A stretch of DNA of 64,000 bases from assembly GCF_003399445.1 (NCBI RefSeq), contig NZ_QUQO01000001.1:2043001-2107000 (forward strand), given 5' to 3'. The DNA is from Parvularcula marina. GTDB lineage: Bacteria; Pseudomonadota; Alphaproteobacteria; Caulobacterales; Parvularculaceae. Positions 1-64,000 of the stretch are shown here, piece by piece; the first letter of the stretch is position 1, and every line of letters starts with the position of its first letter. The notes under the pieces were generated by a model. The model was not told where the DNA came from. It worked only from the letters and a program-made list of their open reading frames with translations, and made no database searches. Both the position numbers and the translations under genes were made by a program.

Positions 1-1041
1 AGCGAGATGAACCGCACCGGCACGGCGATCACCGATGTCCGCGGCGATCTCGACGAAGTGAAGGAACATGTCGGCCGTCTTGAACGCGCAATCCTTGACC
101 GCGCAGCACAGGACAGCTCGACGACCGTGCGTCTGGCGGATGTCGTGCGCGGCACGCTGCCCGACGGCTCGTATGAGTTCGGCGCGACCCTCGCCAATGG
201 CGAGACCGCTGACTGCCTGATCCGTTTTGAAGGCCTGCGTCACCGCATCGCCGTAGATGGCGGCTTCCCGATGGAAGCCTTCCACGAGCTGCCTTCGCGC
301 GATGCGGTTCGCCGCAACATGCCGCAGGCAAAAACCGCCGAAGATGGCTTCCGCCGCGCAATCCTGCGCTCGATCCTTGAAGCTGCCGACCGTTGCATCT
401 CGCCGGGCGAGACAGCCGATAGCTGCCTTCTCTTCCTACCGTCAGAAGCTGCGTACACGATCCTTCATGACCGCTTCCCCGATCTCGTCCGCGACAGCCA
501 GCGCGCCCGCGTCTGGCTGGTCTCGCCCTCGACGCTGATGGGCACGCTGCATCTGGTCAAAAGCCTCTTGCCGGATCAGGGCGACCTTGCCCGCCGCGAA
601 GCGGAGATGACGCAATTCCGTGCCCAGCGCGAAGAGGACAGCCGTCTGCGCGAAGAAGTCGAAGCCTTGCGTCAGCGCGCCTCGACTCTCGCTGAAGAGC
701 TTGAGCGCACGCGCGGCACGCTCCGTGGGCTGATTGCCCCAGCGGCAGGTCATTCGATCGAAGCGCCGGCCCCGGCTCCTACCCCTGCGCCAAAGGCGTC
801 CGTCAGCCGTCCTGAAGAGGATGATGACGCTCGCAGCACCTGGGGCGGCTCTGGGTTCGAGCGCGCAGCTCGCGAGCATGAGCGTCCTGCGGCCCGTGAT
901 GCGGACCGCTATGATGATGACGAAATCATCGAGAGCCTGTCATTCGAGGGTACCCCGGACTGGCAGAGCCCGCTTGGCCGTGACACCGGTAAATCCAAGC
1001 CCGCCGCTTATGAAAGCGGCCGCGAAGGCCCCTTGCGCTAA
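1..1041 (+). CDS. rmuC: DNA recombination protein RmuC (3' part)
   Basis: The frame is already open at the window edge, so the N-terminus (normally a membrane anchor and long coiled coil) lies outside. The visible part has the RmuC core: a DGGFPMEAF segment equivalent to the usual DAKFPLE motif, then the LLFLPSEAAY and VWLVSPSTLMGTL blocks. A short coiled coil follows (about residues 195-245 counted from the first in-frame Met at base 7), then an acidic, Pro/Ala-rich tail. RmuC limits recombination between inverted repeats and is thought to be a nuclease-fold protein. It overlaps the convergent downstream gene by 4 bases. Family assignment is firm; the true start is not visible. Confidence 0.88.
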   Translation, partial: SEMNRTGTAITDVRGDLDEVKEHVGRLERAILDRAAQDSSTTVRLADVVRGTLPDGSYEFGATLANGETADCLIRFEGLRHRIAVDGGFPMEAFHELPSRDAVRRNMPQAKTAEDGFRRAILRSILEAADRCISPGETADSCLLFLPSEAAYTILHDRFPDLVRDSQRARVWLVSPSTLMGTLHLVKSLLPDQGDLARREAEMTQFRAQREEDSRLREEVEALRQRASTLAEELERTRGTLRGLIAPAAGHSIEAPAPAPTPAPKASVSRPEEDDDARSTWGGSGFERAAREHERPAARDADRYDDDEIIESLSFEGTPDWQSPLGRDTGKSKPAAYESGREGPLR

Positions 1042-1772
1042 TCAGCGCGGGGGACCGCCGTCCCTTCAAAGACGAACCGGCCGGCATGGCTGATCTTGTG
1101 ATGGGGTGCGCCCCAGATCTTGCCGCCGCACCCTTCCGTCCAGCGATGGCAGAAGGAGAAATCCTCCGACAGCTGACGGCCATCGACCTCGACCTTATCA
1201 AATGGGGTGAGGAATTGCGGATGCGGCATCGGGTAGGGAAGCTGGCAGGCTTTAGGCGGCTGCGCGATCTCCGGCATTGTCTCGATCATCTTCGTGACCG
1301 CCTTGCGGCTGATCAGCATGATCCCCGTACCGCAGCGGGTCATACGGAGGAATTTGCCTGACGTCTCGCCTGAGGGGTGGCGTTCTCCGACAAAGCGAAA
1401 TGATTTGCGCAAGGCTGTATCAAAGTCCTCTTTGGACTGATGAAGATATTTCAGGTCAATATGACGACTGGGGATGAAGGCGCCGGTCACATCCTGATCC
1501 AGCTCCAGCATGTCGAGCACCAGCTCGGGCGGAAAGCCCATATCATTGTCGACAAACAGGATGTGGCTGCAATCGGTCTTTCCATAATAGAAATTCGTCA
1601 GCAGATAATTCCGTGAGGCGACGATATCGGCGTAATCAACCCCTGTGTGCGAAAGGATGATCTGTGCACGCAGCAGGCTGTAGATGAGGTGGTAGAAGCT
1701 CGAGACGTAGTGACCCGAATAGCTATCCTCATAGCTCGGTGTCGCCACATTGATTTTCATGCGCGCAGCCAT
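1038..1772 (-). CDS. putative GT-A type glycosyltransferase
   Basis: A 244-residue soluble protein opening with MKINVATPSYEDSYSG and followed by FVDNDMGFPPELVLDML. This is the layout of a GT-A fold with a DxD-type metal/nucleotide-sugar motif (D-N-D near residue 75). A later TRCGTGIMLISRKAV segment resembles the acceptor-side loop of family-2-like glycosyltransferases. The start at 1772 is supported by a GGGAGGGAG ribosome binding site 5 bases upstream; an internal Met (1760) is the alternative. It stands alone between convergent rmuC and the divergent stress gene, so substrate and pathway cannot be inferred. Confidence 0.6.
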   Translation of the reverse strand: MAARMKINVATPSYEDSYSGHYVSSFYHLIYSLLRAQIILSHTGVDYADIVASRNYLLTNFYYGKTDCSHILFVDNDMGFPPELVLDMLELDQDVTGAFIPSRHIDLKYLHQSKEDFDTALRKSFRFVGERHPSGETSGKFLRMTRCGTGIMLISRKAVTKMIETMPEIAQPPKACQLPYPMPHPQFLTPFDKVEVDGRQLSEDFSFCHRWTEGCGGKIWGAPHHKISHAGRFVFEGTAVPRAD

Positions 1773-1853
1773 GCTGCTCCCTCCCCACCGGGCTCAAAGG
1801 GGCAGAGCCTAGGTGCCGCCCGGCGCTGTGGGAAGGCGCGAAATTTTTTATGG

Positions 1854-2708
1854 TTAATGGGCGAGAAGGACCGGCAGGTCGGATTCCCGCAGGATATCGC
1901 GCGTGACCCCGCCGACAATCGTCTCGCGCCAGCGGGCATGGGAGTAGGCGCCCATGACCAGCAAGTCGCCGCCAGCTTCGGCAACCGCCGTGTCGATGGC
2001 GGTGCGGATCGAGCCAGAATGCGGCTTCTCGCGGGTAACGGCTGTCGCTTTGATCCCCTTGCGGCGGAGCGAGACGGCAAGTTCTTCAGCGCTCGGCAGG
2101 CCAGCGCCCAGCGGGCCGACTGACAAGACGGTCGCTTCCTTGGCATGGGTCAGGAAGGGTTCGGCAAGGGCCACCGCGCGAGCAGCCTCACGGCTGCCAT
2201 TCCATGCGATCACCGGGTGACAGGGCAGGGTGATGCCCGGCTGCTCTGGCGCGATCAGGACAGGGCGTCCTGTTCGGGCCACCATGGTTTCCTCAAATCC
2301 GGCTGAGAACGCCGCAGATCCGGCGCGCCGTGAGAGAACGACGAGATCCGCCAGCCGGGCATGGCCGGCGGCGCGCTCCTCTGTAATTCCGCGGGCTTCC
2401 ACCCAGGCAGCGGAGGCGTGAGGACGCTCGCGCACTTCATCGGGCTCAATCACGTCGATATTCTCGTCACCACAGAAATCGAGGAAAATCCGGCCCAACT
2501 CCTCGGAAAGGTCCTGAAGGGCATCTTCCTGCCTTGCGATCAGGTCAGTGGTGATCGCCATCTCAGAGGGTTGGATCGTCGCCACTGGCTCGATCACATG
2601 CATCGCGATGATATGCGCATGAAAGGTCCGCGCAATCGGTAGTGCAGCTTTGAGGGATGGCCGGAAGCCCCGGTCATTCAAGGCAGGAACGAAGAGCGTG
2701 CGGTACAT
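1854..2708 (-). CDS. tandem-domain universal stress protein (UspA family)
   Basis: 284 residues holding two Usp domains. The first (about 1-145) ends in VVLSRRAGSAAF...GRPVLIAPE. The second (about 155-284) ends in LLVMGAYSHARWRETIVGG and the short LPVLLAH strand, the usual ATP-binding loop and final strand of UspA proteins. Such two-domain Usps are commonly induced by oxygen limitation or stasis in alphaproteobacteria. A perfect FNR/FixK-type dyad is centred about 70 bases before the start codon (see 2772-2785), consistent with low-oxygen control. A GGGGAGAG ribosome site precedes the ATG. Confidence 0.88.
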   Translation of the reverse strand: MYRTLFVPALNDRGFRPSLKAALPIARTFHAHIIAMHVIEPVATIQPSEMAITTDLIARQEDALQDLSEELGRIFLDFCGDENIDVIEPDEVRERPHASAAWVEARGITEERAAGHARLADLVVLSRRAGSAAFSAGFEETMVARTGRPVLIAPEQPGITLPCHPVIAWNGSREAARAVALAEPFLTHAKEATVLSVGPLGAGLPSAEELAVSLRRKGIKATAVTREKPHSGSIRTAIDTAVAEAGGDLLVMGAYSHARWRETIVGGVTRDILRESDLPVLLAH

Positions 2709-3092
2709 GGGTCTCTCCCCGGGATCATGGATCTTGATGGGGGTATAGTGCCGGGCTGCACGCGGTTTCTCTTGACGAATGTCAACGCATCGCGGTCAGG
2801 CGCCCGTAAAGGGGTTCTCAACCCGGATGGTGCTTAATTCGGGCACGCGTCCTGCACATTCCGCGAGGGTGGCAATTTACCGCCTTTGCCGGAGGGCAGG
2901 GAGAGGCGCATGTCCTGTTGAACTAAAGGGTGACGGAAAGCTGCGAAGTGTTCGCAATACTGGAGAAGACAAATCTCCTTTTGTGGGGCCTGAGGGCTTG
3001 AAGTCAGAGGCTTGCGCCTCGACAATAGAAACGGTTTACACGGGGGCGAGAGTCGGCTTGCGGCTCGTGCCGCAGGGCGTAAGAGAAATTCG
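2709..3092. other. intergenic region between Usp and hemA
   Basis: 384 bases between divergent genes. Apart from the FNR-type box it holds a short GC-stem hairpin followed by T's around 2964-2985 (GGAGA...TCTCC then TTTT). Open frames crossing it lack ribosome sites and family features. It probably carries the hemA promoter and leader; I see no convincing riboswitch. Confidence 0.5.
2772..2785 (-). promoter_or_regulatory. FNR/FixK-type anaerobox upstream of the Usp gene
   Basis: TTGACGAATGTCAA is a perfect inverted repeat (TTGAC-N4-GTCAA), the pattern recognised by FNR/FixK/DNR regulators. Its centre lies about 70 bases upstream of the Usp start codon. On the minus strand a TATA-rich hexamer (CTATAC, about 2742-2748) sits close to the -10 position expected for a site centred near -41.5. 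In the hemA direction no -10 appears at that spacing, so I assign it to the stress gene. The regulator is not identified in the window. Confidence 0.55.
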
Positions 3093-4361
3093 ATGAAGTT
3101 TGCCGGTCATTTTGAAGACGCCCTCGACCAGTTGCGGCGTGAAAACAGATACCGCACTTTTGCGGATCTCGAACGGCTCGTGGGCGAATTCCCGAAGGCC
3201 CGCTATCACAGCGATGAGGGCGTGAAAGACGTCACCGTCTGGTGCTCGAATGACTATCTGGGCATGGGCCAGTCGCCGATCGTGCTTGATGCGATGACCT
3301 CGACCGCGCTTTCAACCGGCGCTGGCGCAGGCGGCACGCGGAATATCTCCGGCACTTCCCACCCGTTGGTCACGCTCGAGAAAGAACTCGCGGACCTGCA
3401 CGGCAAGGAAGCGGCCCTCGTTTTCACTTCTGGCTTCGTCTCCAATGACGCGACCCTGTCCACGCTCGGCAAGCTGTTGCCGGGCGCGGTCATGCTCTCG
3501 GATGAGATGAACCACGCTTCGATGATCGAAGGCATTCGCCGCTCGGGCTGCGTGAAGAAGATTTTCCGGCACAACGACGTTGAGCATCTCGAACAGCTCC
3601 TCGCCAATCTGCCGCTCGACGTGCCGAAAGTGATCGCGTTCGAAAGCGTCTATTCGATGGATGGCGACATCGCCCCGATCGAGGCGATCTGCGATCTCGC
3701 CGACAAATATAACGCCTTGACCTATATCGATGAAGTCCATGCGGTTGGCATGTATGGGCCCCGCGGCGGCGGCATCACCGACGCACTCGGCCTCACCGGC
3801 CGCATCGACATTATCGAAGGCACTCTGGCGAAAGCCTTCGGCGCGCTGGGCGGCTATATCGCCTCGTCGAAAAATGTCGTCGATGCGATCCGCTCATTTG
3901 CGCCAGGCTTCATCTTCACGACGGCTCTGCCGCCCGCGATTGCCGCAGGCGCCACCGCATCGATCCGTCATCTGAAAGAATGCGCCGATGAGCGTGAGGG
4001 CCAGCAGCGTCAGGTCGCCGAGACCAAGGTCGCGCTCGACGCCGTCGGCCTGCCGGTGATGGATTCAGAAACCCATATCGTGCCGGTGCTGGTCGGCGAT
4101 CCCGTCCTTTGCAAGGCGGCGGCGGACCGGCTGCTCGATGTCCACGGCATCTATATCCAGCCGATCAACTACCCGACCGTGCCGCGCGGTACGGAACGCC
4201 TGCGCATCACACCGACGCCGCTGCATAATGCTGAGCTGATCGCCCAGCTTTGCGATGCGCTGGTTGAGACATGGGCGGCGCTTGAAATCCCGCTGGTTGA
4301 GCCGGTGACAGAAGAAACCGCTGCAACTGCCCGGATTGCCGTTCACCGCGCCGGCGGCTGA
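3093..4361 (+). CDS. hemA: 5-aminolevulinate synthase
   Basis: Condenses glycine and succinyl-CoA to 5-aminolevulinate, the first committed step of tetrapyrrole synthesis in alphaproteobacteria (C4 pathway), with pyridoxal phosphate. The 422-residue product has the expected length. Visible are the glycine-rich [13 protein letters not shown] segment (about 81-93), the [10 protein letters not shown] cofactor motif (213-222) and the Schiff-base lysine in [13 protein letters not shown] (K247). I chose ATG at 3093 because homology starts at [14 protein letters not shown]; an in-frame TTG at 3012 adds 27 unrelated residues. The gene is monocistronic by context and supplies heme for the many cytochromes encoded further on. 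Confidence 0.96.
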
Positions 4362-4462
4362 ACCCCTCACCCGACTTACACCCTCTGCTTGCCGACTGGC
4401 CCGCGGGCGACTACCCTGCGTGTGGAGATTTAGCTGCGCGTTTGTGCGGCGACGGGGGAGAC

Positions 4463-5470
4463 ATGGGACGATTTCTAGAGCTCGATGACACGAGCCGCCT
4501 CGACCTCAACCAGCTGGTGAAGATGCTGCCCGGCCGTCAGGGCTGGAGCATCGTCAAATGGCTGCCGCGTGGCAGCTATGTCCGCGCCATTCTCTCTTCA
4601 TGGCCTGTGCTCCAGCAATATGGCATCAACACACCCGTCCGTGTGGCCCATTTTATCGGGCAGGGACTGGTCGAGACGAGCTGGCTGACGGCGACAGAGG
4701 AAAATCTGAAATACAGCGCCTCGCAACTGATAAAGACTTTCTCCGTCTACCGCAATAATCCGCGACTGGCCGAACAGCATCACAAACAGCCGGAAAAGAT
4801 CGCCAATACCGCCTATGGCGGACGGCTGGGGAATGACCAGCCGGGCGATGGCTGGAGGTATCGCGGACGCGGATTTTTCCAAGTGACGGGTAAGGACAAT
4901 TATCGCCGCTTCGGCGAAATCTCCGGCCTGCCGCTGGTCGAGGATCCGGATATCCTCTCGCGCGACCTGAAAGCCTCAGTTGAGGTGGCAGCGGCCTATT
5001 GGGATCATATGGACCTCTCATGGCCAGCGGATCAGGGCCAGTCCCGCGCTGTCTCGCGCGGCGTTAATCGCGGTGACCCCACTCACAGCTCGCCTGCCTA
5101 TCACGAGGATGAACGCCTTCTGTGGACGGAGAAAGTTCTCGAGCTACTCGGCGCAGCAGAACAAGTGATCGATGGGTCAGGCCGCGATCTCTCCCTCGGC
5201 ATGGCGGGGTCCGATGTCCGGAAGTTGCAGGAAGATCTCCTCTTTCTGGGGCATGAGGAAGTCGGCGCCGCGGACGGCGTTTTCGGGCGCAAGACGCGGC
5301 TGGCAGTCATCTCCTTTCAGGACGAAGCTGGGCTAGAGATGACGGGCATCGCTGATGAGGAAACCCTCACGGCGATCGAAGCGGCGCTTGAGGATCACTC
5401 AAAACCCCCCGCCGACCAACAGGCAACTGCGTCGCGTATCCGCTTCCGTCCCTTCGAACAGGGCGCCTGA
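4463..5470 (+). CDS. GH19-type lysozyme/chitinase with peptidoglycan-binding domain
   Basis: 335 residues. Residues about 45-230 match the glycoside hydrolase 19 lysozyme fold: HFIGQGLVETSWLT carries the catalytic Glu, followed by NTAYGGRLGN and YRGRGFFQVTGKDNY. Residues about 240-315 form a PG_binding_1 domain (GMAGSDVRKLQEDLLFLG...DGVFGRKTRLAV). It probably cleaves peptidoglycan. No signal peptide is visible, as in phage endolysins, but no phage genes surround it. ATG 4463 follows a GGGGGAG ribosome site; TTG 4442 is less likely. Confidence 0.82.
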   Translation: MGRFLELDDTSRLDLNQLVKMLPGRQGWSIVKWLPRGSYVRAILSSWPVLQQYGINTPVRVAHFIGQGLVETSWLTATEENLKYSASQLIKTFSVYRNNPRLAEQHHKQPEKIANTAYGGRLGNDQPGDGWRYRGRGFFQVTGKDNYRRFGEISGLPLVEDPDILSRDLKASVEVAAAYWDHMDLSWPADQGQSRAVSRGVNRGDPTHSSPAYHEDERLLWTEKVLELLGAAEQVIDGSGRDLSLGMAGSDVRKLQEDLLFLGHEEVGAADGVFGRKTRLAVISFQDEAGLEMTGIADEETLTAIEAALEDHSKPPADQQATASRIRFRPFEQGA

Positions 5471-5568
5471 TCCACCCCCCAGAATTCCTGCGGCGCGCGC
5501 CCCTTGGATGAGGCGCGGGGGGCTCTACCTATGGCCCCACGAATGCTCAATGCGAGAGGAGCTCCACC

Positions 5569-6705
5569 ATGTCGATGACTGGAACCACAAGCCTGCCCGA
5601 ACCCCGGCAGGCCGAACTCAAACCCTTGTTCGAACCACTCAAAGCCGGGGATATCGAAGTACCAAACCGCATCTTCATGGCGCCGCTCACGCGAAATCGT
5701 GCGCATGAGGACGGAACGCCGTCCGAACTTGCCATCGATTACTACCGCCAGCGGGCAAGCGCCGGGCTGATCATCACCGAGGCAAGCCAGATCTCAGCCA
5801 TGGGCAAGGGCTATCTTGATACGCCCGGCATCCATGAAAACAGCCATGTCGAAGGGTGGAAAAAAATCACTGAGGCCGTTCACGAGGCAGGCGGACGAAT
5901 AGCGATCCAGCTCTGGCATGTCGGGCGGATCTCCCACACCTCACTCCTGCCGGGCGGGGCCTCACCGCTCGCGCCATCGGTCGTCCGGGCGAAAACTCAG
6001 ACTTTCACGAAGAACGGTTTTGAGGATGTCTCAGAGCCGCAAGCGATGAGCCTCGATCAGATTCGTCAGACTATTGATGATTACGCGCGGGCTGCGCGCC
6101 TTGCCGTTAAGGCCGGGTTCGACGGTGTCGAAATCCACGCGGCCAATGGCTACCTCATCGATCAGTTCCTTTCCGATGCCACCAATCAACGCGACGACGA
6201 ATATGGCGGGGCGATCGAGCACCGCATCCGCTTCCTCCGTGAGGTGACGGATGCTGTGACTTCCGAAATCGCCCCCGGCCGGACAGGCGTTCGCCTCTCG
6301 CCCTATGGTCAGGCCAATGACATGTCGGCCAGTGACCAGCAGGGGACCTATGGCGTTGCCGTCGATGTCCTCAACGGTCGCGGGCTCTCCTATCTTCACT
6401 TCGTCGAGCGGTTCAGCCGCGATATCCCCGAAGACGTGATGGCCGGGCTCGCAACGCTCGCCGAGCGCTGGGACGGCGTCTTCGTGCCGAACGGGTCGTT
6501 CAATGCAGCCGAAGCCGCCGAATGGATCGCCGCGGGCAAGGCCGATGCGGTCGCCTTCGGCAAGCTCTTCATCTCCAATCCCGACCTGCCGGCCCGGTTC
6601 GCGCTTGGCGCTGAGCTCAATGAATGGGACCAGTCGACCTTCTATGGCGGCGGCGCGGAAGGCTACACCGACTATCCCGCCCTGGGCGATCAACTGACCG
6701 CCTGA
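5569..6705 (+). CDS. Old Yellow Enzyme family alkene reductase (NADH:flavin oxidoreductase)
   Basis: 378-residue FMN-binding TIM-barrel protein. Motifs are FMAPLTRNRA near the N-terminus, IQLWHVGRISH, the active-site HAANGYLIDQFL and the FMN-loop segment DEYGGAIEHRIRFL. OYE enzymes reduce activated alkenes, nitro-esters or electrophilic carbonyls using NAD(P)H. The natural substrate cannot be read from the sequence. GAGGAG precedes the ATG. Two strong hairpins follow the stop codon. Confidence 0.93.
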   Translation: MSMTGTTSLPEPRQAELKPLFEPLKAGDIEVPNRIFMAPLTRNRAHEDGTPSELAIDYYRQRASAGLIITEASQISAMGKGYLDTPGIHENSHVEGWKKITEAVHEAGGRIAIQLWHVGRISHTSLLPGGASPLAPSVVRAKTQTFTKNGFEDVSEPQAMSLDQIRQTIDDYARAARLAVKAGFDGVEIHAANGYLIDQFLSDATNQRDDEYGGAIEHRIRFLREVTDAVTSEIAPGRTGVRLSPYGQANDMSASDQQGTYGVAVDVLNGRGLSYLHFVERFSRDIPEDVMAGLATLAERWDGVFVPNGSFNAAEAAEWIAAGKADAVAFGKLFISNPDLPARFALGAELNEWDQSTFYGGGAEGYTDYPALGDQLTA

Positions 6706-6716
6706 TCCCGGTACCT

Positions 6717-6761
6717 CTGCCCGGTTCCTGCCGGGCAGCGGCCCCGCAATTTTCGGGGGCC
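6717..6761 (+). terminator. tandem hairpins after the alkene reductase gene
   Basis: Two GC-rich stems in succession: CTGCCCGG/CCGGGCAG (6717-6738) and GGCCCCG/CGGGGGCC (6740-6761). No clean T-run follows, so intrinsic termination is plausible rather than certain. Confidence 0.45.
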
Positions 6762-6816
6762 TCTTGCTGCATTGCAGCATTCCGATTAAGCGCACGATCC
6801 AAAGAGGATCAGTGCC

Positions 6817-7347
6817 ATGGATATTTCAAAGATTTCGGCAGGCCATAACCTGCCCACCGACATCAATGTCATCATCGAAGTGCCGCTCGGCGGCGAGCCG
6901 ATCAAATATGAGGTCGACAAGGATTCGGGCGCGATGTTCGTCGACCGCTTCCTCTACACCTCGATGCGCTACCCCTGTAATTACGGCTTTGTTCCGCACA
7001 CTTTGTCGGGTGATGGCGACCCGGTCGATGTCATGTGCCTTGGCAATCGCCCTCTGGTCCCCGGCGCGGTTCTGCGCGCACGCCCCATCGGGGTGCTCAT
7101 CATGGAAGATGAAGCCGGCATCGATGAGAAGATCCTCGCCGCGCCGCATCCGAAACTGACCCGCTACTACGACAAGATCGACACCTATCAGGATGTCCAA
7201 GAGATCATGCTGGAGCGGATCTGGCACTTCTTTGACCACTATAAGGATCTTGAGCCCAACAAATGGGTGAATGTCAAAGAATGGGCGCCCAAGGAAGAGG
7301 CCGAACGCCTCATCATGGAAGGCATTGAGAACGCGAAGAAAGGCTGA
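6817..7347 (+). CDS. ppa: inorganic pyrophosphatase
   Basis: Family I soluble pyrophosphatase, which hydrolyses PPi to two phosphates. The 176-residue length is typical for bacteria. Key sequence: EVPLGGEPIKYEVDK near the N-terminus, YPCNYGFVPHTL, and the signature DGDPVDVMCLG with the metal-binding aspartates. Monocistronic by context, with a following terminator-like hairpin. Confidence 0.97.
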   Translation: MDISKISAGHNLPTDINVIIEVPLGGEPIKYEVDKDSGAMFVDRFLYTSMRYPCNYGFVPHTLSGDGDPVDVMCLGNRPLVPGAVLRARPIGVLIMEDEAGIDEKILAAPHPKLTRYYDKIDTYQDVQEIMLERIWHFFDHYKDLEPNKWVNVKEWAPKEEAERLIMEGIENAKKG

Positions 7348-7360
7348 CGCCTGTCAAAAC

Positions 7361-7400
7361 GGGCAACTGACGGCGGTGTCATGCCGCCCGATTGCCCTTT
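7361..7400 (+). terminator. probable terminator after ppa
   Basis: Long imperfect stem with outer GGGCAA/TTGCCC and inner GGCGG/CCGCC, followed by CTTTACTT. Confidence 0.5.
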
Positions 7401-7426
7401 ACTTCTCCACTGACTAGATTGGGGCC

Positions 7427-8374
7427 ATGGAAGCGCCCAACCTGCCAGATATCTCGTCCTTCGCAGCGCCGCTTTATATCGGGCTGATCCTGCTGGAGAT
7501 CGCGCTGATCGCGAAATTCCGTGCACGGGGCGCCTATGAAACCCGCGATACGGTGACCAGCCTATTGATGGGGACGGGCAGTGTGATCGTGCCCCTCCTG
7601 CTGGCCGGGACCGCCTATGCCTGGCTGAAAGCGCTTGAACATAGTCTTTATGACTGGCGGCTCTTCGATCTTGGGTTTGAGTGGTGGGCCTTCGTCATCG
7701 CCTTTGTCGGCTATGATTTTGTCTATTACTGGTCGCACCGGTTCCAGCACACGATCCGCTGGGGCTGGGCCAGCCACGTCATCCACCATTCCTCCCAGCA
7801 TTATAATCTGTCCACTGCCCTTCGGCAGACATGGACCGGGCTCTTCACCGGCTTTTTCGTCCTGTCTATCCCGCTGATCCTGCTCGGCCTGCATCCGGCA
7901 GTGATCGCCTTTGCCGCATCGCTGAACCTGCTCTATCAGTTCTGGATTCACACCGAAGTCATCGACCGCTTCCCTCGCTGGTTCGAGGCGGTGATGAACA
8001 CGCCCTCCCATCACCGCGTCCATCACGGCAAGAACCCGCGCTATCTCGACAGCAATTATGCAGGCGTCTTTATCGTCTGGGACCGGATGTTCGGCACCTT
8101 TATTCCCGAAGAGAAATCCGATCCGGTCCGCTATGGGCTGGTCAAAGACATCGGCACCTTCAACCCGTTCCGGGTGGCCACCCATGAATATGTTGCGATC
8201 TGGAAGGACGCGACCCAGCCCGGTCTCACCATTGGCCAGCGTCTGCGATATCTCTTTGCGCCGCCGGGCTGGTCACATGACGGCAGCCGCAAGACCAGTA
8301 AGGACATCCGCGCCGAGGCGGGTTTCTCAAAAAGCGGGGCTGAGGCGCCCGCGCCGCTTCATCCGGCGGAATAA
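7427..8374 (+). CDS. sterol desaturase / fatty acid hydroxylase superfamily membrane protein
   Basis: 315-residue integral membrane protein with about four hydrophobic segments. It carries the histidine clusters that bind the di-iron centre: YYWSHRFQH, HVIHHSSQHYN and HHRVHHGKN, matching HX3H/HX2HH/HX2HH. Family members hydroxylate or desaturate sterols, carotenoids or alkyl lipids; the substrate here is unknown. It ends convergently with the YceI gene, with hairpins between them. Confidence 0.88.
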   Translation: MEAPNLPDISSFAAPLYIGLILLEIALIAKFRARGAYETRDTVTSLLMGTGSVIVPLLLAGTAYAWLKALEHSLYDWRLFDLGFEWWAFVIAFVGYDFVYYWSHRFQHTIRWGWASHVIHHSSQHYNLSTALRQTWTGLFTGFFVLSIPLILLGLHPAVIAFAASLNLLYQFWIHTEVIDRFPRWFEAVMNTPSHHRVHHGKNPRYLDSNYAGVFIVWDRMFGTFIPEEKSDPVRYGLVKDIGTFNPFRVATHEYVAIWKDATQPGLTIGQRLRYLFAPPGWSHDGSRKTSKDIRAEAGFSKSGAEAPAPLHPAE

Positions 8375-8386
8375 TTCCTCCCCATA

Positions 8387-8424
8387 AAGAGAAAACGGAC
8401 GCCGTTGCCGGCGCCCGTTCTCTT
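8387..8424. terminator. hairpin between convergent desaturase-like and YceI genes
   Basis: Stem AAGAGAA...TTCTCTT with an internal GC-rich extension (ACGG, GCC/GGC). It could end transcription on either strand. Confidence 0.5.
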
Positions 8425-8477
8425 AGAAAACCAAGTCTAGGGGAGATAACCCGGGGGGTAGGGTCACTTGGTTTTCT
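8425..8477. repeat. 12-bp perfect inverted repeat at the 3' end of the YceI gene
   Basis: AGAAAACCAAGT (8425-8436) is perfectly repeated in inverse as ACTTGGTTTTCT (8466-8477), separated by 29 bases. The right arm includes the last codons and stop of the YceI gene. It may be part of a bidirectional terminator. Confidence 0.6.
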
Positions 8478-9057
8478 CGAACTCAGCCTCGATCCGAATG
8501 TCGACATCCGTCCCGACGGCCGGGGCAAAGTAATCAAGACCCCAGTCGCGGCGATCAACAGTCGCCGTGGCGGTAATGCCGAAATGGTCTGACCCCTTCA
8601 TCGGGTGCTCACCAGCACCATTGAGGGTGACATCGAGCGTCACGGGCTTGGTGACGTCCTTGATCGTCAGGTCACCGGTCAGCGTGCCGGCATCAAGATC
8701 AATCGCGGTCGAAGTGAAGGTAATGCCCGGATAGCTTTCGACATCGAACATATCGCCACTTTTTAGGTGAGTATCGAATTTCTCGATCCCTGAATTGACT
8801 GATGCAGGATCGATAGCGACGCTGAGGGAGGACGCGGCAGGGTTGCCGCTGTCGAGCGTCACGCTCGCGTCAACTTCATCGAAACGCAGGATCGGATGAG
8901 AATAGCCAAGGTGGCTGTAGCTGAAAGTGACATAGCCATGGGTCTTATCCATGACATATTCACCGGAGGAAATGCTGGAAATGTCAGGGGTTTCCTGAGC
9001 GCTCGCGGCGGAGAGAAGAAGGGCGGCACCAAGGATGGGGGCGGTGAAGCGGAACAT
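8464..9057 (-). CDS. YceI family periplasmic lipocalin-like protein
   Basis: 197 residues with an N-terminal signal peptide (MFRFTAPILGAALLLSAASA, cleaved before QETPD). The YceI signature follows: YVMDKTHGYVTFSYSHLGYS, the FDEVDASVTLD strand, LKSGDMFDVESYPGITFTST and GDLTIKDVTKPVTLDV. YceI proteins bind long isoprenoid or amphiphilic ligands in the periplasm. Only the family is certain; ligand and partners are not shown by the context. Confidence 0.93.
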   Translation of the reverse strand: MFRFTAPILGAALLLSAASAQETPDISSISSGEYVMDKTHGYVTFSYSHLGYSHPILRFDEVDASVTLDSGNPAASSLSVAIDPASVNSGIEKFDTHLKSGDMFDVESYPGITFTSTAIDLDAGTLTGDLTIKDVTKPVTLDVTLNGAGEHPMKGSDHFGITATATVDRRDWGLDYFAPAVGTDVDIRIEAEFEKTK

Positions 9058-9265
9058 TAAAGGCCTCGTTGAATTGCGGGACGGCGTCAGGTGCCGTCTT
9101 CACCCTAGTTAGAAACCAACCCGCCATCCTGCTACGGGTTCCGGCGCTAAGAGCTTTTGCGCCAATCGCAAAAGATTGCCCCTATCCCCAGACAGTTGAG
9201 GGCCGGGGCGAGGCAGACTAGAGGGGATGGGCCCCTATGCCTTCTATCCATAAAGGACCCGCCTC

Positions 9266-9568
9266 ATGGTCATGATCCATTACATCGTGAACTCGCTGAT
9301 CAATCTCTACATCATCGTGCTGCTGGTCACGGTTGTGTCGAGCTGGCTGATCGCTTTCGGGATCATCAACCGGCACAACAACATCGTCGATGCGATCCTG
9401 CGCTTCTGTTATGCGGTGACCGAGCCGGTCCTGCGCCCCATACGGAACATCATGCCCAATCTGGGCGGGATCGACCTTTCGCCGATCATTGCGTTCGTCC
9501 TGATCCGCGCGATTCAGCTGGGGCTGAATAATTATGTCTTCTATCCCGCAATGCGGCAGGGGTTCTGA
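9266..9568 (+). CDS. YggT family membrane protein
   Basis: 100 residues with two hydrophobic stretches (about 8-33 and 72-90) separated by the conserved YAVTEPVLRPIRNIMP loop, diagnostic of YggT. These proteins are linked to osmotic tolerance and cell-division-associated functions. The stop is 3 bases before folD, so the two genes are probably co-transcribed and translationally coupled. Confidence 0.9.
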   Translation: MVMIHYIVNSLINLYIIVLLVTVVSSWLIAFGIINRHNNIVDAILRFCYAVTEPVLRPIRNIMPNLGGIDLSPIIAFVLIRAIQLGLNNYVFYPAMRQGF

Positions 9569-9571
9569 TCG

Positions 9572-10459
9572 ATGACAGCGGCGCTGATTGACGGCAAGGC
9601 GATTGCCAAAGATCTCCGTGAGCGGATTTCCGGGGCCGTCGGCCCGCTCGAAGCGGCGCTCGGGCGTAAGCCGGGCCTTGCCGTCGTGCTGGTCGGCGAA
9701 GACCCCGCCAGTCAGGTCTATGTCCGCAACAAGGCCAAGCTGACACGCGCCGTCGGCATGGAGAGTTTTGAGCACCGCCTCGCGGCTGACACGCCTCAGG
9801 CCGAGGTCGAGGCGCTGATCCGTCAGCTCAATGAAGATGAGACGGTCGACGGTATCCTTCTGCAACTGCCGCTGCCGGACGGGCTTGATGCCAATGCTGC
9901 GATTGCGCTGATCGATCCTGAGAAAGATGTCGACGGGCTCACGGAGGTCAATGCCGGGCGCATCGTGCTCGGCAAGCAGGGTCTTGTGCCGTGTACGCCG
10001 CAAGGCTCGGTGATCCTCGCCAAATCGCATCTGCCGGATCTCTCCGGGCTCAATGCCGTTGTGATCGGGCGCTCGATCCTTGTCGGCAAGCCGCTGGCCC
10101 TGCTCCTTCAGTCAGAGAACGCCACCGTCACCATGGCGCATTCACGCACGAAAGACCTCGCCGAGGTCTGCCGTTCGGCGGATATTCTCTGCGCGGCGGT
10201 CGGACGGCCGGAAATGGTCCGGGGCGACTGGATCAAGCCCGGCGCGACCATCATCGATGTCGGCATCAACCGGATCGAGGCCGAGGACGGCACGGCGAAA
10301 CTCGTCGGCGATGTCGCCTTTGATGAGGCCAAAGAGGTGGCAGGCGCGATCACGCCCGTCCCCGGCGGGGTCGGGCCGATGACCATTGCCTGCCTATTGC
10401 GCAACACGCTCCTCGCGGCGGCCCGCCGGGCGGGACAGCCCGATCCACAAGGCGTCTAG
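9572..10459 (+). CDS. folD: bifunctional methylenetetrahydrofolate dehydrogenase / methenyltetrahydrofolate cyclohydrolase
   Basis: FolD interconverts 5,10-methylene- and 10-formyl-tetrahydrofolate using NADP+. The 295-residue protein has [19 protein letters not shown] with the catalytic Tyr/Lys region, [12 protein letters not shown], the NADP-binding [17 protein letters not shown] and the terminal [15 protein letters not shown] signature. It lies in an operon with the upstream yggT-like gene. Confidence 0.97.
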
Positions 10460-10547
10460 GGCCCTGATCGGCCTCAGAAATTACCGACTTTCGATATGGC
10501 CTGCCTTGCGCTAAACTGCCCCCCAATAGGGAAGGCAGGGCAACAAA

Positions 10548-11714
10548 ATGACAGACCAACTCGGGATTCAGGGAGATGTGCGGCCGGAAGACGAGCCGCT
10601 CCCCTTTCTCAGCAATTTTCAGGATATTTTCCTCTCGATCGGGCTGATCATCTTCCTCGTCGGGATCAGCATTCTTGCGGTCACCATCGGGGAAAGCCTG
10701 ATCACCAATTCCGATACCGCACCATGGGTCATCGCCGGTCTTTGCGGTGCCGTCCTCGCGGTCGTCTGGGTTCTGTCGGAAGTCATTGTCCGTAAAAGGC
10801 GGCGCATCCTGCCGGGCATTATCCTCTGCGTGACGTTCATGTGGCTAATCCAGGCCATCGGGATGAACATCTATGCCGGCACCTTCGGTGAGCGGATCGA
10901 AGATGATTTTGACTCCATCGAATGGGTCGATCCCGATATCGATGATTCACAAGTCACGCATGAGGCGTTGCGCAAGGTCGCGGCATCCGCGCGCGATACG
11001 CTCCCCTGGTCGGCCAAGGGCTTCTTCCTTGCCATGCCGGTCCTGATGCTGGCAGGTGCGTTCATCTATTACCGCCGGTTCCAGCTGCCATTCTCATCGG
11101 CGATGGTGGGGCTGAGTACGATTTCGGTGGCGTTCACCTTCCTCCTCTTTGCCTTCCCCTATGATATATTACGGTTCCTGCCGCTGATCGGATTCCTGTC
11201 CGGTCTCGCCATGCTCATCGGGGGCATCCATTTCGACATGCGCGATCCCGAGCGGGTGACGAGATGGTCCGGCAACGGATTCTGGCTGCATTTCTTTGCC
11301 GCCCCGATGCTTCTCTCCAGCGTCCTCTTCATCTCCTATTTCGGGATCAGCTTCAGCGTGCCGGACATGGTCGCAGGCGATTTCGAATTCTGGGAGAAAA
11401 ATCCCTTCACGGTCCAGCAATCCATCGTGACCCTGACGATCATCGGCATCTTCGCGGTCATCTCGCTCTTGCTTAACCGCCGGGCGCTCGTCGTCTCGGG
11501 GCTCGTCTCGGCAGGGATTGCGATCTGGATCATCGTCGATGCAACAGGTCTTGGTGGCGCGCAGGTCGCCGCGCTGACACTCATCCTGCTCGGCGGCGGT
11601 ATCCTGTTCCTTGGCCTTGGCTGGAATGGTGCGCGCAAGATGCTCCTCGCGCTGGTGCCGTCCTCAGGTGTCTGGGGACGGATCTTCCCGCGCGTCGATA
11701 ATGTCGATGGCTAA
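10548..11714 (+). CDS. polytopic membrane protein of unknown function
   Basis: 388 residues with roughly ten predicted membrane segments, an acidic soluble N-terminus and an acidic loop after segment three (residues about 110-135, ERIEDDFDSIEW and following). I recognise no family motif. A GGCAGGG-type ribosome site precedes the ATG. It ends 18 bases from a convergent thiolase gene. Confidence 0.75.
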   Translation: MTDQLGIQGDVRPEDEPLPFLSNFQDIFLSIGLIIFLVGISILAVTIGESLITNSDTAPWVIAGLCGAVLAVVWVLSEVIVRKRRRILPGIILCVTFMWLIQAIGMNIYAGTFGERIEDDFDSIEWVDPDIDDSQVTHEALRKVAASARDTLPWSAKGFFLAMPVLMLAGAFIYYRRFQLPFSSAMVGLSTISVAFTFLLFAFPYDILRFLPLIGFLSGLAMLIGGIHFDMRDPERVTRWSGNGFWLHFFAAPMLLSSVLFISYFGISFSVPDMVAGDFEFWEKNPFTVQQSIVTLTIIGIFAVISLLLNRRALVVSGLVSAGIAIWIIVDATGLGGAQVAALTLILLGGGILFLGLGWNGARKMLLALVPSSGVWGRIFPRVDNVDG

Positions 11715-11724
11715 GTGAAGCTTT

Positions 11725-11741
11725 GTGAGCTTCTAGCTCAC
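11725..11741. terminator. hairpin between convergent membrane-protein and thiolase genes
   Basis: GTGAGCT (11725-11731) and AGCTCAC (11735-11741) form a perfect 7-bp stem with a 3-base loop overlapping the thiolase stop codon. No long T-run is present, so it is a weak terminator candidate. Confidence 0.35.
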
Positions 11742-12923
11742 CAATTCGACACTAATGGCGGTGGCTTCGCCGCCGCCAATGCAGATCCCGGCAGCGCCGA
11801 TCTTGCCGCCGCGATGTTTCAGTGCATTGATCAGGGTGACGAGGATCCGCGTGCCGCTGGCCCCAATCGGGTGACCCAGCGCGCAGGCGCCGCCATTCAC
11901 ATTCACCTTCTCATGGGGGAGCTGCAGCTCTTCCATCGCCGCCATGGGGACGACAGCAAAGGCTTCGTTGATCTCAAAGAGGTCGATATGAGCCTTGTCG
12001 AGCCCCGTTGCGTCCATCAGCTTTTGCAGCGCGCCGACGGGCGCGGTCGTGAACCAAGCCGGCTCCTGCGCATGGCTCGTCATCGCGGTCAGTTTGGCGA
12101 GCGGGGTCAGCCCGCGGCGCTCCGCTTCGCTCATCCGCATCATGACGACGGCAGCTGCGCCATCCGAAATCGAGGAAGCATTTGCCGCCGTCACCGTGCC
12201 GTCTTTCTTGAAGGCGGGGCGTAGCGAGGGGATCTTTTCAGGCCGGGCCTTGAAGGGCTGCTCGTCTTTAGAGATGACGACCGTGCCAGTTTTCATCTCG
12301 ATACTGATGGGCACGATTTCATCATCGAACTGGCTTTCGGCGGCTGCCATCGCCCGGTTCAGGCTCTCGATCGCGTATTCGTCCTGCAGCTCGCGCGAGA
12401 ATTCGAATTTCTCCGCACACAGCTCGGCAAAATTGCCCATCAGCCCGCCTTCATAGGCATCCTCGAGCCCATCGAGGAACATGCTGTCCTTGATTTCGCC
12501 ATGGCCGATCCGGTAGCCGCCACGCGCTTTGGGGAGGAGGTAGGGAGCGTTGGTCATCGACTCCATGCCGCCCGCCACGCCGATGGTGACCGCGCCCGAG
12601 GCAATGGCTTCGGCCATCATCATCACCGTCTTCATGCCCGAGCCGCACATCTTGTTGACGGTCGTGCAGGGAACTGAGTTCGGCACGCCGCCAAAGATTG
12701 CCGCCTGCCGCGCCGGGGCCTGACCAAGCCCTGCGGGCAGGACACAGCCCATCAGCACCTCATCGACTTCCGCGCCGTCGACCTTTGCTCGGTTGAGCGC
12801 GCCATGGATCGCCTTGGCGCCGATCTGCGGGGCAGTCAGCGAGGCCAGCTCGCCCTGCAATCCGCCCATGGGCGTGCGGGCGATGGAGGCAATGACAATC
12901 GGATCGTCGGTCGGCAGCAGCAT
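11733..12923 (-). CDS. acetyl-CoA acetyltransferase (thiolase)
   Basis: 396 residues. It shows the nucleophilic cysteine in TTVNKMCGSGMK (near residue 92), the central GGMESMTNAPYLL motif, the NEAFA motif, the catalytic His in GHPIGASGTRI and the terminal CIGGGEA with the second catalytic Cys. It condenses two acetyl-CoA or performs the reverse thiolytic step. Biosynthetic (PhaA/AtoB-like) use is likely but cannot be separated from degradative use here; no polyhydroxyalkanoate genes are nearby. Confidence 0.94.
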   Translation of the reverse strand: MLLPTDDPIVIASIARTPMGGLQGELASLTAPQIGAKAIHGALNRAKVDGAEVDEVLMGCVLPAGLGQAPARQAAIFGGVPNSVPCTTVNKMCGSGMKTVMMMAEAIASGAVTIGVAGGMESMTNAPYLLPKARGGYRIGHGEIKDSMFLDGLEDAYEGGLMGNFAELCAEKFEFSRELQDEYAIESLNRAMAAAESQFDDEIVPISIEMKTGTVVISKDEQPFKARPEKIPSLRPAFKKDGTVTAANASSISDGAAAVVMMRMSEAERRGLTPLAKLTAMTSHAQEPAWFTTAPVGALQKLMDATGLDKAHIDLFEINEAFAVVPMAAMEELQLPHEKVNVNGGACALGHPIGASGTRILVTLINALKHRGGKIGAAGICIGGGEATAISVELVS

Positions 12924-13039
12924 GAGAAACTCCCTGTTCGTTTTCGGCCCTTCTATGCCTCAGGCTAGGGTGGGTCCAGCAAGGCTGACCGTGACGAATG
13001 CGCCCCGGACGCGCTAGGACGGTTAAAACGGAGACAGGC

Positions 13040-14275
13040 ATGATCACCAAACGCGATTTCCTCAAGACAGCGGCGGCCGGCACGGCTCTCGCCGGGCTCA
13101 CAACAGCGGGGACGGCATCGGCGACGGGCAGCACGATCCGCGATGTCGGACCGATCAGGACCGATGAGCGCATCGCCCGTATCGAAAAGGCGCAAAGGCT
13201 GATGGGTGAGCATGGGCTGGGCGGCATCCTGCTCGAGCCGGGGCCCTCCATGACTTACTTCACGGGGCTTACATGGTGGCGGTCCGAACGCATGACGGCA
13301 GTGATCATCCCGGCCGAAGGCGATGTCGCGGTCGTCACACCTGCATTCGAGGAACCATCGATCCGGGAGCGGATGGAAGTCGCCGCCGAGGTGCGCGTCT
13401 GGAACGAGGATGAAAGCCCTTATGCGCTGGTGAAGGGGATCCTCGAGGATCGCGGCGTCACAGGTCCCTTGGGGCTTGAGGACACGGTCCGCTATCTCGT
13501 CGTTGAGGGGCTGCGCAAGGACATGCCGAACCGCGCTACCGTCACGGCGGCGCCCGTCGTCTATGGCTGCCGGATGATCAAGACCGCGCATGAGATCGAG
13601 ATCATGCAGGCTGCAAATGACATCACGGTCGCTGCATATCGTGAGATTTATCCTCAGGTCGAAGTCGGTATGACGGGTCCTGACATTTCTAAGCTGATGA
13701 ATGACGCGACCCGCAAACTGGGCGGCAGCCCGCAATTCTCCCTCGCCCTGATCGGCGAGGCGAGCGCCTATCCTCATGGCTCGGAGAAAGTCCACAAGGT
13801 CGCCGAGGGCGAGATCATCCTGATGGATTGCGGCTGTTCTTATCTCGGTTATGAATCGGACATCTCCCGCACCTGGGTGCATGGCGAGGCGAATGAAGAG
13901 CAGACCCGCGTCTGGAATACCGTCCGTAGGGGGCAGGAACTGGCGCTCGAAACCGCAAAGGTCGGCGTGCCCGCCCGGGCGGTCGATGCCGCCGTCCGGA
14001 AAATGTATGAGAAGGAAGGCTTCGGCCCCGGCTATCAGCTTCCCGGCCTCTCGCACCGCCTCGGCCACGGCATTGGCATGGAAGGCCATGAGCCGATCAA
14101 TTTCGTTGGCAATGAGGATACCAAGCTTGCCGCCGGCATGTGCTTCTCGAACGAGCCCGGCATCTATCTGCCCGGTAAGTTCGGCGTCCGGCATGAGGAC
14201 TGCCTTTACATGACCGAAGATGGTCCGGTCCTTTTCTCCGGGCTCTCGCCCTCCATCGACAACCCGATGGGATAA
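13040..14275 (+). CDS. M24 family Xaa-Pro aminopeptidase-like exported protein
   Basis: 411 residues. The N-terminus TKRDFLKTAAAGTALAG resembles a Tat signal with KR in place of RR, so export as a folded metalloenzyme is plausible. After a creatinase-type N-domain, the pita-bread domain (about 170-400) shows all dinuclear metal ligands: LMDCGCSYLGYESDISRT (two Asp), HRLGHGIGMEGHEP (His), SNEPGIY (Glu) and GVRHEDCLYM (Glu). Family members remove N-terminal residues before proline or cleave proline dipeptides. ATG 13040 follows GGAGA; homology upstream is absent. Confidence 0.85.
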   Translation: MITKRDFLKTAAAGTALAGLTTAGTASATGSTIRDVGPIRTDERIARIEKAQRLMGEHGLGGILLEPGPSMTYFTGLTWWRSERMTAVIIPAEGDVAVVTPAFEEPSIRERMEVAAEVRVWNEDESPYALVKGILEDRGVTGPLGLEDTVRYLVVEGLRKDMPNRATVTAAPVVYGCRMIKTAHEIEIMQAANDITVAAYREIYPQVEVGMTGPDISKLMNDATRKLGGSPQFSLALIGEASAYPHGSEKVHKVAEGEIILMDCGCSYLGYESDISRTWVHGEANEEQTRVWNTVRRGQELALETAKVGVPARAVDAAVRKMYEKEGFGPGYQLPGLSHRLGHGIGMEGHEPINFVGNEDTKLAAGMCFSNEPGIYLPGKFGVRHEDCLYMTEDGPVLFSGLSPSIDNPMG

Positions 14276-14441
14276 TCTGGAGGGGCCTCGAAGGAGGCCG
14301 TTCCCCCACTGATTTTCCCTCTCGCAGAGGGCGCAATTGAAGCGTATATTATGCGCTAGCGCACCGTGGCGCCCGGATGGGGGCGATGGCCCCACCGAAC
14401 CTGCTTTTCCCGGTCACACGGCCCGGAGGAGTGTCAGCCTC

Positions 14442-14861
14442 ATGATGCTGGTCCCCTGTTACCTGGCGCCGTCCTCGATCGAAGGGCTTGGTGTCTATTC
14501 AACACAGCCTATCCTGAAGGGCGATATCGTCTGGGCCTTTGACGACCGGTTCGACCGGCTGATCCCGAAAGACGAAATTGCATCGGCGCCGGAACATCTG
14601 CGGATTTTCTTTGAGCGGTATTGCTACGACATGCCGAACTCACCCGACTGCCTCGCGCTTGATGCGGATGAGGGTCGGTTCATGAACCATGCCGATCTGC
14701 CCAATCTTGATTTTTCCTCGCCCGACCGAGGTATCGCCCTGCGTGATATTCCGGCTGGGGAGGAACTGACCTGCGACTATCGTGAGTTCACGGTGGGAGA
14801 GGTCGTCTTCCTTGGCCCCCGTCACCATGTGAGCAAGGCCAATGGCGTGGCGCACCACTAA
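14442..14861 (+). CDS. small SET-domain protein
   Basis: 139 residues, almost entirely a SET domain: SSIEGLGVYSTQPILKGDIVW at the start, the cofactor/pseudoknot region EGRFMNHADLPNLDF (the NHxxxPN motif as NHADLPN) and ALRDIPAGEELTCDY. SET domains usually methylate protein lysines; bacterial targets are mostly unknown. ATG 14442 is preceded by GGAGGA at 14425-14430; upstream in-frame codons look non-coding. Confidence 0.82.
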   Translation: MMLVPCYLAPSSIEGLGVYSTQPILKGDIVWAFDDRFDRLIPKDEIASAPEHLRIFFERYCYDMPNSPDCLALDADEGRFMNHADLPNLDFSSPDRGIALRDIPAGEELTCDYREFTVGEVVFLGPRHHVSKANGVAHH

Positions 14862-14928
14862 GCGGTCATGATCCTCTCGACGCTGTTCGTCCGCCCGGGC
14901 AAGCAGGTCCACCGGCGCGGAGGGCGGC

Positions 14929-14964
14929 CCGCCTCCCGGCAGGACGACCCTGCCCGGGAGGCGG
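14929..14964. repeat. strong GC hairpin downstream of the SET gene
   Basis: CCGCCTCCCGGCAGG (14929-14943) pairs with CCTGCCCGGGAGGCGG (14949-14964) with one bulged base. No T-run follows. The 206-base gap between the SET gene and egtD otherwise shows nothing recognisable. Confidence 0.5.
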
Positions 14965-15067
14965 TCAGGCCCGAAGGCGAGGCTGTGACTTGCGCCGAAT
15001 GCGGCCGAGCACGAGTTGATGGCGGCTTCTTCCCTGTGGGGAGGTTTCCGGGCAGCTTGGGCTAGGC

Positions 15068-15997
15068 TTAGCCTTTGAGAAGGAAAACGCCGAAGAGATC
15101 ATTCTCATCGGTCCAGTATTTCGCGAGCGACCAACCGGCACGAGCGCCCATCTCTTCAAATCCGTCCACGGTATATTTGTAGGAATTCTCCGTGTGGATG
15201 GTCTCGCCTTCGGCAAAGTCGAAGCGCTTGCCATCAATCGTCACAGTCTGGGGACGGGTTGCGACAAGATGCATCTCAACGCGCGATAGATCGGCATTCC
15301 AGACGGAACGATGCACAAAGCCGTCCTCATCGAAGTCGGCGCCCAGCTCCCTGTTCATCCGTGTCAGGAGGTTGAGGTTGAAGGCGGCCGTCACACCACC
15401 CGCATCATCATAGGCCGCTTCAAGGATTTCCCTTGATTTGATGAGGTCGCCCGAAATCAGGAAATAGGCGCCATCTCCCAGCGATGTGCGGACACGGGAG
15501 AGGAAGGGCACCGCCGTGCCGGGCTCAAAATTCCCAATGGTCGAGCCGGGGAAAAACCCCAGCCGCTCTTCGGGCGCACCAAGCCCGCTTGGCAGGCTGA
15601 TCGGTTCTGTAAAATCCGCGACCAGCGGGATGACATCCACATCCGGGTGCTGATCCTGCAGATCGGTAGCGGCGTCCTTGAGGAACTCCTCCGAGATATC
15701 GCTCGGCACATAGATTTCAGGTTTCAGCGCTTCGAGCAGCGGTCCCGTCTTCTTGCTCGACCCGCTGCCATATTCGATCACCGCACGGATATTCGGCAGC
15801 ATCTCATGCAGCTCGGGAAAGGCGCGGGCAAAGATCGTCGCTTCCGTCCGTGTGGGGTAGTATTCGGGCACATCGGTGATTTCTTCGAACAGCTCAGAGC
15901 CGCGAAGGTCATAGAGCCATTTCGGATGCAGCGTCTTTTGCGGTTGTGACAATCCGTCGAGCACTTCCGCAAGGAAGGCCGGGTCCGTATCGGTCAT
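15068..15997 (-). CDS. egtD: L-histidine N-alpha-methyltransferase
   Basis: EgtD trimethylates histidine to hercynine using S-adenosylmethionine, the first step of ergothioneine synthesis. The 309-residue product shows the family pattern: YDLRGSELFEEITDVPEYYPTR in the N-terminal part, the VIEYGSGSSKKTGPLLEAL methyl-donor motif, YVPSDISEEFL, GFFPGSTIGNFEP and the ENSYKYT motif near the C-terminus. It starts 9 bases after egtB, so the two form an operon. Confidence 0.94.
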   Translation of the reverse strand: MTDTDPAFLAEVLDGLSQPQKTLHPKWLYDLRGSELFEEITDVPEYYPTRTEATIFARAFPELHEMLPNIRAVIEYGSGSSKKTGPLLEALKPEIYVPSDISEEFLKDAATDLQDQHPDVDVIPLVADFTEPISLPSGLGAPEERLGFFPGSTIGNFEPGTAVPFLSRVRTSLGDGAYFLISGDLIKSREILEAAYDDAGGVTAAFNLNLLTRMNRELGADFDEDGFVHRSVWNADLSRVEMHLVATRPQTVTIDGKRFDFAEGETIHTENSYKYTVDGFEEMGARAGWSLAKYWTDENDLFGVFLLKG

Positions 15998-16006
15998 GAA
16001 AAATCC

Positions 16007-17260
16007 TCAGACGTCTTCTGCGAGGCGGAGGCCGGAAAATTGCCAGCGCTTGTTCGGGTGAAAGAAATTCCGGTAACTCGAACGCACATGTCCGGGCGGG
16101 GTTGCGCAAGACCCGCCGCGCAGGACCATCTGCCCGCTCATGAATTTGCCATTATATTCCCCGACCGCGCCGGTGGCGGGGCGGAAACCCGGATAGGGCA
16201 GATAGGCGCTGCCGGTCCATTCCCAGACATCCCCATAAAGCCCGCTGATGCCCGTGCCGGTCTGCGGGGCGGGGCGATAACGCTCCGTGCTCATATCATT
16301 GCCGCGCGGTGAGTGAGTTTGTGCTATCGCTTCCCATTCGGCCTCGGTCGGCAGGCGGTATCCGGCCCAGCGGGCAAAGGCATCCGCCTCATAAAAACTG
16401 ATGTGACAGACAGGGGCGTCATCATCGATCGACTGCTCCCCGCGCAAGGTCATGCTGCGCCAGTCATCATCGCGGCGCCGCCAGTAGAGCGGGGCTTCCC
16501 ATCCTTCGGCCTCAACCGTGGCCCAGCCATCGGAGAGCCACAGGAGCGGGGTCTCATATCCCCCGTCGCTGATGAACTCTTTCCACTCACGATTGGTCAC
16601 GGCATTGTTCCGCAGGCGGAAAGGGGTGAGCAGCGCTTTGTGGCGCGGGCCTTCGCAATCAAAATGAAAGCTGTCCGGATCCGCCCCGATTTCGATCTCG
16701 CCGCCGGGATGCCCGGTCCAGCCGGAGGTAATCTCCTCGCGGCTCACGACCAGCGGTTCGGGCTTGCGAAAGGCGGGGTTGATCGGGTTTTGCGCAAAGG
16801 CGTGAAGAATGTCGGTCAGGAAAAGCTCCTGATGCTGTTCTTCATGAGCAAGGCCCAGCGCCATCAGCTCCCTGTCGAGAATGCCTTCACCGGCACGTGC
16901 AGCAATCGCGTCATCGACATGCGCGCGATAGGCTTTGATGTCGTCGAGTGAGGGGCGCGAGAGCATGCCGCGCTGCGGGCGGGCATGGCGGGCGCCGACA
17001 CTCACATAATAGGAATTGAAGAGGAAATTATAGCGCTCATCGAAGAGCTTGTAGCCGTCGTCGAGCGGGGCGAGCAGGAAGGTCTCGAAAAACCAAGTCG
17101 TGTGCGCGAGGTGCCATTTGGCAGGGCTCGCATCTTCCATGGACTGGATCGTGGCATCGGCGTCCGACAATTCAGATGCTAGCAGCATCATTCGTGTGCG
17201 GACGTCTAGAAACGCACTTTCGGGATCTTTGCGCGCGGTCGAAGCGAAGTTTTGGGGCAT
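16007..17260 (-). CDS. egtB: ergothioneine biosynthesis protein EgtB (hercynine oxygenase)
   Basis: 417 residues: an N-terminal DinB-like domain with iron ligands ([13 protein letters not shown], and the HEEQHQE motif giving HxxxHxE) and a C-terminal FGE-sulfatase domain (about 190-415, with [22 protein letters not shown] and [28 protein letters not shown]). EgtB couples a sulfur donor (gamma-glutamylcysteine or cysteine) to hercynine with O2. It is the first gene of egtB-egtD, 81 bases downstream of the epimerase gene on the same strand. No EgtA/EgtC homologue is visible, which suggests a cysteine-using or shortened pathway (inference). Confidence 0.93.
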
Positions 17261-17341
17261 CTCTCATGCCCTCCGTCGTCGGCGTTCCATCATTCTGACA
17301 GTTCGGGATGGGCGACGCAAACGTTACATGTATTCAGTCGA

Positions 17342-18307
17342 TTATTCCGTCCGCCAGTCGCGGAACCACGACACGAATTTCTCCAGCCCCTCATCAAGCG
17401 ACGTCCCCGGTGCATAGCCAAGCTCCTTGCGGGCCCGGTCAATATTGGCCCATGTGCGCTCAACGTCGCCGGGCTGCATCGGTTCAAAATTTTTGACCGC
17501 TTCTTTGCCTGCATGTTTTTCGATCAGGGCGATCATGGTCATCAGCTCTTCAGGCGAGTCATTGCCGAGATTGTAAACTCTGTGGGGAATGCCGCGCTCA
17601 TCGGGGATGGCGGGCGTATCGAGCGCGGAGAGGATGCCGGCGACACAGTCATCGATATAAGTGAAGTCGCGGCCCATCCTGCCCTGATTGAAAACGCGGA
17701 TCGGCTCGTCCTTCATCACCTTGTCGGTGAAGATCCAGTAGGCCATGTCCGGCCGGCCCCATGGTCCGTAAACGGTGAAAAACCTGAGGCCTGTCAGGTC
17801 GAGCCCGTAAAGCCGGGCATAGGAATGAGAGAGCAGCTCATTCGACTTCTTGGTCGCGCCGTAGAACGAGACAGGATCGTCGGTCCGGTCGGTCTCCGAA
17901 AAAGGGATCTGGGTGTTGCCGCCATAGATCGAGCTGGAGGAGGCGTAGACGGTCTTCTTGACCTCGGCCTGACGGGCCAACTCCAGCACGCGGGCATGAC
18001 CCTGAAGGTTTGAATGCACGTAAGCGGAGGGGTTCTCGATTGAGTATCTGACCCCGGCCTGGGCGGCGAGATGGATGATCCTGTCGGGTTTTGCGGGCAG
18101 GTGGTCGAAGACGTCTTCGGCGATATCCCCTTGGATAAAGGTGAACCCCGTCCGGCCTGACAGCTCATCGAGGCGGGCCTGCTTCAGCCCCAGCCCGTAA
18201 TAGCTGTTCACATTGTCGACCCCGATGACCTCTTCACCACGGTCGAGCAGTGCCTTGATCGTGTGGAAGCCGATAAATCCTGCGGCCCCTGTCACGAGAA
18301 CTGCCAT
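17342..18307 (-). CDS. NAD-dependent epimerase, probably UDP-glucuronate 4-epimerase
   Basis: 321-residue extended short-chain dehydrogenase: Rossmann motif VTGAAGFIGFH at the N-terminus, YASSSSIYGGN, catalytic Tyr/Lys in SFYGATKKSNE, and the VYGPWGRPDMAYWIF segment characteristic of the CapI/LpsL group that makes UDP-galacturonate from UDP-glucuronate. It would feed capsule or lipopolysaccharide synthesis. The next gene on this strand is egtB, with no obvious functional link. Confidence 0.86.
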   Translation of the reverse strand: MAVLVTGAAGFIGFHTIKALLDRGEEVIGVDNVNSYYGLGLKQARLDELSGRTGFTFIQGDIAEDVFDHLPAKPDRIIHLAAQAGVRYSIENPSAYVHSNLQGHARVLELARQAEVKKTVYASSSSIYGGNTQIPFSETDRTDDPVSFYGATKKSNELLSHSYARLYGLDLTGLRFFTVYGPWGRPDMAYWIFTDKVMKDEPIRVFNQGRMGRDFTYIDDCVAGILSALDTPAIPDERGIPHRVYNLGNDSPEELMTMIALIEKHAGKEAVKNFEPMQPGDVERTWANIDRARKELGYAPGTSLDEGLEKFVSWFRDWRTE

Positions 18308-18363
18308 AGAGCTATGCCCTTCAACTGAACTGGCCCGGCCTTGCCCGGGCGGAGGAGTGGACG

Positions 18364-18966
18364 TTGCGAAAGATCACCCAGGATCTCGAAGGTCACCTGT
18401 CGATAGGTATCCTCGGCGGATCCTTCAATCCCGCGCATCGCGGCCACTTAGAAGTAACGCGCGCCGCGCGCCACCTCCTTTCTCTAGACAGATGCTGGTG
18501 GCTCGTCAGCCCCGGCAATCCCCTCAAAGACCCCGAAGGCTATGCGCCGTTCGAGGAGCGCTTCGCGGCGGCGGAGGATCTGACCCGGCAATTTCGCTGG
18601 CTGACGGTCAGCGGGATGGAGCAGCGCTTAGGCACGCGCTTTACGGTCGACACCATGCGGGTACTGACGGCACGCTTTCGCCATGCCCGTTTTGTCTGGC
18701 TGATGGGCGCGGATAGTCTTGCGACTTTTCATCTCTGGCGGGACTGGCAGGCGATTGCGCAGATGGTGCCAATGGCTGTCATCTCCCGGCCGGGCGAGCA
18801 GATGGCGGCGCTCACTTCCCCTGCGGCGCGGGCCTTGTCGCGCTACCGGATCCCCGCTGATGAGGCGAGGACACTTGCCGCGCGAAAGGCGCCCGCATGG
18901 GTCTACCTGCCGGTTGTGCATAATCCCGTGAGTTCCACGGAGATCCGTGAAAAAAGAGACCCTTAA
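18364..18966 (+). CDS. nadD: nicotinate-nucleotide adenylyltransferase
   Basis: Transfers AMP from ATP to nicotinate mononucleotide in NAD synthesis. 200 residues with GILGGSFNPAHRGHLEV (nucleotidylyltransferase HxGH variant RGH), WWLVSPGNPLK, VWLMGADSLATFHLW and the C-terminal NPVSSTEIR motif. The start is a TTG at 18364 with GGAGGAG at 18351-18357; no better-placed start is seen. It heads nadD-rsfS-rlmH-envC-ctpA. Confidence 0.95.
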   Translation: MRKITQDLEGHLSIGILGGSFNPAHRGHLEVTRAARHLLSLDRCWWLVSPGNPLKDPEGYAPFEERFAAAEDLTRQFRWLTVSGMEQRLGTRFTVDTMRVLTARFRHARFVWLMGADSLATFHLWRDWQAIAQMVPMAVISRPGEQMAALTSPAARALSRYRIPADEARTLAARKAPAWVYLPVVHNPVSSTEIREKRDP

Positions 18967-19023
18967 AACTCGCGCCAAAAAGTGTTACGTCAGAACGGCT
19001 TCCCGAAGGAGGAAGTGTTTACC

Positions 19024-19512
19024 TTGGAGGCAGGCCTGATCGCTCAGTCCGCAAATGGCGACACTCTGATTGCCGCCAATACTGTTCATACGGTGGATGA
19101 AGACACCAGTACCCCCGGTGGGCAGGAAACCCTGAACCTAATTCTGAACCGTCTCGACGAGGATCAGGCGATTGATGTCGTCCCGATCGAACTCGTCGGC
19201 AAATCCGACGTGGCCGATGCCATGGTGATCGCCTCTGGCCGGTCCCAGCGGCATGTCGGCGCGATGGCGGACAAGATCGCGCGCGATCTCAAAGACGCCG
19301 GCGTCAAGGAAGTCTCAATCGAGGGGCTGCCCGCCTGTGACTGGGTGCTACTCGATGCGGGCGATGTCGTAGTGCATCTCTTCCGCCCTGAGGTCCGGGA
19401 TTTCTACAATCTCGAGCGGATCTGGGCGCCAGAGCTTTTCGACGAAAAAGCCGCCGGTGAGTTCGAGCCGAAGACCGATGCCTTTGAGCTGAAGGCCCAG
19501 GACGAGGACTAG
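19024..19512 (+). CDS. rsfS: ribosome silencing factor RsfS
   Basis: RsfS binds ribosomal protein uL14 and blocks subunit joining in stasis. Conserved segments: DVVPIELVGKSDVADAMVIASGRSQRHV, LPACDWVLLDAGDVVVHLF and REFYNLE-like RDFYNLERIW. The start is uncertain: AAGGAGG (19006-19012) best serves TTG at 19024; GTG at 18982 is an alternative adding 14 residues. The stop codon TAG is followed in the same frame by rlmH after only one codon. Confidence 0.93.
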   Translation: MEAGLIAQSANGDTLIAANTVHTVDEDTSTPGGQETLNLILNRLDEDQAIDVVPIELVGKSDVADAMVIASGRSQRHVGAMADKIARDLKDAGVKEVSIEGLPACDWVLLDAGDVVVHLFRPEVRDFYNLERIWAPELFDEKAAGEFEPKTDAFELKAQDED

Positions 19513-19515
19513 CTT

Positions 19516-20010
19516 CTGTTCCGTTTGAGCATCGCCGCGGCCGGTAAGGATCGCGGCACGCCAACTGCCGAGATGACCGGGACCTATCTTGACCGCGCGA
19601 GCGGTATGGCCCGGGGCCTCGGCATCGACGGCCCCTCCCTCCATGTCATCGAAGCGCCCAAGGCGCTTTCCGGTCCTGAGCGTCAGGCGCGCGAAGCCGA
19701 GCTTTTGCTTGGCGCGGTGCCGCCGGGCGACGGGATCATCCTGCTCGAAGAGCGGGGGAAGAACATGAAAAGCCGGGACATCGCCGCGCTGATCGAAAAG
19801 CACCGGGACGATGGCGCGGGTGGGCTTCATTTCATGATCGGCGGGGCGGATGGCTTTGGCTCTGCCCTGACTAAAGATCACCCTCAGGTGCGCGGCACGC
19901 TGTCTTTTGGGGCGGCAACATGGCCGCATATGCTTTGCCGGGTGATGCTGGCCGAGCAGCTCTACCGCGCGATGACCCTTCTTGCGGGGCATCCCTATCA
20001 CCGGGACTGA
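19516..20010 (+). CDS. rlmH: 23S rRNA (pseudouridine-1915 N3) methyltransferase RlmH, probable CTG start
   Basis: SPOUT methyltransferase acting on helix 69 of 23S rRNA. It shows LLEERGKNMKSRDIA, HFMIGGADGFG, LSFGAATWPHMLCRVMLAEQLYRA and the terminal HPYHRD, as in RlmH. No ATG or GTG exists at the N-terminus. CTG at 19516 gives MFRLSIAAAGK, aligning with the usual MKLxIIAVGK start, and has GAGGA (19504-19508) 7 bases upstream. TTG at 19525 would shorten the first beta strand and leaves the ribosome site 16 bases away. The frame is closed by the rsfS stop at 19510-19512. Confidence 0.92.
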   Translation: MFRLSIAAAGKDRGTPTAEMTGTYLDRASGMARGLGIDGPSLHVIEAPKALSGPERQAREAELLLGAVPPGDGIILLEERGKNMKSRDIAALIEKHRDDGAGGLHFMIGGADGFGSALTKDHPQVRGTLSFGAATWPHMLCRVMLAEQLYRAMTLLAGHPYHRD

Positions 20011-20050
20011 CCCTATGGTGTCCGCGCGCGACCCGCGATACGGGAAGATC

Positions 20051-21244
20051 ATGCGGATTTTGGTGAGTATCATCAGCCTCTTCGCGCTCGGGGCGGCTGC
20101 AGCTCAGGATGTGCCCGAAGAGGCGCAGGACGAGGCTGAACGCCTGCGCCAGATCGAAGAGCAACGCGCCGAGAATGCTCGTCGCGCCGCCGAGATCCGC
20201 GAACGGGCCGAAGCCGCCGCTGCCGCGCTTGAGGCTTTGCGCTCCCGACTTGTCGATACCGCGAGTGGCTTGCGCGAAGCAGAAATCCGGCTGACGCAGG
20301 TAGAGGAATCGCTCGCCCGCCTCGATGAAGAAGAGAAGGCCGCACTTGCTACGCTGGAACGGCGGCAGGAGGCGCTCTCACAGGTGCTTGCCGCGCTGAT
20401 CTCGCTCGAACGCGCGCGTCCACCGGCGCTGGCGGTCTCGCCGGAAGATGCGACCCGCGCCGCCGTTGCGGCGATCACCCTATCGGCGGTCAGCCCTGAG
20501 CTTGAAGGCGAAGCAAAGCGCCTGCGCGAAGATATCGACCGTATTGCCCGCCTGCGTGAACGCCGCGCTACGGAACGAGAAGAGCTCGAACAGGCCGAAA
20601 CCGCGCTCGCCGAGCGCCGCCGCCTACTCGAAGACCTCCTTCAGCAGCGCGAAGCCGCACGGCAGGAAGATGCTGACGCACTCGCCGCCCTTGAAGAAGA
20701 GGACCGCCGCCTTGCGCGTGAAGCCTCGAATTTGCGCGAGCTGATCGCCGGGATCGCCGCGCGGGAACGCCCAGAAGTCCCCGACCTGCCGGACGTTCTG
20801 CCCGGCGGCCCGGAAGTCTACACCAATCTGCCCGACCGTTTCTCGCTGGCGCGGGCCCAGCTTACTTTGCCAGCGGCAGGGCGCATCCTTTCGGTCTTCG
20901 GCGAGCGCGGCGATGATGGCGCGCGCGAGGACGGGATTGCGATCGTCACCCGAGCCGGTGCTGTTGTGACCGCGCCCTTTGATGGGGTGATCGACTGGGC
21001 AGAAGCCTTCGGGCGGCTTGGCAATGTCGTCATTATTGATGTCGGGGAAGAATACCGCCTTGTGCTGATCGGTTTGGGCGAGCTTGATGTCCGCCGGGGC
21101 CAGCAGGTGCGCGCGGGCGAACCGCTAGGTGCCATGGCGCGTGAGGGCGCGGGCCTCTTGAAGTTTCAGGTCCGCCGCCGTGACCTGCCGGTTAACCCTG
21201 TGCCGTGGCTACGGCCGTCACTTGTTGCAACTGGATCAGATTAA
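20051..21244 (+). CDS. EnvC-like murein hydrolase activator (degenerate LytM/M23)
   Basis: About 397 residues: a signal peptide (MRILVSIISLFALGAAAA), a long charged coiled coil (about 25-240) and a C-terminal LytM domain. The zinc ligands are missing: the usual HxGxD region reads GAREDGIAI and the HxH region reads LIGLG. It should therefore activate amidases rather than cut peptidoglycan itself, as EnvC does. ATG 20051 starts directly at the signal peptide; ATG 20015 is an alternative. It lies between rlmH and ctpA, a common alphaproteobacterial arrangement. Confidence 0.88.
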   Translation: MRILVSIISLFALGAAAAQDVPEEAQDEAERLRQIEEQRAENARRAAEIRERAEAAAAALEALRSRLVDTASGLREAEIRLTQVEESLARLDEEEKAALATLERRQEALSQVLAALISLERARPPALAVSPEDATRAAVAAITLSAVSPELEGEAKRLREDIDRIARLRERRATEREELEQAETALAERRRLLEDLLQQREAARQEDADALAALEEEDRRLAREASNLRELIAGIAARERPEVPDLPDVLPGGPEVYTNLPDRFSLARAQLTLPAAGRILSVFGERGDDGAREDGIAIVTRAGAVVTAPFDGVIDWAEAFGRLGNVVIIDVGEEYRLVLIGLGELDVRRGQQVRAGEPLGAMAREGAGLLKFQVRRRDLPVNPVPWLRPSLVATGSD

Positions 21245-21349
21245 ATTTGGAATTCTCTCACGAACTTCACTTAAGACTACCCTTCCGGGTCTTTGCGCGG
21301 CAGCCATAGTCGTGTCAGACTACATTCCGTTTTCCGATAAGGATTCGCT

Positions 21350-22852
21350 ATGACCAATAAATTCCGCCCCCTCAAAACGCGCTCGACCCGTATGTCATCG
21401 AGAGTCTCCGTTTCCGCCATGGCCGCCGCGATGGTCGCCGGTGGTGTGCTGACGGCAGCAGCGCTGACCAGCGGATTTGCCCGGCCGAATTTCAATGCCG
21501 AGACTTTCCAGCAGCTCGACCTCTTCGGTGAGGTCTTCGAGCAGGTGCATGAGAATTACGTCTCCGAGCCGGAAGACAAGGTCATCATCGAAGGCGCGAT
21601 CGACGGTATGCTGTCCTCGCTGGATCCGCATTCAAGCTACCTCACGGTTGAGGATTTCGACCGGATGCAGGAGCAGACCCGCGGCTCTTTCGCCGGGCTG
21701 GGCATTCAGGTCAGCCAGGAAACCGAAGGCGCGGGCCGCGGCCTTGTGAAAGTTATCTCGCCGATCGACGAGACCCCGGCTGCGCGGGCCGGTCTCCAGC
21801 CGGGCGACCTGATCTATGAAATCGATGGCGAAAGCGTCTTCGGTATGACCCTTGATGAGGCGATCTCGCTGATGAAGGGCCCCAAGGGGACGGCTGTCGA
21901 CATCAAGCTGATCCGCGAAGAAGAAAACGAGCCGCTCGAATTCAACATCGTGCGCGATATCGTAACCGTCAGCCCCGTGATTTCCCGCCTTGAAGAAGGC
22001 GGCATCGGCTATGTGCGCCTGACGGGCTTCACCGCCCAGACCGAGCGCAAGATGCGCGAAGCGATCCGTGACCTGAAGGAAGAGAATGACGGTGAGCTCA
22101 AGGGCCTCGTCCTCGACCTGCGGAACAATCCGGGTGGCCTGCTCGATCAGGCGGTCGGTGTCTCCAACGCCTTCCTTGATGGTGGCGAGATCGTCTCGAC
22201 CAAAGGCCGCCGCCGCAAGGACTCGATGCGCGAAGTTGGCGAGCCGGGCGAGATGCTCGCCGGTGTCCCGATCATCGTCCTCGTCAATGCGGGTTCGGCT
22301 TCGGCTTCTGAAATCGTCGCCGGTGCGTTGCAGGACCGCAACCGTGCTTTGCTGCTCGGCACGAAATCCTTCGGCAAGGGCTCGGTCCAGACCGTGCTGC
22401 CGCTGCAGAACGGCATGAATGGCGCACTCCGCCTGACGACGGCGCGTTACTACACGCCGTCAGGCCGCTCGATTCAGGCGCAAGGCATCGTCCCTGACAT
22501 TGTCATGCCGATCACTCGTCCGGGTCAGGAAGAGCCTGCTCAGCGCCGCCGTGAGGCAGACCTTCGCGGGGCACTTGATGTGCCGGAAGATGCCGCTGAA
22601 GACATGGTCGATGCCGATCCGGAAGTAGAAGAAGCACCAGAAGGCCCGACCACGGCCCAGCAGATCTTGCTCGACGGGCAGGCATCGCTGAAGAAAAAAG
22701 AACGGGAAAAGGAAAACGCCACCGCCCTCTTCGTTGAGCCGACCGAATGTCCGCTCGAGGAAGATTGCCAGCTCAATCGTGCGCTGGAATTGCTCGGTGA
22801 CAAGCCGACCTATGCCCAGCTCCTCTCGGATGCGAGCGCCATCGAGCGCTAA
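21350..22852 (+). CDS. ctpA: carboxyl-terminal processing peptidase CtpA (S41)
   Basis: 500 residues with an N-terminal membrane anchor/signal (about 18-38), a PDZ domain (about 100-185, AARAGLQPGDLIYEIDGE) and the S41 catalytic domain. The serine lies in VNAGSASASEIVAG and the lysine in GTKSFGKGSVQT, forming a Ser-Lys dyad. The C-terminus is acidic and low-complexity. CtpA trims periplasmic proteins including murein hydrolases, which fits its place next to the EnvC-like gene. A strong terminator follows. Confidence 0.95.
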   Translation: MTNKFRPLKTRSTRMSSRVSVSAMAAAMVAGGVLTAAALTSGFARPNFNAETFQQLDLFGEVFEQVHENYVSEPEDKVIIEGAIDGMLSSLDPHSSYLTVEDFDRMQEQTRGSFAGLGIQVSQETEGAGRGLVKVISPIDETPAARAGLQPGDLIYEIDGESVFGMTLDEAISLMKGPKGTAVDIKLIREEENEPLEFNIVRDIVTVSPVISRLEEGGIGYVRLTGFTAQTERKMREAIRDLKEENDGELKGLVLDLRNNPGGLLDQAVGVSNAFLDGGEIVSTKGRRRKDSMREVGEPGEMLAGVPIIVLVNAGSASASEIVAGALQDRNRALLLGTKSFGKGSVQTVLPLQNGMNGALRLTTARYYTPSGRSIQAQGIVPDIVMPITRPGQEEPAQRRREADLRGALDVPEDAAEDMVDADPEVEEAPEGPTTAQQILLDGQASLKKKEREKENATALFVEPTECPLEEDCQLNRALELLGDKPTYAQLLSDASAIER

Positions 22853-22877
22853 GCCGCCGGCATATCAACAGATCAAG

Positions 22878-22908
22878 AAGCCCCGCTTTCGTGCGGGGCT
22901 TTTCTTTT
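22878..22908 (+). terminator. rho-independent terminator after ctpA
   Basis: AAGCCCCGC (22878-22886) pairs with GCGGGGCTT (22893-22901) around a 6-base loop and is followed by TTCTTTT. Confidence 0.88.
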
Positions 22909-22952
22909 AGGCCGCTTGCCACCCCTGAGGCTTTCGCGGCATCTTCGGGGCC

Positions 22953-23366
22953 ATGTTGCGCACGGCTTTTCTCTACGGGCTAATCCTCGCTGTCGCCGGG
23001 TTCGTCGTCGTCTGGATCGAGGCGTCGACCAGTTTCGGCCTGATCGCCCCGCAATTCGGGCTGATCGCGCTGGCGGCCGGATTTCTAGCGCTCGGCATCT
23101 GGGCAGGACGGCGCTTCCTGCCAGCTGGTCCGCCCGCCGATGACGGCCCGAACACGGCGGCCATCTCGACGCTCGGGCTCTCCCCGAGAGAGATCGAAGT
23201 CCTCTCCGCCCTCGCCATCGGCCAGTCGAACAAGGAAATCGCACGCCAGCTCGATATCTCGCCCAACACGGTGAAGGCCCATGTCGGCAGCCTTTGCCGC
23301 AAGCTGGAAGTCTCGCGCCGGGGCGAGGCGGTCTCAGCGGCACGAAAACTGCGAATTCTGGTCTGA
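22953..23366 (+). CDS. membrane-anchored LuxR-type HTH regulator
   Basis: 137 residues: two hydrophobic segments (about 4-22 and 29-50) followed by a LuxR/GerE helix-turn-helix (about 74-132; LSPREIEVLSALAIGQSNKEIA and ISPNTVKAHVGSL). There is no receiver domain; the membrane part replaces it. It is placed 99 bases before a DUF4199-like membrane protein gene, a partnership suggesting the two act together at the membrane (inference). The target genes are unknown. Confidence 0.85.
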   Translation: MLRTAFLYGLILAVAGFVVVWIEASTSFGLIAPQFGLIALAAGFLALGIWAGRRFLPAGPPADDGPNTAAISTLGLSPREIEVLSALAIGQSNKEIARQLDISPNTVKAHVGSLCRKLEVSRRGEAVSAARKLRILV

Positions 23367-23465
23367 ATCGCTCACCCAGACGGCTAAATACCCATTCGGG
23401 TAATAGAGAAATCGGGCATTCTGGGCCCTTCTCGCGCCATGCGAGAAACAAAAAGGAGACCCCGC

Positions 23466-23990
23466 ATGCTTCGTTACGGCCTTATCTACGGCGGGATCGC
23501 CGGCGCGATCACCATCCTCGTCATGGTCATCGGCATGATGTTCGCGACCGAGCCCGGTGCCGGGACCAGCTCCATGCTGGTCGGCTATCTCATCATGCTG
23601 CTGGCGATGGTGATGATCTTTGTCGGCATGCGGCAATATAGAGACCGCGAGCAGGGCGGCCTCATCAGCTTCTGGACCGCGCTCAAGCTCGGCGCATTAA
23701 TGGCACTGGTTGCCGGTGTCGCTTACGTCATCTGCTGGGAGATTTATCTGGGGTTCACGGGTTCCGCTTTCATTGATGGCTACACCGCTGCTGCGATCGA
23801 TAAGCTGGACGGGCAGGGCCTTCCGGAAGCTGAGCTTCAGAAGAAGATCGACGAGATCAACAAGATGGGTGAGATGTACGGCAATCGGCTGTTCCGGATG
23901 CCGATGACCATGCTGGAGATCCTGCCGGTCGGGCTCATCGTTGCGGCGATCAGCGCGTGGATTGTTCAGCGTAAACCCAGCGTGGTGTGA
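23466..23990 (+). CDS. DUF4199-like membrane protein
   Basis: 174 residues with four hydrophobic segments: GLIYGGIAGAITILVMVIGM at the N-terminus, a second near 38-58, a third near 78-98 and a last near 150-168. A soluble loop sits before the fourth (about 115-145, KLDGQGLPEAELQKKIDEI). This matches the general pattern of DUF4199 proteins. ATG 23466 has AAAGGAG upstream. It probably works with the preceding membrane LuxR protein. Confidence 0.75.
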   Translation: MLRYGLIYGGIAGAITILVMVIGMMFATEPGAGTSSMLVGYLIMLLAMVMIFVGMRQYRDREQGGLISFWTALKLGALMALVAGVAYVICWEIYLGFTGSAFIDGYTAAAIDKLDGQGLPEAELQKKIDEINKMGEMYGNRLFRMPMTMLEILPVGLIVAAISAWIVQRKPSVV

Positions 23991-24005
23991 GTTTAGGAGT
24001 GTGCC

Positions 24006-24031
24006 ACCTCTCCCTTATCCGAGGGAGAGGT
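24006..24031. repeat. perfect palindrome in the gap after the DUF4199 gene
   Basis: ACCTCTCCCT and AGGGAGAGGT form a 10-bp perfect inverted repeat with a 6-base loop. No T-run follows. It resembles dispersed intergenic palindromes. Confidence 0.55.
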
Positions 24032-24067
24032 CGAGGCATGCCTATTCAAACCGAACTCTCAACCCGC

Positions 24068-24090
24068 TCATCCCCGCGCAGGCGGGGATC
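24068..24090. repeat. REP-like palindrome, copy 1
   Basis: A 23-base palindrome with arms ATCCCCGC/GCGGGGAT around a short centre. It is the inverse of copy 2 at 24164-24186, with two compensating differences. Such elements are common between genes in alphaproteobacteria. Confidence 0.7.
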
Positions 24091-24163
24091 TGGTCTTGCG
24101 TGACGGCGGCTAAGTTCATCTTTGTACACGCCGAAAATGAGAGAGAGCGGCGGCTCAGAGGCA

Positions 24164-24186
24164 GATGCCCGCCTGCGCGGGCATGA
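24164..24186. repeat. REP-like palindrome, copy 2 (inverted)
   Basis: GATGCCCGCC/GCGGGCATGA palindrome, in inverse orientation to 24068-24090. The two copies differ at one base in each arm (C to G and G to C), which keeps the stem paired. Confidence 0.7.
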
Positions 24187-24215
24187 GCGGAAGAAAAGCA
24201 AGCTGGAGAACAGCC

Positions 24216-25085
24216 TCACGCCTCGGCGGGGCTATTCTCCTTGGTCTGAAGAAGGCCGACATCGGGTTCGGTGGTTGGCACGCCCTGACGCGCGGCTTCT
24301 TCACGCGCGGCCATCAGCTTGTTGCGGTATTTCGACTGGGTCACGGAGACGCCGACCATGATGAAGATCACGAAATAGAAGCTCGCTTTCGACATCGCAT
24401 GCACTTCGTATCCAAAGAGGGTGAGGTGGGCGAGGTGCCCGCCATCGGTGACCAAGAGGATGCCGACGACCAAGAGGATGAAAAGCCCGACGACTTCATA
24501 GGCGCGGTTCTTCTCAAGGAAGCGGGCGACGTGATCGGACAGCCAGATCATCAGGATACCCCCGACCACGATCGAGGCGGCGATGACGAGGAAGCGTTCG
24601 GAGAGAGCGACCGCGGACAGGAGACTGTCGAACGAGAAGACAAGGTTCATGATGACGATCAGCGCCAGCGCCGAGGCGACCGGGCGTTTGCCGACGGCTT
24701 CTGCATGTTCGAGGTGGTCGACCGAGAGAAGGTGGAAGATCTCCTTCATCGCCGTCCAGATGATGAATGCGCCGCCCGCGAGCGTCAGGAGTGCCCGTAA
24801 TGTGAATTCACCGTGCACGAACCCTTCGCTCCAGCCGAACAGGGGTTCGGTGACCGCATTGAACGTAAAAAGGATGACAAAAAGCAGGATCAGCCGGAAA
24901 CCGAGCGCGATCCCGATGCCCATCCGGCGCACATAGGCTTGTTTGGAGGCCTCGACTCGGCGGCTCTCAATCGTGATGTAGAGCAGGTTGTCGAACCCCA
25001 GCACCGCCTGAAGCAGGACGAGCATCAGGAATGTGAACAGGTTCGAGAGCGTGAACAGGCCCTCAAGGCTGAATGCGTTCTCCAA
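24216..25085 (-). CDS. TerC family integral membrane protein
   Basis: 289 residues with about seven to eight membrane segments. TerC-family acidic motifs are present: LLQAVLGFDNLLYITIESR near residue 30 and NLVFSFDSLLSAVALS near residue 147 (conserved Asp in each half). TerC relatives have been linked to metal (Mn) export during protein secretion and to tellurium resistance. No ter or metal genes adjoin, so only the family is certain. Confidence 0.92.
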   Translation of the reverse strand: MENAFSLEGLFTLSNLFTFLMLVLLQAVLGFDNLLYITIESRRVEASKQAYVRRMGIGIALGFRLILLFVILFTFNAVTEPLFGWSEGFVHGEFTLRALLTLAGGAFIIWTAMKEIFHLLSVDHLEHAEAVGKRPVASALALIVIMNLVFSFDSLLSAVALSERFLVIAASIVVGGILMIWLSDHVARFLEKNRAYEVVGLFILLVVGILLVTDGGHLAHLTLFGYEVHAMSKASFYFVIFIMVGVSVTQSKYRNKLMAAREEAARQGVPTTEPDVGLLQTKENSPAEA

Positions 25086-25245
25086 GGTTTCCCCCTCAGA
25101 ATAGATTGTTACTTGCCGCGGGGTGTTACGCGACGTTGTCAGAAGATTGAAATGCCAATGTCATCCGGGCCCGTCGAGCCGGAAAAAAGTCGACGCCTGC
25201 GTCTCTCTCGCGTTAAGACCTTAATCAAGGGACTGGGGGACTGAC

Positions 25246-26982
25246 GTGCTGCGGGAAATCAAGCTCAACCACCGCGATCGAAAGCGGATGAAGGTGCTGA
25301 CCCGCGCTGTCGTCACCCGGCTATTGCCGCAGACACCCGAATTGCAGGGCATTCTGAACCGCGGCGAGAACCGCGCGATCCGGGTGCTCTCGACCTTTCC
25401 TGGCCTTCTGATGGCCGCTGGCGCCTACTTCCTCTTCTATAAATATGGCGCGATGCTTGAGGGCATCCCTTATCTTGAGCATCTGGCGGACCAGACCGGC
25501 ATGATTGTCGGCGCGCTTTGCGTTTTCGTCCTCTTTGTCTTCTTCAACCCGCTCGCAGGCTGGCTCGATAACCGCTTCATGCAGTTCTGGAGCGGGGTCT
25601 ACATGTTCCGCTTCAAATGGGCGCAAGGGGATAAGGCGGCGGAAGTCCTCGATGCGGCTGAGAGCCTGATCCGCACGCGGCCTGACAAGATTGTCGAGGC
25701 GCTGCGCGAGGAGATCGAGGACACGAAAAGTCTCTCCATCCCGAAGCAGGTGATGGAGGTGATTGATGGCTTTCCGGGGCCCGGCGCGCCCAGTGCCATC
25801 ATCATCCGCAAATTCATGGAGCGGCGGCTGAAATCGCAATATCTCGCCGACCGGTTCGAGGGCATGCGCAGCGATGAGCGCGATTACGCCAAGCGCTATT
25901 TCCTGCGGGCTAGGGCGGTGCGGAATGCCATCCGCTCCCAGCTCCTCCTCAATGAGCTCGGCGCCGAATTACGCGCGGAAATCCCCGCTGGCCCCGACTG
26001 GCAGCGGTTTTACTGGTCCCAGCCCAATGCGCAGGAAACGACGCTGTTTGACTCCAAAGACTTCCACCAGCGTTTCCGGACCGCCGCGCCGCATTACCGC
26101 TGGCCGGTCGCAACGGCGAAGGATTCGGTGGGGGAGACGGCTGTGTTCAGGTTGGTCGCGGCGATCGAGAACCCGATGCGTCAGGCGATCTATGCGATCA
26201 ATGTGCGGGAAATCATCGATGCCTTCCCGGAGGTGATCCGCTCTTTCATCGAGCATGAAGAAGGCGAGATCGACGAGGATGACGCCCGCGTCCCGGCGCT
26301 GACCGAGCTTTATCTCGAGCTTTTGCAAAGCATTGATGTGCAGATGTTCGGCAAATGGGACCGCCGGACCCTGCGCCCGAGCTCCGATGTGCACATTATC
26401 CCGCAGCCGGTCCTCAAGAACGCAGCGCCTGCGGGACAGGAGCCAGACTGGCTCTTACGCTGGGATCCCAACCGGATCGACTGGAGCCTCTTTGACGACA
26501 GTGACGGGAACACCCGGCGCGCCTTTGCCGTGCTTGCCGAGTCGATTGACCGGCTGGGTCAGCGCTCGACCCCGATCATCCTGTCGCGCGGCGACACGCT
26601 GCTGATTGATAATCTGCGCTGCCTCGTCGCCCGCCGTGAGCTTGATGCCAAGCGGCTCGCGGGGGCCAAGCGGGCGGCGATGTATCCGCTGACATGGTGG
26701 CTGCGCGGCTATTACGGTTTCCGCCAGCCAACCGCCGAGCCCATCGTCCGTGATGAAGCACCCCAGATCGTGCCGATCACCGAGGATGAGCTGAAGTCAA
26801 AATCGGATTTCACAGATGAGGAGCCGACCCCGCGTGAGGTTCATGAAATCGGCCCGCATTCGGTCCTCGAATTCGTCGAAGAGACGCCAGAAGCGGAAGA
26901 TGCACATCGTGCGCTGCTGGTCCCGCGGCGGCAGGGAGCGCCGGAAATGAGGCGCTTGAGAGAGCCCGGCGAAATTCTCTGA
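25246..26982 (+). CDS. large protein of unknown function with N-terminal membrane hairpin
   Basis: 578 residues beginning with a GTG (GGGGGA upstream). Two hydrophobic segments (about 46-65 and 85-105) are followed by a long soluble region. I recognise no family. The C-terminal part (about 335-490) faintly recalls TauD/clavaminate-synthase-like oxygenases: WLLRWDPNRIDW, then IILSRGDTLLIDNLRCLVAR, then a basic stretch. The distal iron His of those enzymes would be replaced by Ala and the HxD/E pair is not evident, so any such fold would be inactive. That resemblance is weak. Confidence 0.7.
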   Translation: MLREIKLNHRDRKRMKVLTRAVVTRLLPQTPELQGILNRGENRAIRVLSTFPGLLMAAGAYFLFYKYGAMLEGIPYLEHLADQTGMIVGALCVFVLFVFFNPLAGWLDNRFMQFWSGVYMFRFKWAQGDKAAEVLDAAESLIRTRPDKIVEALREEIEDTKSLSIPKQVMEVIDGFPGPGAPSAIIIRKFMERRLKSQYLADRFEGMRSDERDYAKRYFLRARAVRNAIRSQLLLNELGAELRAEIPAGPDWQRFYWSQPNAQETTLFDSKDFHQRFRTAAPHYRWPVATAKDSVGETAVFRLVAAIENPMRQAIYAINVREIIDAFPEVIRSFIEHEEGEIDEDDARVPALTELYLELLQSIDVQMFGKWDRRTLRPSSDVHIIPQPVLKNAAPAGQEPDWLLRWDPNRIDWSLFDDSDGNTRRAFAVLAESIDRLGQRSTPIILSRGDTLLIDNLRCLVARRELDAKRLAGAKRAAMYPLTWWLRGYYGFRQPTAEPIVRDEAPQIVPITEDELKSKSDFTDEEPTPREVHEIGPHSVLEFVEETPEAEDAHRALLVPRRQGAPEMRRLREPGEIL

Positions 26983-27000
26983 CAATCGCCTGTCCAGTCC

Positions 27001-27030
27001 TTGTTGCACCGCACGGGGGTGCATGCTATC
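27001..27030 (+). promoter_or_regulatory. candidate promoter of the atp operon
   Basis: TTGTTG (27001-27006) and GCTATC (27025-27030) are separated by 18 bases, about 100 bases before atpH. The -10 is of the GC-containing type common in alphaproteobacteria. Sequence-only guess. Confidence 0.35.
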
Positions 27031-27128
27031 CGCCCGCGAAATTTGGATGCCTTCAGCCCTGAAGGCGCCTCTTCACTTGTTATTCCCGATACAGGCATCT
27101 GCCTGTCCCGCCCACGGAGGAACCCCGC

Positions 27129-27677
27129 ATGGCCGATTCCAGGTCGGAAGTCGCTGAGCGGTATGCCGAAGCCCTGTTTGAACTCGCGCTTGAAGAAGGC
27201 GCGCTCGAGACTGCCGAAGCCGATATGAAAGAAATCGGTGCGGCGCTTGAGCAGAGCGACGATCTGCGCCGTCTCGTTGAATCGCCGGTCTTTGACCGTG
27301 ATGTCATCGCAGATGCGCTGAGTGTCGTTCTAGAGCAGGCCGGCGCATCGCTGACCGTCAAGAATTTCGTGAAGCTCCTTGCCCGGAACGGCAGGGCTTC
27401 CGCACTGGCCGGTGTCGTCGCCGCATTCGCTGCGCGCGCTGCCGACCATCGTGGCGAGGTCTCGGCAGAGGCTGTCTCCGCAGCGCCGCTTTCGGCGGAC
27501 CAGGAGAAGTCCCTGCGCCAGCAGATCGAAGCCAAGGTCGGCAAGAGCGTCGTCCTTACCACCCGCACCGATGCATCTTTGCTGGGCGGCCTTGTCGTCA
27601 AGGTCGGCTCGAAGATGATCGACTCATCCCTCCGTACAAAGCTCAACAGACTGCAACAGTCTCTGAAAGAGGCCTGA
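27129..27677 (+). CDS. atpH: ATP synthase F1 delta subunit
   Basis: 182-residue delta (OSCP-type) subunit joining F1 to the peripheral stalk. RYAEALFELALEEGALE at the N-terminus and the C-terminal VVLTTRTDASLLGGLVVKVGSKMIDSS motif are characteristic. It is the first gene of the F1 cluster, 3 bases before atpA, with CGGAGGA upstream. As usual in alphaproteobacteria, F0 genes are elsewhere. Confidence 0.96.
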   Translation: MADSRSEVAERYAEALFELALEEGALETAEADMKEIGAALEQSDDLRRLVESPVFDRDVIADALSVVLEQAGASLTVKNFVKLLARNGRASALAGVVAAFAARAADHRGEVSAEAVSAAPLSADQEKSLRQQIEAKVGKSVVLTTRTDASLLGGLVVKVGSKMIDSSLRTKLNRLQQSLKEA

Positions 27678-27680
27678 CCC

Positions 27681-29213
<1,533 letters not shown>

Positions 29214-29225
29214 GGAGCAGGGTGG

Positions 29226-29594
29226 GTGGCTGCACGAAAAGCATATGCTTTGACGGCACTTGCCGCCCTCGGCCTGTCCGCCTGCGCGTCTTCGGGCACT
29301 TATGATCTTCGGCCTGCCTATCTTGCGGCGGTGCCGGAGGCGACCTCCACCTATCTCGACTGCGACGGGGTGTCGGATGTTGTTTGCGACTGCCGCCGCG
29401 GCGGGCTGGAGCAAGAATTCCCGAAACCCAGCCTGACCGATTTTGACGCCGGCTATAAGGTGCTGGCCGCCGAGATCGATAACGGCGCGACGCACGATGA
29501 GGCGGAAGTCAAAGCCATTCACACTGTCTTCGCCGAAGTCACCAAGGACATCGAAGACATCTGTTCGTATCATGAGAAAGAGGCGGCAAACTAA
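29226..29594 (+). CDS. small lipoprotein gene inside the atp operon
   Basis: 122 residues beginning at GTG 29226, with AAGGAG at 29213-29218. The N-terminus is a lipoprotein signal with lipobox LSAC (C20). The mature part is acidic and contains a cysteine-rich stretch ([16 protein letters not shown]) and a late Cys near the C-terminus. I do not recognise the family. It is 12 bases after atpA and overlaps the atpG start by one base, so it is expressed with the ATP synthase. Its function is unknown; assembly, envelope sensing or an unrelated passenger role are all open. Confidence 0.82.
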
Positions 29595-30472
29595 TGCCCT
29601 CACTTAAGGATCTCAAAAACCGGATCGGCTCGGTCAAATCGACCCAGAAGATCACCAAGGCCAAGCAGATGGTCGCCGCGGCCAAGCTGCGCCGGGCTGA
29701 GGAAGCTGCCACCGCCGCTCGTCCCTATGCGGAGCGGATGGAGACGGTGCTCTCGAACCTCGCCGCTGGTATGGGCGAAGGTGCAAGCGGGCCGAAGCTG
29801 CTGACCGGCACAGGCGAAAACAAAGTCCACCTTCTGGTCGTCGCAACGGCAGATAAAGGTCTTTGTGGTGCCTTCAACTCCTCGATCGTCCGGCTGGCGC
29901 GCGAGCGCATCGTCAAGCTCGAGGGCGAAGGCAAGACGGTCAAGATCTTCACCGTCGGCAGCAAGGGCTATGACCAGCTTCGCCGTCTTTATGCGGACAA
30001 GATCGTCAAGCGGGTCGACTTCAAGGACCAGAAGACGGTCGGTTTCGACGCGGCAAAAGACATTGCCGAAGATCTGCTTGAAATGTTCGAAGCGGGCGAA
30101 TTCGACATCGCCACGATTTTCTTCGGCAAATATAAATCCGTGATCGCACAGGTGCCGACCGCCACGCAGGTCATTCCTGCCGATCCGCCGGAAGTCTCCG
30201 AAGACGCCGCGATCACCGCACCTTATGAATATGAGCCGGATGAGGAGCGTATCCTCAAGACCCTGCTGCCGCGCTATGTCGCCGTTCAGGTCTTCCGTGC
30301 CCTGCTTGAAAACATGGCGTCCGAACAGGCCGCCTCGATGACCGCCATGGACAATGCGACCCGCAATGCCGGCGATCTCATCGACAAGCTGAACCTGCAA
30401 TATAACCGCGCCCGCCAGGCGCAGATCACCACCGAACTTATCGAAATCATCGCCGGGGCCGAAGCGGTCTAA
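29594..30472 (+). CDS. atpG: ATP synthase F1 gamma subunit
   Basis: 292-residue central rotor shaft. It starts with the conserved [36 protein letters not shown] helix and ends with [37 protein letters not shown]. Its ATG overlaps the stop of the lipoprotein gene (TAATG). Confidence 0.97.
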
Positions 30473-30488
30473 CGGGCGAAGGAGGTAA

Positions 30489-31925
<1,437 letters not shown>

Positions 31926-31950
31926 GCGACTGAAATTAAAAGATAAAATG

Positions 31951-31983
31951 GCCGGTCACCCTCGCGGTGGCCGGCTTTTTTCT
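31951..31983 (+). terminator. rho-independent terminator after atpD
   Basis: GCCGGTCACC (31951-31960) pairs with GGTGGCCGGC (31966-31975), one G-T wobble, followed by TTTTTTTC. Confidence 0.9.
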
Positions 31984-32074
31984 TGGTCGATTCGGTCAAA
32001 TTCAATCGATTACGGCAATTTCTCGCTCGTTAACTTCAAATTTTAAGCTCTTTCGAACCTCATTCGCGTCAATC

Positions 32075-32117
32075 TGTGATGGTCATCACAGCGGGGTGTG
32101 GGGCGGTGAATTAGGTT
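32075..32117 (+). promoter_or_regulatory. CRP-type class II promoter of small membrane protein 1
   Basis: TGTGATGGTCATCACA (32075-32090) is a perfect CRP consensus dyad (TGTGA-N6-TCACA). The hexamer TAGGTT starts at 32112, exactly 37 bases from the dyad start. That puts the dyad centre at -41.5 if this is the -10, the class II geometry. Promoters at 32504 and 33126 have the same spacing. Confidence 0.7.
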
Positions 32118-32153
32118 CTGATCATCGGACGGGGAGAGCCCGACGGTGATCAG
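32118..32153 (+). promoter_or_regulatory. leader hairpin before small membrane protein 1
   Basis: CTGATCATCGG pairs with ACGGTGATCAG around GGGGAGAGCCC and is followed directly by the AGGAGGAGA ribosome site. A similar CGGACGGGGA...GCCCG hairpin lies before paralogue 2, so the leader is conserved along with the coding sequence. Confidence 0.55.
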
Positions 32154-32167
32154 GAGGAGAGAAGACC

Positions 32168-32338
32168 ATGACTGCCATTTTTGACCGCGCTTTCGTTGCC
32201 CTCGGAGTTGATGCCCATGACCTCACGAGCGTCAAAGGCCGGTCAGCGATCTATCTTGGCCTGATGGCCATGGCAGTTGCCTGTCTCTCTCTCGTTGGCG
32301 GGATTTGCAGCAATCTCGTCGGGGGTCCGGTCGCTTAA
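32168..32338 (+). CDS. small single-TM protein, paralogue 1
   Basis: 56 residues: a charged N-terminus (FDRAFVALGVDAHDLTSVKG) then one hydrophobic helix (about 29-51). Family unknown. 47 of 56 residues match paralogue 2 (32595-32765), with the first 29 identical. Supported by the AGGAGGAGA ribosome site, its own CRP-type promoter, its own terminator and the conserved paralogues. It lies between atpD and atpC. A small inner-membrane regulator or subunit of a respiratory or ATP synthase complex is possible but not shown. Confidence 0.82.
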   Translation: MTAIFDRAFVALGVDAHDLTSVKGRSAIYLGLMAMAVACLSLVGGICSNLVGGPVA

Positions 32339-32380
32339 AGCTCTCCCCTACCGATACGGATACCCCATTATCCTGACTAA

Positions 32381-32409
32381 GCGGCGCCGCCCTCCCGGCG
32401 CCGTTTTTT
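32381..32409 (+). terminator. terminator after small membrane protein 1
   Basis: CGGCGCCG (32382-32389) pairs with CGGCGCCG (32396-32403), followed by TTTTTT. Confidence 0.88.
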
Positions 32410-32503
32410 CGTGTACAAGGGGCCGTTCCAGATCCCCAAAAGCCATATTTTTCGCGATTTTGACGTCAGTTTGAGACCGATTTGCCGATCTTTCTCATCA
32501 ATC

Positions 32504-32546
32504 TGTGATGCCCGTCACAGCGGGTCCGGGCTCGAAAGGATAGTTT
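32504..32546 (+). promoter_or_regulatory. CRP-type class II promoter of small membrane protein 2
   Basis: TGTGATGCCCGTCACA (32504-32519), perfect CRP half-sites. The hexamer TAGTTT begins at 32541, again 37 bases from the dyad start (centre at -41.5). Confidence 0.7.
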
Positions 32547-32594
32547 TGTCTCATCGGACGGGGAAGCCCGGATGACCTTAAGAGGAGAGAGACC

Positions 32595-32765
32595 ATGACC
32601 GCCATTTTTGACCGCGCTTTTGTTGCCCTCGGTGTCGATGCCCACGATCTCACGAGCGTCAAAGGCCGGTCGGCCATCTATGTTGGTTTGATGGCCATGG
32701 CGGTCGCGGGCGTGACGCTCGCAGGCGGGATTGTCACCAATCTGGCCGGTGGACCGGTTGTCTGA
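32595..32765 (+). CDS. small single-TM protein, paralogue 2
   Basis: 56 residues, near duplicate of paralogue 1. The differences are confined to the membrane helix and C-terminus (for example Cys39 and Cys47 of paralogue 1 become Gly and Val). AGAGGAGAGA ribosome site, own CRP-type promoter and own terminator. The strict conservation of the 29-residue cytoplasmic-looking N-terminus suggests a shared partner, with divergence in the bilayer. Confidence 0.82.
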   Translation: MTAIFDRAFVALGVDAHDLTSVKGRSAIYVGLMAMAVAGVTLAGGIVTNLAGGPVV

Positions 32766-32798
32766 GGTTTCCCCTTCCGATTTATGCCCCTCCTTACT

Positions 32799-32825
32799 GG
32801 CGCCCCTCAGGGGCGCCTTTTTTTT
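32799..32825 (+). terminator. terminator after small membrane protein 2
   Basis: GGCGCCCC (32799-32806), loop TCA, GGGGCGCC (32810-32817), then eight T's. Confidence 0.92.
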
Positions 32826-32919
32826 GCGAATCGTGCAACAGATTTGTGTCTGGGTGGTTCTGGTAAGTGGAGTTTAGGTCCCTATATCGAAAGTCAATAA
32901 GATGACCGGAGAGCCAAAA

Positions 32920-33078
32920 ATGACCCGCACCTTTGACAGAGCCTTTGTGGCCATGGGTGTCGATGCTAAAGACCTGACCGCTATGCGCGGCCGTTCGGTC
33001 ATCTATGCCGGCCTCATCATGATGGCCGCAGGTGCGCTCCTCCTGGGGGCGGCAATCATTTCCAATATTGCTTCGTAA
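32920..33078 (+). CDS. small single-TM protein, paralogue 3 (divergent)
   Basis: 52 residues sharing FDRAFVA, GVDA, DLT, GRS and IY with the other two and a single hydrophobic helix (about 28-48). GACCGGAGAG precedes the ATG. Unlike paralogues 1 and 2 it has no CRP dyad at the expected place, though TAGGTC sits at 32875-32880. No terminator is visible after it. It may be differently regulated. Confidence 0.75.
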   Translation: MTRTFDRAFVAMGVDAKDLTAMRGRSVIYAGLIMMAAGALLLGAAIISNIAS

Positions 33079-33125
33079 GAACTCGCCTGCTTTTCCCGGT
33101 GGATTTTCCATAAAAGACGCCGACC

Positions 33126-33168
33126 TGTGACGCCCGTCACACCCGCCTCAGCCCCCATTGAATAGGTT
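33126..33168 (+). promoter_or_regulatory. CRP-type class II promoter of a putative untranslated RNA
   Basis: TGTGACGCCCGTCACA (33126-33141) with TAGGTT starting at 33163, the same 37-base spacing as at 32075 and 32504. No convincing protein gene follows before the terminator at 33429. Confidence 0.65.
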
Positions 33169-33174
33169 GCCTTT

Positions 33175-33465
33175 GTCGGCAGCCCAAACCGACACCCTAA
33201 GACCGGGGAAACCCGGGCACTCAATCGGTGGAAGGAAACGGCGTTCCCACAATGCCGAGGTCTCATTGCCCTGAGACTTTCATCCGACCGCAGATTCGCC
33301 CGGGAGGGACTGACAAGCTCACACCTGCCTCAGAGCTTGGCGGCCCCATCAAACCGGTTCCCGTGTGCACCTTTGGGAGAGGGGACGCACGAATACCCTA
33401 AAGGACCCTCCCACGGGGTCTGGAACTCAAAACCCGTCACCATTGCCCTGGTGACGGGTTTTTTT
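33175..33465 (+). ncRNA. candidate structured non-coding RNA
   Basis: About 290 bases from the predicted start of the third CRP-type promoter to a strong terminator, with no credible coding frame. It is rich in local hairpins: CCGGG-GAAA-CCCGG (GNRA loop), CGGC/GCCG, GTCTCA/TGAGAC (33260-33277), AAGCTC/GAGCTT and GGACCC/GGGTCT with a CCCTCCC loop segment that could pair with ribosome binding sites. I cannot match it to 6S, SRP, RNase P or tmRNA. It may be a cAMP-responsive small RNA, or the 5' part may be a leader relic of a fourth paralogue. Confidence 0.45.
33429..33465 (+). terminator. strong rho-independent terminator before atpC
   Basis: CCCGTCACC (33433-33441) pairs with GGTGACGGG (33450-33458), preceded by AAAA and followed by seven T's. 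It isolates atpC from everything upstream. Confidence 0.92.
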
Positions 33466-33604
33466 CATTTCTTCCCGAATGGATGCGAATGTGAGCTGAG
33501 ATAACGAGTTCTTGATGCCGACAGGCCCCGGACATGTTGCACCCGCGAGGGGCCTCGTCTAAACGCCCGCAAATTCTCTTTTCCGATCTGCAAGGACCCC
33601 GCCC

Positions 33605-33988
33605 GTGGCTGAATTTCATTTCTCGCTCGTCTCTCCCGAAAAGGAACTCTATGCCGGGGAGGCCCAGTCCGTCTCCGTGCCCGGAACCGAAGGGATTTTC
33701 GAGGCCATGCCGGGCCATGCGCCGGTCATGTCGACCCTCTCGCCGGGCATTCTGTCCTTCAAAGGAACGGATGGCGCCGAGGCCCGCTTTTATGTGCGTG
33801 GCGGTTTCGCTGATGTGACCGCAACGGGTGTCACGGTTCTGGCTGAACTCGCCGTGCCGGAAGCCGAGCTCAAGGGTAACTTGCTCGCTGAAGAGAAATC
33901 CCTCGCTGAGACGCAGCTTGCCGCCGATCATTCACCGGAAGAAAATCTCGACGCGAGCCGCGCTGGCGACGTTCTCGCCGGGTACTGA
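33605..33988 (+). CDS. atpC: ATP synthase F1 epsilon subunit
   Basis: 127 residues, starting at GTG: AEFHFSLVSPEKELYAGEA, PGTEGIFEAMPGHAPVMSTLSPG and FYVRGGFADVTATGVTVLAE are the epsilon beta-sandwich motifs. The usual C-terminal helical hairpin is short. It is normally directly behind atpD; here 1.68 kb with three small genes, two CRP-type promoters and four terminators intervene, so it needs its own promoter in 33466-33604. Confidence 0.94.
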   Translation: MAEFHFSLVSPEKELYAGEAQSVSVPGTEGIFEAMPGHAPVMSTLSPGILSFKGTDGAEARFYVRGGFADVTATGVTVLAELAVPEAELKGNLLAEEKSLAETQLAADHSPEENLDASRAGDVLAGY

Positions 33989-33990
33989 GC

Positions 33991-35133
33991 TTAGCGCCCT
34001 TCCAGAAACGCTTTTGCCGCTGCATCATCGGGGTCCCGCTTGAGGACTTCGCGATGGGCTAAGGCTGCATCATCCGTCCGGCCAAGGACTTCATAGGCGC
34101 GCGCAAGCCGTTTCCAGCCTTCGACATCATCGGGTTCTTCCGCCAGCCGGGCGGCCAGTCCCTCGACCATGCCCTCGATCATCTGCTGGCGGTCATCCGC
34201 CGACATGTTCTGGGCGGCTTGCATCTGTTCCGTAGACGGCCCGGCAAAGCGGCGTTCCTCTTCCGCCGGCGGCAGGCTTTCAGGCGAGAGCTGGGCGATC
34301 AGGCCATCCACTGCTGGCAGCCACGGCGCCCCATCGGCTGAATTTTCCCGCAAATTGCGAAGGTCTGCCAGCGCGCCGGGGACGTCTCCGGCTTGGGCGC
34401 GAGCGAGCGCGAGATAATAGACCGACTGCGGATCACCGGGGTAATCCTCGAGGATCAGCTCGAAGATCTGACGCGCCTCATCCCCGACAACACCTTCATT
34501 GGCGAGCACCATGACCTCGGCCATCTCGCCCGCCATCTGAGCGTCCCCGCCGCCGGTCAGCCGGTTGATCTGGGCATAGGCGCGCAGCGCGTTGTCATAC
34601 TCGCCGAGCCGGGCATAGGTGCGGGCGAGCAGAGTGAAACCGTCGACATCCTCTGTCTCGGTCTCAAGTCGTTTCTCAAGGGCGGTAATCTGCTGGTCGA
34701 GCTCGGGGTGGCGTTCATTCGCGGCAAGCTGCTCCCGCGCCTGTGAGGGAGAGATCGCGGACGGCATCTGCGGGCCGTCCGGCGTGCCCAGCGTCAGATA
34801 AATCAGGGCGCCAGCCAGCGGAATCGCGGCTAGCGACGCAATCACAGCCAGCCGTCCGGCCCGGCTGACGGTCGTTGTGCGAGCGGCCTCTTCACGCTTG
34901 AGCGCCTGCAACAGGCGGCGCTCGATCTCGCTCTTGGCGGCAGCTTTCTGATCCTCCGTCAGCACTCCCCGTGCGGCATCGCGGTCAAGCTCTGCCAGCT
35001 GGTCCTGATAGATCGCCACATCACGGGATTCGGCGCTGTCGCTCTTTTCCTGCCGGAAGAACGGCCAGCTCAGAAAAGCCAGTATGATCAGCGTGATCAG
35101 CCCGCCGGCTAAAATGATGGTCAAGATTGGCAA
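33991..35133 (-). CDS. ccmI: cytochrome c biogenesis protein CcmI
   Basis: 380 residues with two N-terminal membrane segments (about 4-24 and 94-114) flanking a leucine-zipper-like loop (YQDQLAELDRDAARGVLTEDQKAAAKSEIERRLL), then periplasmic TPR repeats. CcmI presents apocytochrome to the heme ligation complex. In most alphaproteobacteria it is next to ccmE, ccmF and ccmH; here ccmF-ccmH lie about 15 kb away and ccmE and ccmG are not in the window. Confidence 0.9.
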   Translation of the reverse strand: MPILTIILAGGLITLIILAFLSWPFFRQEKSDSAESRDVAIYQDQLAELDRDAARGVLTEDQKAAAKSEIERRLLQALKREEAARTTTVSRAGRLAVIASLAAIPLAGALIYLTLGTPDGPQMPSAISPSQAREQLAANERHPELDQQITALEKRLETETEDVDGFTLLARTYARLGEYDNALRAYAQINRLTGGGDAQMAGEMAEVMVLANEGVVGDEARQIFELILEDYPGDPQSVYYLALARAQAGDVPGALADLRNLRENSADGAPWLPAVDGLIAQLSPESLPPAEEERRFAGPSTEQMQAAQNMSADDRQQMIEGMVEGLAARLAEEPDDVEGWKRLARAYEVLGRTDDAALAHREVLKRDPDDAAAKAFLEGR

Positions 35134-35239
35134 CTTTCTTGCGCTAAGATGAGGGTCATTAACCGGTGAAAACGGCGCGGACCAGCTTTCCTAGGCGCGC
35201 TTCAACGGTTAAGCTGTGGTTAATTGTGGGGGTAATACG

Positions 35240-36820
35240 ATGTTCAAACGCAGAAAACCGACAACTGCCTCGACCAAGGTCGTGCGCAAGCTCGGGCCAA
35301 GTCCAACACCGCCGAAAGTAGATGTGGCCCCGGCCGATGCGAAGTCGACCGTCGCGCAAAGCCATACAATTGCCCAGCAGCTCTCCGAAGGCCCGACCGG
35401 GGCAGGCACGCCGCTGCCGGAAGTCACACGCAAGATGACGACCATGCCGAAAGTCTCGCTCGCAGGCAGCAGCTCGCGTAGCGCTGGTGATCTGAAGACA
35501 TTCATGGCCGGGGTAGTGGCGCGCAATCCGGGTGAGCCTGAATTCCATCAGGCCGTTCAGGAAGTTGCCGAAAGCATCCTGCCTTTCGTCGCTGACAACC
35601 CGCAATATCGCGACACGATGATCCTTGACCGGATGACCGAGCCAGACCGCCAGATTTCCTTCCGCGTGCTGTGGCAGGACCGGGACGGCAATGTGCAGAT
35701 GAACCGCGGCTACCGCGTTCAGTTCAACGGCGCGATCGGTCCCTATAAGGGCGGCATCCGTTTCCACCCCAGCGTGACAGCCAGCGTCCTGAAGTTCCTC
35801 GGCTTTGAACAGACCTTCAAGAACTCGCTGACCGGCCTGCCCATGGGCGGCGGCAAGGGCGGCTCGAATTTCGATCCCAAGGGCAAGACCGATGCCGAGA
35901 TCATGCGGTTCTGCCAGAGTTTCATTACCGAGCTTTATCGCCATATTGGTGAGGATACGGACGTTCCGGCCGGTGATATCGGCGTTGGTGCGCGCGAAGT
36001 CTCCTACATGTTCGGCCAGTATCGCCGCATCACCAATAAATGGACCGGCGTTTTCACCGGCAAGGGTCTCGATTTCGGCGGCTCCCTGATCCGGAAAGAA
36101 GCGACCGGCTATGGCGCGGTCTACTTCATCCAGAACATGCTCGTCGCAGCGGGTGACTCGATGGACGGCAAGGCCGTCTGCATTTCGGGCTCAGGCAATG
36201 TTGCAACCTATGCGGCGGAAAAAGCGACCCAGCTTGGCGGCACGGTTCTCACCCTGTCTGACTCGCGGGGCACGATCTATGATCCCAACGGCATCACGCC
36301 GGAGAAGCTCGAGATCGTCAAACAGATCAAGGAAGTCGAACGCGCACCGATCGCGGTCTATGCGGACCGGGTGAAGGGCGCGAGCTTCCATGAAGGCTCA
36401 CGGCCCTGGGGCGTTGCCTGTGATGTCGCCATTCCGTGTGCGACGCAAAACGAGTTGGAAGCCGAAGACGCAAAACTCCTCATCAAGAACGGCATCAAGG
36501 CCGTTGGGGAAGGCGCGAATATGCCTTCGACGCTTGAGGCGGTGCATATGCTGCAACAGGCCGGTGTCATGTTTGGTCCGGCTAAGGCGGTCAATGCGGG
36601 CGGGGTTGGCGTCTCTGGTCTTGAGCAGAGCCAGAACTCGCTGCGGCTTTCCTGGTCGGCCGAAGAGGTCGAGGACAAGCTGCGCAACATCATGGCCTCA
36701 ATCCATGAGCAATGCATGATGTACGGCCAGGACGGTCAGTATGTGAACTATGTCAAGGGCGCGAATATCGCCGGCTTCCGTAAGGTGGCCGATGCGATGC
36801 TTGCTCAAGGCTATATCTGA
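35240..36820 (+). CDS. gdhA: NADP-type glutamate dehydrogenase with N-terminal extension
   Basis: 526 residues. The core (from about residue 85) matches hexameric GdhA: FRVLWQDRDGNVQMNRGYRVQF, IGPYKGGIRFHPSV, catalytic lysine in LPMGGGKGGSNFDPKG, and VNAGGVGVSGLEQSQN. It aminates 2-oxoglutarate. The roughly 75-residue N-terminal extension (Pro/Ser/Thr/Lys-rich, low complexity) is not usual. ATG 35240 has GGGGG 8 bases upstream; internal Mets further down lack ribosome sites. Confidence 0.94.
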   Translation: MFKRRKPTTASTKVVRKLGPSPTPPKVDVAPADAKSTVAQSHTIAQQLSEGPTGAGTPLPEVTRKMTTMPKVSLAGSSSRSAGDLKTFMAGVVARNPGEPEFHQAVQEVAESILPFVADNPQYRDTMILDRMTEPDRQISFRVLWQDRDGNVQMNRGYRVQFNGAIGPYKGGIRFHPSVTASVLKFLGFEQTFKNSLTGLPMGGGKGGSNFDPKGKTDAEIMRFCQSFITELYRHIGEDTDVPAGDIGVGAREVSYMFGQYRRITNKWTGVFTGKGLDFGGSLIRKEATGYGAVYFIQNMLVAAGDSMDGKAVCISGSGNVATYAAEKATQLGGTVLTLSDSRGTIYDPNGITPEKLEIVKQIKEVERAPIAVYADRVKGASFHEGSRPWGVACDVAIPCATQNELEAEDAKLLIKNGIKAVGEGANMPSTLEAVHMLQQAGVMFGPAKAVNAGGVGVSGLEQSQNSLRLSWSAEEVEDKLRNIMASIHEQCMMYGQDGQYVNYVKGANIAGFRKVADAMLAQGYI

Positions 36821-36850
36821 TCACGGTCCGGATCAGTCTGGCGGGATTAT

Positions 36851-37843
36851 TCAAGGCGCTCCTTCGGGGGCGCCTTGTTCATATTTGAGGTGCGGACCGT
36901 TGGGGTCGATATAGACCATGCCGCCCTGAAAATCGATGACATACCGCCGTGTAGTGAACATGTCTGCGCCTGCGATGATCAGCGGCTGGCCTTCGCCCAC
37001 CATGGGTTCGAGAGCATCAAGGTCGAAGATGAAAAAGCGTGGGGCGCCCCAGAAATGGCCGCCGATCTGGAAGCGGTCAACGATGATGGAAAGCGATGGC
37101 TTGAATGTGCCTGTTGCGCCAGAGGCCTCCCAGTCCTCACGCATGCGTTCATACATCGCGCCCAGATCGTTCTTTAAATGAGCGGTCGCCCAGTTCATGA
37201 CGGAGAAATCCGCGCCCGTATCAATCAGCACGGGGACATACCGGCTGACGATCGGGGCCCTGCCGAACCAAAGGTCTCTGGTGAGTGGGCTGCCTTCGAG
37301 ATGCGAGATCGGGATCTGGTCCCATCCGAGATAGGGCGTTGCGTCAAAAGTGGCAGCCGGCATGAAATCGACGCGGTCGATCTCCGGATCGAATTTGAGG
37401 GTGTAATGCTGAAGGACATCGGTGCCCAGAACGCCATCGACATCGGGTGGCTTGGGGCGCGGCTTCAGGATCGCGATATGGATATCGTCATAGACATCCT
37501 CGCCGATGGTCAGCCCGGAGAGGAGTGCGGCGGGGCGTTCATCAGAGCCTGTCAGTCCTCGGACGAGAACTTCCTCGCCTTCAATCCTTGTAGCGCCCAG
37601 CGCCTCATAGGTGCCGATATAGGCAGCGGAAGTGTTCGCGCCTGTATCCATGATGAAGGAGAAAACGCCTTTGTCACCGACTTGCAGCCGGACGACCGGC
37701 AGATCGGTTCTCGGCTCAAGAAAAGGAAGGCTGGCGGTGATGGCGGGTGCGGACGGCGAGGGGACCTCGACGGGATCCGCTGGCGTGCTGGCGCAGGATG
37801 AAAGGAGAAAGGCGGACAAAAGTGCGCCGAAAGCCTTTCTCAT
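36851..37843 (-). CDS. lipoprotein with two retropepsin-like aspartic protease lobes
   Basis: 330 residues: lipoprotein signal with LLSSC (C17), then two aspartyl protease-like halves. Half one has the DTGA motif at D66-T67-G68 followed by the DGVLGTDVLQHY flap-end motif. Half two has DTGA at D208-T209-G210 and IIAGADMF. Two catalytic Asp in one chain mimic a pepsin or a covalently linked retropepsin dimer. It is probably envelope-anchored. AAGGAG precedes the ATG. Activity and substrates are unknown. Confidence 0.78.
   Translation of the reverse strand: MRKAFGALLSAFLLSSCASTPADPVEVPSPSAPAITASLPFLEPRTDLPVVRLQVGDKGVFSFIMDTGANTSAAYIGTYEALGATRIEGEEVLVRGLTGSDERPAALLSGLTIGEDVYDDIHIAILKPRPKPPDVDGVLGTDVLQHYTLKFDPEIDRVDFMPAATFDATPYLGWDQIPISHLEGSPLTRDLWFGRAPIVSRYVPVLIDTGADFSVMNWATAHLKNDLGAMYERMREDWEASGATGTFKPSLSIIVDRFQIGGHFWGAPRFFIFDLDALEPMVGEGQPLIIAGADMFTTRRYVIDFQGGMVYIDPNGPHLKYEQGAPEGAP
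36852..36877. terminator. hairpin between convergent gdhA and protease genes
   Basis: CAAGGCGC (36852-36859) and GCGCCTTG (36870-36877), an 8-bp perfect stem overlapping the 3' end of the protease gene; T-run weak. Confidence 0.55.
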
Positions 37844-37854
37844 CCCATCACTCC

Positions 37855-38562
37855 TTATGCTGACTGGTCGGCAATCTCTTCGAGAGCATCGACACGGAAG
37901 AGGGTGATCAGCCCGCCGGAGCCGCCAAGCAGGCCGTCATCTTCCCAGACTTTGAGCTGGCGGTTCACATTCTCCCGCATCAGGCCGGCATGAGCGCCTA
38001 GATTGGCCTGGCTCAGCTTGATATCGACGAGGATGCCGCCTTCGGGTTGCGGCTTGCCATATTGCTCGGCGAGGCGGAGCAACGCGCGCGCAAGCCGTGG
38101 GCCTGCCTGCAATGTCGTCATCTCCTCAACGAACTCGTCCGTTTTGCGAAGGCGTCCGCAAAGGACGCCGATAATGTTGAGGGCGACTTTCGGGTGGGTC
38201 TCAAGATAGCTGATGAAACCTGTCCGGCCGATCACAAGGACACGGCTCTCTTCGATCGTGATGGCGCTCGCTGTTCGGAGGCCGCCGTCGAGGACGGCAA
38301 TCTCACCAAGGACTTCACCGGGGCCCATGAAGGCCAGCACGGTTTCCTTGCCGCCTTGCGAGGTCGTGCAGATTTTGATCCGGCCGGAGAGCACGACATA
38401 CATGTTCTCGGCATCTTCGCCCTGACGGCAGATCGCCTGCCGCCCCTTGAAGATCTTGATCTGGGAAATCGCGATCAGGTCATCGAGACCGTCATCGTCG
38501 ATACCGGCGAAGAACGCATGCTGCCGCAATTCAAAGCGGATGCTCGCCTGTTTATCGATCAT
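37855..38562 (-). CDS. CRP-family transcription regulator with cyclic-nucleotide pocket
   Basis: About 235 residues. The cNMP domain shows GEVLGEIAVLDGGLRTASA, with G86-E87 and R96-T97 at the positions that hold cAMP in E. coli CRP (GE and RS). The winged HTH reads SQANLGAHAGLMRENVNRQLK; its recognition helix RENVNR keeps the R-E-x-x-x-R pattern of CRP (RETVGR), predicting TGTGA half-sites. There is no N-terminal Cys cluster, so it is not FNR. ATG 38562 is used; ATG 38583 and TTG 38601 are alternatives. It sits beside a cyclase/phosphodiesterase locus. Confidence 0.88.
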   Translation of the reverse strand: MIDKQASIRFELRQHAFFAGIDDDGLDDLIAISQIKIFKGRQAICRQGEDAENMYVVLSGRIKICTTSQGGKETVLAFMGPGEVLGEIAVLDGGLRTASAITIEESRVLVIGRTGFISYLETHPKVALNIIGVLCGRLRKTDEFVEEMTTLQAGPRLARALLRLAEQYGKPQPEGGILVDIKLSQANLGAHAGLMRENVNRQLKVWEDDGLLGGSGGLITLFRVDALEEIADQSA

Positions 38563-38692
38563 GCCTCGTGCCCAAACCGCCATAGATCGGCGGCCCCTCA
38601 ACGGGGGTGGGAGCGCCCCCGCGGCTGCTAAATTCGCATAACTCTAAGCGATTATTCGGAAAAACGCACGTGTCACGAAACAGTTGAACTGC

Positions 38693-38715
38693 AGCGGGCC
38701 GCAACAGGGCCCGCT
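38693..38715 (-). repeat. hairpin between the FecR gene and the CRP gene
   Basis: AGCGGGCC (38693-38700) pairs with GGCCCGCT (38708-38715). It lies just after the FecR stop on the minus strand; no T-run. Confidence 0.45.
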
Positions 38716-38736
38716 CCATTACTCAAGCTAAGGCGC

Positions 38737-39702
38737 TTACTGGTCGCCCATGCACTCCAGCGAGCCGAAATCGTCGATCACGCCGCCCTGACCGCCATCC
38801 AGAATGATGCCGCCATCGGTGACGGGAATGCCGTCAAAGACGGGGCAGGCCATGGTTGGCCGTTCCACCACATTCTCCTCTTCAGGTTCCTGCGGTTCGG
38901 GCTCAACGGGCTCTTCTTCGACCACGACATTTGATTGCGGGATCTGGATATCCGGGACAGGCGAGACAGGCTCACCCGTCGGCACGGAGACCACTTGCTG
39001 GCCAAAGCTCTGCACAGCCTGCTGCGGCAGCGGGAACGGGCCTATAGGCGCAGCGCCCGGGCCGGGGATAAAGACCGCTGAATTGGTCCGTGTCAGCGTG
39101 ACGGTGCCATTCGGCGTCGTGATCGTGACCTCGCCTTCGCGGGTGAGGTTGTCACCGGTGGTCGTGCTCGGGCCACGGAGGACGAGGATCGTTGCCTCCG
39201 GGCCGGTGGGTACGCCTTCGAACTGGCCCTCGAGGCCGGAAAGCTGACGGACAGCATCCTCACCGACGGCGCCTTCAACGATCGTCCCGCGGATCCCCAT
39301 GGACGCGACGGGCGTTTCGATGCGGACATTCTCAGGGTTCTTGGCCGTGCGGCCTGACATGAAGCGGAACGCGCCTTTGGTGACGCGGGCCGTCATTTCG
39401 CCGGCATCGCTTTCGGGGTCATAGACGAACTCATCGACGACCAATTCAGCCCGCGGGCCGACGGTAAAGACGGTCTGGTCGACAAGCAGCATCTGCATGG
39501 CCGAATTGTCGCCTGACGTGATCAGGTCGCGCATCTTGATGCCGGTGCCTACAGCTGCGGCGCGGCTGGTGTCTTCATCCTCGCTCTGGACGGAGACTTC
39601 GTTACGGATGGCGGAGGCCTTGCCGATTTCCTGAGCGGCGGCAGCGCAAAGGCTGGAAGCCAGCAGAAGTGCGGTAGTGAGGCGTGTGATCGTCATGGTC
39701 AT
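38737..39702 (-). CDS. FecR-domain periplasmic protein
   Basis: 321 residues with a signal peptide (TRLTTALLLASSLCAAAAQ). A FecR domain follows (about 45-150), with NSAMQMLLVDQTVFTVGPRAEL and ASMGIRGTIVEGAV. The C-terminal third is a Pro/Glu/Val-rich linker with a pair of Cys at the end. It is encoded just after the outer-membrane TPR/barrel protein and divergently from the CHASE2 cyclase, a combination consistent with envelope sensing feeding the cyclase (inference). Confidence 0.85.
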   Translation of the reverse strand: MTMTITRLTTALLLASSLCAAAAQEIGKASAIRNEVSVQSEDEDTSRAAAVGTGIKMRDLITSGDNSAMQMLLVDQTVFTVGPRAELVVDEFVYDPESDAGEMTARVTKGAFRFMSGRTAKNPENVRIETPVASMGIRGTIVEGAVGEDAVRQLSGLEGQFEGVPTGPEATILVLRGPSTTTGDNLTREGEVTITTPNGTVTLTRTNSAVFIPGPGAAPIGPFPLPQQAVQSFGQQVVSVPTGEPVSPVPDIQIPQSNVVVEEEPVEPEPQEPEEENVVERPTMACPVFDGIPVTDGGIILDGGQGGVIDDFGSLECMGDQ

Positions 39703-39721
39703 ATTCTCCCCGTCACGTCCC

Positions 39722-40990
39722 TCAGAAGCGGTAAATCAGGCGGAATTCCCCGCCATAGCTGTCGAAATCAAAGACCGTCTGGTTGGAGGACCGGTCAGAC
39801 CGCGTTGCGGCCAGCTCGATGAGGACTGGATCAAGCCAGGCGGCCTTGTCGCCGGTGAGCTCAGTGACCGGCACGCCGTAAGCGACGCGCGTATACCAGA
39901 ACTCGTCGGCGCGCGTGCCCTTATACTCATAGTCCCGATAGATGAGGTTCGAGCTCAGATAGCTGCCATTCTGCCAGAAGACGCTGAAACTGCCTGCTCC
40001 GCCAAGGAATGTGTACGCGAAGAGATCCTCGAAGGCGTCCTCATCGACCATCTTGTCGCGATAGGAGACGCCGAGCGAGCCGCGGAACATGGGTGAGAAA
40101 ACATGCGAGACGGTCAGAGAGGCGTCGGCGCGGGCGCCATCGCGGAAGTCCGAATTGTCGCCGGTGCCAAAGACGTTTGAGTAATTCTGGTCATGGTATC
40201 CAACCTGGAGGGTCCCGCGTGTCCGCGGAGTGAAGTCCCGCATGATCCGCGCCTGAACGCCAAGCTCATCCAGATATCCATCACCGCCGATGATGACAGT
40301 CCGACCGGACACGTTTGCGCGCCAGTCCATAAGGCCGGTCTCCCCGGCCACACCCGCGCGGGCGCTGGCAATCAGAAATTCCGAGAATTCGTCATCCTCA
40401 AACTGTTTGAAATAGGCATCGCCCTCACCGAACAGGCGAAGCTCGCTCGTGTCACTGAGGTCGTGTTCGACTTTCGCCCGGCCCCGAAGGACCAGAGAGA
40501 ACTGATCGACACTTTCAATCGTCAGCCCATCTTCGGCGAGTTGGGAGCCCGCATTTTCGTCATAGCCAAGGCCCGCTGAAACGCGACCGGAAATCCTCGT
40601 GCGTTGTGTCTTCTCATTGGAGGCCGTGCGATAGCGTTCGACCTCAGCCAGCGCCTCAGCGGAGAAGTCGCGGCCTTCGAGAAGGTCCGCTTCGCGTTTC
40701 GCGGCGGTGTAGTCCCCAAGCTGGAAGAGCACGCTGGCATAAAGCAGCCGGGCTTCATCCCAGTTCGGCTCATCAATCAGCAGACGCTCGAGCGTAGCGG
40801 CGGCGGCGAGAAGGTCGCCAGCTTCCACGCGCTGTTGGGCGTAAGTGATGTTGAGCTGCTGGTCGGATGGATTGTTCAACACCTGCTGGAAGGTGATCTC
40901 TTCCTGCGCCGAGGCGTTGCTGATTCCGGAAATACAAAGCGACGTCGCTGTTGCCAGCGAAATCGTGATGACGTGCTTGAAAACCCCCAC
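39722..40990 (-). CDS. TPR plus outer-membrane beta-barrel protein
   Basis: 422 residues: signal peptide ending in NASAQ, TPR-like helices (about 40-125: ITYAQQRVEAGDLLAAAATLERLL...) and a C-terminal region of alternating beta strands ending in phenylalanine (LIYRF), a BAM signal. The architecture resembles Slam/DUF560-type surface-assembly modifiers, but that assignment is tentative. The gene starts 163 bases from the divergent cyclase gene and lies upstream of the FecR gene in a probable two-gene operon. Confidence 0.75.
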   Translation of the reverse strand: MGVFKHVITISLATATSLCISGISNASAQEEITFQQVLNNPSDQQLNITYAQQRVEAGDLLAAAATLERLLIDEPNWDEARLLYASVLFQLGDYTAAKREADLLEGRDFSAEALAEVERYRTASNEKTQRTRISGRVSAGLGYDENAGSQLAEDGLTIESVDQFSLVLRGRAKVEHDLSDTSELRLFGEGDAYFKQFEDDEFSEFLIASARAGVAGETGLMDWRANVSGRTVIIGGDGYLDELGVQARIMRDFTPRTRGTLQVGYHDQNYSNVFGTGDNSDFRDGARADASLTVSHVFSPMFRGSLGVSYRDKMVDEDAFEDLFAYTFLGGAGSFSVFWQNGSYLSSNLIYRDYEYKGTRADEFWYTRVAYGVPVTELTGDKAAWLDPVLIELAATRSDRSSNQTVFDFDSYGGEFRLIYRF

Positions 40991-41153
40991 GGTTTTCTCC
41001 CCCGCTGACTGCTGCTCTTTCGTACCCCTCTGGGGTGTGTGCCGTCAACGACATAACCCTAAAATGGGAAGTCCAGAACATCAGTGATGCTGGACGGGCA
41101 CAAACTTAACGGTTACCGTTTAAGCCGCAGGCGAGGGGCTGAGAGAGCGGGGC

Positions 41154-43538
41154 ATGGCGAAGCGTTCCAGATTGATGCGCATGGGATGGCGCAAACGCGC
41201 GCTTCCGGCTGCGGCCGGGCTCATCGTGCTCGTCCTGACAGCGGCTATCCATTATTATAATCCCCTTTCCCTGAACCGTTTTGGCGACCAGCTGATGGAC
41301 CAGTTCCAGCGTTGGGAACCCCGTGAGTATCAGGATGTTGGTGTCCGGGTTGTCGATATCGACGAGGACTCGATCGACCGCATCGGCCAGTGGCCTTGGC
41401 CGCGCACGCAGATCGCCGAGATGACCCAGCGCATGTTTGAGGCAGGCGCAGGCGGCGTGGCCTACGACATCGTCTTTTCTGAAGCGGATCGGACCTCGCC
41501 TGAAAATTTGCGCCCCACACTGATTAAAGGCGGCGCGACCGAAGAAGTGCTTGCGGGGCTCGAGCAATACCGCCCGCATGACGAAGTGTTCGGCGAAAAG
41601 CTCGGCGTGCTGAGTGAGCTCGGTGGCGCGGTCATCATGGGCTATTTCTTCGAGTATTTCGAGGGCCCGGACATGCAGCCGAAACGGCTTTATGGTCCAT
41701 CCAGTGCCGGGGAAGTGCCTGTCCAAGCTCTGCCCAGATATGTCAGTGTGACGGACTCAATTCCTGTTATTAATGACAATGCCTATGATGCGGGTTTCGT
41801 CAGCACGCCGAAAGACCCCGATGGCATCGTGCGCAAGGCAGCGCTGCTGGCCTATCTCGATACGGGCACGCCTGCGGATGACCCCTTCGCCATCCTCGAT
41901 GTCTATCCCTCGCTCTCGCTTGCGATGTATCGCTTCTTCCTTGAGGCGACGGCGGACACGACCGCGAAGGTCCGTGATGCCCGCGGCTACCGGATCGAGA
42001 CTTCGACGGGCTCAGGCGAGATCGGCGCCAATGTCTCACAGATTGCGGGTATTCGCTTTGGCGAGAAGCTGGTGCCGACAACAGCCAAGGGCGAGCTGCT
42101 AGTTCATTTCACCGAAGGGCGTGAGAACCGGGTCATCCCCGCATGGAAACTGCTCGACCCGGATGTTAGCATCGAGGAGCTTGAAAAAGACTTCCTTCTG
42201 AAAATGACGGATGCGGATGGCAATGAAAGCTACCGGCCGACCCTCGTTTATGTCGGCACCGGGGCGCAGGGGCTTTATGACCTTGTTGCAACGCCGCTCG
42301 AGCCGACCCTGCCTGGAGTGCTGGTTCATGCTCAGGCAACTGAGCAGATGCTGCTCGGTCACTTCCTGACAAAGCCGGACTGGGCGCCGGGTGTGCGTCT
42401 CCTCAGCCTGCTGCTGGGCGGTTTGATCCTGATCCTGATTGTCCCAATCGCCGGCCCGCTGCGCAGTGGTCTTGTCGCGGTCCTGATTATTGGCGGGCTC
42501 TTTTTTGTTTCCTGGGAGCTTTACGTCAATCAGCGGACCCTTTTCGACCCGGTCTATCCGGCCATCGCGCTGGGGCTCGTCTACCTGATAACGTCGACCA
42601 GTAGCTTCATCCTGACGGAGGCGGAGAAATCCCACATCAATGGGGCCTTCTCCCGATATCTCTCGCCGGATATGGTCGCGAAGATCGCTGACGATCCGGG
42701 CTCGCTGGAACTCGGCGGTGAGAACCGCGACATGACGATCCTGTTCTCGGATATTCGCGGCTTCTCGAAGATTTCCGAAGGCATGACCTCGGCCGAGCTG
42801 ACCAGTTTCCTGAACCGCTATCTGACGCCGATGACGCAGATTCTGATGAGCCACAAGGCGACCGTCGATAAGTATATCGGCGATGCGGTGATGGCATTCT
42901 GGAACGCGCCGCTGGATGACCCTGAGCATCATCGGAACGCAGCCCTTTCCGCGCTCGAGATGATGGATCGTCTTGCGGAAATGAATGCGGCCCGGAGTAA
43001 TCCGCAGGCGCCGGAAAGTGAAAAACTGCCGGTTGAGACAACAATCGGGATCGGTCTTTTCTCTGGCGACTGTTCGGTCGGCAATATGGGTTCGGACCAG
43101 CGGTTTGACTATTCCGTACTCGGCGATGTCGTGAACACGTCATCGCGTCTTGAGGGTATGACCAAGCAATATGGCGTCGGCATCCTTGTGGGGGATTCGA
43201 CGGCAGAACATCTTGGTGAGTTTGCCCTGATTGAACTCGACCGGGCGAAAGCCGTCGGCAAGGATAGCTGGCTGACGATTTTCGCTCTCGTCGGGGATGA
43301 GCAGGTGGCGAATGATCCCGCATTCGCCAAGCTGCTCGAGCTTCAGTCAAAGTTCCTTGCGACCTATCGCGAGCAGAACTTTGAGGAAGCTTTAACCATG
43401 ATCGGGGAACTCTCCCGATTGGGCGCAGGTTTTGGGCTCGGGAAACATTACACAATCATGCAGGAGCGGATTGAGGCATATCTGGTGGATCCGCCGCCAC
43501 AGGACTGGGAAGGCGTCTATGTGTTGCGGCAAAAATAA
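41154..43538 (+). CDS. CHASE2-domain class III adenylate cyclase
   Basis: 794 residues: TM1 (about 20-38), extracytoplasmic CHASE2 sensor (about 45-390; RVVDIDEDSIDRIGQWPWPR), three TM segments (about 418-490) and a class III cyclase domain (about 525-710). Metal Asp occur in ILFSDIRGF and YIGDAVMAFW. The purine Lys lies in VDKYIGD, and the motif FDYSVLGDVVNTSSRLE carries the adenine-selecting Asp and the transition-state Asn/Arg. These features predict cAMP synthesis in response to a periplasmic or membrane signal. Confidence 0.92.
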   Translation: MAKRSRLMRMGWRKRALPAAAGLIVLVLTAAIHYYNPLSLNRFGDQLMDQFQRWEPREYQDVGVRVVDIDEDSIDRIGQWPWPRTQIAEMTQRMFEAGAGGVAYDIVFSEADRTSPENLRPTLIKGGATEEVLAGLEQYRPHDEVFGEKLGVLSELGGAVIMGYFFEYFEGPDMQPKRLYGPSSAGEVPVQALPRYVSVTDSIPVINDNAYDAGFVSTPKDPDGIVRKAALLAYLDTGTPADDPFAILDVYPSLSLAMYRFFLEATADTTAKVRDARGYRIETSTGSGEIGANVSQIAGIRFGEKLVPTTAKGELLVHFTEGRENRVIPAWKLLDPDVSIEELEKDFLLKMTDADGNESYRPTLVYVGTGAQGLYDLVATPLEPTLPGVLVHAQATEQMLLGHFLTKPDWAPGVRLLSLLLGGLILILIVPIAGPLRSGLVAVLIIGGLFFVSWELYVNQRTLFDPVYPAIALGLVYLITSTSSFILTEAEKSHINGAFSRYLSPDMVAKIADDPGSLELGGENRDMTILFSDIRGFSKISEGMTSAELTSFLNRYLTPMTQILMSHKATVDKYIGDAVMAFWNAPLDDPEHHRNAALSALEMMDRLAEMNAARSNPQAPESEKLPVETTIGIGLFSGDCSVGNMGSDQRFDYSVLGDVVNTSSRLEGMTKQYGVGILVGDSTAEHLGEFALIELDRAKAVGKDSWLTIFALVGDEQVANDPAFAKLLELQSKFLATYREQNFEEALTMIGELSRLGAGFGLGKHYTIMQERIEAYLVDPPPQDWEGVYVLRQK

Positions 43539-43574
43539 AAGTCGCGGATCCCAGATGATGCGGGAGGAGACCCC

Positions 43575-44429
43575 ATGCTGATCGCTCAGATCACGGATCT
43601 GCATATTGGCACCGGCAACGATATCGGGGCCGAGGACAATTACCATCGCCTGCTCGCGGTGTTTGAGACCCTGTCCAAACTCAAGCGCAAGCCGGATGTC
43701 TATATTGCGACAGGGGATCTGACCGAAATCGGATCGGTTGCGGCCTATAAACTCCTCAAGCAGATGATTGATGAGGTAAATCCCGGCGTGCCGGTGCTGC
43801 CATGCCTCGGCAATCACGATGTCACCGAGAACTTCAAAAAGGTCTTCGGCAAGACGCATATCCATGAGGGCTTCTGTCAGTATTCGGTCGATCTCGGCGA
43901 TGTCTGGCTGGTTGTCACCGATACGCATGACGAAACCATTCATGGCGGCGCCTTTGATGAGGCGCGGGCGGACTTTCTTGATCGCGCAATTGAGGAGGCC
44001 AATGGCCGCCCGGTGCTGCTAGCCATGCACCATCCGCCCTTTGTCACCGGCATCGACTGGATGGGGGCGCGCAATTACGAAGAGCCATGGCTGGTTCAGG
44101 TGCGCGACGTCATCAAGCGCCACAGTAATGTGAAGAAGATCATCTGCGGGCATATTCACCGGACGATGGACCGGCCCTTCGCGGGCAGCTCCTGCATCGT
44201 TTCGTCCGCAACGGCTGCGCAGGTTCATTTGGAACTCGCGGCGATCACCTCATCGACGGCGGATGGCCGTCCGCTGATCGTTGATGAGCCGCCGGGCTTT
44301 GCGCTTCACTGGTGGGATGGCCGTGAATTCGTGACCCATCACGGGGTCGCTGGCGATTTTGATGTCATCCTCGAATATCATGACCGGTTCCGGAACGTGA
44401 TGCGGGATGTGTTCCACGTGCCTGAATAG
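43575..44429 (+). CDS. class III cyclic nucleotide phosphodiesterase (CpdA-like)
   Basis: 284 residues of the calcineurin-like metallophosphoesterase fold. All ligands are visible: D8-x-H10, GD 47-48, GNHD 79-82, H152 in MHHPPF and GHIH 192-195. With the DxH start and close spacing it groups with CpdA/Icc enzymes that hydrolyse 3',5'-cAMP. Its place directly behind an adenylate cyclase (36 bases) supports that role. GGAGGAG precedes the ATG. Exact specificity is inferred. Confidence 0.85.
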   Translation: MLIAQITDLHIGTGNDIGAEDNYHRLLAVFETLSKLKRKPDVYIATGDLTEIGSVAAYKLLKQMIDEVNPGVPVLPCLGNHDVTENFKKVFGKTHIHEGFCQYSVDLGDVWLVVTDTHDETIHGGAFDEARADFLDRAIEEANGRPVLLAMHHPPFVTGIDWMGARNYEEPWLVQVRDVIKRHSNVKKIICGHIHRTMDRPFAGSSCIVSSATAAQVHLELAAITSSTADGRPLIVDEPPGFALHWWDGREFVTHHGVAGDFDVILEYHDRFRNVMRDVFHVPE

Positions 44430-44552
44430 GCAGGCGCGCTGGAGAAGTAAGAGACAGACAGAGCGTGCTGGTCTGGTGTGGGGACGCCAGGCTCGCGGGT
44501 TCTAAAGAGCGGGCAATTTTGGTAGGATTGCCCGGAGTGGGGACTGAATTTC

Positions 44553-46997
44553 GTGTCGGATAATTTTAAAGTCGCGATCATCGGCTCGGGCCCTGCGGGG
44601 CTCAGCGCGGCGGCACGCGCGGCGGCGCTCGGCATGTCCCATGTCCTGCTTGAGAAGACCGACCACCTCTCCGACACCATCTACAAATACCAGAAGGGCA
44701 AGCACATCATGGCGACGCCGGACCAGCTGGTCCTGCGCTCCGACATGTCCTTTGCTGCCGGGAAACGCGAAGACATCCTTGGCACCTGGGATAGTCAGGC
44801 GCTGTCCCAGAAGGTGAATGTCCGGCTCGACGCGGAAGTCCTCGATATTTCGGGCTCGAAGGGCAATTTCAAGATCCAGCTCAAGGGCGGCGATGAGATC
44901 AGTGCAGAGAACATCGTTCTCGGCATCGGCACGCAAGGCAACCCGAACAAGCTGCGCTGCCCCGGCGGCGACCAGCCCTTTGTCGGCTATCAGCTCGATG
45001 ACCCTGCCGAGCATCTCGACAAGCATATCATCGTCGTTGGTGGCGGGGATGCCGGGATCGAAAACGCGCTCGGGCTTGCCAATCCGGATCTCGGCAACAC
45101 CGTCACGCTGCTTCAGCGCTCGGACGGTTTTCCGCGGTCAAAGCCGGCCAACGTCGCGCTGCTCGAAGAGGCGCGGGCCGATGGACGCCTCGACTTCCTG
45201 ATCAGCGCGTCGCCCAAGGAACTTCTAGCCGACCGCATGATCGTCGAAGCGAAAGATGGCGAGATCGAGCTGCCCTGCGACATGGTCATTGCGCGTCTTG
45301 GCTCTGCGCCGCCGCGCAAACTGATCGAGGGATGGGGGATCGAGTTTACCGGCCCCGACCGTGAGGCCTATCCGATCCTGTCGGAAGAATTCGAAAGCGT
45401 TGTGCCGGGTATCTTCGTCATCGGCGCACTGGCGGGTTACCCGCTCATCAAGCACTGCATGAACCAGGGCTATGATGTCATTGAACGGATCAATGGCAAC
45501 AAATCTCTCAAGCCCGCCGACCAGCCGCTGCTAGAAGCGATCTTCAAGAAGGTCCCCGGCGGCAAGAGTGTCGATTACTGGATCGACCACCTGCGCAAAG
45601 ACGTGCCTATCTTCGAAGGCGTCAGCCGCCTTCAAATGCGCGAATTCCTGCTCGATTCCAGAATGCATGCGCCGAAGGCGGATGAAATCATCTTTCGCCG
45701 CAATCAGGCGGGCTCATCCCTCTGGGCGGTTGTCGATGGCTCGGTGCAGGTTGAGATCAATCCCAATGATACGCGCCAACGGGTTGAGCTGGGGGCGGGG
45801 CAGATCTTTGGTGAGATTGGCCTCATCTCCGGCCGGCCACGTTCGGCGACCATCCGTGCAGGACGCAATGCGATCCTGATTGAAGTGCCTCGCTCAGCAG
45901 CGCTCAAGCTGATCGACACCATCCCGGCGGTGAAACGCAAAGTCGACACCATCGCTACTGAACGCCAGATCCGCCAGATCTTCGGCAACGGCCTCGATGT
46001 GAAATGGATCGAGAAGCTCATTGCGAATGCGGAATATGTCGACGCCCCGGCGGGGATGACGATCATCGAGGAGGGCTCGGACGACCTCGACGTCTATATC
46101 ATCCGCTATGGCTCGGCGCTGGTGGAGAAGAATATCGGCGGCAAGGACGTCTTCCTCTCTTATGTGCCGGCGGGCGCCTATGTCGGGGAGATGGCGCTGT
46201 TCGAAAACCGTGTACGGACGGCCTCGGTCAAGACGGCGATCAAATCCCAGCTGATCCGCCTGTCGGGCGAGATCTTCGAGGAACTCTTATCGGCTGAGCC
46301 CGAACTGCGCGAACGCATCCGCGAAACCGTGGTCGAACGCCGCCGCCTCAATGCTTTCGTTGAAAGCAAGAAAGACAATTTCGATTCGGTCTCGGACTAT
46401 TACTCTCAGGTTGCGGACTTCCTCATCTCCGAAGGTCTTGGCGAGGCGACCGACGCGCTCCTGATCGATGAAAGTCTTTGCGTCGCGTGCGACAACTGCG
46501 AGCTGGCTTGCGCGGAAACCCATCAGGGCATCTCGCGTCTCGATCGTGAGGCGGGCCAGGCTTATGAGAGCATCCACGTGCCGACCTCATGCCGGCATTG
46601 CGAGCACCCGCACTGCATGACGGACTGCCCGCCCGACGCCATTCACCGCGGCGCGGATGGCGAGGTCTTTATCGACGAAACCTGTATCGGCTGCGGCAAT
46701 TGCCAGCGTTATTGTCCGTATGGGGTTATTCAGATGCAGAAGATCCCGCCGAAACGGCCGGGGCTTTTTGCCTGGTTCCTCTTTGGCTCCGGGCCGGGGC
46801 CGGGCCAGCCGAGCCAGAAATGGATCAATCAGAAAACCAAGGGCAAGGATGTCGGCAAATTCGCGGTCAAATGCGACATGTGCAAGGGCATCAAGGGCGG
46901 CCCGGCCTGCGTGCGCGCCTGCCCGACGGGCGCGGCCATCCGCGTCAGCCCTGAGAATTATCTGAACACGGTCAATAAGAATGGCGGGGGGCAATAA
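44553..46997 (+). CDS. flavoprotein-(cNMP-binding)2-polyferredoxin fusion
   Basis: 814 residues, GTG start. Residues 1-330: thioredoxin-reductase-like FAD/NAD(P)H fold (IIGSGPAGLSAA at 9-20, VVGGGDAGIENA at 161-172), but without the CxxC active site. 350-455 and 485-585: two cyclic-nucleotide-binding domains, each with intact phosphate pocket (G420-E421 with R430-S431; G545-E546 with R555-T556). 640-790: sixteen cysteines in four 4Fe-4S motifs (C643/646/649/653, C680/683/688/692, C711/714/717/721, C774/777/786/790). It looks like an NAD(P)H dehydrogenase allosterically gated by cAMP. First gene of a five-gene operon. Confidence 0.9.
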   Translation: MSDNFKVAIIGSGPAGLSAAARAAALGMSHVLLEKTDHLSDTIYKYQKGKHIMATPDQLVLRSDMSFAAGKREDILGTWDSQALSQKVNVRLDAEVLDISGSKGNFKIQLKGGDEISAENIVLGIGTQGNPNKLRCPGGDQPFVGYQLDDPAEHLDKHIIVVGGGDAGIENALGLANPDLGNTVTLLQRSDGFPRSKPANVALLEEARADGRLDFLISASPKELLADRMIVEAKDGEIELPCDMVIARLGSAPPRKLIEGWGIEFTGPDREAYPILSEEFESVVPGIFVIGALAGYPLIKHCMNQGYDVIERINGNKSLKPADQPLLEAIFKKVPGGKSVDYWIDHLRKDVPIFEGVSRLQMREFLLDSRMHAPKADEIIFRRNQAGSSLWAVVDGSVQVEINPNDTRQRVELGAGQIFGEIGLISGRPRSATIRAGRNAILIEVPRSAALKLIDTIPAVKRKVDTIATERQIRQIFGNGLDVKWIEKLIANAEYVDAPAGMTIIEEGSDDLDVYIIRYGSALVEKNIGGKDVFLSYVPAGAYVGEMALFENRVRTASVKTAIKSQLIRLSGEIFEELLSAEPELRERIRETVVERRRLNAFVESKKDNFDSVSDYYSQVADFLISEGLGEATDALLIDESLCVACDNCELACAETHQGISRLDREAGQAYESIHVPTSCRHCEHPHCMTDCPPDAIHRGADGEVFIDETCIGCGNCQRYCPYGVIQMQKIPPKRPGLFAWFLFGSGPGPGQPSQKWINQKTKGKDVGKFAVKCDMCKGIKGGPACVRACPTGAAIRVSPENYLNTVNKNGGGQ

Positions 46998-47869
46998 TGG
47001 CTTTTGATTCCGCCAACCAGAAACGGCGCCAGCAGGCCGCCCATATCAGCTTCCTCAAACACGCCAATTTCAAATGGGCGAAGTTCGCACTGGTGATCTC
47101 GGTACTCGCTGCGGCCGGCTATTTCCTCCACGATCCGCTGCCGCGCCCGAATGGCGGCACCATTCTAGGCTATACGCTGGGGACAATCGGCGCGCTCCTG
47201 ATCCTGTGGCTGACCATGCTCGGCATCCGCAAGCGGAGGATCGCGCCGGGCAACTGGAGCCTTAAAGGCTGGACCTCGGCCCATGTCTATCTGGGGCTTT
47301 CACTGATTGTCATCGGGACGCTCCATACCGGCTTCCAGTTCGGCTGGAACATTCACACCCTTGCCTATGGCGCGATGATCGTCGTCATTCTCTCCGGGCT
47401 CGTCGGTATCTGGTTCTATGCGGTCATTCCCGAAAAGATGGGCCGTAACCGGGATGAGCTGACACGCGAGCAGATGGTGGCGGAGATCAATGCCTTTGAC
47501 CGTCAGCTGACCCAACAGGCCCAACCGCTGCCGCCGGCGATCTCTGATCTCGTCAAACAGTCCGTGCAAAAAACGAAAGTTGCGGGCGGCGTTCTTTCGC
47601 GTCTTGCCAAGCGCGCGCCGACGGATGCGACCGATAAGGCGCTCGAGAAACTGCGCCGCATGCATCCGAACATTGATGGCCCGGACCGTCAGGTCGTTGA
47701 CCAGCTGATCGCGACGCTCGAGCGCAAGCAGACAGCGCTAGGCCGTGCCCGCCGCCATGTGCGCTACAAGACCATGCTCGAGCTGTGGCTCTATGTGCAC
47801 GTCCCGATAACCTTCCTGCTTCTGGCAGCGCTGACGGCGCATATCGTCAGCGTGTTCTTCTACTGGTGA
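46997..47869 (+). CDS. di-heme cytochrome b-type membrane protein
   Basis: 290 residues with four to five membrane helices. Histidines H96 and H110 (AHVYLGLSLIVIGTLH) and H268 and H282 (VHVPITFLLLAALTAH) are each 14 residues apart on two helices, the classic arrangement for two stacked b hemes. A soluble helical loop (about 150-255) lies between. ATG overlaps the preceding stop (TAATG). It likely takes electrons from the polyferredoxin and passes them across or into the membrane. Confidence 0.82.
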   Translation: MAFDSANQKRRQQAAHISFLKHANFKWAKFALVISVLAAAGYFLHDPLPRPNGGTILGYTLGTIGALLILWLTMLGIRKRRIAPGNWSLKGWTSAHVYLGLSLIVIGTLHTGFQFGWNIHTLAYGAMIVVILSGLVGIWFYAVIPEKMGRNRDELTREQMVAEINAFDRQLTQQAQPLPPAISDLVKQSVQKTKVAGGVLSRLAKRAPTDATDKALEKLRRMHPNIDGPDRQVVDQLIATLERKQTALGRARRHVRYKTMLELWLYVHVPITFLLLAALTAHIVSVFFYW

Positions 47870-47879
47870 GGGCGCAGAC

Positions 47880-49760
47880 ATGACGTTCATCATCAGACAG
47901 ATCACCAGACGGCCATCAGGCGATGACATCATCCGCGACCGCGAACTGCCGGGCGACGAAGTCACCGTCGGCCGCGCGACGCATAACGAGATTTTCCTCT
48001 CCGACCTGCGGGTTGGCCTCGATCACCTGACGATCTTCCTCTCAGGCACGCGCCTCTCGGTCGAAGCAGAGAAGGGGCACCCCTTCACGATTGACGGGCG
48101 TGAGCAGTCCAAGCTGACGCTCAGCCAGGGCAACACGAAGGCCATCATGGTTGGCCCGTTCCAGCTCAGCTTTGAAGCGGCAGAACGCGGTGTCTGGCGC
48201 ATCTCGGTTGAGCGGGTGGAGCCGGAAGCTGCCCTGGAAGAAGATCAGGTCGATGAGATTTTCACCCTGCGCGGCACCCTGCTTGGCAAGCGCTTGCCCT
48301 CATGGGCCGGATATCTTGGCGCGATCTTCCTGTTCCTTGCCGTGCCTGTCGCGTGGTTCTACGGCATTATTCCGAATGCGGCGGATGAGGTTGTGGACCT
48401 TGACCGCTCATGGCTCTCGGGGCCCCTTTCGAGCGACCACGCCAATCTTGCGGGTGAATGTCAGGCTTGCCACCAGGCAGCCTTTGATCACGTCAATGAT
48501 TATGCCTGCATCGAATGCCATGACGAGCTGGGCGATCACGCCGAGCCCGTCCTTTTGACTCAAGCCGTGCCTGATCCTTCGGGTGTCGACGGGCTCATCA
48601 CGCAAGCCTCGATGTTCTTTGGCAAGGAGCGCGGGCAATGCGCCGACTGTCACCGCGAGCATAATGATGATGAGGGGCTGATCCTTGAGGCTTCCGTTCT
48701 GTGTGCGGATTGCCACACCGGGCTTCATGACCGGATCGAGACGGATCTTGAAGATGCCAGCAGTTTCCGGACGAGCCATCCGAACTTTCAGGCCGTGCTG
48801 ATCGACACACCCGGCGCAACGCTCGGGGATGAGCCGACCTTCCGCCGCGTGCCGCTCGGCAGTGCGGATGTCATGGACAATACGGGCCTCAAATTCCCGC
48901 ATGACCTCCACCTTGAAACGTCCGGCGGGGTTGCGCGTCAGGCGCAGACGCTGTCGGCAGAATACGGCTTCGGTGATGCGCTGGTCTGTGAGGACTGCCA
49001 TTCGCTCGACAAGGACGGGCTCCTCTTTGAGCAGATCGAGATGGAGGCGAATTGCCAGATGTGCCACGCGCTCGACCTGCCCGATGAGCAGTACACGCGC
49101 GAGCTGCCGCACGGCAAACCGACCGAAGTCATCGCCCTCATCCGCGATTATTACCGCAACCGGACGATTTCAGACCTCGTGATGCCTGATGGCTCCTTGC
49201 GCCGCCGGCCGGGCGATGACCGCCGGGTGCGCCGCCAGCCGCGCCCCGAGACCGCCCGCGTCGATGCCATGGCGATTGCCGAGGAACAGGTCGCTCAGAT
49301 CTTTGCGGAGAAAGGCGCCTGCGGCACCTGCCATGTCGTCAAACAGCCGCCCGCCGGGACGGTCGATTTCGACATCCAGCCGGTGCGCTTGATCGACAAA
49401 TTCATGATCCATGCTGAATTCGATCATGATGCTCATGATATCGGCGATCTGACCTGTGACAGTTGTCACGAGGCGAAATTCTCCTCTCTCTCAACCGACG
49501 TGCTCCTGCCGCAAATCGAGACCCAAGCCGGGCTCCCCGGTGGCGGCGATGTCGAGGGCTGCCGCGAATGCCATGGCGATGAGAAATCGCGTGCGCCGCT
49601 GACGGCCTCGGCCTGCCTTGACTGCCATGGCTATCATGACGGCACCCATGCGCCGATCATGCGCCCGCGTGTGGTGGTCGATGCCAGCGGATCAGGTGGC
49701 GAGCTCAGCTTCAACCCGTCGCGGTGGGGACGCATTCCCGAGGGCGCGACGATCCGCTAA
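47880..49760 (+). CDS. FHA-domain / decaheme cytochrome c fusion
   Basis: 626 residues. N-terminal about 1-110 is FHA-like (VTVGRATHNEIFLSDLRV, then HLTIFLSG), so cytoplasmic. One TM helix follows (about 142-162). The periplasmic part holds ten CxxCH heme motifs (CQACH, CIECH, two CADCH, CEDCH, CQMCH, CGTCH, CDSCH, CRECH, CLDCH). A phosphothreonine-type recognition domain and a multiheme electron conduit in one chain is rare. It is 10 bases behind the cytochrome b gene and 9 before ccmF, so it is the likely client of those maturation genes. Confidence 0.88.
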   Translation: MTFIIRQITRRPSGDDIIRDRELPGDEVTVGRATHNEIFLSDLRVGLDHLTIFLSGTRLSVEAEKGHPFTIDGREQSKLTLSQGNTKAIMVGPFQLSFEAAERGVWRISVERVEPEAALEEDQVDEIFTLRGTLLGKRLPSWAGYLGAIFLFLAVPVAWFYGIIPNAADEVVDLDRSWLSGPLSSDHANLAGECQACHQAAFDHVNDYACIECHDELGDHAEPVLLTQAVPDPSGVDGLITQASMFFGKERGQCADCHREHNDDEGLILEASVLCADCHTGLHDRIETDLEDASSFRTSHPNFQAVLIDTPGATLGDEPTFRRVPLGSADVMDNTGLKFPHDLHLETSGGVARQAQTLSAEYGFGDALVCEDCHSLDKDGLLFEQIEMEANCQMCHALDLPDEQYTRELPHGKPTEVIALIRDYYRNRTISDLVMPDGSLRRRPGDDRRVRRQPRPETARVDAMAIAEEQVAQIFAEKGACGTCHVVKQPPAGTVDFDIQPVRLIDKFMIHAEFDHDAHDIGDLTCDSCHEAKFSSLSTDVLLPQIETQAGLPGGGDVEGCRECHGDEKSRAPLTASACLDCHGYHDGTHAPIMRPRVVVDASGSGGELSFNPSRWGRIPEGATIR

Positions 49761-49769
49761 GGCGGCCCA

Positions 49770-51776
49770 ATGATCATCGAACTTGGCCATTTCGCCCTTA
49801 TTCTCGCTCTCCTCGTCGCCGGGGTGCAGACACTCTCCGGCATTGTCGGTGGACATCGCGCCGACCGGACCCTGATGGGGGTCAGCGGCTTTGCGGCTTA
49901 TGCGCAGGTCACGCTGGTCATCCTCGCTTTCCTTGCGCTGATGCATGCCTATCTGACATCAGATTTCAGTGTGCGGAACGTCTTTGAGAACTCCCATTCG
50001 ATGAAACCGATCATCTACAAGATCGCGGGCGTCTGGGGGAATCACGAGGGCTCACTGATACTCTGGATTCTGATCCTTGCTGCGCTCGGCGCGGCGGTGG
50101 CGGCGTTCGGTCGGCGGATCCCTGAGACATTGCGAGCGCGCGTGCTTGGCGTGCAGGGGCTGATCGGCGTCTGCTTTCTCGCCTTCGCGCTTTTCACTTC
50201 GAACGCTTTCCTGCGGATGGATCCGGTGCCGCTGGACGGCACAGATCTAAACCCGCTCCTTCAGGATGCTGGCCTCGCCTACCATCCGCCCTTTCTTTAC
50301 CTCGGCTATGTCGGTTTTTCGGTCGCCTTTTCTTTTGCGGTGGCGGCCCTGCTGGAGGGCCGGGTGGACCCCGCCTGGGCAAGGTGGGTTCGTCCGTGGA
50401 CGCTGCTTGCCTGGGCAGCGCTGACCCTCGGCATCGCGATGGGCTCATGGTGGGCCTATTACGAGCTTGGCTGGGGCGGCTACTGGTTCTGGGATCCGGT
50501 CGAGAACGCCTCTCTCATGCCGTGGCTGGCGGGCACGGCGCTTCTCCATTCGGCGATCGTTGTCGAGAAACGCGACACCTTGAAGCTCTGGACCGTCCTG
50601 ATGGCGATCATCGCCTTTACGACCTCGCTCCTCGGCACTTTTGTAGTGCGTTCAGGGGTGCTGACCTCCGTACACGCCTTTGCCAATGACCCCTCGCGCG
50701 GTGCGCTATTGCTGGCGATCACCATTCTCCTGTCAGGCGGAGCCTTTACGCTCTTTGCCCTGCGGGGGTCCGCCATGCGGTCTTCGGGCAGCTTTGCCAG
50801 CGTCTCCCGCGAAAGCGCGCTGGTCCTCAACAATGTCATCCTCTGCGTGATCACCTTCACCGTGGTGCTGGGGACGTTCTGGCCGCTTTTCCGTGAGGTC
50901 GTGACGGGCGAACGCATTACGGTGGGCCCGCCCTATTACACGATTGTGACGACCCCGCTCATGATTCTCCTCGCCATCATCATGGCCGCGGGCATCTTCC
51001 TGCCGTGGAAGCGGGGAGACGCGAAGAAAGCTGCTGGTCGCTTAAAGGCGGCGGGTGTTGGCACCGTTGTGGCTGTCATTGCCGGGCTCTACTTCTCCGG
51101 CATCCACAATATACTCGCCGTTGTCGGACTGGCGATCGGCGTCTTCATCATCCTGATCACGTTCACGGATGTTGCAGACCGAGCGAAGCTCTTCCGTATT
51201 CCGTTTAAAACGTCGCTCGCGCGAATGCTTGGCTTTCCGCGCGCCTTCTGGGGCGGCTCAATGGCGCATCTGGGGGTCGGGTTTGCGATCCTCGGCATGG
51301 TCGGCACCTCGCTCTGGGTGACTGAAAAGCAAGTCGTCATGACGCCGGGCGAGACAGCCGAAATCGCCGGTCTGGACATCACCTTTGAGGATATCGGCGT
51401 CTACCGGATCGCCAATTATGAAAGCGAAATGGCCACTTTCACCCTGTCGAAGAACGGCCGGAAGATTGCGACCATGATGCCGGAGAAGCGCTGGTATCCA
51501 GTCGCTCAGCAAACAACAGTCGAGGCCGATATCCTCCCCCGTTGGGCGCATGACATCTATGTCGCCATCGGTGACCAGCGCGGCGAGGATCCGCGTAGCC
51601 GCGTCGTCAGGCTCTATCATCACCCGCTGGTCATGTGGCTTTGGGGTGGCGGAGTGTTGATGGTCTTTGGCGGGCTCGTCAGCCTATCCGACCGTCGCTA
51701 CCGAATCGGCGCACCGACCCGGAAGAAAGCGGCCCCGGCAGCGCCCGCCGGGCCAGAGACGGTGCCAGCAGAATGA
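49770..51776 (+). CDS. ccmF: cytochrome c heme lyase subunit CcmF
   Basis: 668-residue polytopic protein with the WWD heme-handling motif GGYWFWDPVENASLMPWL and conserved histidines in the flanking loops (for example YHPPFLYLGYVGF and HNILAVVG). CcmF and CcmH attach heme to CxxCH apocytochromes. Being in the same operon as a decaheme cytochrome is unusual and suggests dedicated or co-regulated maturation. It overlaps ccmH by 4 bases (ATGA). Confidence 0.96.
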   Translation: MIIELGHFALILALLVAGVQTLSGIVGGHRADRTLMGVSGFAAYAQVTLVILAFLALMHAYLTSDFSVRNVFENSHSMKPIIYKIAGVWGNHEGSLILWILILAALGAAVAAFGRRIPETLRARVLGVQGLIGVCFLAFALFTSNAFLRMDPVPLDGTDLNPLLQDAGLAYHPPFLYLGYVGFSVAFSFAVAALLEGRVDPAWARWVRPWTLLAWAALTLGIAMGSWWAYYELGWGGYWFWDPVENASLMPWLAGTALLHSAIVVEKRDTLKLWTVLMAIIAFTTSLLGTFVVRSGVLTSVHAFANDPSRGALLLAITILLSGGAFTLFALRGSAMRSSGSFASVSRESALVLNNVILCVITFTVVLGTFWPLFREVVTGERITVGPPYYTIVTTPLMILLAIIMAAGIFLPWKRGDAKKAAGRLKAAGVGTVVAVIAGLYFSGIHNILAVVGLAIGVFIILITFTDVADRAKLFRIPFKTSLARMLGFPRAFWGGSMAHLGVGFAILGMVGTSLWVTEKQVVMTPGETAEIAGLDITFEDIGVYRIANYESEMATFTLSKNGRKIATMMPEKRWYPVAQQTTVEADILPRWAHDIYVAIGDQRGEDPRSRVVRLYHHPLVMWLWGGGVLMVFGGLVSLSDRRYRIGAPTRKKAAPAAPAGPETVPAE

Positions 51777-52231
51777 GAAATCTGATTTTCCTCGTCGTCA
51801 TCGCCCTTGCGGGGCTCTCCTCCAGCCTCGCGCAGGAGGGAGAGGCAAGCGACGCCTCGATCGATGCTCGCGAGCTCGAAATTGCCGAGACGATTCGCTG
51901 TGTTGTCTGTAAAAACCAGTCGATTGCCCAGTCAGATGCCGAGCTTGCCCGCGACCTGCGGGCGATCCTTCGTGAGCGGCTTGAGGCGGGGGATACGGAT
52001 GTCGAAGCCCGGGACTATATCGTTGAGCGCTATGGCGAATTCGTGCTCCTCAAACCGACCTTTTCGGGGAAGAATTTCCTCCTCTGGGCAGGGCCGTTTA
52101 TGGTGCTTATTCTCGCGATCTTTGGCGGGATCGTCTTCATTGTCACGCGGCGCAATATTCCCGCTGGTAACCCTTCCTTAACCCCTGAAGAACGCAGCGA
52201 ACTCGACGCTTTCCTGAAGCAGAAAGAATAG
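51773..52231 (+). CDS. ccmH: cytochrome c maturation protein CcmH
   Basis: 152 residues: signal/anchor (MRNLIFLVVIALAGLSSSLA), the thiol-redox motif RCVVCKNQSIAQSDAELARDLR, and a C-terminal TM (about 98-122). It reduces or holds the apocytochrome cysteines for CcmF. Start by ATGA overlap with ccmF. CcmG and CcmE are not adjacent. Confidence 0.95.
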   Translation: MRNLIFLVVIALAGLSSSLAQEGEASDASIDARELEIAETIRCVVCKNQSIAQSDAELARDLRAILRERLEAGDTDVEARDYIVERYGEFVLLKPTFSGKNFLLWAGPFMVLILAIFGGIVFIVTRRNIPAGNPSLTPEERSELDAFLKQKE

Positions 52232-52370
52232 GCCCCAGCGGCCCTTTTTCACGCACCGCACAGTTGAATTTTAGCTTTCGATTAAGCTAGACGAGAGGGG
52301 CGAGGGGAGAGAGCGCGTGCCGTGGGGGCTGCGCTCATTTTCGCATCCCCTATACGGTTGCGAGGGCACC

Positions 52371-55300
52371 ATGACCAATGATCGCGAGTTCGGCGAGCGC
52401 GGCACCACTCTTTTCTCGATGCTTGCTGGACAAGAGGATGTGATCAAGAACGGATCGCTCTCAGGGCCTGGCGGTGCGGGATTTGTGGGCACCGGCCCGA
52501 TTATCCCCTCAACAGGATCCGGCACCGTTTCGGTGGCGTCGATCGTGCCGCCCAGCCCTGTGTTCTCGAACGCGTCGGTTCCCGCCGGCGCCGTTGTTCA
52601 GGCCGAGGATGATGCTTTCACGTTGGGCGAGGATGACACGCTCGCCGGCAACGTTCTTGACGATAATGGCAGCGGGACTGACGCCGCCCCTCAGGGGACG
52701 GAAGTTTTCGTGACCGAGGTCAACGGTCTTGCCTTCAACGGCACGGCCGTAATCGAGACCGCTTTTGGCGGCATCATCAATATCGACAATGACGGCAATA
52801 TCTTCGTTGATCCGTCGGGCGGCTATGATTTCCTCGCCGCGGGTGAGGCGATCCAGGAGACCTTCACCTATACGCTCTCCGGCGCGAACACGATGATCGA
52901 TCCGGGCGAGTTCGAAGCCGTCGTCAATGTTAATAATCTCGACTCAGAGACCGGCTGGGTCATTCTTGGGGCGAGCCCTGACGATTTCTTCGGGATTTCC
53001 GTCGCCGGTGCCGGTGACGTCAACCAGGACGGCTTTGCTGATCTCATTATTGGCGGCTATCGCGGCGGCAGTAATTTCGAGGGTCGCGCCTATATCGTTT
53101 TTGGCGGGACTCAGGGCAATGGCCCCCTGACTGTCGCGGATGGCAGCTTTGGCCTCAACGGCCAGTCGGGCTTCGCCTTTGCCGGGATTCAAGGCGTCCA
53201 GCTGATGGGTCAGGCTGTCGGCGGCGGCGGCGATTACAATGGCGACGGCATTTCTGATTTTCTGGTTGCCTCGCCGCGTTTTGATACGTCGGGCACGAAC
53301 AATGCGGGCTCCGTCGATGTGATTTTCGGTGGGCAAGGCATCAACAATGTCGCCACTTCCGGTTTCTCCATTTTCGGAACCGGGCCGAACACTTATGCTG
53401 GCATCACGACCGCGAATGCCGGTGACCTCAATAATGATGGCATTGATGATGTTGTCGTTGGTGCATGGCCGGCTGATCCGGGTGGTCGGCTTGAGGCGGG
53501 CGAAGTTTATGTTGTCTTTGGCAGCCAGAGCCAGCAGGGCAATGTAACCGTCAGTGGACTGACGGGGTCGAATGGCTTTGTTATTCAGGGTGTCTCGGCG
53601 GGTGACCGCGCGGGCACGGCGCTTGCTTCCGCAGGTGACTTCAACGGCGACGGTATTGAAGACCTCATCATCGGCGCGACCCACCGGGATGTCGGCGCGA
53701 TTGAAAATGCAGGCTCCGCCTATGTCGTCTTCGGCTCCAGTAGCGGTTTTGGCGGCACGCTGAACCTCGCCAATGCTGGCTTCCGCCTCGATGGCATCGA
53801 GGAGAATGACTATCTAGGGCGCTCGGTTTCCTCCGCAGGCGACATTAATGGCGACGGGATCGGCGATATCGCCGTCGGCGCCTTTAACGCAGCGCAAGGC
53901 GCGGCGGCGCACGCCGGTGCAGTTTATGTCGTCTTTGGCGGGCAGGGGATTTCCGGTACGCTCTCTGCAGGCGCTCTCAACGGCACCAATGGTTTTACCA
54001 TTCGCGGTTTTGAAACCGATGCACAGGCTGGTGTGTCTGTGTCGCTTGCCGGCGATGTCAATGCGGACGGTTTTGATGACCTGTTGATCGGCGCCCACCT
54101 TGAAGGCGCAAATGATCAGGGTGCAGCCTATGTTGTCTTCGGCAGCGCAAATGGCTTTGGCAGTTCGATCAACCTCAACGGCCTTGACGGCACGAACGGC
54201 TTTAAAATTTCCGGTGCGCCGGGCGAGGGATATCTTGGCTGGGCGGTTGCCGGCGTCGGTGACGTTAATGGCGACCAGGTCGATGATATCGCGGTTTCTG
54301 CATTCGGGCTTAATGATGACACGGGCGCGGTCTTCGTTATTTACGGGCGCGGTACGCCGGTCGATGGCGAGAGCACAGCGACCGTTACGGTCACCTTCCA
54401 GGGCGAGAACGATCCGGTCGTTGCCAATGATGACAGCTTCACCGTCACCGAAGATGGTGGTCGTGTGGATCTCGAAGAATCCTTCCTGACGAATGATGTT
54501 GATCCGGATACGTCCGACACGCTGACTGTCGTGTCAGTGAACGGCCAGACCATTGTTGGTACTGACATCACTCTCACAACTGAGGGGGGCGGTACCCTAA
54601 CTGTCTTCCTCGATGGGACTTATGACTACACACCTTCCTCATCAGCTCAGTCTCTGACGGGCGGTGAATCGATCACGGATTTCTTCACCTACACAGTAAC
54701 TGACGGCACAGTTACGAGCGGTCAGGCGACGGTTTCGCTGGTCGTGACAGGTATCGATGATGCGCCATCAGCAAATGATGAGACCTTCACGACGGATGAA
54801 GATCTGGCGGTCATCGACTCCTTCTCTGGTGCTGGGAACCTCCTCGATAATGACTTCGATCCCGAAGGCGAGGATCTCATCATTACGGCGGTCGAAGGCT
54901 CGGCGGCCAATGTCGGTAGCACGATCACTCTGGCATCCGGCGGCACCCTGAATATTCAGAGTGACGGCTCGATCCTCTACTTCCCGCCGAGCGGCGTGGA
55001 CTCGCTGGCTGCGGGTGAGCAGTTTGTGGATACGGCAACCTATACCGTCAGTGATGGGACGCTCGAATCAACGGCGACGGTCACGCTGGTCACGACAGGC
55101 GTCAATGACCCGGTCAGCGCGACGAATGACAGTTTCGCCCTTTTCGAGAATGACCCGGGCCTCTCGGGCACGGCAAATGTTCTTGATAATGACTTTGATG
55201 TCGATGCTTCGGATACAATTACCGTAGCTGAGTTTGACGGCGATCCGATCCCCGTCGGCGGCAGTGTGACGATGACGTCCGGTTTCGGTTCGCAGGTGAC

Positions 55301-58300
55301 GCTTTTTGCCGATGGCACATTCCAGTATGTGCCGGGCAGCGGCTTTGACTCGCTCATGCCGGGCGAAACTCAAGACGACACCTTTACCTACCTCATCACG
55401 GACGGCGATACGACCAGCACGGCCTCGATCACGGTCACCGTGTCGGGTGAGGACGACGCGCCTGTTACGCTTACGGACAATTTCGTCCTCTTTGAGGATG
55501 ACGGTAGTCTTTTCGCATTCTCATCAGGGTCGGCGAATGTACTGGATAATGATTCTGACCCGGAAGGCGGCAGCCTGACGGTGACGGAGCTGAACGGTAA
55601 TCCGACATTCAGCGGTATGGCGGGAGCCACTTCCGCGGATGGCGCGGACATCTTCATCACTTCCTCCGGTGTCGTCGATTATTTTATCCCGGCGAGCTAC
55701 CAGAGCCTTGATGACGGCGAATCGATGATGGACAGCTTCACCTATACGGTGAGCGACGGGAACACCTCTGTCGTCGAAACGGTCAACATCATCGTCAACG
55801 GCTCGAACGATGCGCCGATCGCAGCGGATGATACGGCAACGGCCTTTGCGATGTATCCGGGCCCGTCGATCACAGCGCTTGCGAATGGCCAGTTCAGCTT
55901 CGTTCAGTCAGGTTTCTCGGGCGGCGGCGCCGTATACGGTGTTTTCGAAGCCGAAGACCTGAATGGCGATGGCGCCATTGATCTCTCTGAGGTCACAGCT
56001 TTCGAAGCCGCGTTTACCGGCGGTGATATGGTCGGCGCCTTCAACCTTGATTTGAGCGGCCTGCAATATCTCGTCTTTGATCTCGATGGTACACTGGGCG
56101 ATGGCACCAGCGGCGCTGCCGGGGCGGAAGGCATCATCTGGATTGGGGCTACTGAGCAGTATATTTCGGGGACGTCTTTCCTCAGCGCGAGCATGCCGGG
56201 CCTCGTTGATGACGGTCAGGAGTCGGATCAATCAACCGAATTCGCGACGGCTGACTCTGCTAAAAATGTCCTCGATAATGACACGGATGTTGACACCAGC
56301 GATACGCTGACGGTTTCCGAAGTCGAAGGGGTGGCTGGAAATGTCGGCACCCAGATTACGCTTAGCTCTGGCGCCCTTCTGACGATGAATGCAGACGGGA
56401 CATATTCCTATGACCCCAATGGCGCTTTCGACTCACTGCCCCAGGGACAGACGGCCACGGAAACCATCACCTACACGGTGACAGATGGTGATGTGACGGA
56501 TACGGCGCAGCTGACGATCACGATCGAAGGTACGCTTGACGGCGTTGTCGCGAATGATGATTTCTTCACGGCGGCTGGCGGCGCCTCGACCTTCAGCGCT
56601 GATGTCAATGACGACGATGTACCGATGGATACGCCGGTCAGCGGTGTGAACGGTCAGGATGTCGGCACAGGTACCACGATCACGTTGACCTCAGGTGCAA
56701 CACTGACGATCAATCCGGACGGGACGTTCAATTATCAGTCGCCGGGCTATTTCTCGAATGCGGGCCTTGATGTCACGATTTATGACAGCTTCAGCTATCG
56801 TCTTGATGACGGCACGGTCAGTAATGGCGACCAGCCTAAAGAGCCGGTGACCGCACAGACATCGGCCAATCCTGATGGCGATCCTTTCCTGTTTGCCAAT
56901 GAAGCATACGCCTATTTCGGGGCCAGTGTTGCCGGTATCGGCGACATCAATGGTGACGGGATAGACGACATTGCAATCACTGCACCGCGTTCGTCGAATG
57001 GCAGCTATTTCAATGCAGGTAAGGTCTATGTCGTCTTCGGGCGGACGGATGAGAACAATGCACTCGACCTCGATGCGCTGGACGGCACGGACGGGTTCGT
57101 TCTGACTGGCGAAACCTCAATCGGTATTATTGGCGCATCGATCAGTAAGCTCGGTGACGTCAATGGTGATGGGATTGACGACTTCGGGGTTGGCAGCGGC
57201 GTCTATGGTGATGGGATCTACGGCAACAAGGTCGCTTATGTGATCTATGGCCGGGATACGACGCAAGGCGACAGCTTCAGCGCGACTGAACTTGTCGAGA
57301 ACCTTGACAGCACCACGACCGGTTTTGCGATCTACAATGAAAATTCGTATGCTGGCTTCGGGACGGTTGTTTCGGGGGCTGGCGATGTCAATGGTGACGG
57401 CTTTGCCGATATTTTGATCAGCTCGCCAGGCGACGATGGTCAGGGCTCGGGCGGTTCCTACGGGGGTCAGGGCCGCGCCTATGTCGTTCTGGGTACAGAT
57501 CAGGCCCGCGCTTCGTTCGGGTCGGTTCAGGATGAGATTTCCGCAAATCAGGCATTCTCGGTCTACGGATATAGCAATTCTACCAATTATGGCTTCAGCC
57601 GCACGGCCAGTGGTGCGGGCGATATCAACGGTGATGGGTTCGACGATATCATCATCGGCGCGAGCTATAGCTCTAGCGTTGGGGCAATTACTTACGTCAT
57701 CTTCGGTTCGAATTCGCTTGCAGGAACGGATGTTGACGCAACAGCTGTCGACGGGACCAATGGCTTCCTGATCGATGCGACGGGCGTGTCCACGGGACTT
57801 GGGCGGTCGGTCGCGACCGCCGGGGACTTCAATGGCGACGGCATTGCTGATGTGATGGTATCGGATTCCGGCTTTTCCAATGGTCTTGGCTACAATTCCG
57901 GCGCGACCTTCATCATCTTCGGCAAGGATTCAACGCAGGGCGATAACTTCGCTGCGACAGTTACCCCGCAGAGCCTCGACGGGACCGACGGGCTCAAAAT
58001 CTTCGGAGCGACAGACGATTACGGCTTTGGCTTCAATATCTTCAGCCTCGGCGATGTGAATGGCGACGGGTTCGACGATATCTCGATCGGCACCGGCTAC
58101 AGCCAGGCTGGCGGTCGTGCCTATGTGATTTTCGGCACGGATAACGGCTTTGGCGGCGAGCTCCATGCCTTCAATATTAATGGCCATAACGGCACGATTT
58201 TCGAAACGCCGGAGGGCGCCCCGAAATTCGTGGTCGCCGGAGATATTAACGGAGACGGCTTTGTCGACGGCATCATCGGTAACCAAACTGGCCAGGGCGT

Positions 58301-59249
58301 CAGCGGCTATAATGATGCCTATGACGGTGTCGTCTATGTCATTCTCGGCGATGCCGATGTTGGTAACGATCCGGCCTCAGCGTCGGTCTATATTGCGCTG
58401 ACCCCGAACCCTGCCAGTGCCATCACCTTCGGTCAGATGACTGCAGCTGGAGACTTCTCCGGCACGGATTTTGATGATATGATCGAAGGTTCTAGTGGTA
58501 GTGATACGATCAACGGTATGTCCGGTGATGACACCATTAATGGAATGGGGGGTGATGACGTGATTATTGGCGGAGACGGCAGCGATCTGATCATCGGTGG
58601 CGATGGCAATAATCTGCTCATCGGCGACAATGGCGGGGTAATCCCGGTCAGCCTGTTAACCACACTTGATAACTCTGGAACACCTCCACCGCCCGTGACG
58701 CCTGACCTTAAAGGCGGCGTTGTGGATGCTGGTCCTGCCTATGGCAGTGTTGACCCGTGGGTGAACTGGGGCACGCAAAAAGGCGATGTTATCGACCGTG
58801 GCCCTGTGTCCGGCTTTGACCCGTCGCTGGAGCCTGACTTCGTCTATAGCGATGGGGCTTCGTCCTATGGCTATGACACGCCGAGTTCCGATGACCCCTT
58901 CGCGGTTGGTCCTGTGTCTGGTGTCGTCGTTGTGGCGCAGTCTTCTTATGCGCCTGACCTCGCAGGCGATCTGCCGCGCGGGCAAGTCTTCGGCAGCCAG
59001 TCATTCTATGACGGGCCGGATATGCCGAGCTGGATGGTTGAGCACACCATGTGGGAGGCACCCGGTTTTGACTATGACTTCCTCTTGGTCAGTGGCGAAG
59101 AGCCAGGCCCGGCCATTGCTGGCCTGCCTGAAGTCGATGGTCCGGTGCAGACCGTGATCGAAGAGCCCGGGCTGGTCGATATCGTGACGATCCTTGCGGG
59201 TGGCGGGCCTGTTCACATTCCTGATCCGCTTGAGGACGTCCATTTCTGA
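52371..59249 (+). CDS. giant FG-GAP/VCBS/RTX surface or secreted protein
   Basis: About 2290 residues, strongly acidic, no signal peptide, very few Cys. Order: short N-terminal leader; a first FG-GAP (integrin-alpha beta-propeller) block (about 200-660; repeats of GDxNxDGxxDxxxGA with YVVFG); a VCBS/cadherin-like block (about 690-1230, TEDG...DNDxDxxxxDTLTV...FTYTVTDG); a short EF-hand-like stretch (DLNGDGAIDLSEV); more VCBS; a second FG-GAP block (about 1530-2000); an RTX nonapeptide block (about 2050-2090, GGDGSDLIIGG); and a unique C-terminus. It fits type I secretion of an adhesin. ATG 52371 has GAGGG; GTG 52317 is an alternative. No ABC/HlyD exporter is nearby. Confidence 0.88.
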   Translation: MTNDREFGERGTTLFSMLAGQEDVIKNGSLSGPGGAGFVGTGPIIPSTGSGTVSVASIVPPSPVFSNASVPAGAVVQAEDDAFTLGEDDTLAGNVLDDNGSGTDAAPQGTEVFVTEVNGLAFNGTAVIETAFGGIINIDNDGNIFVDPSGGYDFLAAGEAIQETFTYTLSGANTMIDPGEFEAVVNVNNLDSETGWVILGASPDDFFGISVAGAGDVNQDGFADLIIGGYRGGSNFEGRAYIVFGGTQGNGPLTVADGSFGLNGQSGFAFAGIQGVQLMGQAVGGGGDYNGDGISDFLVASPRFDTSGTNNAGSVDVIFGGQGINNVATSGFSIFGTGPNTYAGITTANAGDLNNDGIDDVVVGAWPADPGGRLEAGEVYVVFGSQSQQGNVTVSGLTGSNGFVIQGVSAGDRAGTALASAGDFNGDGIEDLIIGATHRDVGAIENAGSAYVVFGSSSGFGGTLNLANAGFRLDGIEENDYLGRSVSSAGDINGDGIGDIAVGAFNAAQGAAAHAGAVYVVFGGQGISGTLSAGALNGTNGFTIRGFETDAQAGVSVSLAGDVNADGFDDLLIGAHLEGANDQGAAYVVFGSANGFGSSINLNGLDGTNGFKISGAPGEGYLGWAVAGVGDVNGDQVDDIAVSAFGLNDDTGAVFVIYGRGTPVDGESTATVTVTFQGENDPVVANDDSFTVTEDGGRVDLEESFLTNDVDPDTSDTLTVVSVNGQTIVGTDITLTTEGGGTLTVFLDGTYDYTPSSSAQSLTGGESITDFFTYTVTDGTVTSGQATVSLVVTGIDDAPSANDETFTTDEDLAVIDSFSGAGNLLDNDFDPEGEDLIITAVEGSAANVGSTITLASGGTLNIQSDGSILYFPPSGVDSLAAGEQFVDTATYTVSDGTLESTATVTLVTTGVNDPVSATNDSFALFENDPGLSGTANVLDNDFDVDASDTITVAEFDGDPIPVGGSVTMTSGFGSQVTLFADGTFQYVPGSGFDSLMPGETQDDTFTYLITDGDTTSTASITVTVSGEDDAPVTLTDNFVLFEDDGSLFAFSSGSANVLDNDSDPEGGSLTVTELNGNPTFSGMAGATSADGADIFITSSGVVDYFIPASYQSLDDGESMMDSFTYTVSDGNTSVVETVNIIVNGSNDAPIAADDTATAFAMYPGPSITALANGQFSFVQSGFSGGGAVYGVFEAEDLNGDGAIDLSEVTAFEAAFTGGDMVGAFNLDLSGLQYLVFDLDGTLGDGTSGAAGAEGIIWIGATEQYISGTSFLSASMPGLVDDGQESDQSTEFATADSAKNVLDNDTDVDTSDTLTVSEVEGVAGNVGTQITLSSGALLTMNADGTYSYDPNGAFDSLPQGQTATETITYTVTDGDVTDTAQLTITIEGTLDGVVANDDFFTAAGGASTFSADVNDDDVPMDTPVSGVNGQDVGTGTTITLTSGATLTINPDGTFNYQSPGYFSNAGLDVTIYDSFSYRLDDGTVSNGDQPKEPVTAQTSANPDGDPFLFANEAYAYFGASVAGIGDINGDGIDDIAITAPRSSNGSYFNAGKVYVVFGRTDENNALDLDALDGTDGFVLTGETSIGIIGASISKLGDVNGDGIDDFGVGSGVYGDGIYGNKVAYVIYGRDTTQGDSFSATELVENLDSTTTGFAIYNENSYAGFGTVVSGAGDVNGDGFADILISSPGDDGQGSGGSYGGQGRAYVVLGTDQARASFGSVQDEISANQAFSVYGYSNSTNYGFSRTASGAGDINGDGFDDIIIGASYSSSVGAITYVIFGSNSLAGTDVDATAVDGTNGFLIDATGVSTGLGRSVATAGDFNGDGIADVMVSDSGFSNGLGYNSGATFIIFGKDSTQGDNFAATVTPQSLDGTDGLKIFGATDDYGFGFNIFSLGDVNGDGFDDISIGTGYSQAGGRAYVIFGTDNGFGGELHAFNINGHNGTIFETPEGAPKFVVAGDINGDGFVDGIIGNQTGQGVSGYNDAYDGVVYVILGDADVGNDPASASVYIALTPNPASAITFGQMTAAGDFSGTDFDDMIEGSSGSDTINGMSGDDTINGMGGDDVIIGGDGSDLIIGGDGNNLLIGDNGGVIPVSLLTTLDNSGTPPPPVTPDLKGGVVDAGPAYGSVDPWVNWGTQKGDVIDRGPVSGFDPSLEPDFVYSDGASSYGYDTPSSDDPFAVGPVSGVVVVAQSSYAPDLAGDLPRGQVFGSQSFYDGPDMPSWMVEHTMWEAPGFDYDFLLVSGEEPGPAIAGLPEVDGPVQTVIEEPGLVDIVTILAGGGPVHIPDPLEDVHF

Positions 59250-59288
59250 TGCCCTCACGGGCCTTTGGAATGACAATGAAATTCCCAG

Positions 59289-59316
59289 AACCGCGCCCCT
59301 CAAGGCGCGGTTTTTT
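59289..59316 (+). terminator. rho-independent terminator after the giant protein gene
   Basis: AACCGCGCC (59289-59297) pairs with GGCGCGGTT (59304-59312), then TTTT. Confidence 0.9.
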
Positions 59317-59416
59317 GTTGGGGTGAGTAGTGTCGGGTGCGTGGCTCGCCTGCGGGGCATGACAAGCGGTATGGTCGCTGCTACTTCGCCGCCCTTATCG
59401 CAAGAAGGCGCCTTTC

Positions 59417-60031
59417 ATGACCGTTTTCCTCCATCACCAAGATCTGCCCCAAGATGTCAGCTTTGAGGGCGCGATTGCGGTCGATTCAGAGACGCTCGGC
59501 CTCAACCCGCTGCGCGATCGGCTCTGCGTGGTTCAGCTCTCCGACGGCAAGGGCGACGCGCATCTCGTCAAATTCGACGGGTCTGACTATTCGGCGCCGC
59601 GCCTCAAGGCGCTGCTTGCGGATCCCACCCATCTCAAGATCTTCCATTTCGCGCGTTTTGACATCGCCGTCTTTCGCCACTGGCTGGGGGTCGAGACGAC
59701 GCCGATCTATTGCACCAAGATCGCCTCGAAACTCGCGCGGACTTATACCGACCGGCATGGCCTCAAAGACGTCACGCGCGAGTTGGCGGGGGTTGAGCTC
59801 TCCAAACAGCAGCAGTCCTCCGACTGGGGAGCAGCTGAGCTGTCGGATGCGCAAAAAGACTATGCGGCCTCGGATGTCCTCTACCTTCACAAGGTCAAGG
59901 CCGCGCTCGACGGGATGCTCGCGCGGGAGGGCCGCACAGCGCTGGCGCAGGCCTGTTTTGACTTCCTGCCGACCCGGGCAGCGCTTGATCTGGGCGGATG
60001 GAGCGAGACCGACATTTTCGCTCACAGCTGA
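59417..60031 (+). CDS. RNase D-like 3'-5' exonuclease
   Basis: 204 residues, a DEDD-type exonuclease domain only: AIAVDSETLGLNP (DxE), IFHFARFDIAVF (third Asp) and the YAASDVLYLHKV motif (DEDDy Tyr and last Asp). It lacks the HRDC domains of full-length RNase D, like the short alphaproteobacterial version. Probably trims RNA 3' ends. It precedes lptC by 142 bases. Confidence 0.9.
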   Translation: MTVFLHHQDLPQDVSFEGAIAVDSETLGLNPLRDRLCVVQLSDGKGDAHLVKFDGSDYSAPRLKALLADPTHLKIFHFARFDIAVFRHWLGVETTPIYCTKIASKLARTYTDRHGLKDVTRELAGVELSKQQQSSDWGAAELSDAQKDYAASDVLYLHKVKAALDGMLAREGRTALAQACFDFLPTRAALDLGGWSETDIFAHS

Positions 60032-60173
60032 GCGGGCCGGAGGGGCGAAACCCTTCGTGACCTTGTCGTCATAAATCGTAATTTAACGCGATCGTCAGAT
60101 GAGCGGACCTTTCCCGGTGGCAGTCAGAGTGCCATATTCCGGGAAGTTATTTCGTATCGAATAGAGGACCGGC

Positions 60174-60863
60174 GTGGACCAGGCCGCCGACAACTTTCAG
60201 GATTTCGTGATGCGTCGCCCAGACAGGCGGCGGCTCTCGACGGCGGCCGTCAGCGCGCATTCCCAAAGGGTCAAATGGCTGCGCCTTATCGTACCGGCAA
60301 TCGGCGCGGGGGTCCTGATGACCTATGCGCTGAGCGCAACCCCCCCGGTGATCGACAAGGCCTTCATGCGCGACTTTGCCAATATCGACACAGACGCAGA
60401 GAATATGCGCCTCAATCGGCCCCGGCATACGGGCTATGATCTTGAGGGCAATCCGTTCGAAATTGCCGCCGCCTCAGCCTTGCGGAACCCCGAAACCCCG
60501 GGGCTGATCTCGCTGGATAGCCCGCAGGCTTTTCGCGGCCTTGAGAATGATGAGGACGTGACGGTCCGGGCCTTGCGCGGTCTCATGGATACGGAAGCCA
60601 AACGGCTCGATCTTTCCTCGAGCGTGGAACTTGATCACCGCATCGGCGGCAGCGATTTCACGCTCAATACCGATGCGGCCGAAGTCGATTTCGAGAACAA
60701 GACGATCAAATCGGTGTCCGGCGTCAGCGGCTCCGGCGATCGCGGCACCGTTGCTGCGGATAGCATGACAGTTTATCAGGATGAGGGCCGCGCGGTCTTT
60801 GAAGGGAACGTCCAGTTCCAGATCGCGCCCGCCAAGAAAAAGGATGATGACACCGGCGGCTGA
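60174..60863 (+). CDS. lptC: LPS export protein LptC
   Basis: 229 residues, GTG start: basic cytoplasmic N-terminus, single TM (about 35-52, LRLIVPAIGAGVLMTYAL) and an LptC/OstA-like beta-jellyroll (DLEGNPFEIAA, then repeated beta strands ending in VYQDEGRAVFEGNVQF). Links the LptBFG transporter to LptA. First gene of lptC-lptA-lptB. Confidence 0.88.
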   Translation: MDQAADNFQDFVMRRPDRRRLSTAAVSAHSQRVKWLRLIVPAIGAGVLMTYALSATPPVIDKAFMRDFANIDTDAENMRLNRPRHTGYDLEGNPFEIAAASALRNPETPGLISLDSPQAFRGLENDEDVTVRALRGLMDTEAKRLDLSSSVELDHRIGGSDFTLNTDAAEVDFENKTIKSVSGVSGSGDRGTVAADSMTVYQDEGRAVFEGNVQFQIAPAKKKDDDTGG

Positions 60864-60926
60864 TAGGGTGAGGAGACGCTCCGCACTATTGCCGCCAAGG
60901 GGTCACAGCAGGAAGGCCAAGGGGAC

Positions 60927-61403
60927 ATGCTGATTCTTGTATCGCTGATGGGGATGACGATGCTGTCGTCCCAGGACCTTCCCGCACAGACATTGCGGGA
61001 TGATCAGCCGATCGATGTCTCTGCGGGCCGCTGCGAGGTTTTCGAGAATGAGGACACGGTGCGTTGCGAAGGCGCGGTGCGCGTTTCGCAGGGCGAGGCC
61101 ATTCTCGCAGCCGACCGGATGACGATTTACGGCACGCAGGAAGAGGGCGGTTTCCGCCGGATCGAGGCGGAGGGCGCAGTGCGCTACGCCACCGGCGAGA
61201 ATGCAATGTCCGGGCAGAGCGCGACCTATGATGCAGCCACAACGACCCTCACGCTGATTGGCGATGTCGTTGTCGTGCAGGCTGATCAGGTGATGACGGG
61301 CGGGCAACTCGTCTACAATACGACGACCGGCGCAACCCTCTTTACACCGCCCAATGGCGGCAGGGTGCGCGGTGTCTTCTACACCGCCAACGACGCCCGG
61401 TAA
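60927..61403 (+). CDS. lptA: LPS periplasmic bridge protein LptA
   Basis: 158 residues: a short signal peptide (about 1-20), then OstA repeats (PIDVSAGRCEVFENEDTVRC, EGAVRVSQGEAILAADRMTIYG, GEIVVVQADQVMTGG-like). Carries LPS across the periplasm as a polymerising beta-jellyroll. Its stop overlaps the lptB start (TAATG). Confidence 0.9.
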   Translation: MLILVSLMGMTMLSSQDLPAQTLRDDQPIDVSAGRCEVFENEDTVRCEGAVRVSQGEAILAADRMTIYGTQEEGGFRRIEAEGAVRYATGENAMSGQSATYDAATTTLTLIGDVVVVQADQVMTGGQLVYNTTTGATLFTPPNGGRVRGVFYTANDAR

Positions 61404-62194
61404 TGGATGGTGCGCCCATAGACGCCGAGCTTGTCAGCACGGAAGGTGAGCCCCTCGGCGGGGCGGGCGCCCGCGAGGGCCTGCGCGCTGAAAACCTGCA
61501 GAAAATGTTCCGTAGGCGGCAAGTCGTCAATCATGTGAGCTTTCATGTCCGCCGCGGCGAGGCGGTGGGCTTGCTTGGCCCCAATGGTGCGGGCAAGACG
61601 ACCTGTTTTTATATGGTCACCGGGCTTGTCCCCGCTGATGGCGGTTCGATCACGATTGACGGTTATGACGTCACCCGCCTGCCCATGTATCAACGGGCAA
61701 AGCTGGGGATTGGCTATCTGCCGCAGGAAGCCTCGATTTTCCGGGGGCTGACCGTTGCGGAGAATATTCAGGCCGTGGTGGAGCTTGCCCATAAGGGCAA
61801 GGAGACCCAGCGCGCCGTAACTGAGGCGCTGATGCGCGAATTCGGCATCATGCATGTCAAAGATTCAGCGGCGACAGCCCTTTCGGGCGGTGAGCGCCGG
61901 CGGCTTGAAATCGCCCGCGCTGTCGCGACGGGTCCTGACTACATGCTGCTCGATGAGCCCTTTGCCGGGATCGACCCGCTGGCCATCGCAGATATCCGCG
62001 AGCTGGTCGCGCATCTTAAAGATCGCGGGCTCGGCGTTCTGATTACCGACCATAATGTCCGCGAGACGCTCGATATCATCGACCGCGCCTATATCCTGCA
62101 TAAGGGCGAGGTGCTGAGCGAAGGCACACCCGCCGATATTATTTCTAACGAAGACGTGCGCCGCGTTTATCTGGGGGAAACCTTCCAGCTGTAA
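61403..62194 (+). CDS. lptB: LPS export ABC transporter ATPase LptB
   Basis: 263 residues with Walker A GLLGPNGAGKTTCFYM, Q-loop YLPQEASIFR, signature LSGGERRRLEIARA, Walker B YMLLDEPFAGIDP and switch His in ITDHNVRETL. Powers LPS extraction. The first 25 residues precede the usual start and are not conserved. Typical position before rpoN. Confidence 0.97.
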   Translation: MDGAPIDAELVSTEGEPLGGAGAREGLRAENLQKMFRRRQVVNHVSFHVRRGEAVGLLGPNGAGKTTCFYMVTGLVPADGGSITIDGYDVTRLPMYQRAKLGIGYLPQEASIFRGLTVAENIQAVVELAHKGKETQRAVTEALMREFGIMHVKDSAATALSGGERRRLEIARAVATGPDYMLLDEPFAGIDPLAIADIRELVAHLKDRGLGVLITDHNVRETLDIIDRAYILHKGEVLSEGTPADIISNEDVRRVYLGETFQL

Positions 62195-62256
62195 TGTTCT
62201 TTCTGGTGTGAGTAGCCCGCCACTTTGGGGAGTGCCGGGATCTGGGAGAGCATGAA

Positions 62257-63708
62257 ATGAAGATTACGCCCAAATTGGAGGCGCGGCAGAGCCAGCAGCT
62301 CGTCATGACGCCTCAGCTTCAACAGGCGATCAAGCTTCTCCAATTGACCAATCTGGAACTGACCGAATTTGTGGAATCCCAGCTTGAGGAAAATCCTTTC
62401 CTTGAGCGGGAAGAGACGGAGCCGGGCGAGGAGGGGAATGTCTCGCTTGATTCCGGACGTGACGAGCTGACGCCGGCGGATGTCGACAAGTCGATGACGC
62501 AGAACGACACGCTCGATGGGGCTAGCCCGGGGGATGCCGGTGCAGGGGACTGGTCGTCAGTCTCCGGCCGGCAGGGGCCTGCCAGCGAGGAATATGACGC
62601 CGCGCAAAACAAGGCCGAGACGATCAGCCTGCATGACCATCTGACGAGCCAGCTTCATCTGGCGACCCGGGATGAAGTCATGCTGATGATCGGCGCGCAT
62701 CTGATCGATATGATCGATGATGGCGGCTATATGCGTGAGGATGTCGGCGAGATTTCTCTTCGTCTGGGGGCGGATGAGGCACTGGTCGCGCGGACGCTTC
62801 GCCTTGTGCAGAGTTTTGAGCCATCAGGCGTTGGCGCGCGGAACCTTCAGGAATGCCTCAAACTGCAATTGCGGGATATGGGCGAGCTTGATGTCTGCAT
62901 GGACCAGTTCCTTGAGCATCTACATCTTCTGGGGACGTATAATCTGCCGGCGCTTCGCCGCGCCTGTAAGCTGAGCGAAGAAGAGCTGTCGGCCAAGATC
63001 TCGCGCATCCGTTCGCTCGATCCCAAGCCGGGCCTCAAATTCGGCCATGATGCGGTGCAGGTCGTCCTGCCCGATGTCTATGTTACCGAAGCTGAAGATG
63101 GCGGCTGGAAGGTCGAGCTTAACTCGGAAACCCTGCCGCGCGTCATCGCCAATGAGCGCTATTTCTCGCGCCTGTCGTCGAAGGAGCATGGCGGGGAAGC
63201 CCGTAACTTCCTCAATGAGCAGATGTCGAACGCCAACTGGCTGGTGCGCAGCCTCGACCAGCGGGCACGGACGATCCTTCGGGTGGCAACCGAGATCGTG
63301 AAATATCAGGACGAATTCCTGATCAAGGGGATCTCCTATCTGAGGCCGCTCAATCTCAAGACGATTGCCGATGCGATCGAGATGCATGAGTCAACCGTCA
63401 GCCGGGTGACATCCAATAAATATCTGCATACCCCGCGCGGCATGTTCGAGTTGAAATATTTCTTCACGCCGGGCATTGCCTCACGCGATGGCGATCACCA
63501 ATATTCCGCCGAGACGGTCCGTCACCGGATCAAGGGGTTGATCGAGAATGAGGATCCGGCCGATCCGGTCTCAGATGAAGCGCTTGTCATCCTTCTTGGT
63601 AAGGAGAATATCGATATTGCCCGCCGTACTGTGGCAAAATATCGCGAGGCGCTCGGTCTGCCTTCTTCTGTGCAAAGACGCCGCATCGCCAAGCGTCAGG
63701 CTGTCTGA
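62257..63708 (+). CDS. rpoN: RNA polymerase sigma-54 factor
   Basis: 483 residues. Region I is Gln/Leu-rich (QSQQLVMTPQLQQAIKLLQ), followed by an acidic region II (about 45-110), the core-binding domain, the HTH (MHESTVSRVTSNKYLHTPRG) and the terminal RpoN box (ARRTVAKYREALGLPSS). It recognises -24/-12 promoters with enhancer-binding ATPases. It follows lptB by 62 bases and precedes hpf, as in most proteobacteria. Confidence 0.97.
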   Translation: MKITPKLEARQSQQLVMTPQLQQAIKLLQLTNLELTEFVESQLEENPFLEREETEPGEEGNVSLDSGRDELTPADVDKSMTQNDTLDGASPGDAGAGDWSSVSGRQGPASEEYDAAQNKAETISLHDHLTSQLHLATRDEVMLMIGAHLIDMIDDGGYMREDVGEISLRLGADEALVARTLRLVQSFEPSGVGARNLQECLKLQLRDMGELDVCMDQFLEHLHLLGTYNLPALRRACKLSEEELSAKISRIRSLDPKPGLKFGHDAVQVVLPDVYVTEAEDGGWKVELNSETLPRVIANERYFSRLSSKEHGGEARNFLNEQMSNANWLVRSLDQRARTILRVATEIVKYQDEFLIKGISYLRPLNLKTIADAIEMHESTVSRVTSNKYLHTPRGMFELKYFFTPGIASRDGDHQYSAETVRHRIKGLIENEDPADPVSDEALVILLGKENIDIARRTVAKYREALGLPSSVQRRRIAKRQAV

Positions 63709-63809
63709 ATAACTATATGTAAAGAGTGCTCCGCAAAGCAGATGGGTGCCTTCCCACGCTGATTGCAAAGGCGCATATTAGCCACCCTGTTATGGAGATG
63801 GAGTATTTT

Positions 63810-64000
63810 ATGGACGTTCAAATCACCGGAAAAGCCATTGATCTGGGTGCTGCATTGCAAACTCACGTGAACGATAATCTTTCCGCTGGTGTCCACAAAT
63901 ATTTCGACCGATCGGCCGAAGCCCAGGTGACCTTCGACAAGGAAGGTCCGGAAATTTCATCAGAAATTACACTACATCTCGCCTCTGGCGTGTTCCTGAC
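63810..64000 (+). CDS. hpf: ribosome hibernation promoting factor (5' part)
   Basis: The first 63 codons are visible: MDVQITGKAIDLGAALQTHV, then HKYFDRSAEAQVTFDKEGPE. This is the HPF/RaiA N-terminal fold that binds the 30S subunit in stasis; the long form is usual in alphaproteobacteria but the C-terminus is outside. GATGGAG lies 6 bases before the ATG. The rest of the gene is beyond the window. Confidence 0.9.
   Translation, partial: MDVQITGKAIDLGAALQTHVNDNLSAGVHKYFDRSAEAQVTFDKEGPEISSEITLHLASGVFL

Follow-up and report, generated by a model that had tools for sequence, protein, structure and literature searches.

A conserved flavoprotein, cytochrome b and decaheme cytochrome module of Parvularcula marina with possible cyclic-nucleotide control

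A 64-kb window of the Parvularcula marina genome, the whole stretch of DNA analysed here, carries an operon that begins with a flavoprotein containing two cyclic-nucleotide-binding (CNB) domains and continues with a cytochrome b and a multiheme cytochrome c (Table 1). It raises the question of whether an electron transport chain could be controlled by direct binding of a second messenger to its entry enzyme. To our knowledge cAMP control of electron export occurs only via transcription, for example through CRP in Shewanella, whereas here the dehydrogenase itself seems to bear the sensor, so that one biochemical assay could reveal second-messenger gating of an electron chain.

The flavoprotein, the cytochrome b and the FHA-cytochrome form a conserved three-gene module that is present in many alphaproteobacteria and looks built for electron transport from the cell interior to the outer envelope. 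The preferred reading, which is given a probability of about one half, is that the module constitutes the inner-membrane half of a cAMP-gated electron export chain of the porin-cytochrome type. This would amount to an allosteric second-messenger valve on a respiration-like current, and would place a regulated electron-export chain in bacteria related to Sphingomonas, Novosphingobium and Erythrobacter; certain carriers, Novosphingobium mathurense (L061) and Marinicaulis flavus (L038) among them, are named strains and therefore accessible to testing.

Table 1. Features of the locus and of the partner cluster (window positions unless a locus is named)
Feature	Position	Strand	Length	Basis or remark
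CRP-type regulator	37855..38601	-		Pfam
CHASE2-class III adenylate cyclase	41154..43538	+		Pfam
Rv0805/CpdA/SpdA-like calcineurin-type cyclic nucleotide phosphodiesterase	43575..44429	+		Pfam
Flavoprotein with two CNB domains and four [4Fe-4S] motifs	44553..46997	+	814 aa	Pfam and motifs
Diheme cytochrome b	46997..47869	+	290 aa	Motifs of PCC3/PCC4 inner-membrane protein
N-terminal FHA-like domain, one TM helix, decaheme cytochrome c	47880..49760	+	626 aa
CcmF	49770..51776	+		Pfam; sole copy found in genome; housekeeping System I
CcmH	51773..52231	+	152 aa	Pfam; from ATG at 51773
Tetraheme cytochrome	L131:5530-6906			Partner cluster

Layout of the locus

The five open reading frames between 44553 and 52231 are all on the forward strand and are separated by -1, 10, 9 and -4 bases, in keeping with the tight spacing (overlaps or gaps of at most 10 bases) described in an earlier note on this DNA. 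Between positions 40000 and 55000 there are nine terminator-like sites against a shuffle mean of 12.9 and six promoter-like sites against a mean of 4.7; neither count is clearly above the shuffles and therefore neither argues for the operon being split, which the note had named as a point that would count against it. An Rfam search of the window gave nothing at gathering score, and the best matches to CRP or FNR sites upstream of the cyclase, CRP, flavoprotein and tetraheme genes did not exceed those in shuffled sequence.

The cyclase and phosphodiesterase genes noted just upstream are indeed found there on the same strand, with a gap of 36 bases between the two and of 123 bases between the phosphodiesterase and the flavoprotein gene. 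Aligned to adenylate cyclases including CyaB, the cyclase appears to retain the metal Asp as well as the substrate Lys, Asn and Arg. The CRP-type regulator is possibly a further reader of the same signal, and relatives of the CRP, cyclase and TPR genes are likewise located upstream in three other module loci (L029, L038, L042).

The module and its cyclic-nucleotide pockets

In the 814-residue protein Pfam recognises Pyr_redox, two stretches of cNMP_binding (PF00027, 100.4 bits against a cut-off of 27.5) and Fer4 domains, with Fer4_11 (pfam13247) at 36.1 bits against 26.2. Groups of four cysteines occupy residues 643-653, 680-692, 711-721 and 774-790, and the flavin part contains cysteines only at 136, 242 and 302 and thus no CxxC, which agrees with the domains assigned earlier from the letters: a reductase fold lacking CxxC, two CNB domains and four 4Fe-4S motifs. 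The Fe-S part of the structure model lies mostly below 50 pLDDT. The flavin part is similar in fold to the bacillithiol disulfide reductase YpdA/Bdr (TM-score 0.82 over the target); membership of that family is not supported, given a score of 120.3 bits against a family cut-off of 339.9 and the presence of Ala15, which aligns with a YpdA cysteine that we take to be the active-site residue. The protein is proposed to be a cyclic-nucleotide-responsive NAD(P)H dehydrogenase.

Both nucleotide pockets, previously described as intact, contain intact phosphate-binding cassettes, G420-E421...R430 and G545-E546...R555. These residues do not vary in two alignments, of 45 and 18 sequences, or in a third set of 27, where Glu and Arg are kept in 27/27; the three sets overlap with one another. 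Invariant columns make up 8 of 14 inside the cassette of the first domain compared with 18 of 131 outside it, and 6 of 18 compared with 9 of 125 in the second. As in the regulatory subunit of PKA the two domains stand in series, and both cassettes are in register with PKA RI-alpha in an alignment that spans both domains; the difference is that the pair is here fused to oxidoreductase parts. Judged from the cassettes the ligand would be cAMP or cGMP, two candidates that are not distinguishable because the residue following the cassette Arg is variable (set of 27), and its binding may gate the flavoprotein directly.

Alternatively the CNB domains could be structural or bind another ligand, with the cyclase and phosphodiesterase serving CRP or other targets. 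CRP-type, FecR and TPR genes do occur in the same neighbourhood, and the phosphodiesterase scores closer to SpdA, named a 2',3'-cyclic nucleotide enzyme, than to the 3',5'-cAMP phosphodiesterase model, both scores being below cut-off; set against this is the retention of Glu and Arg in both cassettes at identities as low as 43%. Genomic neighbourhood cuts both ways. The cyclase is adjacent to the module in only 8 of 53 loci with long flanks, whereas a relative of the phosphodiesterase is close to it in 55 of the 64 loci that reach. Overall this alternative is judged unlikely but not negligible. The co-occurrence of these two genes with the module, which the earlier note had put forward as a check, therefore holds in part: largely for the phosphodiesterase across loci, although it was found in just 5 of 11 positive genomes checked, and for the cyclase weakly as a neighbour but consistently as a gene somewhere in the genome. 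A class III cyclase gene is present in 14/14 flavoprotein-positive genomes and in 14/47 negative relatives, and across the class a cyclase gene is present in 36/36 positive and 212/349 negative genomes; all co-occurrence counts given here ignore kinship and this class-wide comparison also ignores genome size.

The same check was favourable for the heme proteins. In public loci whose contigs reach, the cytochrome b accompanies the flavoprotein in 76/76 and the FHA-cytochrome in 67/67, and chance is therefore untenable as an explanation of the triad. Exceptions are L142 and L159, in which the flavoprotein has neither partner in the stretch read, and L148, where the order is altered and no cytochrome b is seen before the stretch ends.

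The cytochrome b carries the motifs W92-H96-H110, W264-H268-H282 and S133-G134..G137. The His pairs expected for two b hemes (96/110 and 268/282) and the Gly residues are kept in all 96 distinct sequences among 103 aligned homologues, W92 in 95, W264 in 96 and S133 in 89, with Thr in the other 7. The FHA-cytochrome has the ten CxxCH motifs counted earlier, as do 79 of 80 distinct homologues, the exception with nine (L071) being close to a contig end; two proteins beyond this set (L160, L163) also have nine. Ten further His residues are kept in 79 or 80 of the 80. Its transmembrane helix spans residues 146-164. The FHA part falls short of the Pfam model Yop-YscD_cpl (28.1 bits against 33.2). 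Of the loop residues that serve phosphothreonine binding in FHA domains, Arg32 is retained in 80/80 of the distinct homologues and the usual Ser position is variable; His49 is retained in 77/80. Parts, order, invariant ligand residues and co-occurrence are thus shown at the level of sequence and of comparison between genomes.

From these we infer the direction of flow, the donor, nucleotide binding, gating, the cellular place of the outer proteins and the final acceptor, in a scheme that keeps the path from NAD(P)H through FAD, Fe-S clusters and b hemes to a periplasmic multiheme cytochrome c, still the best reading of the domains and cofactor ligands. NAD(P)H would deliver hydride to the flavoprotein FAD in the cytoplasm, from which single electrons would pass to the four [4Fe-4S] clusters. 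Passage over the inner membrane would be by way of the two b hemes, which would deliver the electrons to the FHA-anchored decaheme cytochrome on the periplasmic side; transfer onward, as far as the outer membrane or beyond it, would fall to the products of a second cluster. Electron flow would be set by binding of cAMP (or cGMP) to the two CNB domains, which are placed between the flavin and Fe-S parts, with the adjacent cyclase presumably supplying the nucleotide and the adjacent phosphodiesterase breaking it down.

The proposed outer-membrane partners

Taken alone, the operon gives too narrow a picture: it would hold the inner-membrane half, and a partner cluster is found 1.7 Mb away in the same genome (G000:C1:341530-350846). 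Its four genes encode a tetraheme cytochrome, an HbpS-like lipoprotein, a barrel and a decaheme-LVIVD cytochrome. In G007, a genome of the same genus, all genes are on one contig, followed by the phosphodiesterase and the cyclase. The decaheme-LVIVD cytochrome occurs only with the flavoprotein, in 13/14 positive genomes against 0/47 negative relatives and, across the class, in 29/36 against 0/349; the remaining 7 of the 36 have the flavoprotein alone of the two. Three genera each include species with the two proteins together and species without either. In L140, L141 and L144 the core is retained and the outer genes are swapped for a pentaheme cytochrome and another protein. It is tentatively proposed, with slightly less than even confidence, that Parvularculaceae, Sphingomonadales and other proteobacteria share a class of export chains with exchangeable outer-membrane ends, valved at the entry enzyme by direct cyclic-nucleotide binding to a PKA-like tandem CNB pair.

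MtrCAB and PioAB conduits share the logic of a decaheme cytochrome and an outer-membrane barrel. Here the model of a barrel homologue (L069, pLDDT 62) has 18 strands, with AlgE as best fold match. MtrB-type sheaths are larger, and given the modest confidence of the model a cytochrome threaded through this barrel is doubtful. Matches to MtrC/MtrF domains are weak and below cut-off, and the FHA-cytochrome, the protein covered by this comparison rather than the decaheme-LVIVD cytochrome, reaches 25 bits on the NCBIfam DmsE-family model against a cut-off of 192.2; with the AlgE match of the barrel, this does not support an MtrAB-type conduit. The AlgE-like barrel, together with the HbpS-like lipoprotein and the LVIVD repeats behind the ten hemes, would also suit a reductase that acts at the surface on a substrate of its own, such as iron for uptake, in place of a wire to minerals or electrodes. 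Pfam returns no catalytic family for the decaheme-LVIVD cytochrome, and this explanation too is thought improbable, at a level similar to that of the non-regulatory CNB domains.

Relation to described porin-cytochrome systems

The earlier note knew of no named system with this combination, yet the system fits putative porin-cytochrome systems of a kind already published, under the name PCC4 and as a group with a large decaheme; the CNB domains are absent from the main texts and the cyclic-nucleotide link looks new. PCC4 as described in the main text of PMC5566968 has an inner-membrane protein with two WX3HX13H motifs and SGXXG, all present in the cytochrome b, although a hydropathy scan gives four transmembrane helices here against the five of the PCC4 definition. 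Decaheme and tetraheme cytochromes are likewise shared, the barrel here is a candidate for the outer porin of PCC4, and the pfam13247 Fe-S protein found upstream of the inner-membrane gene in PCC4 subgroup II has its counterpart in the 814-residue protein, which unites FAD, CNB and Fe-S parts. The periplasmic set of 4-, 5- and 10-heme cytochromes is matched by L140, L141 and L144 and not by P. marina, where the pentaheme is absent from both window locus and partner cluster and the decaheme-LVIVD cytochrome and lipoprotein stand in its place. The words 'cyclic', 'cAMP' and 'FHA' do not occur in the main text of that paper; the domains of its redox gene, which may include a CNB, are set out in its Supplementary Figure 4.

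The first PCC group in the main text of PMC13264449 (2026), which contains neither 'cyclic' nor 'FHA', combines a decaheme gene of 4-5 kbp with an adjoining porin of about 20 strands, and has a ferredoxin-NADP reductase nearby in 7/11. Gene size, heme count, barrel size and neighbouring reductase match, a likeness by description only. A literature search of titles and abstract starts yielded no assay of such a protein and, these two papers apart, nothing relevant; the passages of PMC10654088 do not treat such a system.

An inward chain, starting with oxidation of Fe(II), Mn(II) or another outside donor at the surface and ending at the quinone pool or NAD(P)+, with the cytochromes and then cytochrome b as carriers, is slightly less probable than either alternative above. 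With a flavoprotein bearing four [4Fe-4S] motifs, the cytoplasmic end of the chain suits NAD(P)H as donor, and the reduction of NAD(P)+ from Fe(II) is uphill without a pump. One carrier (L042) is, however, titled 'Biocath_Alpha_06', and He et al. (2017) model PCC4 as passing electrons of an external donor into the quinone pool (PMC5566968). In the main text of PMC13264449, the scarcity of carbon fixation among its PCC genomes is taken to favour electron export in most of them.

The last two genes match Pfam CcmF and CcmH, as annotated earlier, and were thought to provide dedicated heme ligation. This is rejected as highly improbable: despite the spacing of 9 and -4 bases after the triad, the same arrangement in L052, a divergent ccmF beside the triad in L062, L092, L103, L104, L106 and L107 and a TPR gene, called CcmI-like, close to it in 47/53 long-flank loci, ccmF itself is close in just 3/53 and the genome (rated 99.54% complete) has one PF16327 match, so that its single ccmF must also serve the other c-type cytochromes. 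As a separate observation, ccm-type genes recur close to the module in other loci.

Relation to putative porin-cytochrome systems

The feature is real and conserved, and is predicted from sequence to be a variant of putative porin-cytochrome electron transfer. PMC5566968 describes a putative porin-cytochrome cluster (PCC), PCC4, that combines an inner-membrane protein with cytochromes of 4, 5 and 10 hemes; the cytochrome b found here carries the motifs of that inner-membrane protein, and the same heme set recurs at three loci of class genomes (L140, L141 and L144). In one PCC group outlined in PMC13264449, a large decaheme cytochrome is paired with a porin, and 7 of 11 cases also have a ferredoxin-NADP reductase in the vicinity. 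From these descriptions the kind of system is already known as a prediction. The predicted second-messenger valve looks new; neither of the two main texts contains the word 'cyclic' or 'FHA'. This analysis adds an entry enzyme with cyclic-nucleotide-binding (CNB) domains, an FHA-type anchor, an association with phosphodiesterase and cyclase genes, the splitting of the system in the window genome and the exchange of its outer modules.

The flavoprotein module and its probable link to cyclic nucleotides

The five ORFs proposed in the earlier note, their order and their motifs were borne out by ORF, domain and motif checks. Four clusters of four cysteines each in the 814-aa flavoprotein are fully invariant (16/16) in an alignment of 18 diverse homologues, and its flavin part has neither a CxxC motif nor the YpdA cysteine by motif check and alignment. 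YpdA/Bdr is the best fold match of its predicted structure (mean pLDDT 72), in which the flavin and CNB regions are for the most part well modelled and the Fe-S region poorly. In the cytochrome b, both of its HX13H pairs are invariant across 96 distinct homologues. Ten CxxCH motifs and ten further histidines of the FHA-cytochrome c are kept in 79 or 80 of 80 homologues, which fits the expectation for ten bis-histidine hemes.

The tandem CNB domains align with PKA RI-alpha across both domains, and the cassette G-E and R are invariant in both among homologues. The cyclase encoded upstream keeps the class III adenylate cyclase catalytic residues in our reading of the alignments, and the phosphodiesterase resembles Rv0805. 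Class III cyclase genes occur in all 14 flavoprotein-positive relatives compared with 14/47 negative ones at E ≤1e-5, and again in all 14, compared with 6/47, at E ≤1e-15; among alpha-proteobacteria the counts are 36/36 and 212/349, a difference to which genome size could contribute. Among 19 chosen relatives out of 61, comprising 11 flavoprotein-positive genomes (of 14) and 8 negative ones (of 47), the window phosphodiesterase is matched in 5/11 and 0/8, respectively; 6 of these 11 positive genomes have a cyclase no more than 25 kb from the flavoprotein. The module is likely to carry a putative second-messenger valve.

Conservation of the neighbourhood

The public-contig search used the best 80 of at least 578 confirmed loci, a sample therefore biased to close relatives. 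By record name the carriers are Parvularculaceae, Sphingomonadales, Caulobacterales and genera such as Robiginitomaculum, the remainder being unplaced alpha-proteobacteria or bacteria. One carrier, L042, is the Parvularculaceae genome Biocath_Alpha_06, a name that hints at a possible biocathode origin. A gene was counted as near the flavoprotein if matched at ≥60 bits within ~10 kb, at loci whose contig reaches far enough. The co-occurrence anticipated earlier held within these 80 for cytochrome b (76/76) and FHA-cytochrome (67/67), both with the flavoprotein, and largely for phosphodiesterase (55/64), but was weak for an adjacent cyclase, present at 8 of the 53 loci that have a long flank on each side. 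The decaheme-LVIVD cytochrome was near in 40/58 and the barrel protein in 41/58. The same 53 loci gave phosphodiesterase in 48, a TPR gene (CcmI-like by our naming) in 47, glutamate dehydrogenase in 18, ccmH in 4 and ccmF in 3. Glutamate dehydrogenase sits within the gene row in some Parvularculaceae and is a possible NAD(P)H source. Beyond ccmH in the window lies a repeat protein, FG-GAP/VCBS-like by eye, with one weak match (L078) among the best 80 of at least 578 loci.

Coordinates of features in the window and at compared loci
Feature	Position	Remarks
Glutamate dehydrogenase	window 35216-36820	~8 kb upstream of module; also L038, L042, L133, L135, L136
2310-aa repeat protein	window 52317-59249	3' of ccmH
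Four-gene outer cluster	L131:5530-14846 = G000:C1:341530-350846	window genome, 1.7 Mb from window operon
Tetraheme	L131:5530-6906	extra CX4CH = C45-C50-H51, conserved ≥95% in 24 sequences
HbpS-like protein	L131:6912-8969	outer cluster; lipobox by eye
Flavoprotein	L142:9677-12067	
Flavoprotein	L159:10484-12961	
Flavoprotein-cytochrome b fusion	L160:9849-13205, L163:3052-6423	one open frame, ~1120 aa

The putative outer cluster and its exchange

Clustering of flanking genes and ORF reading at eight loci traced the outer genes, which encode a ~1340-aa decaheme cytochrome with LVIVD repeats, a ~600-aa protein with no Pfam family, a protein resembling HbpS and a tetraheme of the C554 type. The decaheme has ten CxxCH in 49/49 complete proteins (48 distinct); the tetraheme has four in 24/24 (22 distinct) and may carry five hemes, given its additional conserved CX4CH. 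The barrel model (L069 homologue; 18 strands, AlgE match, mean pLDDT 62) would speak against a simple MtrAB-like sheath. In a genome of the same genus (G007; rated 6% contaminated, 700 contigs) both halves lie divergently on one contig, followed by phosphodiesterase and cyclase, and in G010, G031 and G034 they form a single row with glutamate dehydrogenase.

Full-length flavoprotein occurs in 14/61 relatives and decaheme in 13, all among those 14, the exception (G025) being an assembly of 460 contigs with a completeness rating of 89%. Across 385 class genomes, the 29 with decaheme are all among the 36 with flavoprotein. The Fisher tests of this association (2e-12 and 2e-37, respectively) are uncorrected for kinship; three genera (g1, g2 and g7) each include species with both genes and species with neither, which speaks against inheritance alone.

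Of the seven class genomes that lack decaheme, the six other than G085 were examined. L140, L141 and L144 have a pentaheme and a ~535-aa presumed barrel, without Pfam match in L140 and L141, in place of the decaheme set; in L139 and L143 the triad of flavoprotein, cytochrome b and FHA-cytochrome is accompanied by the tetraheme alone. Pentaheme carriers occupy two separate places on a tree of 27 flavoproteins, where L140 adjoins the decaheme carrier L148 (support 0.999); in L148 decaheme and barrel adjoin the flavoprotein and the FHA-cytochrome is at the far end. The outer modules are exchanged in L140, L141 and L144 while the module persists. The flavoprotein stands alone in L142, and neither there nor in L159 was cytochrome b or FHA-cytochrome found beside it in the 20 kb read.

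The flavoprotein occurs in 15 of 398 phylum genomes; five of these 15 belong to other classes. G441 has two copies, L159 and one with cytochrome b and FHA-cytochrome (L158); G572 and G764 (L161, L162) also have HbpS and barrel relatives, with decaheme in view in G764. In G466 and G571 flavoprotein and cytochrome b are fused, and the FHA-cytochromes of L160 and L163 have nine CxxCH.
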